Virus record (IMG/VR): IMGVR_UViG_3300030451_006972
Span: 1 to 23,641 of that record
Reading direction: 5' to 3' (one strand)
DNA: 23,641 nucleotides
Source of the DNA: a virus
Positions 1-23,641 of the stretch are shown in pieces. The translations under genes were made by a program, and so were the position numbers. The notes beneath the pieces are model-generated. The model was not told the DNA's origin, did no database searches, and saw only the letters and a list, made by a program, of their open reading frames with translations. Position 1 is the first letter of the stretch, and every line of letters starts with the position of its first letter.

Positions 1-359
1 GTATCTGGACCGATTCCGGTTGTTGATGCTGGCACTAAAATATACAACGCAGCCATACCGTATGTTGATGGGCGCCCAGTATATTTATATCCTAATGCCC
101 TACCGTGTCTCAAAATATTATTAAACTGGTACGAAGTGTCAAGGAAGGACTCGTTTACATTATAATCTAGATAAAAAGAAAGTTGATCACCGATATAGGA
201 AACTGCGTCTATCATTAATGAACCAAAAGATGCTTCACTAAAATCTTGAAAAGAATCTGGATAAAGCCTTTCTGCTATTTCCAGCAAGTCGCTTCTAATC
301 GATTCAAAATCGCGACTTGTGTAGTCGATAGGTAATATTTTTTTCTGCTCATCTGCCAT
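1..359 (-). CDS. 6: Baseplate wedge protein gp6-like (N-terminal part; gene runs off the window)
   Basis: I translated this partial gene directly from the minus strand. It starts with ATG at 359 and is open to base 1, giving about 119 residues that begin MADEQKKILPIDYTSRDFES. The YTSRDFESIR segment, followed by LLEIAERLYPDSF and then FGSLMIDAVSYIGDQLSFYLD, is the pattern I know from the N-terminus of T4-like gp6 and baseplate J-type wedge proteins. gp6 forms the wedge ring that joins the hub to the tail fibres. The gene lies directly downstream of gp25, the T4 order (25 then 6), with 13 bases between. An AGAGG ribosome site precedes the ATG. The C-terminal domains lie outside the window. Confidence 0.8.
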   Translation of the reverse strand, partial: MADEQKKILPIDYTSRDFESIRSDLLEIAERLYPDSFQDFSEASFGSLMIDAVSYIGDQLSFYLDYNVNESFLDTSYQFNNILRHGRALGYKYTGRPSTYGMAALYILVPASTTGIGPD

Positions 360-372
360 AAAAAGCCTCTTT

Positions 373-741
373 TTAAATAGTAAATTTTAATAAATCTGTT
401 ATACCAATATTTGGAATTGAATAAACTATTCTAACTCCTAAAGTGTTTCTGTCGGGATCGCTTGTGTCAAAATCTACCTGAAGAATTGACACTGCTGGCA
501 TAAATTCTTTTACTTGCATGCGAATATTCGCTGATATATCCCCGTATGTTTCTTCATTGAAGTTTTCAAACAAATACTGTCGCATTCCAACACCAAACTC
601 GGGTTCCATTATCCTTTCCCCAGGCGCGGTTAAAATAAGCATTTTTAAATTTTGTTTTATAAGGGTATTAAAATCCTTAACCATCGCGAAGCCATCAGCG
701 GTATCGCGTGTAATTGGTAATTTTACTGCCAGCGAAGACAT
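373..741 (-). CDS. 25: Baseplate wedge protein gp25 (GPW/gp25 family)
   Basis: The 122-residue product matches the GPW/gp25 family in length (T4 gp25 is about 130) and in its signature. That signature is a phage-like APGERIMEPEFGVGMRQYLFE stretch around residues 39-59, containing the PGER and EFG-G-R-LFE elements. The family is a small wedge component near the sheath-initiating face of the baseplate and is shared by myophages and contractile injection systems. An AGAGGA ribosome site lies about 8 bases before ATG 741. The gene follows the giant virion gene by 54 bases and precedes gp6. The lysozyme name sometimes given to this family is historical; no catalytic residues are evident here. Confidence 0.93.
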   Translation of the reverse strand: MSSLAVKLPITRDTADGFAMVKDFNTLIKQNLKMLILTAPGERIMEPEFGVGMRQYLFENFNEETYGDISANIRMQVKEFMPAVSILQVDFDTSDPDRNTLGVRIVYSIPNIGITDLLKFTI

Positions 742-795
742 ATATTTTCCTCTAGTAATAAATAGAGTGATTGTTTTTTTACGCTATAAAGAATC

Positions 796-3700
796 TCAGT
801 CTCGTCCGTTACACATTTCCCCATCAGCATTAAACGGACTAGATCTTAGCCTACCGCGCTGCCACCACGGCAACATACTCTTACCTGGGACGGGGAACAT
901 AGCAGCTTTCAAATTCTTCAGGAACAGGTTGGACGGCTTTTCATCTTCTCCAAGCAAATCATCTCCGGGGCGATAATCACGCGAATAATAGTAAGTTTTA
1001 AAAAGCTTTTTAATTCTGTAGACACTATTCCTTAAAAGCCTTCGATCCCACTCATCCCAAGTTGTTCTCCACCATCCCGCTAAAGGAGCATCCCCTCGAT
1101 CTGAAAAATGTGCCCAGCCTTCGTTACCTGTGACTCCACTCTTGTTTGGATCAAAAGAAACAATTTCATATTCAACAGCGTCATCATACCACGGTACTCT
1201 AAATGGCAATAGGGCGTCCCTCATTGCTTCAGACATTTCGCTCCATGGGATTTCTTTTTCTAGAACATCGCGATGAATATAGGCGCGTGCTCCAGGTTTG
1301 ACTTTTACTTGAGTGAATGGAGTTTCAGCTAGCCAATGCTTTGGATTGGAGACGTCTCCTGCATCAACTCCCATAAGAGCTAGCAGTTTTCCACCAAGCC
1401 CAGTTGGGAGCCACATAGTGTCGTCTCCAGAGCCTGGAGTGACTTCACCTAGAGATGACATGATTCCAAAATCATTATAAATCGCCCAGATTGCTGTAAC
1501 TTTCTTAAGAGGGAAGATGTAGTTTGTCATTAATTTATATCTTTCGTCTTCTTTTAATTTTTTCAATAAACACATTAAAAGTTTACTGCTAGGCTGCATG
1601 ATGTTCCACTGGTTTATCTTAACATCTAATGAATCTACTTCTACAGATGTTATTTCTTTCTTCATTCCGTGAACATAATAGAAAGCAAGCCCATAACGAA
1701 CACCAATGTTGCCCTTAATACCAACTTCCACTCCCGCATCGTTATGTACCAACTGCAGGGTTCCTGGATATACATCTGAAATTCTAAGCTCGCCATCGTT
1801 TCCTCTAATAGTCGTACGTGCTTGAGCAGGAGTCATTCTAGTGCCGTTAATCGACACATATTGTTCTATTGCATAAGGCTTAGATTGGCTTCCCTGTGTG
1901 GCTTCACCTAAGCCCGGTACTGTCCCAATATAGGCTTTTTCGGTTTTAATTTTAGGATATGGAGAACTCTGCCTTTCTCTTGCTTCACCGGGGCTATATG
2001 AAGATCTTTCGGCGCCGGTGTGAGTGGCATCAACATCAACCGATTCTTCTAAGTAGGTTTCAGTTCCTACTGCAACTAAGTTGTCCACGGGTGTCAAAAC
2101 ATCGTGAGGCTCCGCGTTGTGTTGTTCGCCCGTCATATAAATGACATCCCCCTCTTCATCTATGTGTCCGTGGTAATATCCAATGTATTCATCAGCGTAA
2201 GAGAATTCATCATTTGGATTTTTATTTATCGCAATTCTAAATTCTGATCCTTGTGTGTAATAAGGACCTGGCCAAGAAACACCTTCGCCACGGGGATCAG
2301 GATTATCAGGCGTTGGCAATGCCTGAATTATTTCCACTTCCTCGGGCCCGCCGAAGAATAGTGGACCGTCTACGGAGCCTGGAAAACCTCCGGCGCCTGT
2401 GTTTGATGAATTCATTTCTTGAAAAATGTAGTAGTCTAAATCAAATATACGAGGATTAAAACCATATTGTCTCATGTTTTCGACAAGTTTTTTGCCCATT
2501 TTTGTTAATTCAAAATTAACCAATTGTTGTAATATCAGTTTCGCATGTTCCTCTACTGATTGAATAGCTTCAAAATTTTCATCAGAGCGATATCCTTTCA
2601 GAGACTGAAAGAACCCAGCTTCACCTGACATTTTTGCATCCCACAATCCTTGTACTGTCTGTTTTGCTTCTTTCCCTTCTGAATTGGTGTAGTTACGAGT
2701 GTATGTGGGGCGCATCGGGAATTCATACTCTGTCTGCAAATCATTAATAGTGTCGAAAGATTTCTGCAAATATCCCCCAGCTCTTGGCAATTCTATTTCG
2801 CCGGCTTCTACTAAGAAATTATAACATTCAACCGATTGCTCAAGAAAGCCATACCAAAACTCATCATCCTTGAACGATTGAGCCCAACCCCAAAAGCCAT
2901 CCGGGGCATTACGGAAATCTTCTTCCATTCTTTCTGTAATATATGCCGCGTAAATACTACTGAAATTGTCTGGAAATTTTGGCATAATTTGAGAAAATGT
3001 ACCCATTGCTTTAAAAAGGTGCGTTGATGCATATACTCTAATAGCAGCCATAATTAAAGAATACATTCCTGTTTTTCCAGCACGTGTCATAATTCTCTTA
3101 AATGGTACCTCTCGCACACATTCTTTATCTTGGTTAAGTCTAGGATCATCAGACATCTTTGGAAAATGCTCTTGAATGAAATCTTCAATTTCTCCAAAAT
3201 CAACCAAATCCACAGAATGTGGCTTACATGCAGTATTCTCGGGGAAAAATACTTGCACAAAGCCCATCCACCCCTTATATCTCAGGGGCTTAACATGTAG
3301 GTTTGGCTTAGTATAACTTCCGCCATATATTGCAGGATTTAAATAAATGACTCTTGGATTTTTAGGATTATTATATTGATCCCAGCTTACTCCCAGTTCC
3401 ATATCTTCTTCTTCAAATCCAGCAGTCCAATAAGGAATCCACTCGCCATCTATGACGACACCGTAGCGAATGTCATCTTGAGTTAGATAATCATAATCAG
3501 CACCATATAACCATCCTCCACTTTTATTTTGTGGATCTCCAATCTCTAAAGCTAGTTGTCTAAACATGCTATTCATAGTAGAGTTATAGCGTTGTTTTGC
3601 TTCGGTTTGACTCAAGCCTGTCATATCCGACAAAAGAAGAATCGGAGGCGAGTTATTTGGGAGTGCAGATTTGATTACTGAAAACTGTGGATAATCCGAT

Positions 3701-6700
3701 AGCTGTGGCCAGTCAGTGGCGCTTTGCATTTTATCTGGATCGGGTTCTACGTAGAACACATCTAGCCCATCATCAACAGAAAGGAACTCGAACTCTCTAA
3801 TTCTGTGAACTTCCTCTGCCCATCGCAATGCTAATATTTTCAAATTTCTTATAATAAGTTGGGTAAATGGCATCAAAATCAAATTTATCACCGATTCAAT
3901 TGCCCAACCTACAATTGGAATTCCTTCAATCCAGTTTGGCAGATCGAAAGGTTCCATTTTCGACATTTCATCTTCTAGAGCTTTACCTAACGGCCCTAAG
4001 TGATCAGAGGCGTAGTTTACCTTTTCAATAATTTCCATTCTCATATTATCGTCAAAACGATTGAGTATTTTACCGTCTTCGTTTTTATGTATGTCATTAA
4101 AGTAGCACTGTAGCTCATATCCATAAGACCATTGTGTTCCCCAATAACCTCCAGGAGCAAAAGATGATGCCTTACCTCCTTCATTGGTTGATATGTAATT
4201 GCCAGATTGACTTTTAGGACCATAACGCATGCCGGCAGCATTGTCTCTAAAGTCCAACACAATGTCACAACCTAATTCTTCGGGAGTGTAAAGCGGGCGC
4301 CCAGTTGAAGAACTTCCTTCTTTTGAACCGTTTACTCTTATTCCTGTTCCTTTTCTGGGTTCTCGGGTTACCACTACCTGATCTCTACTTTTGTCTTCTC
4401 TAATTGTGGTGTTGTATCCAAAATCAGGAACCATAAACAAATTCACACCTTGCGTTAAGGATCCAAAAAAGTTATTATATTGAAGTTTTTCAAAATCTAT
4501 ACGGAAAGTTTGTGCGCCGGTTGAGCCATTAACGCTCCTAAATCCCATACTATCTCCCACCAATGAATTCCGTAAATCATTACCCATTGATGTCAAACTG
4601 TAGAATCCTGGCTTGATGACAAAATTTGATCTCTCGCCGTCGCTCATACCGGCATTCAAAAATTGCCTCTTCATCCATTCCCCAACGTAATAAGGATATT
4701 GTCCATATTGCCCACTAAATCCTTGACTAAATTGGAAGAACGAAAACAGTCCAGTCGTTGATTCTCCCCCATTTGGAAGGTTAGTCGCATAATTTACATA
4801 TGCTTTGCTATTTGAAGATTTAGCATGGTGACTTGTAAGAGCAAATCCGTGTGTGTCTGCTAACATTAGATTCATGAAACCCCACTGTGAGTCACTGTTC
4901 CAAAAGTTACCATTACCCATCATGTCTTTTCCGTAATCAATTTTCAACATCTCTAAATCGCCGCCAAGAGCAAAAGCGCCGAGGGCGGCTTGTTGCGGAG
5001 ACTCAAAAGGAAATATACCATCTTCGCAACCGGGCTCACTAATCAATGGAGGTAGATTTTTTATAATGTGATTTCCAAGTCCGCCTTGTAAGATATCCGA
5101 CAAATCTCCAAGATCTTCCAGTGTATCTTCTCTAATATTACAGAACATTTCATGACATTGCTCGGGCGTAGCTCTCCCTTCTAGCAGTTCACATCTTAAA
5201 GCCTTAAATTGCTCAATTTGCTCAGGTGTAGAACACATGCTTGGATTGATAGGCATCATATCCGGACCTTCTCCGGTTACGTCTACATCCCAAATATTTC
5301 TATTTGCAGCATCTTCAAGCTGTGCGCGAGCATCTACTGGAATGAGGTTGCCTATGTTTTTGAAAAACCTTCCGACGGAGTTTCTATTAGGAATTCCTTC
5401 TCTAAATTCAGGGTACTCATATTCGATCAAGTGATCTACAATCTCTAAGAATATTGGAGATGGGCTGCCTAAAAGAGCATTTGTCATTTCAGAAGTTGTC
5501 ACAGAAGAGGATAAGTCTATACCAAACTGAAGTGTTCTGTCTCTATTGGCAAACGCTGCAGAGCCAAGTCCGAGCTGGCTCATGAGATCTAAAATAGTAT
5601 CTTCCACCTGCTTATCATCAGCTTCCGGTCCACAAATAGTTTCTTTAATTACATCTGCTAAGTCTGCAGTGCCGGCAATTGCACCAGGAAGGGCTCCGAT
5701 GATTGCCCCACCGACTTCAAGTGCTTTACAAATTGCATTTCCAATTAACTCACAAATCTTTACCATTAATACCATTAATATTTTCCAAACAAGTTGCATA
5801 ATAATAAACTTTGCAATTATCCATATAGCTTGCGTAATATCTGCAAAATCAGGAAAATATTGTAAGGGGCTCTCAAGTCTTGGAAGAGTGAATTCCATCA
5901 TCCCATTGCAAAATGGGAAAATAATTGATTTAATGAAATCTGGGAAAGAAGGATTGAGGAGTGGCGGGTTTGGGCAATCCAACATTCCTATAATAGCAGC
6001 GATAATCTGTGAACCTGGGAATTTATTAAGTTCATCGAGCAATTCAAAAAGATTGTCACTATAATATTCAAGGAGAGCTTTTATATAAGCCTGCATAATG
6101 TTGTCCACAGGGATTCCATTTAAGCCACCAGCAGCGCGATCATTTTGTTGCACCAAGGTTCTTTCATATTTTCCAGGAGCATTTCTTTGGGTATTGGGCG
6201 TAGGCACCATTCCTTCAAAGTTGTCTTCCTTGAGTTCTTCTCTCTCTTTATCAATAACTGACTGTACTTCCCATGGCTTAGGAATCGCACCTGTATTTGT
6301 AGAGAAGAAGCTTCCCTCTTTTAATTGTTTCTCCACCATAGCACCAAGCTCTCTCTGCTTGTGCTCTGGAAGTCCTCCAAAAAGATCTCCAAATTGTTCA
6401 ATGCCCATGTTTTGAAGTGCTGCCATTAGCATCTTTGAAAGAGCTTCATCGAGGGTTAGTCCACCCGTTAAGCACTGAATTACAGATTGCAACAGATCGA
6501 AGAGTCCGCATATTTTTATTCTTTGAAAGCCAAACTTATACATGGTTGCCATAAGAGATGAAACACTACCTAAGTTCGAACTCGATGCAACAACCGACAT
6601 ACACAACATAACGAACACATTGTCATCTTTCGAAAGCTTGGCAAACGCTTGCTCGGATGCCATTCCATATGCCTTAGTCATATCCATAGAGCCGTCGCCT

Positions 6701-7923
6701 GGATATAGTCCTGCTAAAAAGTCGTCAGACAGTGATTCGTTAATGCTGTCTCTGCATATAGACTTTCTCCAAAGATAAGCAACAGCGTCACCTATACTAA
6801 AGACTTCATCTAAAATATCTTGCCCTAATTCTTTAAACTCATCAGCAAGAGCATCAGCTACACAGGAGCCAATAGTTTGCTCAGTATTCTCTTCTTTTAT
6901 ATCAAAAAATATTGTTGGATATGTATACTTTTCAATAAAATCTTGCCATGGAGTTTGAACACGAGCGTTTAATTCACGAGCCATCTGAGGTAATTTGGTG
7001 AAATATGCCACGGCGGTTTGATCTTTCCAAGGCGATTGAGATCTCAAAGGCCTAAGTTTCTTTTTACCAAAATAGAAAGGTTTATTGCCGCAACCAACTG
7101 TCCATACTCTCATAGACTGCAATTCATAATCATCAAAAACAAACTTTAATTTGGTTACAAGCGCATCTGTACTAAAGATTCCAAAAAATTGTCCGGGTAA
7201 TCTGAAATTCTTTGAGTCAAGGAAGGCTTCCAAATCGTTCATGAGAGAATGCATAATGCCTTCTCCCAAAAATCCAGCATCGCCATAATCTTCAAGATTA
7301 AAAATCGTACGATTTGCTTTATAGTACGCGTTACCTTCACCTATTGAACGATAAACTTTAAGGAGCCTGCCGTACATATCGAGCCCCTTTCTAACTCTGA
7401 TAATTTGAGTAGTCAGTTGGGCAGCATTGAATGTTACCTTAATCGTTCCCGGTTCCTCATCTTCAAATGGCTCGGCTTCTGGCTCGGCATCGGGCAGTTC
7501 ATATATTACGTCAAAAGGAACTGAATATAATAATTTTAACCTTGTATTTGGATGTGGATCTAAATCATATCTATCGTAAAATATATGTTCTCGAACTTTT
7601 TCTTTAGAAGAAAAACTTTCATCTTTATCGTAAAAATTTAAAATGCTATCGATTGCTTCTTCTTCAAATTCTTTGAAATTATCGTCTACATCTGGCTTTA
7701 TTGTTGTATAAGGAGTAACTTTTGTTACTTGATAAAGACACTTTTTCTCATTAAGAAATGGCTCATCAATATTTCTATTAAGCCATTGAGGATTAATAGC
7801 GGCAGGATTGGGAGTACATGGACCCTTACACGGTGATTCAGGGGTTGTAATTAAATCATCACAAACGTCAATCAATCCGTCGTTATCGACATCCTGAAAC
7901 CTTAAAAATTTTGATTCTGCCAT
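796..7923 (-). CDS. Giant virion structural protein, 2375 aa, baseplate module
   Basis: This single reading frame covers about 30% of the window, and I do not recognise a named family over its length. Its position between the hub/spike genes and gp25 suggests a virion (baseplate or tail) protein. Residues 11-23 read DVDNDGLIDVCDD, a DxDxDG calcium-loop pattern like thrombospondin type-3 or dockerin loops. A short acidic, proline-rich stretch lies near 141-160. Strongly hydrophobic segments lie near 430-490, near 695-757 (two long helices then an Ala/Gly-rich stretch) and near 1328-1364, which could insert into membrane. An aromatic, Gln/Gly-rich segment lies near 1060-1082. Cysteines are frequent. 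An AGGAAAA ribosome site precedes ATG 7923. The tape measure is an unlikely alternative, because the protein lacks long uniform helical repeats and sits apart from tail-tube genes. The function is unknown; the virion assignment is inference from context. Confidence 0.6.
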   Translation of the reverse strand: MAESKFLRFQDVDNDGLIDVCDDLITTPESPCKGPCTPNPAAINPQWLNRNIDEPFLNEKKCLYQVTKVTPYTTIKPDVDDNFKEFEEEAIDSILNFYDKDESFSSKEKVREHIFYDRYDLDPHPNTRLKLLYSVPFDVIYELPDAEPEAEPFEDEEPGTIKVTFNAAQLTTQIIRVRKGLDMYGRLLKVYRSIGEGNAYYKANRTIFNLEDYGDAGFLGEGIMHSLMNDLEAFLDSKNFRLPGQFFGIFSTDALVTKLKFVFDDYELQSMRVWTVGCGNKPFYFGKKKLRPLRSQSPWKDQTAVAYFTKLPQMARELNARVQTPWQDFIEKYTYPTIFFDIKEENTEQTIGSCVADALADEFKELGQDILDEVFSIGDAVAYLWRKSICRDSINESLSDDFLAGLYPGDGSMDMTKAYGMASEQAFAKLSKDDNVFVMLCMSVVASSSNLGSVSSLMATMYKFGFQRIKICGLFDLLQSVIQCLTGGLTLDEALSKMLMAALQNMGIEQFGDLFGGLPEHKQRELGAMVEKQLKEGSFFSTNTGAIPKPWEVQSVIDKEREELKEDNFEGMVPTPNTQRNAPGKYERTLVQQNDRAAGGLNGIPVDNIMQAYIKALLEYYSDNLFELLDELNKFPGSQIIAAIIGMLDCPNPPLLNPSFPDFIKSIIFPFCNGMMEFTLPRLESPLQYFPDFADITQAIWIIAKFIIMQLVWKILMVLMVKICELIGNAICKALEVGGAIIGALPGAIAGTADLADVIKETICGPEADDKQVEDTILDLMSQLGLGSAAFANRDRTLQFGIDLSSSVTTSEMTNALLGSPSPIFLEIVDHLIEYEYPEFREGIPNRNSVGRFFKNIGNLIPVDARAQLEDAANRNIWDVDVTGEGPDMMPINPSMCSTPEQIEQFKALRCELLEGRATPEQCHEMFCNIREDTLEDLGDLSDILQGGLGNHIIKNLPPLISEPGCEDGIFPFESPQQAALGAFALGGDLEMLKIDYGKDMMGNGNFWNSDSQWGFMNLMLADTHGFALTSHHAKSSNSKAYVNYATNLPNGGESTTGLFSFFQFSQGFSGQYGQYPYYVGEWMKRQFLNAGMSDGERSNFVIKPGFYSLTSMGNDLRNSLVGDSMGFRSVNGSTGAQTFRIDFEKLQYNNFFGSLTQGVNLFMVPDFGYNTTIREDKSRDQVVVTREPRKGTGIRVNGSKEGSSSTGRPLYTPEELGCDIVLDFRDNAAGMRYGPKSQSGNYISTNEGGKASSFAPGGYWGTQWSYGYELQCYFNDIHKNEDGKILNRFDDNMRMEIIEKVNYASDHLGPLGKALEDEMSKMEPFDLPNWIEGIPIVGWAIESVINLILMPFTQLIIRNLKILALRWAEEVHRIREFEFLSVDDGLDVFYVEPDPDKMQSATDWPQLSDYPQFSVIKSALPNNSPPILLLSDMTGLSQTEAKQRYNSTMNSMFRQLALEIGDPQNKSGGWLYGADYDYLTQDDIRYGVVIDGEWIPYWTAGFEEEDMELGVSWDQYNNPKNPRVIYLNPAIYGGSYTKPNLHVKPLRYKGWMGFVQVFFPENTACKPHSVDLVDFGEIEDFIQEHFPKMSDDPRLNQDKECVREVPFKRIMTRAGKTGMYSLIMAAIRVYASTHLFKAMGTFSQIMPKFPDNFSSIYAAYITERMEEDFRNAPDGFWGWAQSFKDDEFWYGFLEQSVECYNFLVEAGEIELPRAGGYLQKSFDTINDLQTEYEFPMRPTYTRNYTNSEGKEAKQTVQGLWDAKMSGEAGFFQSLKGYRSDENFEAIQSVEEHAKLILQQLVNFELTKMGKKLVENMRQYGFNPRIFDLDYYIFQEMNSSNTGAGGFPGSVDGPLFFGGPEEVEIIQALPTPDNPDPRGEGVSWPGPYYTQGSEFRIAINKNPNDEFSYADEYIGYYHGHIDEEGDVIYMTGEQHNAEPHDVLTPVDNLVAVGTETYLEESVDVDATHTGAERSSYSPGEARERQSSPYPKIKTEKAYIGTVPGLGEATQGSQSKPYAIEQYVSINGTRMTPAQARTTIRGNDGELRISDVYPGTLQLVHNDAGVEVGIKGNIGVRYGLAFYYVHGMKKEITSVEVDSLDVKINQWNIMQPSSKLLMCLLKKLKEDERYKLMTNYIFPLKKVTAIWAIYNDFGIMSSLGEVTPGSGDDTMWLPTGLGGKLLALMGVDAGDVSNPKHWLAETPFTQVKVKPGARAYIHRDVLEKEIPWSEMSEAMRDALLPFRVPWYDDAVEYEIVSFDPNKSGVTGNEGWAHFSDRGDAPLAGWWRTTWDEWDRRLLRNSVYRIKKLFKTYYYSRDYRPGDDLLGEDEKPSNLFLKNLKAAMFPVPGKSMLPWWQRGRLRSSPFNADGEMCNGRD

Positions 7924-7945
7924 TTTGTTTTCCTGTTCTTGATTA

Positions 7946-8929
7946 TTAAGTTAAAAATATGTTTGGACTATTAATATATCTATATCCCGAAGGAACAAGA
8001 TAGTATTGCTCCCACATTGTTGCCTTAACTCGGGTTGCCCATAAATTTTGCAATGCAAAAGAAAGCATACCGCCGGCAGCAGGTGGTCCTTGAGCAGCGT
8101 TCCATGGGCGCCAAGGATCAATTGAGTTTGTTATATTATAGCCAGTCTGAATTAAACACAAGTTGTAGACTGCAGACCATACGTTGCCCATTATTTCATT
8201 TAGTTCAGTTAGTGCTTTAGTTAAATTCTCTCCCTTAACTGCTGCCTGTAGGTATGGCACCGTTTCGATGGGATTTTTCAACCCTCCATACACCCATTTT
8301 TCTTCAGAATAATTTCCAGCAATTAATTCTATAGTAGGAGCAATTGTGCTTTTTCCACCAAAGGCATTCGTTTCTCCGCGAGAGCCATGTCCTTCGAAGC
8401 CGCCGCCCCTACCTGTGCACAATTTAAAACTATTTCTAGCTATAATTCTCACATCGTCTGCTTTTATACCAATACCGGCGCCGGGACGAGTTCTTCCAGG
8501 AACACCGGAAGCAATACCAAAGTTTTCATCAATTTTTGTTAGCTGACTTATGTATATTCTTGCAGCATCCGCAGAGAACATGTTAGAAACAACCGATCCT
8601 TCTTTTGGACCTTCTCCACCCTTAGCACTAGCACCTCTACCGACAACTAAGTCTATGGTAGCAGAATTTTGATATCCCCTAGCGCCAAAGCCACTAAAAA
8701 TTGTACTGGGGCGATCGGTACCCAAAACAATTGATGCGCCGGCGTGCTGAATCATTGATTCACCTGCAGCTAATTTAAACTGCAATGGCTTGTTGGGCAC
8801 CAGAGTGTGGAATATTCCAGAATCAGCTGGAACACCAATTACGGTACCCGGATTTTCTTTAATTGTAGTATAGAGAGTAGATTGTCCACCAACAGGAGTA
8901 AATGCTGGCTTTTTTGGATCAAAAGACAT
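7946..8929 (-). CDS. Glycine-rich spike-like baseplate protein (putative)
   Basis: The product is 327 residues. The first 210 are rich in Gly, Ser, Ala and short beta-type strands, with glycine-rich turns such as VVGRGASAKGGEG and CTGRGGGFEGHGSRG. Around residues 153-171 it reads IGIKADDVRIIARNSFKL. This alternating pattern resembles the beta-helical, trimeric spike regions of T4 gp5-type or VgrG-type proteins. Residues 230-327 look helical and aromatic-rich, with several Trp. It follows the hub-like gene and precedes the giant virion gene, where a spike or hub accessory would be expected. It is the first gene after the longest intergenic gap, with AAAGG about 8 bases before ATG 8929. The virion role is inference from context and composition; the exact role is unassigned. 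Confidence 0.45.
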   Translation of the reverse strand: MSFDPKKPAFTPVGGQSTLYTTIKENPGTVIGVPADSGIFHTLVPNKPLQFKLAAGESMIQHAGASIVLGTDRPSTIFSGFGARGYQNSATIDLVVGRGASAKGGEGPKEGSVVSNMFSADAARIYISQLTKIDENFGIASGVPGRTRPGAGIGIKADDVRIIARNSFKLCTGRGGGFEGHGSRGETNAFGGKSTIAPTIELIAGNYSEEKWVYGGLKNPIETVPYLQAAVKGENLTKALTELNEIMGNVWSAVYNLCLIQTGYNITNSIDPWRPWNAAQGPPAAGGMLSFALQNLWATRVKATMWEQYYLVPSGYRYINSPNIFLT

Positions 8930-9007
8930 AAATATTACCTTTTATATTATATAAGTATCAAAAAAAACGTTTTTTGTATAGTTTAACTGAGTTATCAATA
9001 AACCATT
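8930..9007 (-). promoter_or_regulatory. Longest intergenic gap; candidate promoter/leader for the tail module
   Basis: This 78-base AT-rich gap is the largest in the window, where most junctions overlap. On the minus strand it contains TATACAAAAAACG, then a T run, then CTTATATAATATAAAAGG about 10-25 bases before the ATG of the spike-like gene. The TATATAATA element is reminiscent of, but not identical to, the T4 late box TATAAATA. The AAAAGG part is probably the ribosome site. A promoter here is inferred from spacing and base composition only. Confidence 0.3.
8962..8975. repeat. Perfect A/T palindrome AAAAAACGTTTTTT
   Basis: This 14-base perfect palindrome sits mid-gap between the hub-like and spike-like genes. 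Its stem is almost all A-T and it has no loop, so it is a poor rho-independent terminator. Its A-tract/T-tract form could bend DNA or be chance in AT-rich sequence. Confidence 0.4.
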
Positions 9008-10297
9008 TTATGCTTCGCTTTCTCCAAATTCATCATCATATCCCCCAGTATCGCTTTCACCGAGTTCTTCTGAGGCAGCGGTGGCACCGCCATAGTCTGG
9101 CTGTAACGCCAGTAAAGAATTGCGAAATTGTGTTACTGTGCTGTTCCAGTTTCTTTCAATTACTGTTCCATCCCTGACTATTCTTCCCGTTGCTTTTAGC
9201 TGCACTAATTCAGTTTTTGTTAATTGAGTATTCCAATTAGAATAATAATTCCAAGTTAACGTTTCCGCATCTTCAGAAACACTATTGCCGGCAAGCTTCT
9301 TATATCCTCTAGCCATTTTTTTCTCAATTATTTTACTAAACGCAGTAATTCCTTTTTCCAGAGTATCAAATCCAGCAAAAATTCTCTGTTCATTTCCACT
9401 GTCTAAGAAACAAGTTTGATAATCAAAATCGCTTTTTTTGGTACCAGAAAATCCTCTCTTATTGTCCAACTGTATGCCGGCGACGTTATTTGCAGGAAAC
9501 TTAAAGCCGGGCTGCTCTTTGTTTAAAAAAGCCCACATTGTTTTTCTTAAATCCCTATTGCTTACTGTGGAATTGACAGCATTTAAAACTTGCTGTCTAG
9601 AATAAGAGAAAAATCTGGTAGGTTTTTTTGGCAAGTCTGGATATATCGATGGGCGGCATTTTTCAAACGTTGGATCATCCTTGGTGCCGCCGCGAGATGA
9701 TTGCCCTGGGAGAGCACCGCCCTCTTCAAGATATTGAAAATTGTTTACCAAAGGTGAGCCTCCAGATTCATTAAAATTAGAACCCCCTATTCCTTGCCCA
9801 GATATTCCTCGTTGATATTCCCCCATTTGCATATTTGGGGCATTACCCGTACCATTTTTTGGTAATCGAACTTCAATAATATCTCCTTGAGCTGGCGGAG
9901 TTACATTAAGAGAATATCTTGCCGTTACTGTAGTGTGGAGTGAAACTATTGAATCTCTCCAACTGTCACCATATCTCTCTGATGCTGGGCCATTAATGAA
10001 TGAGGGATCTAAAGGATCAGGTAGATATTTATGAGGTGAATTTTCTCCTAATATTCTTACCTTTAATTTGTAATTAACACCCGAAGCTTGTTGCGCAGAC
10101 TTTAGTTTTGTTGCAGTACCATGCGTAGCACCTTCCGTTACTGTCATTTCTTTTGCTACCGTTAGCACAACTGCAGTGAAAACATCTTTATCGCTATAGG
10201 CATCAAATTTAATCGCTTCCGCGATTGAATACCTCATTAAGTCCAGTTTTCCGTCTACGGTAGATAAACCTTTTTTGTCTAAAAAATCTTTAGCCAC
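9008..10297 (-). CDS. gp5-like baseplate hub protein with probable lysozyme/transglycosylase-like domain
   Basis: The product is 429 residues. Residues about 20-145 contain strand-rich sequence (YKLKVRILGENSPHKYLPDP, then SIVSLHTTVTARY and PAQGDIIEVRLPKNG) that resembles an OB-fold hub domain with an 'available as a mixed-ring valve' proline/Gly pattern. After a Gly/Ser-rich linker (150-210) comes a second domain, about 230-400. Its FLNKEQPGFKFPANNVAGIQ segment has an acidic residue (E261) followed by an NN-AGI motif, typical of glucosaminidase or transglycosylase-type peptidoglycan hydrolases, and its FAGFDTLEKGITAFSKII segment matches a common motif in the same group. The last 30 residues are acidic. 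T4 gp5 also combines an OB fold with lysozyme, and gene order supports a hub role. It probably opens the host cell wall during tail penetration. The domain calls were made by eye. Confidence 0.55.
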   Translation of the reverse strand: MAKDFLDKKGLSTVDGKLDLMRYSIAEAIKFDAYSDKDVFTAVVLTVAKEMTVTEGATHGTATKLKSAQQASGVNYKLKVRILGENSPHKYLPDPLDPSFINGPASERYGDSWRDSIVSLHTTVTARYSLNVTPPAQGDIIEVRLPKNGTGNAPNMQMGEYQRGISGQGIGGSNFNESGGSPLVNNFQYLEEGGALPGQSSRGGTKDDPTFEKCRPSIYPDLPKKPTRFFSYSRQQVLNAVNSTVSNRDLRKTMWAFLNKEQPGFKFPANNVAGIQLDNKRGFSGTKKSDFDYQTCFLDSGNEQRIFAGFDTLEKGITAFSKIIEKKMARGYKKLAGNSVSEDAETLTWNYYSNWNTQLTKTELVQLKATGRIVRDGTVIERNWNSTVTQFRNSLLALQPDYGGATAASEELGESDTGGYDDEFGESEA

Positions 10298-10589
10298 TGT
10301 TAGATGTACCTTGAATTATATCGTACAAATTAGTTTTGTCTTCATCGCTCAACTCTTCCGATAATGTAGCGTTTTTTTGCTTTATATTGATAATTTTCAC
10401 AAGCTGCTCATTAGAACGCTGCATTGTTTCAATGTGCTTGGCGGCAACAGGACTTAGACTTCTGTTATTATCAGAGTCTGCAGCTATTTGATTTGCTATT
10501 TCATTTAAGAATTCTTTAGCAATTTTTCTATCACTGCGGATATTTTCCAGTGCTTCTCCTATGAGATTATCTAAATTTTCGTTGCTCAT
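10290..10589 (-). CDS. Small unknown phage protein, 99 aa, downstream of late sigma factor
   Basis: I do not recognise this protein. It is charged, mostly helix-forming and has no cysteine, signal peptide or membrane segment. The middle (SLSPVAAKHIETMQRSNEQL) looks amphipathic and could form a helical bundle or coiled coil. Its ATG overlaps the stop of the late sigma gene by 4 bases (ATGA), and its end overlaps the hub-like gene by 8, so it is probably co-translated with the sigma factor. A T4 gp33-like co-activator would fit the size and neighbourhood, but I see no motif to prove it. A small terminase or assembly factor is also possible. Confidence 0.6.
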   Translation of the reverse strand: MSNENLDNLIGEALENIRSDRKIAKEFLNEIANQIAADSDNNRSLSPVAAKHIETMQRSNEQLVKIINIKQKNATLSEELSDEDKTNLYDIIQGTSNSG

Positions 10590-11287
10590 ATGTCGCCGTT
10601 CTCCCAGCCTGACTTGAAATTTGTATAACGCTTTCTAAATTTTTTTAATGAATTTACGATTTGTTTGGTGTTTAATCCTGTTATTTCTCGCAGGTAAAGA
10701 TAAATAGCTTTCTTGTTAAAAATTTCTATATCATCTTTAGATTCAAAAAGTATATTAATCGCCTTATACACTTTTAAATCATTGTCTTTCATTTGATTTT
10801 CATCCCAAGATTTAATCTCTTCGTGAAAAGATTTCCAAAATTCCGCGGTTTCTCTCTCTTTGATGTACGAATCATCTGTAGACAGATATTGTTCTTCGTA
10901 GTGTTTTGCTATATTATCAAAATCAACTTCTCGCATATTGCGCTTCTGTTGTCTTTTTACTTTATGTATAAACCAGTTTTTTGTGATTACGCTAAAATAC
11001 GAAAAGGCTTTGGAGCCTTTGCTTTGATCATACTTGTCTAATATTGTCATTAGCCAAATTTTACATTCATCCCTTAAGGAGTCTATATTTGGTAAATTAG
11101 TGAACTTATAAGTAAAAACGATCTTGTCAACCATTTCATTAAATGCCGGCTGGATGTACGTTACATAAAGCTCTGTTCTTTCTCTGATACACGTAGATTT
11201 TGAATATCTAACAATCGCATCTTCATGTACTTTTGTAAAATAATGATTTTTCTTTCTTCTAGCTCTAGTTTTGGGTTTCGGGCTCAA
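10586..11287 (-). CDS. 55: Late-transcription sigma factor, T4 gp55-like
   Basis: This 233-residue protein would direct host RNA polymerase to phage late promoters. After a basic N-terminus (residues 3-13), residues about 35-120 have a sigma region 2-like pattern: LRDECKIWLMTILDKYDQSKG then AFSYFSVITKNWFIHKVKR. The KYDxxKGxxxFxYF core is the signature I associate with T4 gp55 and sigma factors generally. It is longer than T4 gp55 (about 185). The extra C-terminus has a helix-turn-helix-like segment near 193-223 (AIYLYLREITGLNTKQIVNS). The start is TTG at 11287; no ATG or GTG occurs in frame before residue 52, inside the conserved region. The gene overlaps the preceding membrane-protein gene by 23 bases. 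Confidence 0.8.
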   Translation of the reverse strand: MSPKPKTRARRKKNHYFTKVHEDAIVRYSKSTCIRERTELYVTYIQPAFNEMVDKIVFTYKFTNLPNIDSLRDECKIWLMTILDKYDQSKGSKAFSYFSVITKNWFIHKVKRQQKRNMREVDFDNIAKHYEEQYLSTDDSYIKERETAEFWKSFHEEIKSWDENQMKDNDLKVYKAINILFESKDDIEIFNKKAIYLYLREITGLNTKQIVNSLKKFRKRYTNFKSGWENGDI

Positions 11288-11609
11288 TTTCTATTTCCTT
11301 TGTCTCTGATTCTACTACTACGTCTTCTTCCGTTAGTGCATAAATATACTCAAACGTATCTAAATATTCATTAAAAGAGCGAGCGTGATTCATCAAATGT
11401 TGTAAAGTATCATCTCCATAAAACATTTCTAATTCATAAACCTCTTTTGTGTGAGCAGCTAAAGAGTCTGCCATATCTTTGAGATCACCCAACTCGGATG
11501 ATACAGAAAGCAATTGTAAGACTACATTTCTCGCATATAAAAACACGCCTATATTAAAAAATATTGACAATGTTGATACACATATTAGGATTATTTCTAG
11601 TTTAGTCAT
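11265..11609 (-). CDS. Small membrane-anchored phage protein of unknown function, 114 aa
   Basis: Residues about 5-27 form one hydrophobic segment (IILICVSTLSIFFNIGVFLY), probably an N-terminal membrane anchor. The remainder is a charged helical region likely to lie in the cytoplasm, ending in an acidic tail rich in Glu. I recognise no named family, although small single-span proteins of this design are common beside gene 55 in marine T4-like phages as far as I recall. A GGAGA site lies 7 bases before ATG 11609. The start overlaps the sulfotransferase stop by 4 bases, and the gene end overlaps the sigma gene by 23. A holin role is possible but not supported: it has only one hydrophobic segment and no lysis genes adjoin it. 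Confidence 0.65.
   Translation of the reverse strand: MTKLEIILICVSTLSIFFNIGVFLYARNVVLQLLSVSSELGDLKDMADSLAAHTKEVYELEMFYGDDTLQHLMNHARSFNEYLDTFEYIYALTEEDVVVESETKEIEIEPETQN
11296..11301 (-). promoter_or_regulatory. Ribosome binding site supporting the TTG start of the late sigma gene
   Basis: AAAGGA on the minus strand lies 8 bases before the TTG at 11287, inside the upstream gene. No other candidate start nearby has such a site, so it decides the start. Confidence 0.55.
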
Positions 11610-12442
11610 GATAAGTTCTCCGGCTCATAATCAAATAATGAAAAATCCTCTCTGTAGTATTCTATAAAGCCGCGGTGCATGTCGGGTTCTTTTCTCAAAA
11701 TATCATAAAACACTTCTTTATAAGATTGCGAGTTAATAGTCGACTCTGATGGGTTTCTGTGAACCATGTTTGCTGGATCTGGCATGCCGTTAGCATCTAA
11801 AAAATCACCCTCATGTTGAGTAACAAGACTAACTTTTTTTGTGCGGGATATGTTATGTTCTTGCATAAAACGCCATAATTCATTGTAATAATCCTCACAT
11901 TGATACAAATGTGTCGTGTCGTTGTGCCACGTGGTTTGGGGCAAAAACATGCGATCTAGTTTTTTTGGATCTGTTTCAAATTCGTAATCCGTTGGTGCTT
12001 GTACTTTTCTTTCTATAATATATTGCAATGCTTTGTGGACACTGTTTTGAAAATCATCCATTCCAACCGAAAGGTTCCGTTTGGGGGAAGTATCCCACCC
12101 GCTCTTGTGGCGCTTGTTCTTATCATTAAACAGAAGAGTATCTTTCGGCGTGCGCCACTTAACAATACTTACAAATCTGGAGTATGGATTACGTGTGAAG
12201 CAGAATGTGCTATGGTTAGCATATTTTGGCAAAGATGTTATTTGTGGCGCCGTCATATGAGTTGTGGAGTACGATCGTCGGCTGGCTTCGTAGCCGTTTT
12301 CACTATCTACAAGCCTGAATAAGAAATCAGCTGTTGTTGTTCCATAATTTTTGGGAACATGTATGAATACCAACTTGCGATCCCACAGGGCATTGTTTGA
12401 CGCCTTTTGTTCGGCTAGTCTGATTTTTTTAATTAAACTCAC
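11606..12442 (-). CDS. Sulfotransferase (carbohydrate-type, PAPS-dependent)
   Basis: The 278-residue protein carries the two PAPS-binding elements of the sulfotransferase superfamily. A 5'-phosphosulfate loop lies at residues 25-37 (VFIHVPKNYGTTT), and a 3'-phosphate site at 81-90 (CFTRNPYSRF). The C-terminal YREDFSLFDY near 262-271 is the YxxDFxxFxY ending seen in Sulfotransfer_2 proteins. It should move a sulfonate from PAPS to a sugar hydroxyl. The usual loop is HVPKTGGTS; here NYG replaces TGG, a mild change. The start is GTG at 12442, within a GTGA overlap with the preceding gene's stop. It is the last decorating enzyme of the glycan cassette before the regulatory genes. The substrate cannot be read from sequence; a polysaccharide is inferred from its neighbours. 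Confidence 0.8.
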   Translation of the reverse strand: MSLIKKIRLAEQKASNNALWDRKLVFIHVPKNYGTTTADFLFRLVDSENGYEASRRSYSTTHMTAPQITSLPKYANHSTFCFTRNPYSRFVSIVKWRTPKDTLLFNDKNKRHKSGWDTSPKRNLSVGMDDFQNSVHKALQYIIERKVQAPTDYEFETDPKKLDRMFLPQTTWHNDTTHLYQCEDYYNELWRFMQEHNISRTKKVSLVTQHEGDFLDANGMPDPANMVHRNPSESTINSQSYKEVFYDILRKEPDMHRGFIEYYREDFSLFDYEPENLS

Positions 12443-12702
12443 GAATTTTCTTTTTTATATACCTTTTCTTTCACTTCTCTCTTCATATCATCAAGAAGTT
12501 TTTTATTGTCTTCAATGTATTGCTTAGTTATGTCTCCAGTAGCTTGTCTTTTTGTGTTCTTATCAAAATGTAACGGTTTAGTCAGCAACTTGCTTACACC
12601 GGGGAGAGAACAAAGTGTGCACTCCTCCTGAACCTCTGACATTAGATGGTAGACAAAAAAATCTTCACCACAATTATTGCAATGATAATAATATTTTGGC
12701 AC
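12439..12702 (-). CDS. FmdB-type zinc-ribbon small protein
   Basis: The 87-residue product begins MPKYYYHCNNCGEDF and continues with CTLCSLPGVSKLL, giving two CxxC pairs (residues 8/11 and 29/32) that should bind one zinc. This MPxYxYxCxxCG opening is the FmdB regulatory-protein family pattern, which supports the GTG at 12702 as start even though no strong ribosome site is present. The last 40 residues are charged and helical. The GTG shares one base with the preceding gene's stop (TAGTG), so translational coupling is likely. FmdB-type proteins occur in many tailed phages; their role there is not established, with DNA or RNA binding a usual guess. Confidence 0.72.
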   Translation of the reverse strand: MPKYYYHCNNCGEDFFVYHLMSEVQEECTLCSLPGVSKLLTKPLHFDKNTKRQATGDITKQYIEDNKKLLDDMKREVKEKVYKKENS

Positions 12703-12941
12703 TATTTTACCATGTTAAGCAAGTCTTGTTCACTAATGTTTTTTTCATTAGAAACTCTAACTGTGGGCGGGTTTGTTACAACCAGCCCGTCTGTGCTTTC
12801 TACCAACTCAAAACCTCTTAAAATCGGCACTATGTCAAGCTCATTTAGCAATGATTCCTGAAGAGCCATCATAATAGATCCTAATGCTTGGTTTGACAAC
12901 TTATGTGTTGTTTCGTTAACATCATTACCCATTGGTTCCAT
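12702..12941 (-). CDS. Small conserved-looking phage protein of unknown function, 79 aa
   Basis: I do not recognise a named domain. The middle (LSNQALGSIMMALQESLLNE) forms an amphipathic helix followed by a short strand-rich part (GFELVESTDGLVVTNPPTV). The type LSNxALGxxMMALQxSLL is one I recall from small hypothetical proteins of marine T4-like phages. ATG 12941 has only weak ribosome-site sequence; an in-frame ATG three codons later (12932) is an alternative. The start overlaps the coiled-coil gene by 17 bases and the end touches the FmdB-like gene. Confidence 0.6.
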   Translation of the reverse strand: MEPMGNDVNETTHKLSNQALGSIMMALQESLLNELDIVPILRGFELVESTDGLVVTNPPTVRVSNEKNISEQDLLNMVK

Positions 12942-13092
12942 CCACTTTATTTGTGAGATACTTTACGTCTGATGCCACGTCAGACTTAAACCTTTTAAGC
13001 TCATTTCTAAGTGTGTATACTTCGTCACTAAACACACTGATTCTCTGTTGAAGACGTTGAATCTCCTTTTGTAGTTCTTTTACTGTAGCCAT
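12925..13092 (-). CDS. Short coiled-coil protein, 55 aa
   Basis: Starting at ATG 13092 the product begins MATVKELQKEIQRLQQRISV. Most of it reads as one continuous helix with heptad-spaced Leu, Ile and Val, so a coiled-coil oligomer is likely. An earlier in-frame ATG at 13110 is rejected, because the strong ribosome site AAAGGAG lies between it and 13092. The gene starts 10 bases after the methyltransferase stop and overlaps the next gene by 17 bases. The function is unknown. Confidence 0.6.
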   Translation of the reverse strand: MATVKELQKEIQRLQQRISVFSDEVYTLRNELKRFKSDVASDVKYLTNKVDGTNG

Positions 13093-13097
13093 TATTT

Positions 13098-13104
13098 CTC
13101 CTTT
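13098..13104 (-). promoter_or_regulatory. Ribosome binding site that decides the coiled-coil gene start
   Basis: AAAGGAG on the minus strand stands 5 bases before ATG 13092, and it lies inside the reading frame if the upstream ATG 13110 were used. This favours 13092. Confidence 0.65.
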
Positions 13105-13762
13105 ATTCATTTCTAGCTTTAGTGATTTTTCCCCACTTGCAAGTGGAAAATCTTTTTGTTAATTCTTTTTTTAAATTTTCATATTCTGGATGTCCAGCAC
13201 CATGAACTTCCATTGAAATATTTTTAATTCTCTTATCTAAGTCATGTTTAAATATTTGATCAAAAACCTCAAATTCACACCCTTCACAATCAACTTTTAA
13301 AAAATCAACGTAATCTATGTTATTTATTTCAAATATTTCTTTTATGGATATCTGTTCTACCGCGCACTTCGTTATAGAGTTGCTTGGCTTGGTGGACTTA
13401 AATCTTTCTTCAGAATTATAGCTTCCGTCACCGGAATAAATTGATTTATGTCCGCCTCTGTTGTCTCGGTTTTCACAAATTTTTACAATCGAATTATTGC
13501 CAATTACTCCCGCATTGAATAGTTTAACATTTTTAAATTTGCTTAAATTTGTTTCTGCTGCCTTGTAATTGTCTTCCATCAGCTCATATGCATATATATT
13601 GCACTCGGGATACATTTCGGCTGCTAAATATGAGAACCATCCGTAATTAGAGCCTATGTCTATAATATGAAGAGGATCCCTATCAAAACTAATATCTCGA
13701 AGAGAATAAGTATCGTCGTGGTAAACCTCTCTTTTAATTATTTTGTCCCACTGTGGATCCAT
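13103..13762 (-). CDS. FkbM-family SAM-dependent methyltransferase
   Basis: The product is 219 residues. Residues 33-47 (IIDIGSNYGWFSYLA) are the SAM-binding motif I of class I methyltransferases. The YVDFLKVDCEGCEFEVF segment (151-167) is the FkbM-family signature, usually FLKIDVEGxExxVL. FkbM-type enzymes commonly O-methylate sugars in surface polysaccharides and are frequent in marine phage glycan islands. A GGGAG site lies 7 bases before ATG 13762. It follows the HAD phosphatase with 4 bases between and belongs to the glycan cassette. The substrate is not deducible. Confidence 0.85.
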   Translation of the reverse strand: MDPQWDKIIKREVYHDDTYSLRDISFDRDPLHIIDIGSNYGWFSYLAAEMYPECNIYAYELMEDNYKAAETNLSKFKNVKLFNAGVIGNNSIVKICENRDNRGGHKSIYSGDGSYNSEERFKSTKPSNSITKCAVEQISIKEIFEINNIDYVDFLKVDCEGCEFEVFDQIFKHDLDKRIKNISMEVHGAGHPEYENLKKELTKRFSTCKWGKITKARNE

Positions 13763-13766
13763 TGCT

Positions 13767-14060
13767 TTACTCCCAGTCCTCAGAATTTATCGCCTTATCA
13801 TCGATAAACAAATCATACACCGGCTTACCAAGTTTTAAATCATGATGTTTGGCTCCCCATTGAGTTAATTGTTTTTTGGTTACATCATACCAATCAATTC
13901 CAGTACCAGAACCACGTGCTGTCCAATATACAACAGTATTCCCTTCATCGTAAAATTTATTTGCTTTTGCAATATTCTCAATAATTGGTGTTGAATTACT
14001 GTAGTTTCTATCATCTGGTGTGTTTGCAATTGTTTCATCAATATCAATATAAACTATCAT
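13767..14060 (-). CDS. Small HAD-superfamily phosphatase
   Basis: The 97-residue product has HAD motifs in order: YIDIDET (D6 nucleophile, D8 acid/base), YWTARG (T47), a Lys near 76-79, and DLFIDDKA (D87, D88). It lacks a cap domain, so it belongs to the short capless HAD type seen in capsule and LPS loci, sometimes annotated as capsular-biosynthesis or nucleotidase-like phosphatase. It would remove a phosphate from a small sugar phosphate or a nucleotide. GGAGAAAGT precedes ATG 14060, which overlaps the dioxygenase stop by 4 bases. In NeuB pathways a 9-phosphate can need removal, which gives a possible but unproven role. Confidence 0.8.
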   Translation of the reverse strand: MIVYIDIDETIANTPDDRNYSNSTPIIENIAKANKFYDEGNTVVYWTARGSGTGIDWYDVTKKQLTQWGAKHHDLKLGKPVYDLFIDDKAINSEDWE

Positions 14061-14974
14061 ACTTTCTCCATAAAATCGTATAGTGGTTTTTTGTCATCAC
14101 TAAGTTGTTCATAAAACTCTTTGGATATCTTAAATCTCTTTGAATAGGGCGATTGTTCTCCCTCATAAAATACCCCGGGACCGTAAGGCAACTGGGAAAG
14201 GCTTTGCGATAATTCATGATGAACTAAAAAATTCATTGTAAATAATATGCGAAAGCCGCTTTCTAAAGGCAGCCCCTTGTGGAAGCCGTTGGTGGTTGCT
14301 ATAATCAAATCTCCATATCTCCCAGTAATATTTTTCACACTATTGGCACCGTATAGAAATTCTATTTCTTCATTTTCCCATCTTAATTTACTGCTCCAAT
14401 TATTTGGCAGTCGACGGTGGGAACCCTCAACGTATGTAAACGGACCGTTATCAATCGTTACATCATTTAGATATGTAAAAAATTTCAAAATCTTAACTGG
14501 ACTGTTAAAGTCACGATGAAATTGACATGTGCCAAACTCTCTAGAATTTTCACTAGCGCTATATCTTAAGTTTTGTGTTCCAAAGCCGGGAAAACACTTG
14601 AAGAATGAGGCAGCAATTGCTATTATCCGACTATCAGTAGCTAGCGAATTCAGACTTGTAACATTCAACAATGGCTGGTTTATTTGAGAATGTTGCCCCC
14701 CATGAGTTTGCTTGATTAATGCAGGATCCATGGATTGAAACGCTCGGTGGCAATCATCACGCGCAACATTCAAATTATCAATATCCCAAAAATTCTCTAT
14801 CTTGTGATAACCGTTTTGATTAATGTTTTCTGCTACAGCATTTGATTCGGGTGTGGTGTATTTTTCCCAATCAGGTATCAGTTCTCGACGTTCTGTTATT
14901 CTGTCGTTATACCAATTAACCACGGTGCTGGCGCCTCTATAGAAAGATGCATCTGTTGGAGTCAACCATTTCAT
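14057..14974 (-). CDS. PhyH-type Fe(II)/2-oxoglutarate dioxygenase (1)
   Basis: The product is 305 residues. The metal triad reads H153-x-D155 (FHRDF) with distal H232 (GFHKG), and the 2-oxoglutarate-binding R242 follows ten residues after it, as in PhyH (phytanoyl-CoA hydroxylase) family proteins. A typical LNDVTIDNGPFTYVEGSHR stretch (169-187) sits between them. Such enzymes hydroxylate small molecules or lipids using Fe(II), O2 and 2-oxoglutarate. The gene directly follows the pyruvyl transferase stop (TAAATG) and overlaps the HAD gene. In this cassette it probably modifies a sugar or lipid-linked precursor, which is inference. The start agrees with a GAGG site about 11 bases upstream. Confidence 0.85.
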   Translation of the reverse strand: MKWLTPTDASFYRGASTVVNWYNDRITERRELIPDWEKYTTPESNAVAENINQNGYHKIENFWDIDNLNVARDDCHRAFQSMDPALIKQTHGGQHSQINQPLLNVTSLNSLATDSRIIAIAASFFKCFPGFGTQNLRYSASENSREFGTCQFHRDFNSPVKILKFFTYLNDVTIDNGPFTYVEGSHRRLPNNWSSKLRWENEEIEFLYGANSVKNITGRYGDLIIATTNGFHKGLPLESGFRILFTMNFLVHHELSQSLSQLPYGPGVFYEGEQSPYSKRFKISKEFYEQLSDDKKPLYDFMEKV

Positions 14975-16096
14975 TTATATTAAATCCTCTGCTATCTTTT
15001 TACATAAATCACCAAACTGCTCTTGATATTGTGAGACTAAAATATCTCTATTATTATACCATGAGTTCAAAAAATCTTGATTAGTGGTTAGTTTTGTAAA
15101 CAAATTGTTTAACTTAATATACCAGCTTTCATCATTGATGTCAACATTAAAGTTCATTAGATTATTTCTTTTAGAAAAATTGAGAACCTTATCTTGCGTT
15201 GAAAAATATACAGAAGGTACGTTCAAAGCTAAAGCTATCATTTGTCCGTGTCCGCGCATTGCAATAGAGCAACCTACATTTTCATAATATCTCAACAGCT
15301 CTAAGTAAGATTCTATACTTGAATATTTTTGGAAGTGGGGCTTGTCCCAGACTGATTCAAACCCAGCAAGATTAAACGGAAAATGCATGTAATCTTTTGG
15401 TGTGTGGGGCAAAATTTTTAGCCCGAATTCAGTTGGCATGCGTATTATTTTATTAAAATTTTCATTATTCAAAAATCTTCCTATCATAATATTTTGTCCG
15501 CCATTAAATGCTGGTTGTAAGACTTTATCTTTTCGCTGTACTTCTTCTACAGTCATGCGAGGATACTCGTAATCATAAATCAATCCGGGATCCGGTACTT
15601 CAAGTATTTTATTAAAAACAGAAGAATGTAAAATTTCTTTGGCGGAATCAAGGGAGCCGTCGTTTCTAAGAGAGAATATTCTTGAATTATTGACAAGAGA
15701 AGTCAAACCATCAACTCCTTTTTTAGTGAAACCCGCCACAGATCTAAAATAATTGATGCCAGCGCCAATAACATAAATTGGAATATCTAATTTTAATTCT
15801 TCGAAGATTTCATCATTGAATGGCAATTTCCAGCCCGTATAAGTATCATTAAACGGCCCGCCCTCAAGCAGTCCGCCACCACCTATAAATAACGCAGAAC
15901 AACCCTCTAAACGCTCGTTAAATGTGCTTAATACATAATCTTTATTATTTTTACAATCTAAAAATCCGATTATATTAATTGGAACCCACTCAATTTTCTC
16001 TGGAATGAGCTTTGATACTTGGATACGAATATTATCTAGTGCAACCGTGTCTCCAATATTTGTCCCATAGGCGCCAAAGTGAGCAATTTTAAGCAT
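14975..16096 (-). CDS. Polysaccharide pyruvyl transferase family protein
   Basis: The product is 373 residues. It shows family landmarks in order: HFGAYGTNIGD near residues 7-16, LFIGGGGLLEGG (69-80), IGAGINYF (110-117), FSLRNDGS (141-148), DPGL (169-172) and RGHGQMIALALNVPSV (281-296, comparable to the conserved RxHxxI segment of CsaB-type enzymes). These proteins transfer a ketal pyruvate from phosphoenolpyruvate to a sugar of surface polysaccharides, adding a negative charge. Phosphoenolpyruvate is also the NeuB co-substrate, so the cassette would use it twice. The start overlaps the methyltransferase end by 8 bases; ATG 16096 has only a weak ribosome site. Some family members have glycosyltransferase-like roles. 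Confidence 0.85.
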   Translation of the reverse strand: MLKIAHFGAYGTNIGDTVALDNIRIQVSKLIPEKIEWVPINIIGFLDCKNNKDYVLSTFNERLEGCSALFIGGGGLLEGGPFNDTYTGWKLPFNDEIFEELKLDIPIYVIGAGINYFRSVAGFTKKGVDGLTSLVNNSRIFSLRNDGSLDSAKEILHSSVFNKILEVPDPGLIYDYEYPRMTVEEVQRKDKVLQPAFNGGQNIMIGRFLNNENFNKIIRMPTEFGLKILPHTPKDYMHFPFNLAGFESVWDKPHFQKYSSIESYLELLRYYENVGCSIAMRGHGQMIALALNVPSVYFSTQDKVLNFSKRNNLMNFNVDINDESWYIKLNNLFTKLTTNQDFLNSWYNNRDILVSQYQEQFGDLCKKIAEDLI

Positions 16097-16823
16097 GTTC
16101 TATTACCGCCAAAAGTGCTGGAGATTGCACTCCTTCTGTGAGATGTACGATTTTCATTCCGCAATTTTCCATCAGTTTTCTAAACGATCTTTCGCAAAAG
16201 TAATGATAGTGTCCATCATACTTCCCTTCATTGGGGGGAGTTAAGTCTCTTCGGCGCCCTTGTCCGTTCATTGCTACCAACAGCGGAACTTCTATGACAG
16301 CTCGTGAGTACATGATTTCTCCTAATTTTTTTATACTACTTTGAAGTTCTTGAATGTGTTCCAACACATGCCACATGAAAATAGAATCGAATTTTTCTTC
16401 ACTTGGTAAATCCAATATTCCAACTTGCGTAGATTCAAAACCAAGTCTGCGACACTCTTCTACAAGCCTATCATCTAATTCTGCACATTTTATCTGTAAT
16501 GATGGGAAATTAGTTTTTAAAGTTCCGGCAAATGTTCCAGCGCCGGCGCCTATATCTAAAATTTTCTCGTTGGCACTTAAGAATTGTTTTGAATAAGAAA
16601 CTCGAATTTTACACATTTCTTCCCTGTTTTTGTGAAAAATTTCAGTTATTTTTCCATCAACTATTTCATTACTTCCTCTAAAGCCTTCTTCGTCGCGGTA
16701 GCAGTTTGTGTGGTATTCAATAGAATCTCCCTTATAGTCTCTATATACGTGACTACATTCTGAGCAAATGTATACATCTGTTTGGAGTGGCATGTATTCG
16801 CCGCCACAGCAATGACAATTCAT
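16089..16823 (-). CDS. SAM-dependent methyltransferase with N-terminal zinc motif
   Basis: Starting at ATG 16823 the product has 244 residues. It opens with a CHCCGG...YICSEC zinc-type knuckle (C3, C5/C6, C20, C23), then a class I methyltransferase: ILDIGAGAGTFAG (88-100) is motif I, with acidic residues in CAELDD (strand 2) and a WHVLEHIQ segment typical of Methyltransf_23/C-methyltransferase-like proteins. The zinc plus class I layout is common in sugar methyltransferases of surface-polysaccharide loci. The open frame extends 16 codons further to 16871, but a GGAGG site lies inside that extension, 4 bases before 16823, and the ATGA overlap with the preceding gene agrees. The substrate is unknown. 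Confidence 0.85.
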   Translation of the reverse strand: MNCHCCGGEYMPLQTDVYICSECSHVYRDYKGDSIEYHTNCYRDEEGFRGSNEIVDGKITEIFHKNREEMCKIRVSYSKQFLSANEKILDIGAGAGTFAGTLKTNFPSLQIKCAELDDRLVEECRRLGFESTQVGILDLPSEEKFDSIFMWHVLEHIQELQSSIKKLGEIMYSRAVIEVPLLVAMNGQGRRRDLTPPNEGKYDGHYHYFCERSFRKLMENCGMKIVHLTEGVQSPALLAVIEHA

Positions 16824-17653
16824 ATTTCCTCCGGATTCATAAAGATTGATGTTCCTGTCCATGAGCGACAATGATTCTTGTTAATATATGTTTTTTCGCT
16901 TGTTATCCATGGACGAATCATAAAAACCATAGCATCTCTAGTGTGTCCGGGGCGAGGTATAGATGCTCGGTGAGCAATATTGTTATCAAAAACGGCTATG
17001 GTTCCTTTTTTGCCAAGTATTTTAAAAGGATTATAGCCCTCATTAGCGAAAGCTCTTAATTGAGCCTCCGTTATTCTACTGTTATTTGGGGCACCGTTCC
17101 AATTTTTGTAATCAATTTTATGTGTTTGCATTTTCACTGCTTCTCCTTTTTTGTCGCATATTATTTCAAAAGCACCTGATTCTTCTACAACATCACTTAA
17201 GTATATCATAACCTTTATTATCTCTTTAGGGTTGTTGTCATAATGCCATATCCATGAAGCACGCTCGGGTGCTTCTCGGTATAAATTTTTGTACGCATAT
17301 AAAGCCTCCATAACTACCGGACAGCCAAAAAGACTCTCTTCTAGTTGAGGGATAATCAGTTGAGCCAATTTCTCGAACTCGGGACAATCATGTATTTTCT
17401 GCAATCTAATGGCAAAATCAATCATAGGATCGCGAGGAATGTTTAAATTTGATATATCCTTCATTAAATCTTTATATTTGTTTTTCGCTTCATTAACTAT
17501 GTCCATATAGTTGTCAGGAAGCTTTATCAAATCTTCTGGTGAGGGGGAGTCCGGACGCACTACATTATAATCAAAATCATATAAATTTAATTTGGGCGCG
17601 CCATATTGTGATGCTTGTTTGCATTTTTCATAATGCTCCGCGTAAGTTAACAT
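16820..17653 (-). CDS. PhyH-type Fe(II)/2-oxoglutarate dioxygenase (2)
   Basis: From ATG 17653 this is a 277-residue protein with H137-x-D139 (WIWHYDNN), distal H228 (NNIAHRASIP) and R239 (GHTRDAMVF), the PhyH-like iron and 2-oxoglutarate ligands, and a VMIYLSDVVEESGAFEI stretch between them. It is not a close copy of the other PhyH-type protein in the cassette: the conserved HxD surroundings differ. A GTG four codons earlier (17665) is an alternative start that would overlap the preceding gene. Upstream is the P4H-like dioxygenase gene (1-base gap) and downstream the zinc-finger methyltransferase (ATGA overlap). It likely hydroxylates a sugar or other precursor; the target is not known. Confidence 0.85.
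   Translation of the reverse strand: MLTYAEHYEKCKQASQYGAPKLNLYDFDYNVVRPDSPSPEDLIKLPDNYMDIVNEAKNKYKDLMKDISNLNIPRDPMIDFAIRLQKIHDCPEFEKLAQLIIPQLEESLFGCPVVMEALYAYKNLYREAPERASWIWHYDNNPKEIIKVMIYLSDVVEESGAFEIICDKKGEAVKMQTHKIDYKNWNGAPNNSRITEAQLRAFANEGYNPFKILGKKGTIAVFDNNIAHRASIPRPGHTRDAMVFMIRPWITSEKTYINKNHCRSWTGTSIFMNPEEI
16828..16832 (-). promoter_or_regulatory. GGAGG ribosome site deciding the methyltransferase start
   Basis: GGAGG lies 4 bases before ATG 16823, within the end of the upstream dioxygenase gene. It makes 16823 the likely start over the in-frame codons further upstream. Confidence 0.65.
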
Positions 17654-17654
17654 G

Positions 17655-18518
17655 TCATTTCTCACTGTTTTCGTAACGATTTTTTAATTTTATTAAATCT
17701 TTATAATTTCCAGGATTTGTTATATTTTCAAAACTCATCAAATTTCCATACAATTGAGTTCTTTGAAACTTAGTATGATCATATTTCATTTTCACAGCAT
17801 GTAAGGTATCTACCGATGGTTTGAATATTACAATGGAATTGTTTTTATTTGTCCTCACTACGCTATCACACCAATCCCAAGGAACCCACGTAGTATTGCT
17901 GCTAAAATCACTACTCCAATGTTCTTTTATAAATTCCCATTCAGGCTTAAATTTCAGAAGATGAGTGTGAATTGGAAGGGTGTCTACTGAGCTGTCTTTG
18001 TTTATATTTAGCAAATAAGTCAATACTTTTTCACGGATATCGGGATGCGGACTTATTTCATAATGAGAAAGATTTTTTTGAACAGCGGTAATAATTCTGT
18101 TTTCTTTAGTAATTTCAAATTTTTCTTCAAGAGTGGCTTTGAATTCAGCTCCATTCAAATATTCAACTAACTCTCTTGTAAGGGGAGTATCATGGCGATG
18201 AAGCCTGTAAGTGATGCCATAGCTCTCTATTGGGGTTCCCTTCCTTCCACTTGGAAAACTATCATTCTTGTAATGCCAGAGATATTCATCAATATCACTT
18301 GTACAACCGGGAAAGTTCTGGATACGATAACCTTCCGTGTGTAGCCTTCGAACCAATTCCTCGGTTGAGCCAATTTCTTCAAAATGAATTTGAGTATCAG
18401 ACAAAACAGAACTAAAGTGTTCTTCTGATAAAAAGTCTTCTATCAAGACATGTTTAAAAGGTTCTGAATAAAAATCTGCTTCCTTAATCTTATTTGATAA
18501 ATATGAAAATTGACTCAC
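17655..18518 (-). CDS. 2OG-Fe(II) oxygenase, prolyl-4-hydroxylase-like (3)
   Basis: The 287-residue product has YEISPHPDIREKVLTYLLNIN around 153-173, giving H158-x-D160, followed by H240 in a FKPSVDTLHAVK segment and a basic pair near R253 (FQRTQLYGNL), the pattern of 2OG-Fe(II) oxygenases of the P4H-like group. It differs from the two PhyH-type neighbours in motif spacing and context. Family members hydroxylate proteins, sugars or small molecules; phage versions are common in marine T4-like genomes. The start is GTG at 18518, supported by AAGGAG 7 bases before it and a GTGA overlap with the preceding gene. The target is unassigned. Confidence 0.78.
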   Translation of the reverse strand: MSQFSYLSNKIKEADFYSEPFKHVLIEDFLSEEHFSSVLSDTQIHFEEIGSTEELVRRLHTEGYRIQNFPGCTSDIDEYLWHYKNDSFPSGRKGTPIESYGITYRLHRHDTPLTRELVEYLNGAEFKATLEEKFEITKENRIITAVQKNLSHYEISPHPDIREKVLTYLLNINKDSSVDTLPIHTHLLKFKPEWEFIKEHWSSDFSSNTTWVPWDWCDSVVRTNKNNSIVIFKPSVDTLHAVKMKYDHTKFQRTQLYGNLMSFENITNPGNYKDLIKLKNRYENSEK

Positions 18519-19282
18519 TTAATTTCTCCTTTATTGTTTGCAAAACTATGCTGCTCTTCTCCATATCCCAAGTTTGTGTAAATTGTATCTGGATAAAAAT
18601 GGTTTATATGCTCCCACAACAATTGATGTTGATCAAGATAACTTTTTAGTATCACTTCTTGTTGTACGCCATGATAGCAGGCAGGGAAGCTATTTTTTCC
18701 GGATTCGAAGCCGTGATTGCCTCTTATTTGATATATCGGACCGTCCAACCCAACAAATGCAACTTCTCGACATTTTAGCGCACCAGCAAAAATAAGCATT
18801 CTTGCTCCAATCCCTATCTTACTATAAAAACGGGTGTGCATGCAAAAATATCTATCATAATCATCAAATGTGTGAGCAACCCACTTGTCATGTATCTCAA
18901 AGCCATAATGTGGCTTGTGCTTTTCTCTGTATTCGATAAAGTCCTTGGATTGCAAATCTACTTCTGGCATAATCATTGCCAGATCAACTTTCAAATCTTT
19001 CAACCTTGGATGCCTAAAAAAATGATTGCACGACCATATGTAATCATAACCATCAGAACTCCAATCAGTTTCTTTTGAAGAGGGACCGCCGGCAACAAAA
19101 AGAACCTTAGAGTCTTTATATTTTTTAAAATAATCTAAATTAGAATAAACAACATTAGAATCTGCCACAACAGACTTTACAAATTTTTTAAACGCGTGAG
19201 GGTTAGAATTTCTGCAATCATTGATTACCCAATCTGGAAATTTAGTAATCGCCCTGTGATGCTGAAATACATCGATATACAC
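18515..19282 (-). CDS. Sialyltransferase-like glycosyltransferase (GT42 / MAF-DUF115-like)
   Basis: The 255-residue protein has VLFVAGGPSSKETDW (60-74), then YIWSCNHFF, then KIGIGARMLIFAGALKCREV (155-174) and FVGLDGP. This layout parallels Campylobacter Cst-II-type GT42 sialyltransferases (AGNGPSLKE..D...CNQF...GxxMxxxAxxLGYKEIYLSGID) as I remember them, and also the related DUF115/MAF proteins that attach nonulosonic acids to flagella. Candidate catalytic histidines are H190 and H204. It starts at GTG 19282, one base overlapping the NeuB stop (TAGTG), with AGGA 8 bases upstream. It lies directly after the sugar-making genes, as expected for the transferase of that sugar. The family call is by eye, so GT42 versus MAF remains open. 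Confidence 0.6.
   Translation of the reverse strand: MYIDVFQHHRAITKFPDWVINDCRNSNPHAFKKFVKSVVADSNVVYSNLDYFKKYKDSKVLFVAGGPSSKETDWSSDGYDYIWSCNHFFRHPRLKDLKVDLAMIMPEVDLQSKDFIEYREKHKPHYGFEIHDKWVAHTFDDYDRYFCMHTRFYSKIGIGARMLIFAGALKCREVAFVGLDGPIYQIRGNHGFESGKNSFPACYHGVQQEVILKSYLDQHQLLWEHINHFYPDTIYTNLGYGEEQHSFANNKGEIK
18526..18531 (-). promoter_or_regulatory. AAGGAG ribosome site for a GTG-started dioxygenase gene
   Basis: AAGGAG lies 7 bases before the GTG at 18518. It supports this non-ATG start, which otherwise could be doubted because the gene overlaps the previous stop. Confidence 0.65.
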
Positions 19283-20115
19283 TAGTCCAATCCTCTCAGT
19301 TTTTTGCGGGCTGGGAGTTCACCATCATAAAGCCTTTTAACTCCATCGCCTAGGGCTACTTCTAACTCTCTAATTCCTTTAACAAGTTTTATTAGTCCTT
19401 GTGGTTCCAGCGAAGCTAGGTGATCTGAGCCCCACATAGTCCTATCTAGTGTAATGTGCCTCTCAACAATTGTGGCGCCAAGATAGACACTAGAAACTGT
19501 GGTTCCGAGCCTGAATTCATGTCCGCTATAACCAACCTCGCAATTATATCTATCTTTAAGTGTCTTAATGCACTGGAGATTTAATTCTTCCAAAGGCGCA
19601 GGATAAGTAGAATTACAATGAAGTAATGCAAATTCACAATCCTCCTCACGCATCCACCCAACTGCCTGATCAATTTCTTCAAGAGTGCTCATGCCTGTGG
19701 AGAAGATAACTTTTTTGCCACTCTTTGCACATCCTCGCATAAGTTCTTCATTTGTTAACATAGCGGAAGGAACTTTAATAAATGGTATATCATATTGCTC
19801 AAGAAAAGCTAAGCTGTCCATGTCCCAAGGAGAAGCAGACCATGCTATATTCTTTGTTTTACAATATTCATCAATCTGATCATATTCTTCTTTACCAAAC
19901 TCAACTTTATATTTGTATTCAAGATAAGACATAGTTCCCCATGGTGTTTCACGAGGAACATTTTTTTGGTGTTCGGGAACACAAACATCTGGGTTACGTT
20001 TTTGAAATTTGACTGCATCACAACCAGATAGGGCTGCAATGTCAATTAATCTTTTCGCTGTATCAAGTGAGCCGTTGTGATTAATCCCAATTTCAGCAAT
20101 AATATATGTATTCAT
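19282..20115 (-). CDS. neuB: NeuB-family nonulosonic acid synthase, without SAF domain
   Basis: This 277-residue TIM-barrel protein condenses phosphoenolpyruvate with an N-acetylmannosamine-like sugar. It keeps the family landmarks: AEIGINHNGS (7-16), AVKFQ (34-38), SPWDMDSL (95-102), STGMSTLEE (139-147), LHCNSTYPAP (165-174), GYSGHE (195-200, H199), ERHITLDR (218-225, H220) and GSDH (229-232). H199 and H220 match the metal-binding histidines of Neisseria NeuB. Usual NeuB proteins run to about 350 residues with a C-terminal SAF (antifreeze-like) domain; here the protein stops at ARKKLRGLD. The C-terminal Arg of that domain, which helps hold the N-acetyl group in NmNeuB, is therefore absent, so the acceptor sugar may differ. 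GGAG precedes ATG 20115, adjoining the NeuA stop. Confidence 0.88.
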   Translation of the reverse strand: MNTYIIAEIGINHNGSLDTAKRLIDIAALSGCDAVKFQKRNPDVCVPEHQKNVPRETPWGTMSYLEYKYKVEFGKEEYDQIDEYCKTKNIAWSASPWDMDSLAFLEQYDIPFIKVPSAMLTNEELMRGCAKSGKKVIFSTGMSTLEEIDQAVGWMREEDCEFALLHCNSTYPAPLEELNLQCIKTLKDRYNCEVGYSGHEFRLGTTVSSVYLGATIVERHITLDRTMWGSDHLASLEPQGLIKLVKGIRELEVALGDGVKRLYDGELPARKKLRGLD

Positions 20116-20811
20116 TTACTTCTCCTTTAATGATTCAAGATATAATGTTTCACACAGTTCAAACTGCCATGGATAATCGATGTCTAGACATTCTCTCTCT
20201 TTCATTGGGTATAATTCAATGTCTCCGGGTTTTTGGAAATCTCCCATCCATATTCCGTCTTTGATTGGCTCCATTTTGCCAGCATATAAACAATGTGCAG
20301 CTTCATAAGTAGTCTCTACTACTTTTGTATTCATACAAGCTTCAGATTTGGGCCATGGAGTTTGTAAAACACCATCTTTATTCCAGAAATAGTTTTTCTT
20401 TTCCATGACTCCAAATAAGCCATCAGAATCTGTTTGCATATAAGCTTTCACAAAACCATCAATTGTTTCTGTTTCTAAAAAAGGAGTACAGCCATTAACC
20501 AAGATGCAATATTTAAATGGCAATTTGTTCCACCATTCGTACATGTCAGTCATGGGGGTGCCTTCTGAGTTTGCAGATTTTTCACTTCTTAAAAAGATAT
20601 TGGCGCCACGATTATTGGCAATATCAACTAACTCTTGCTCATAAACAGAAACATAAAAATTTTCTCTAGGAATGAAATTAGAGTCAAGTACCTTCTGAAT
20701 AGATAAATCAAATAGGGTAGTTCCCGCAAAAGGTTTAATCATTTTTTGCGGGATTCTCTGGGATCCTAGGCGAGCCTGAATGACTACGCATATATCTTCT
20801 AAACGCTTCAT
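20116..20811 (-). CDS. neuA: CMP-sugar synthetase, NeuA-family cytidylyltransferase
   Basis: The 231-residue product opens with VVIQARLGSQRIPQKM (9-24), the nucleotide-binding motif of NeuA and KdsB-type cytidylyltransferases, then has LVNGCTPFLETETIDGF (103-119) and DIDYPWQFEL near the end (metal- and sugar-binding segments). It should activate the NeuB product as CMP-sugar for transfer by the downstream sialyltransferase-like protein. GGAG lies 4 bases before ATG 20811, which shares one base with the cupin stop. The length is close to family norm (about 220-230). CMP-sugar specificity cannot be told: CMP-Neu5Ac, CMP-legionaminate or CMP-Kdo-like are all open. Confidence 0.85.
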   Translation of the reverse strand: MKRLEDICVVIQARLGSQRIPQKMIKPFAGTTLFDLSIQKVLDSNFIPRENFYVSVYEQELVDIANNRGANIFLRSEKSANSEGTPMTDMYEWWNKLPFKYCILVNGCTPFLETETIDGFVKAYMQTDSDGLFGVMEKKNYFWNKDGVLQTPWPKSEACMNTKVVETTYEAAHCLYAGKMEPIKDGIWMGDFQKPGDIELYPMKERECLDIDYPWQFELCETLYLESLKEK

Positions 20812-21179
20812 TAGTCTCCGCGGTGAATCCTGTGGCTATCACTGTCAAAATGTTGTGTTGAGAACTCGTAAAGGTATGAATCCTCTAAAGCGTACATTTG
20901 ATGTCTTAAGCCAATCGGAACATAAAAATTTTGTCCTGCTTCTAGAATAATCTGTTTAGCTAACTCTGGATTATCTCCGTCACTGTATTTTACAATCATC
21001 TTTCCTGATTGAAGATAAAATACTTCGTCTTTCTTTTTGTGAAAGTGCCAAGAGCATTGCTTTCCTTTTTTAAAAAACAACAATTTGCCACAGTATTCTT
21101 CTTTGTTAACAATCCATTTTTCATATCCCCAGCCCTTTTCTACATACTTCATAGGCGGGTGTATAAGATGCTCTACCAT
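20811..21179 (-). CDS. Cupin protein of sugar-biosynthesis type
   Basis: This 122-residue protein has a cupin core: WHFHKKKDEVFYLQSGKMIV (44-63; H45, H47, E52) and, later, FYVPIGLRHQMYAL (85-98; H93), giving the usual His-His-Glu and distal His metal set. Single-domain cupins of this kind are common in nonulosonic acid and O-antigen loci, near mannose-6-phosphate isomerase-like or sugar-isomerase proteins. GGAGG lies about 8 bases before ATG 21179, which overlaps the SDR gene by 7 bases. It may bind or isomerise a sugar or sugar nucleotide. The exact reaction is unknown. Confidence 0.8.
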   Translation of the reverse strand: MVEHLIHPPMKYVEKGWGYEKWIVNKEEYCGKLLFFKKGKQCSWHFHKKKDEVFYLQSGKMIVKYSDGDNPELAKQIILEAGQNFYVPIGLRHQMYALEDSYLYEFSTQHFDSDSHRIHRGD

Positions 21180-21994
21180 ACTGATTTTCCTCCATCTATA
21201 ACAACATTCTCGCCAGTCATATATGAACTAGCATCCGAGCACATAAACACAATTGCGCCTTTGTATTCGTCTAAGCGAGACATTCGATTCATTGGAATGA
21301 TATTTGTAAGCTTTTCAACAAATTCTTCCGGGTGATTATTATATACAGCTGTGGGGCTGATTGAGTTAACTCGAATGTTCTTTTCAGCAAAATATACAGC
21401 AAGATATTTTGTCATTCCTACAATAGCCCATTTTGCTGCTGAATATGTAATCGGCTTAACATTCTGCATATTGTCTTCAACCCCCTCTTGGCGGTATAGC
21501 CTTTGATCGGGCGCAATAACTCCAAGATCAGAAGCAACATTGAGAATGACGCCTCCTCCATTTTCAAGCATTTTGTTTGCTACTGCCTGAGAACAGAAGA
21601 ATGTACCATTCATTGCCGCATCTACGCCCTCATTCCAATATTCTGGAGTCATGGTTTCAAAACGACTATCTGGCGTCAACCCTCCTCCCTTCTTTACTTT
21701 GGGATCTTTAGCGGCATTGTTGATTAAAATGTCTATTTTGTCGCACAAATCCACAACAGCCTGAACTGACTTGGGATCCGTAACGTCCATGTGGTATCCA
21801 ACAGCACTGCCTTCTCCGTATTTATCGTTTAATTCAGAAACTTTTCTTTCTACACGATCTAAATGATGATCTGTAAGAATTACTGTTCCTCCAACTTCAA
21901 TAATAGCTTCGGCATGTTTTGGACCGAGTAGTCCGCCGGCGCCAGTAATCATTGCTGTTTTTCCACTTAAATCAAAAGCATTACGTACGCTCAT
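21173..21994 (-). CDS. Short-chain dehydrogenase/reductase, PtmA-like
   Basis: The 273-residue SDR has TGAGGLLG (17-24) for NAD(P), ILINNAA (89-95), S155 and YSAAK (Y184, K188) as catalytic residues, and an FMCSDASSYMTGENVVIDGG end typical of classical SDRs. It resembles the PtmA type found in legionaminic acid and flagellin-modification loci, so it may oxidise or reduce a sugar nucleotide or sugar intermediate. ATG 21994 has AAGGAG 7 bases upstream and overlaps the preceding isomerase gene by 14 bases. The exact substrate is unknown; the PtmA likeness rests on sequence memory and neighbourhood. Confidence 0.82.
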   Translation of the reverse strand: MSVRNAFDLSGKTAMITGAGGLLGPKHAEAIIEVGGTVILTDHHLDRVERKVSELNDKYGEGSAVGYHMDVTDPKSVQAVVDLCDKIDILINNAAKDPKVKKGGGLTPDSRFETMTPEYWNEGVDAAMNGTFFCSQAVANKMLENGGGVILNVASDLGVIAPDQRLYRQEGVEDNMQNVKPITYSAAKWAIVGMTKYLAVYFAEKNIRVNSISPTAVYNNHPEEFVEKLTNIIPMNRMSRLDEYKGAIVFMCSDASSYMTGENVVIDGGKSVW

Positions 21995-22748
21995 TATATA
22001 ACTCCTTAAATTTGTTTATGTGTTTGTTGATTGTTTCTTCTTCCATTCCTGCATCTTCTCTAGCAGTTTGGAGGGTGTATAAACCATTATAACCCAGTTC
22101 GCTTAATTTATCAAATATTTTTACAAAGTCTGTGGCACCTGTTAATGGCTCTACCGTTTGGTTTTCTAAGTTTCTATCTTTCAGGTGAACATTGTTTATT
22201 TTTTCAATAAACATATGTAAATAAACCTCATGATCTGCTCCAACGGTTGTCATATTTCCGGTATCGTATGTGAGATAAAAATTCTCTCCCATATAAATTA
22301 TGTCAGCAATGACATCCATCTGATCTTCAATCTCAAAGGAAAAATTTAATTTTTTATATCTTTGAGAAAACTCTTGCATTTCTAAAGTAAACTTTTCTCT
22401 TTTTTTCCAATTTGATAAATTAGAATCCTCTAAAATTGGAATCGTTATTGTTTTTATTTTATTTTTAATTGCGGCTTTACAGATAGGATTCAAGTTTTCT
22501 TCTAAAAAGTCTGTTTCTGATATCCTTTCATCCACCAGATTATCAGCACAAATAGAGCTAATTGAATAATCATTCAGTTCCTCTGTAAAAATTGGATTAT
22601 TGTCGAAAGATTCTTTTGTTACAATCCATTCGATATGATTTAATCCAAGCTTGGGAAGCAAATTGAATTCTCTCTGCCAATCAGTTGGGGTATCTTGAAA
22701 GCCCTCAATAGGCGGAGACAGTCTTCCTTGTATAATTCCTATTTTCAT
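21981..22748 (-). CDS. Sugar-phosphate isomerase/epimerase-like TIM barrel
   Basis: The 255-residue protein begins MKIGIIQGRLSPP, a typical opening of the xylose-isomerase-like (AP-endonuclease 2) TIM-barrel family, and has metal-ligand segments HIEWI, FEIED, YDTGN and NNVHLKDR in the expected order. Such proteins isomerise or epimerise sugars and polyols, and occur beside NeuB-family synthases in surface-sugar loci. It may supply a rare sugar or act as a dehydratase-type enzyme on the precursor. ATG 22748 abuts the SDR stop; an AGG lies about 11 bases upstream. Confidence 0.8.
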   Translation of the reverse strand: MKIGIIQGRLSPPIEGFQDTPTDWQREFNLLPKLGLNHIEWIVTKESFDNNPIFTEELNDYSISSICADNLVDERISETDFLEENLNPICKAAIKNKIKTITIPILEDSNLSNWKKREKFTLEMQEFSQRYKKLNFSFEIEDQMDVIADIIYMGENFYLTYDTGNMTTVGADHEVYLHMFIEKINNVHLKDRNLENQTVEPLTGATDFVKIFDKLSELGYNGLYTLQTAREDAGMEEETINKHINKFKELYNERT

Positions 22749-23468
22749 TTAAATATTAATCCTTGTCAGTTGTATTTCATTTGATATCATTTCTCCATCA
22801 AAACATATCGAAAATACAATATGTTTTGCTATCTCTTCTGGATCGATGAAAGTGTCAAAATCTTGATTTTTTACTTTTTTACCCATCTCAGTCTGGATAG
22901 AACCCGGAGAAAAACAGAATGAACGTATATTTTTTGTTCTATATTCATCGTGTATTGCCCTTGTAAGCCCAAGTAGGGCGTGTTTTGAGGCACAATACAC
23001 AGAAGTATTCTTGAAGCCGCTGTAGGACGAGGAAGAGCCAATATTCACTATCCTTCCCCATTCATTTTGAACCATGTTGTGCATAAATTTTTGTGTCAAT
23101 AAAAAGGGCGCTCGAACATTTACTTCAAAAGATTTATTAAAATCTTCAATTTTAGTATTGTCCAGAGACTTAACAACAAAAATTCCAGCGCAATTAACGA
23201 GAATATCAATATTATCAAATGCTTCCATTGCGGCAGATGCAAGATTTTCCACATCTTTAACTTTTTCTAAATTAGCTGACATACAATAAATTTTCTTTTC
23301 GGAATCGATTTTTGATAATAATTGTTCTAACTTCTTATCGTTTGTTCCAGTCAAAAATAAATTGCATCCGTGCTTAGCGAACTCAAAAGCAATACACTCG
23401 CCGAGTCCACCGGTGGCGCCAGTAATTAAGACATTTTTGTCTTGCAATATGGAAAGCATCTTATTCAT
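22749..23468 (-). CDS. Short-chain dehydrogenase/reductase (second SDR of the cassette)
   Basis: The 239-residue SDR has TGATGGLG (17-24), ILVNCAG (89-95), N117, SSSSYSG (145-151) and YCASK (Y158, K162), a complete classical catalytic set. It differs clearly from the PtmA-like SDR downstream, so the two probably act on different intermediates. ATG 23468 follows the upstream synthase stop by 8 bases; GAAG is the only ribosome-site-like sequence. An in-frame ATG three codons later is an alternative. The substrate is unknown. Confidence 0.82.
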   Translation of the reverse strand: MNKMLSILQDKNVLITGATGGLGECIAFEFAKHGCNLFLTGTNDKKLEQLLSKIDSEKKIYCMSANLEKVKDVENLASAAMEAFDNIDILVNCAGIFVVKSLDNTKIEDFNKSFEVNVRAPFLLTQKFMHNMVQNEWGRIVNIGSSSSYSGFKNTSVYCASKHALLGLTRAIHDEYRTKNIRSFCFSPGSIQTEMGKKVKNQDFDTFIDPEEIAKHIVFSICFDGEMISNEIQLTRINI

Positions 23469-23476
23469 GTAAACTT

Positions 23477-23641
23477 CTAAAAATATCTAAGTTTATCTGC
23501 AATTGCTTTTTCTTCTATAGAAAACGTTTTCATTCCAGTTCCCGTAATCTTGACTGCTCTACGGATTTCTGAAATCATATTATTCAAATCGTCTCCTTCG
23601 ATTGATGCTGACTGATCTGAACCATACATTTCCTTATCTAA
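23477..23641 (-). CDS. Second NeuB-family synthase, C-terminal end only (runs off the window)
   Basis: I translated this from the minus strand. The open end of the window gives 54 residues, starting LDKEMYGSDQSASIEGDD and ending in FSIEEKAIADKLRYF before a TAG. MYGSDQSASIE and the ISEIRRAV helix match the last part of the NeuB barrel (compare MWGSDHLASLE in the gene at 19282-20115). It also stops without a SAF domain, at the same place as that paralogue. It has no start in the window. The final strand and helix are enough for a family call but not for specificity. Confidence 0.78.
   Translation of the reverse strand, partial: LDKEMYGSDQSASIEGDDLNNMISEIRRAVKITGTGMKTFSIEEKAIADKLRYF

Follow-up and report, generated by a model that had tools for sequence, protein, structure and literature searches.

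The window analysed here, a stretch of 23,641 nucleotides that forms part of a 47,148-base IMG/VR virus record (G000), encodes on its minus strand a giant protein of 2375 amino acids (positions 796 to 7923), hereafter f2, which lies within a block of baseplate genes. f2 is a real, clade-defining protein, probably structural, and our best reading, to which we would assign a probability of about 60%, is that it acts as a covalently stiffened scaffold of the tail tip at the interface between hub and wedge, stapled by disulfides and characteristic of one large marine Far-T4-like branch. Judging by gene position, the only guide to its placement, we infer that f2 is present in the virion, where it would be built into the baseplate as a large scaffold around the spike and the gp25/gp6 ring. 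The N-terminal half would consist largely of helices, among them a long conserved apolar one, the C-terminal half would form a rigid domain with a fold not found in PDB searches, and about 21 near-invariant cysteines, together with a pair that swaps by one helical turn, may provide disulfide staples that lock the protein in an oxidising medium. Since phages assemble in a reducing cytoplasm, such bonds would be made once the cell has lysed and would then give stiffness to the free virion.

A giant selected protein within the baseplate gene block

The original prediction of a 2375-residue reading frame was borne out, and this frame opens with an ATG located immediately downstream of an AGGA stretch (residue r corresponds to about window position 7923-3(r-1), minus strand, which applies to all segments of f2 located below). 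A first scan of IMG/VR with f2 gave 76 loci, and a second scan using the f2 alignment as query gave 241 relatives, of which the best 80 were kept; the locus counts reported here are therefore samples, some scans having given the best 80 matches only. After removal of any sequence containing X or forming an exact sub-sequence of another, 82 distinct complete homologues of 2042-2459 amino acids were obtained, in which the full length of the protein is kept, in agreement with the 2.0-2.6 kaa of the family. Comparison with four close relatives showed synonymous differences at saturation (pS 0.81-0.85) and dN of only 0.10-0.17, and for these pairs no dN/dS ratio could be obtained as dS is saturated. 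The conserved length and the saturated synonymous sites combined with low dN indicate that f2 is a selected protein and not a chance reading frame. Conservation extends evenly over the full length, with more than 100 invariant columns in an alignment of 22 sequences.

f2 found no family match in Pfam or PHROG, host-recognition fibre families included, whose appearance would have spoken against the original prediction. Some of the 22 members scanned gave single weak hits that differed by member (best 0.0015 in PHROG and 0.015 in Pfam), which are taken as chance. Neither the f2 queries P0001, L026 and L398 nor the slot protein of L402, described below, matched any of 50,697 phage records, and in bacterial and archaeal genomes f2 was found only as fragments in one Flavobacteriales MAG. 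The carriers of f2 are uncultured phages only, mostly marine and related to the "Far-T4" group.

The genes surrounding f2 confirm its placement between hub/spike and gp25 genes (all coordinates on the minus strand). On one side lie the baseplate wedge gene gp25 (373 to 741; Pfam GPW_gp25 2.7e-14, PHROG 4.7e-26) and the start of a second wedge gene, gp6, which runs off the window (3 to 359; PHROG baseplate wedge 6.8e-15). The opposite flank comprises a 327-aa gene (f1, 7946 to 8929), a 429-aa gene (f0, 9008 to 10297), a small gene and a gene resembling late sigma factors (f8, 10586 to 11287), whose homologue in L004 matched the PHROG late sigma factor with an E value of 0.0033. f1 matches an OB/spike protein of the sister clade in hhalign (84.8%, E 6.5e-6) and is thus probably part of the central spike, while f0 is a hub protein with an exchangeable cell-wall hydrolase at its C-terminal end, here a weak glucosaminidase. 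Across 32 loci that were compared, the order f0-f1-f2-gp25-gp6-f5-f7 was constant over whatever part of it a locus covers.

f2 has the gene position of a T4-type hub/wedge protein, inside the block and adjoining gp25. As in the hub and wedge of T4 (gp5, gp27, gp6, gp7, gp25), gp25 and gp6 are recognised, and f0 shares with gp5 the presence of a domain for cell-wall hydrolysis; unlike in f2-bearing phages, the T4 hub/wedge genes include no protein of the size or sequence of f2. Both halves of f2 were compared by hhalign with 72 proteins or pieces of at least 330 amino acids from T4, P-SSM4, HTVC008M and phiM9, the best value being 6.2%, and homology to the T4-type hub/wedge proteins was not found. 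The same procedure applied as a control linked gp25 to its T4, phiM9 and HTVC008M counterparts at 92-97% and gp6 to those of T4 and HTVC008M at 91-93%, and missed phiM9 gp6 (2.8%). Profile searches of the whole P-SSM4, HTVC008M and phiM9 records likewise returned no homologue of f2. These comparisons support the earlier remark that T4 has nothing of this size at this place.

Distribution of f2 among T4-like phages

To place these phages we relied on the 195-kb contig G001, which carries f2 along with a gp23-type capsid protein, a tail tube and a gp26-like hub. Its major capsid protein (PHROG 6.2e-69) has LR756508, Mel-JY01, RM378 (34% over 95%) and immuto as best tblastn matches, and the gp6 of L004 is closest to those of Microcystis phage Mel-JY01, the uncultured LR756508 and Flavobacterium phage immuto. 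A gp23-type capsid protein nearest to RM378 and its relatives, together with T4-type structural genes, identifies a Far-T4 phage, and this assignment applies to G001, the window's own record having been read outside the window at frame starts only. As far as the available text of PMC4360716 and PMC7198788 goes, the Rhodothermus phage RM378 is the isolate of the "Far-T4" group, a marine member of which is assigned to Bacteroidetes in silico in the second of them; the word baseplate is not found in that text.

The sister branch, composed of immuto, Mel-JY01 and 127 metagenomic loci, carries a gene of about 150 amino acids in the f2 slot. The block is otherwise recognisably the same: immuto, Mel-JY01 and LR756508 share the order small membrane gene, sigma, small gene, spike/hub, slot, gp25, gp6, f5 and f7, but hold a protein of 139-223 amino acids instead of f2, and hhalign between the blocks of the two branches gave 99.1-99.7% for sigma, 97.9-98.8% for gp25, 100% for gp6, 94-96% for f5 and 94-97% for f7. 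Over 130 loci, the sister slot gene adjoining gp25 encodes 110-490 amino acids (median 150), and 125 of these proteins belong to one family. The idea that f2 is an enlarged version of this slot protein was rejected, as the profiles do not match. A search through the whole of four sister-phage records returned no f2, the same models having matched f2 in other searches, with no positive control within these records. We also observed that a helical protein with apolar stretches (L172, L219; the sec_0 family) precedes the small slot gene of the sister clade, forming one family in 73 of 118 loci.

A tree built from 290 gp6 sequences groups every f2 locus in one clade with support of 1.0 and has a second clade, without f2, with support of 0.99. 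The first is made up of 121 loci with f2, 6 unresolved and 1 with a non-matching slot frame, and the second of 128 loci without f2 and 32 unresolved; among the 235 loci fetched by gp6, 66 carry f2, 127 lack it, 41 are unresolved and 1 is other. One f2 frame in this set, complete-looking but of only 703 amino acids, is an outlier that may be broken or frameshifted and is kept in the f2 count. The exception within the f2 clade, L402 (3935-9520), classed by hand as having a large non-matching frame, has a slot protein of 1861 amino acids (f2 model E 0.29, hhalign 11.5%) that has either diverged strongly from f2 or replaced it. f2 is constant across its branch, absent from the cultured sisters and larger than any T4 baseplate protein. 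It gives a marker gene for this branch of marine T4-like phages, which is abundant but uncultured, and its surroundings illustrate how a block of baseplate genes can include a giant extra part, whose relatives were found in viral metagenomes only.

A protein of this size might also be the tape measure in an unusual place, a reading to which the helical N-terminal half with its apolar segment would lend itself, and homologues that were clearly tape measures had been named as an outcome contrary to the original prediction. We consider it extremely improbable and rejected it, since another gene occupies that place: in G001 an 883-aa frame lies beside the tail tube and the gp26-like hub, the tape-measure position known from HTVC008M, whereas f2 lies elsewhere, has this rival candidate and contains a large, confidently predicted globular half. 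Relatives of the 883-aa frame were found in 6 of 10 f2-bearing records, G001 included, the other four being contigs of 99-114 kb that may be fragments. With the tape measure probably encoded by another gene, f2 has the appearance of an additional baseplate protein that defines its clade. Two other frames assigned to G001, L145:3381-4961 and L145:12801-16232, are by eye GroEL-like and PolIII-alpha-like, and a 1452-aa frame without known family (L146:13386-17744) lies near its tail tube block.

Predicted fold and paired cysteines

AF2 predictions with 71 sequences gave a mostly helical N-terminal half (pLDDT 65.4, pTM 0.61) and a more confident C-terminal half with beta-rich stretches (residues 1176-2375, positions 799 to 4398, minus strand; pLDDT 81.4, pTM 0.81). 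Searching the PDB by sequence returned chance-level rows only (best E 0.014), and when folds were compared neither half reached a Foldseek value below 0.001; in VIA, where parts of the long models were barely tested, the best Z values for the halves were 4.8 and 3.7. The C-terminal half did match the BFVD entry A0A516M7H3_2 (Foldseek E 8.3e-22 over 1087 columns, TM 0.39/0.42), which is itself a predicted viral structure with 13% identity. The size of f2 and the lack of a structural family match could suggest an enzyme or effector that travels with the virion and is delivered into the host by ejection, but the position fixed between spike and gp25 and the absence of any enzyme family or PDB fold match make this very unlikely.

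The strongest clue on f2 is its cysteine framework, which the original prediction had missed. Over the 82 homologues, 23 columns hold cysteine in at least half of the sequences, and 21 of these do so in 77-82 of them. The median number of cysteines is 26 in f2, compared with 2 in gp6, 1 in f5, 3 in partial f7 and 5 in f0; expressed as a percentage, the content of f2 (1.2-1.3) is modestly above the 0.96 calculated over 144 frames of G001 and not extreme, the hub f0 having 1.12. Among the deep-branch members, the invariant cysteines are clearly better retained than other residues only in L398 and L401, at 17 of 20 positions versus 83 of 189 (p 0.0006), and not in L396, L397 and L399, at 15 of 20 versus 116 of 189 (p 0.33).

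Counting those of the 153 aligned sequences (filtered as above) that cover the columns, residues 911 and 923 are both cysteine in 69, neither in 67 and mixed in 1 (n=137); to account for this, the f2 tree needs no fewer than 10 changes, compared with a mean of 46 and a minimum of 36 when labels were shuffled. A second pair, 907/927, replaces the first: 68 sequences have only 911/923, 55 only 907/927, 11 neither, 2 a mixed state and none both (n=136), with at least 7 swaps required between the two states. The correlations within the pairs are 0.99 for 911/923 and 0.97 for 907/927, and the next positive correlation among the 8 variable cysteine columns is 0.25. Both pairs sum to 1834, as expected of facing positions on antiparallel helices, and AF2 places helices at 900-913 and 920-947, in a hairpin (residues 900-947, positions 5083 to 5226, minus strand) where 907/927 lies one helical turn from 911/923 on the two antiparallel helices.

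Cysteines that are gained and lost as a pair are a mark of disulfides. From this pattern of sequence evolution, which we regard as strong evidence, the 911/923 or 907/927 pair appears to form a movable disulfide staple of the helical hairpin; a disulfide is favoured since it would permit a one-turn swap, which is hard to reconcile with a metal site whose remaining ligands are fixed. The staple is the new and testable point on f2, and the swapping pairs allow the stiffening of a contractile tail by disulfides to be tested directly. Against the scaffold reading stand the 11 of 136 sequences with neither pair, the lack of a match to any known baseplate protein by sequence or profile, and the unexceptional cysteine percentage and limited retention of invariant cysteines in deep branches noted above. 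A different possibility is that f2 acts as an assembly factor absent from the virion, its placement there being deduced and not drawn from proteomics. We judge this highly improbable, as disulfide-like pairs suit a protein that ends outside the cytoplasm and 2.0-2.6 kaa is large for a chaperone.

Disulfide-stiffened contractile tails are, within the sources available in part, documented structurally in few phages, namely Milano, 7-7-1 and Pam3. In the available text of PMC10811340, the contractile tail of Agrobacterium phage Milano has cysteine-rich structural proteins, and its sheath and baseplate are locked by disulfides, some of which need reduction for contraction. f2 resembles this case in that a tail-gene protein rich in cysteines evolves them as pairs and would form disulfides, although the bonds of Milano have been seen and those of f2 are proposed from evolution; moreover, the Milano bonds described there span several wedge, sheath and receptor-binding proteins, while the cysteines considered here sit in one giant protein for which no search gave a relationship to them. 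Disulfides within a myophage baseplate are also attributed to cyanophage Pam3 (cited in the available text of PMC10329688), whose baseplate, unlike that proposed for f2 phages, is minimal, cross-linked to fibres and without a giant protein.

A possible partner of f2 is a thioredoxin-fold protein with a WCxPC motif and a lipoprotein-like start, encoded at about 36522-37118 of G000 (L002:13123-13719, minus strand; homologues L410-L417), its export having been judged by eye. It occurs in 15 of 18 f2-bearing records as well as in the window's record, and none of the 9 records of sister phages or RM378 carries it, an association only, as several of the records are fragments. No Erv1/Alr oxidase was matched in 8 records of these phages, where the control was likewise without a match. 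More speculatively, f2 might be a redox-gated penetration device, closed by disulfides in seawater, with the lipoprotein belonging to the same redox system. If so, reduction of the bonds at the host envelope would let the helical N-terminal half and its apolar helix unfold and open a path through the membrane, and the lipoprotein would make, proof-read or open these bonds; we hold this to be improbable.

Calcium-type loop, hydrophobic segments and flanking genes

The calcium-type N-terminal loop of the original prediction, DVDNDGLIDVCD (residues 11-22, positions 7858 to 7893, minus strand), is present and conserved across the 82 main-clade sequences. EF-hand, TSP3 and dockerin-type calcium loops follow the pattern DxDxDGxxDxxD, and the canonical loop needs position 12. 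Residues 11-22 show the residues of this pattern, with D1 in 82 homologues, N/D3 in 75, D5 in 77, D9 in 80 and D/E12 in 58, a loop pattern restricted to the main clade. By curated family score, Pfam EF-hand_1 appeared in only 2 of 22 members (best E 0.028), so that membership of a curated calcium-loop family was not found. The loop is absent from the five deep-branch members (L396, L397, L399, L398 and L401), and calcium as a general requirement is for this reason not supported. All five keep the C-x-x-C-x-PN motif that follows, which belongs to a conserved Cys / C-x-x-C-x-PNP stretch (residues 21-47, positions 7783 to 7863, minus strand).

The loop, the size of f2 and the beta-rich stretches of its C-terminal half could fit a tail-tip platform for recognising or adhering to the host, in the form of a large calcium-dependent receptor-binding protein. 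We give this little credence, given that f2 is evenly conserved over its length, unlike variable fibres, that the loop is lost in the deep branches, and that a LamG domain lies downstream, in f7.

Two hydrophobic segments had been proposed as latent membrane helices of an injection device, and only one of them is a conserved hydrophobic helix. Residues 695-757, containing VKICELIGNAICKALE (positions 5653 to 5841, minus strand; AF2 helix 691-737), form a long conserved apolar or amphipathic helix, its KD19 at the corresponding place being at least 1.6 in 66 and at least 1.3 in 81 of the 82 homologues (Kyte-Doolittle and Hessa-type hydrophobicity values were used). For the f2 of the window alone, 68 of 500 shuffles attained its KD19 of 2.15, which means that the conserved place, and not the height of the peak, provides the evidence. 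Residues 1328-1364 (positions 3832 to 3942, minus strand) are hydrophobic at chance level (at least 1.72 in 305 of 500 shuffles) and correspond to an insert of the window's subclade, essentially complete (38-41 residues) in only 11 of 82 homologues.

These data bear on the reading of f2 as an envelope-penetrating or channel-forming pilot protein, in which helix 691-737 would be released on contraction and enter the inner membrane. The constancy of the hydrophobic place, the helix-like stretch kept in deep branches and the apolar stretches also found in 29 of 73 sister-slot sec_0 genes agree with it. Nevertheless, the crude insertion energy of this one conserved segment is borderline (median -0.08, 41 of 82 below 0, compared with -2.69 for a one-TM control), the helix contains charged residues that, like this estimate, give it an intermediate rank, above soluble proteins but short of the genuine one-TM control, and it is amphipathic in L398/L401 and L076. 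With the second segment reduced to a subclade insert, a device of two membrane helices is not supported. The invariant cysteines and the rigid C-terminal half fit the scaffold better, and a membrane-channel role is possible but not favoured; we regard it as rather unlikely.

Several observations concern the genes around f2. A T4-type late promoter motif, TATAAATA, occurs once per strand of the window, the minus-strand copy lying inside gp6, and is uninformative. The C-terminal hydrolase of f0 swaps between relatives (L004, L008, L020, L026, L029, L031, L033 and L045 were compared), with VanY, M23, Amidase_2 and phage tail lysozyme taking the place of the weak glucosaminidase of the window; of 10 f0 proteins tested, 7 matched a cell-wall hydrolase family, 2 matched none and 1 had a doubtful phosphatase match only. 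Some loci hold two or three copies of f0. Finally, positions 12439-23468 of the window form a variable island before the conserved block, with sugar, methyltransferase, sulfotransferase-like and dehydrogenase-like genes (named by eye), whose content differs among relatives.
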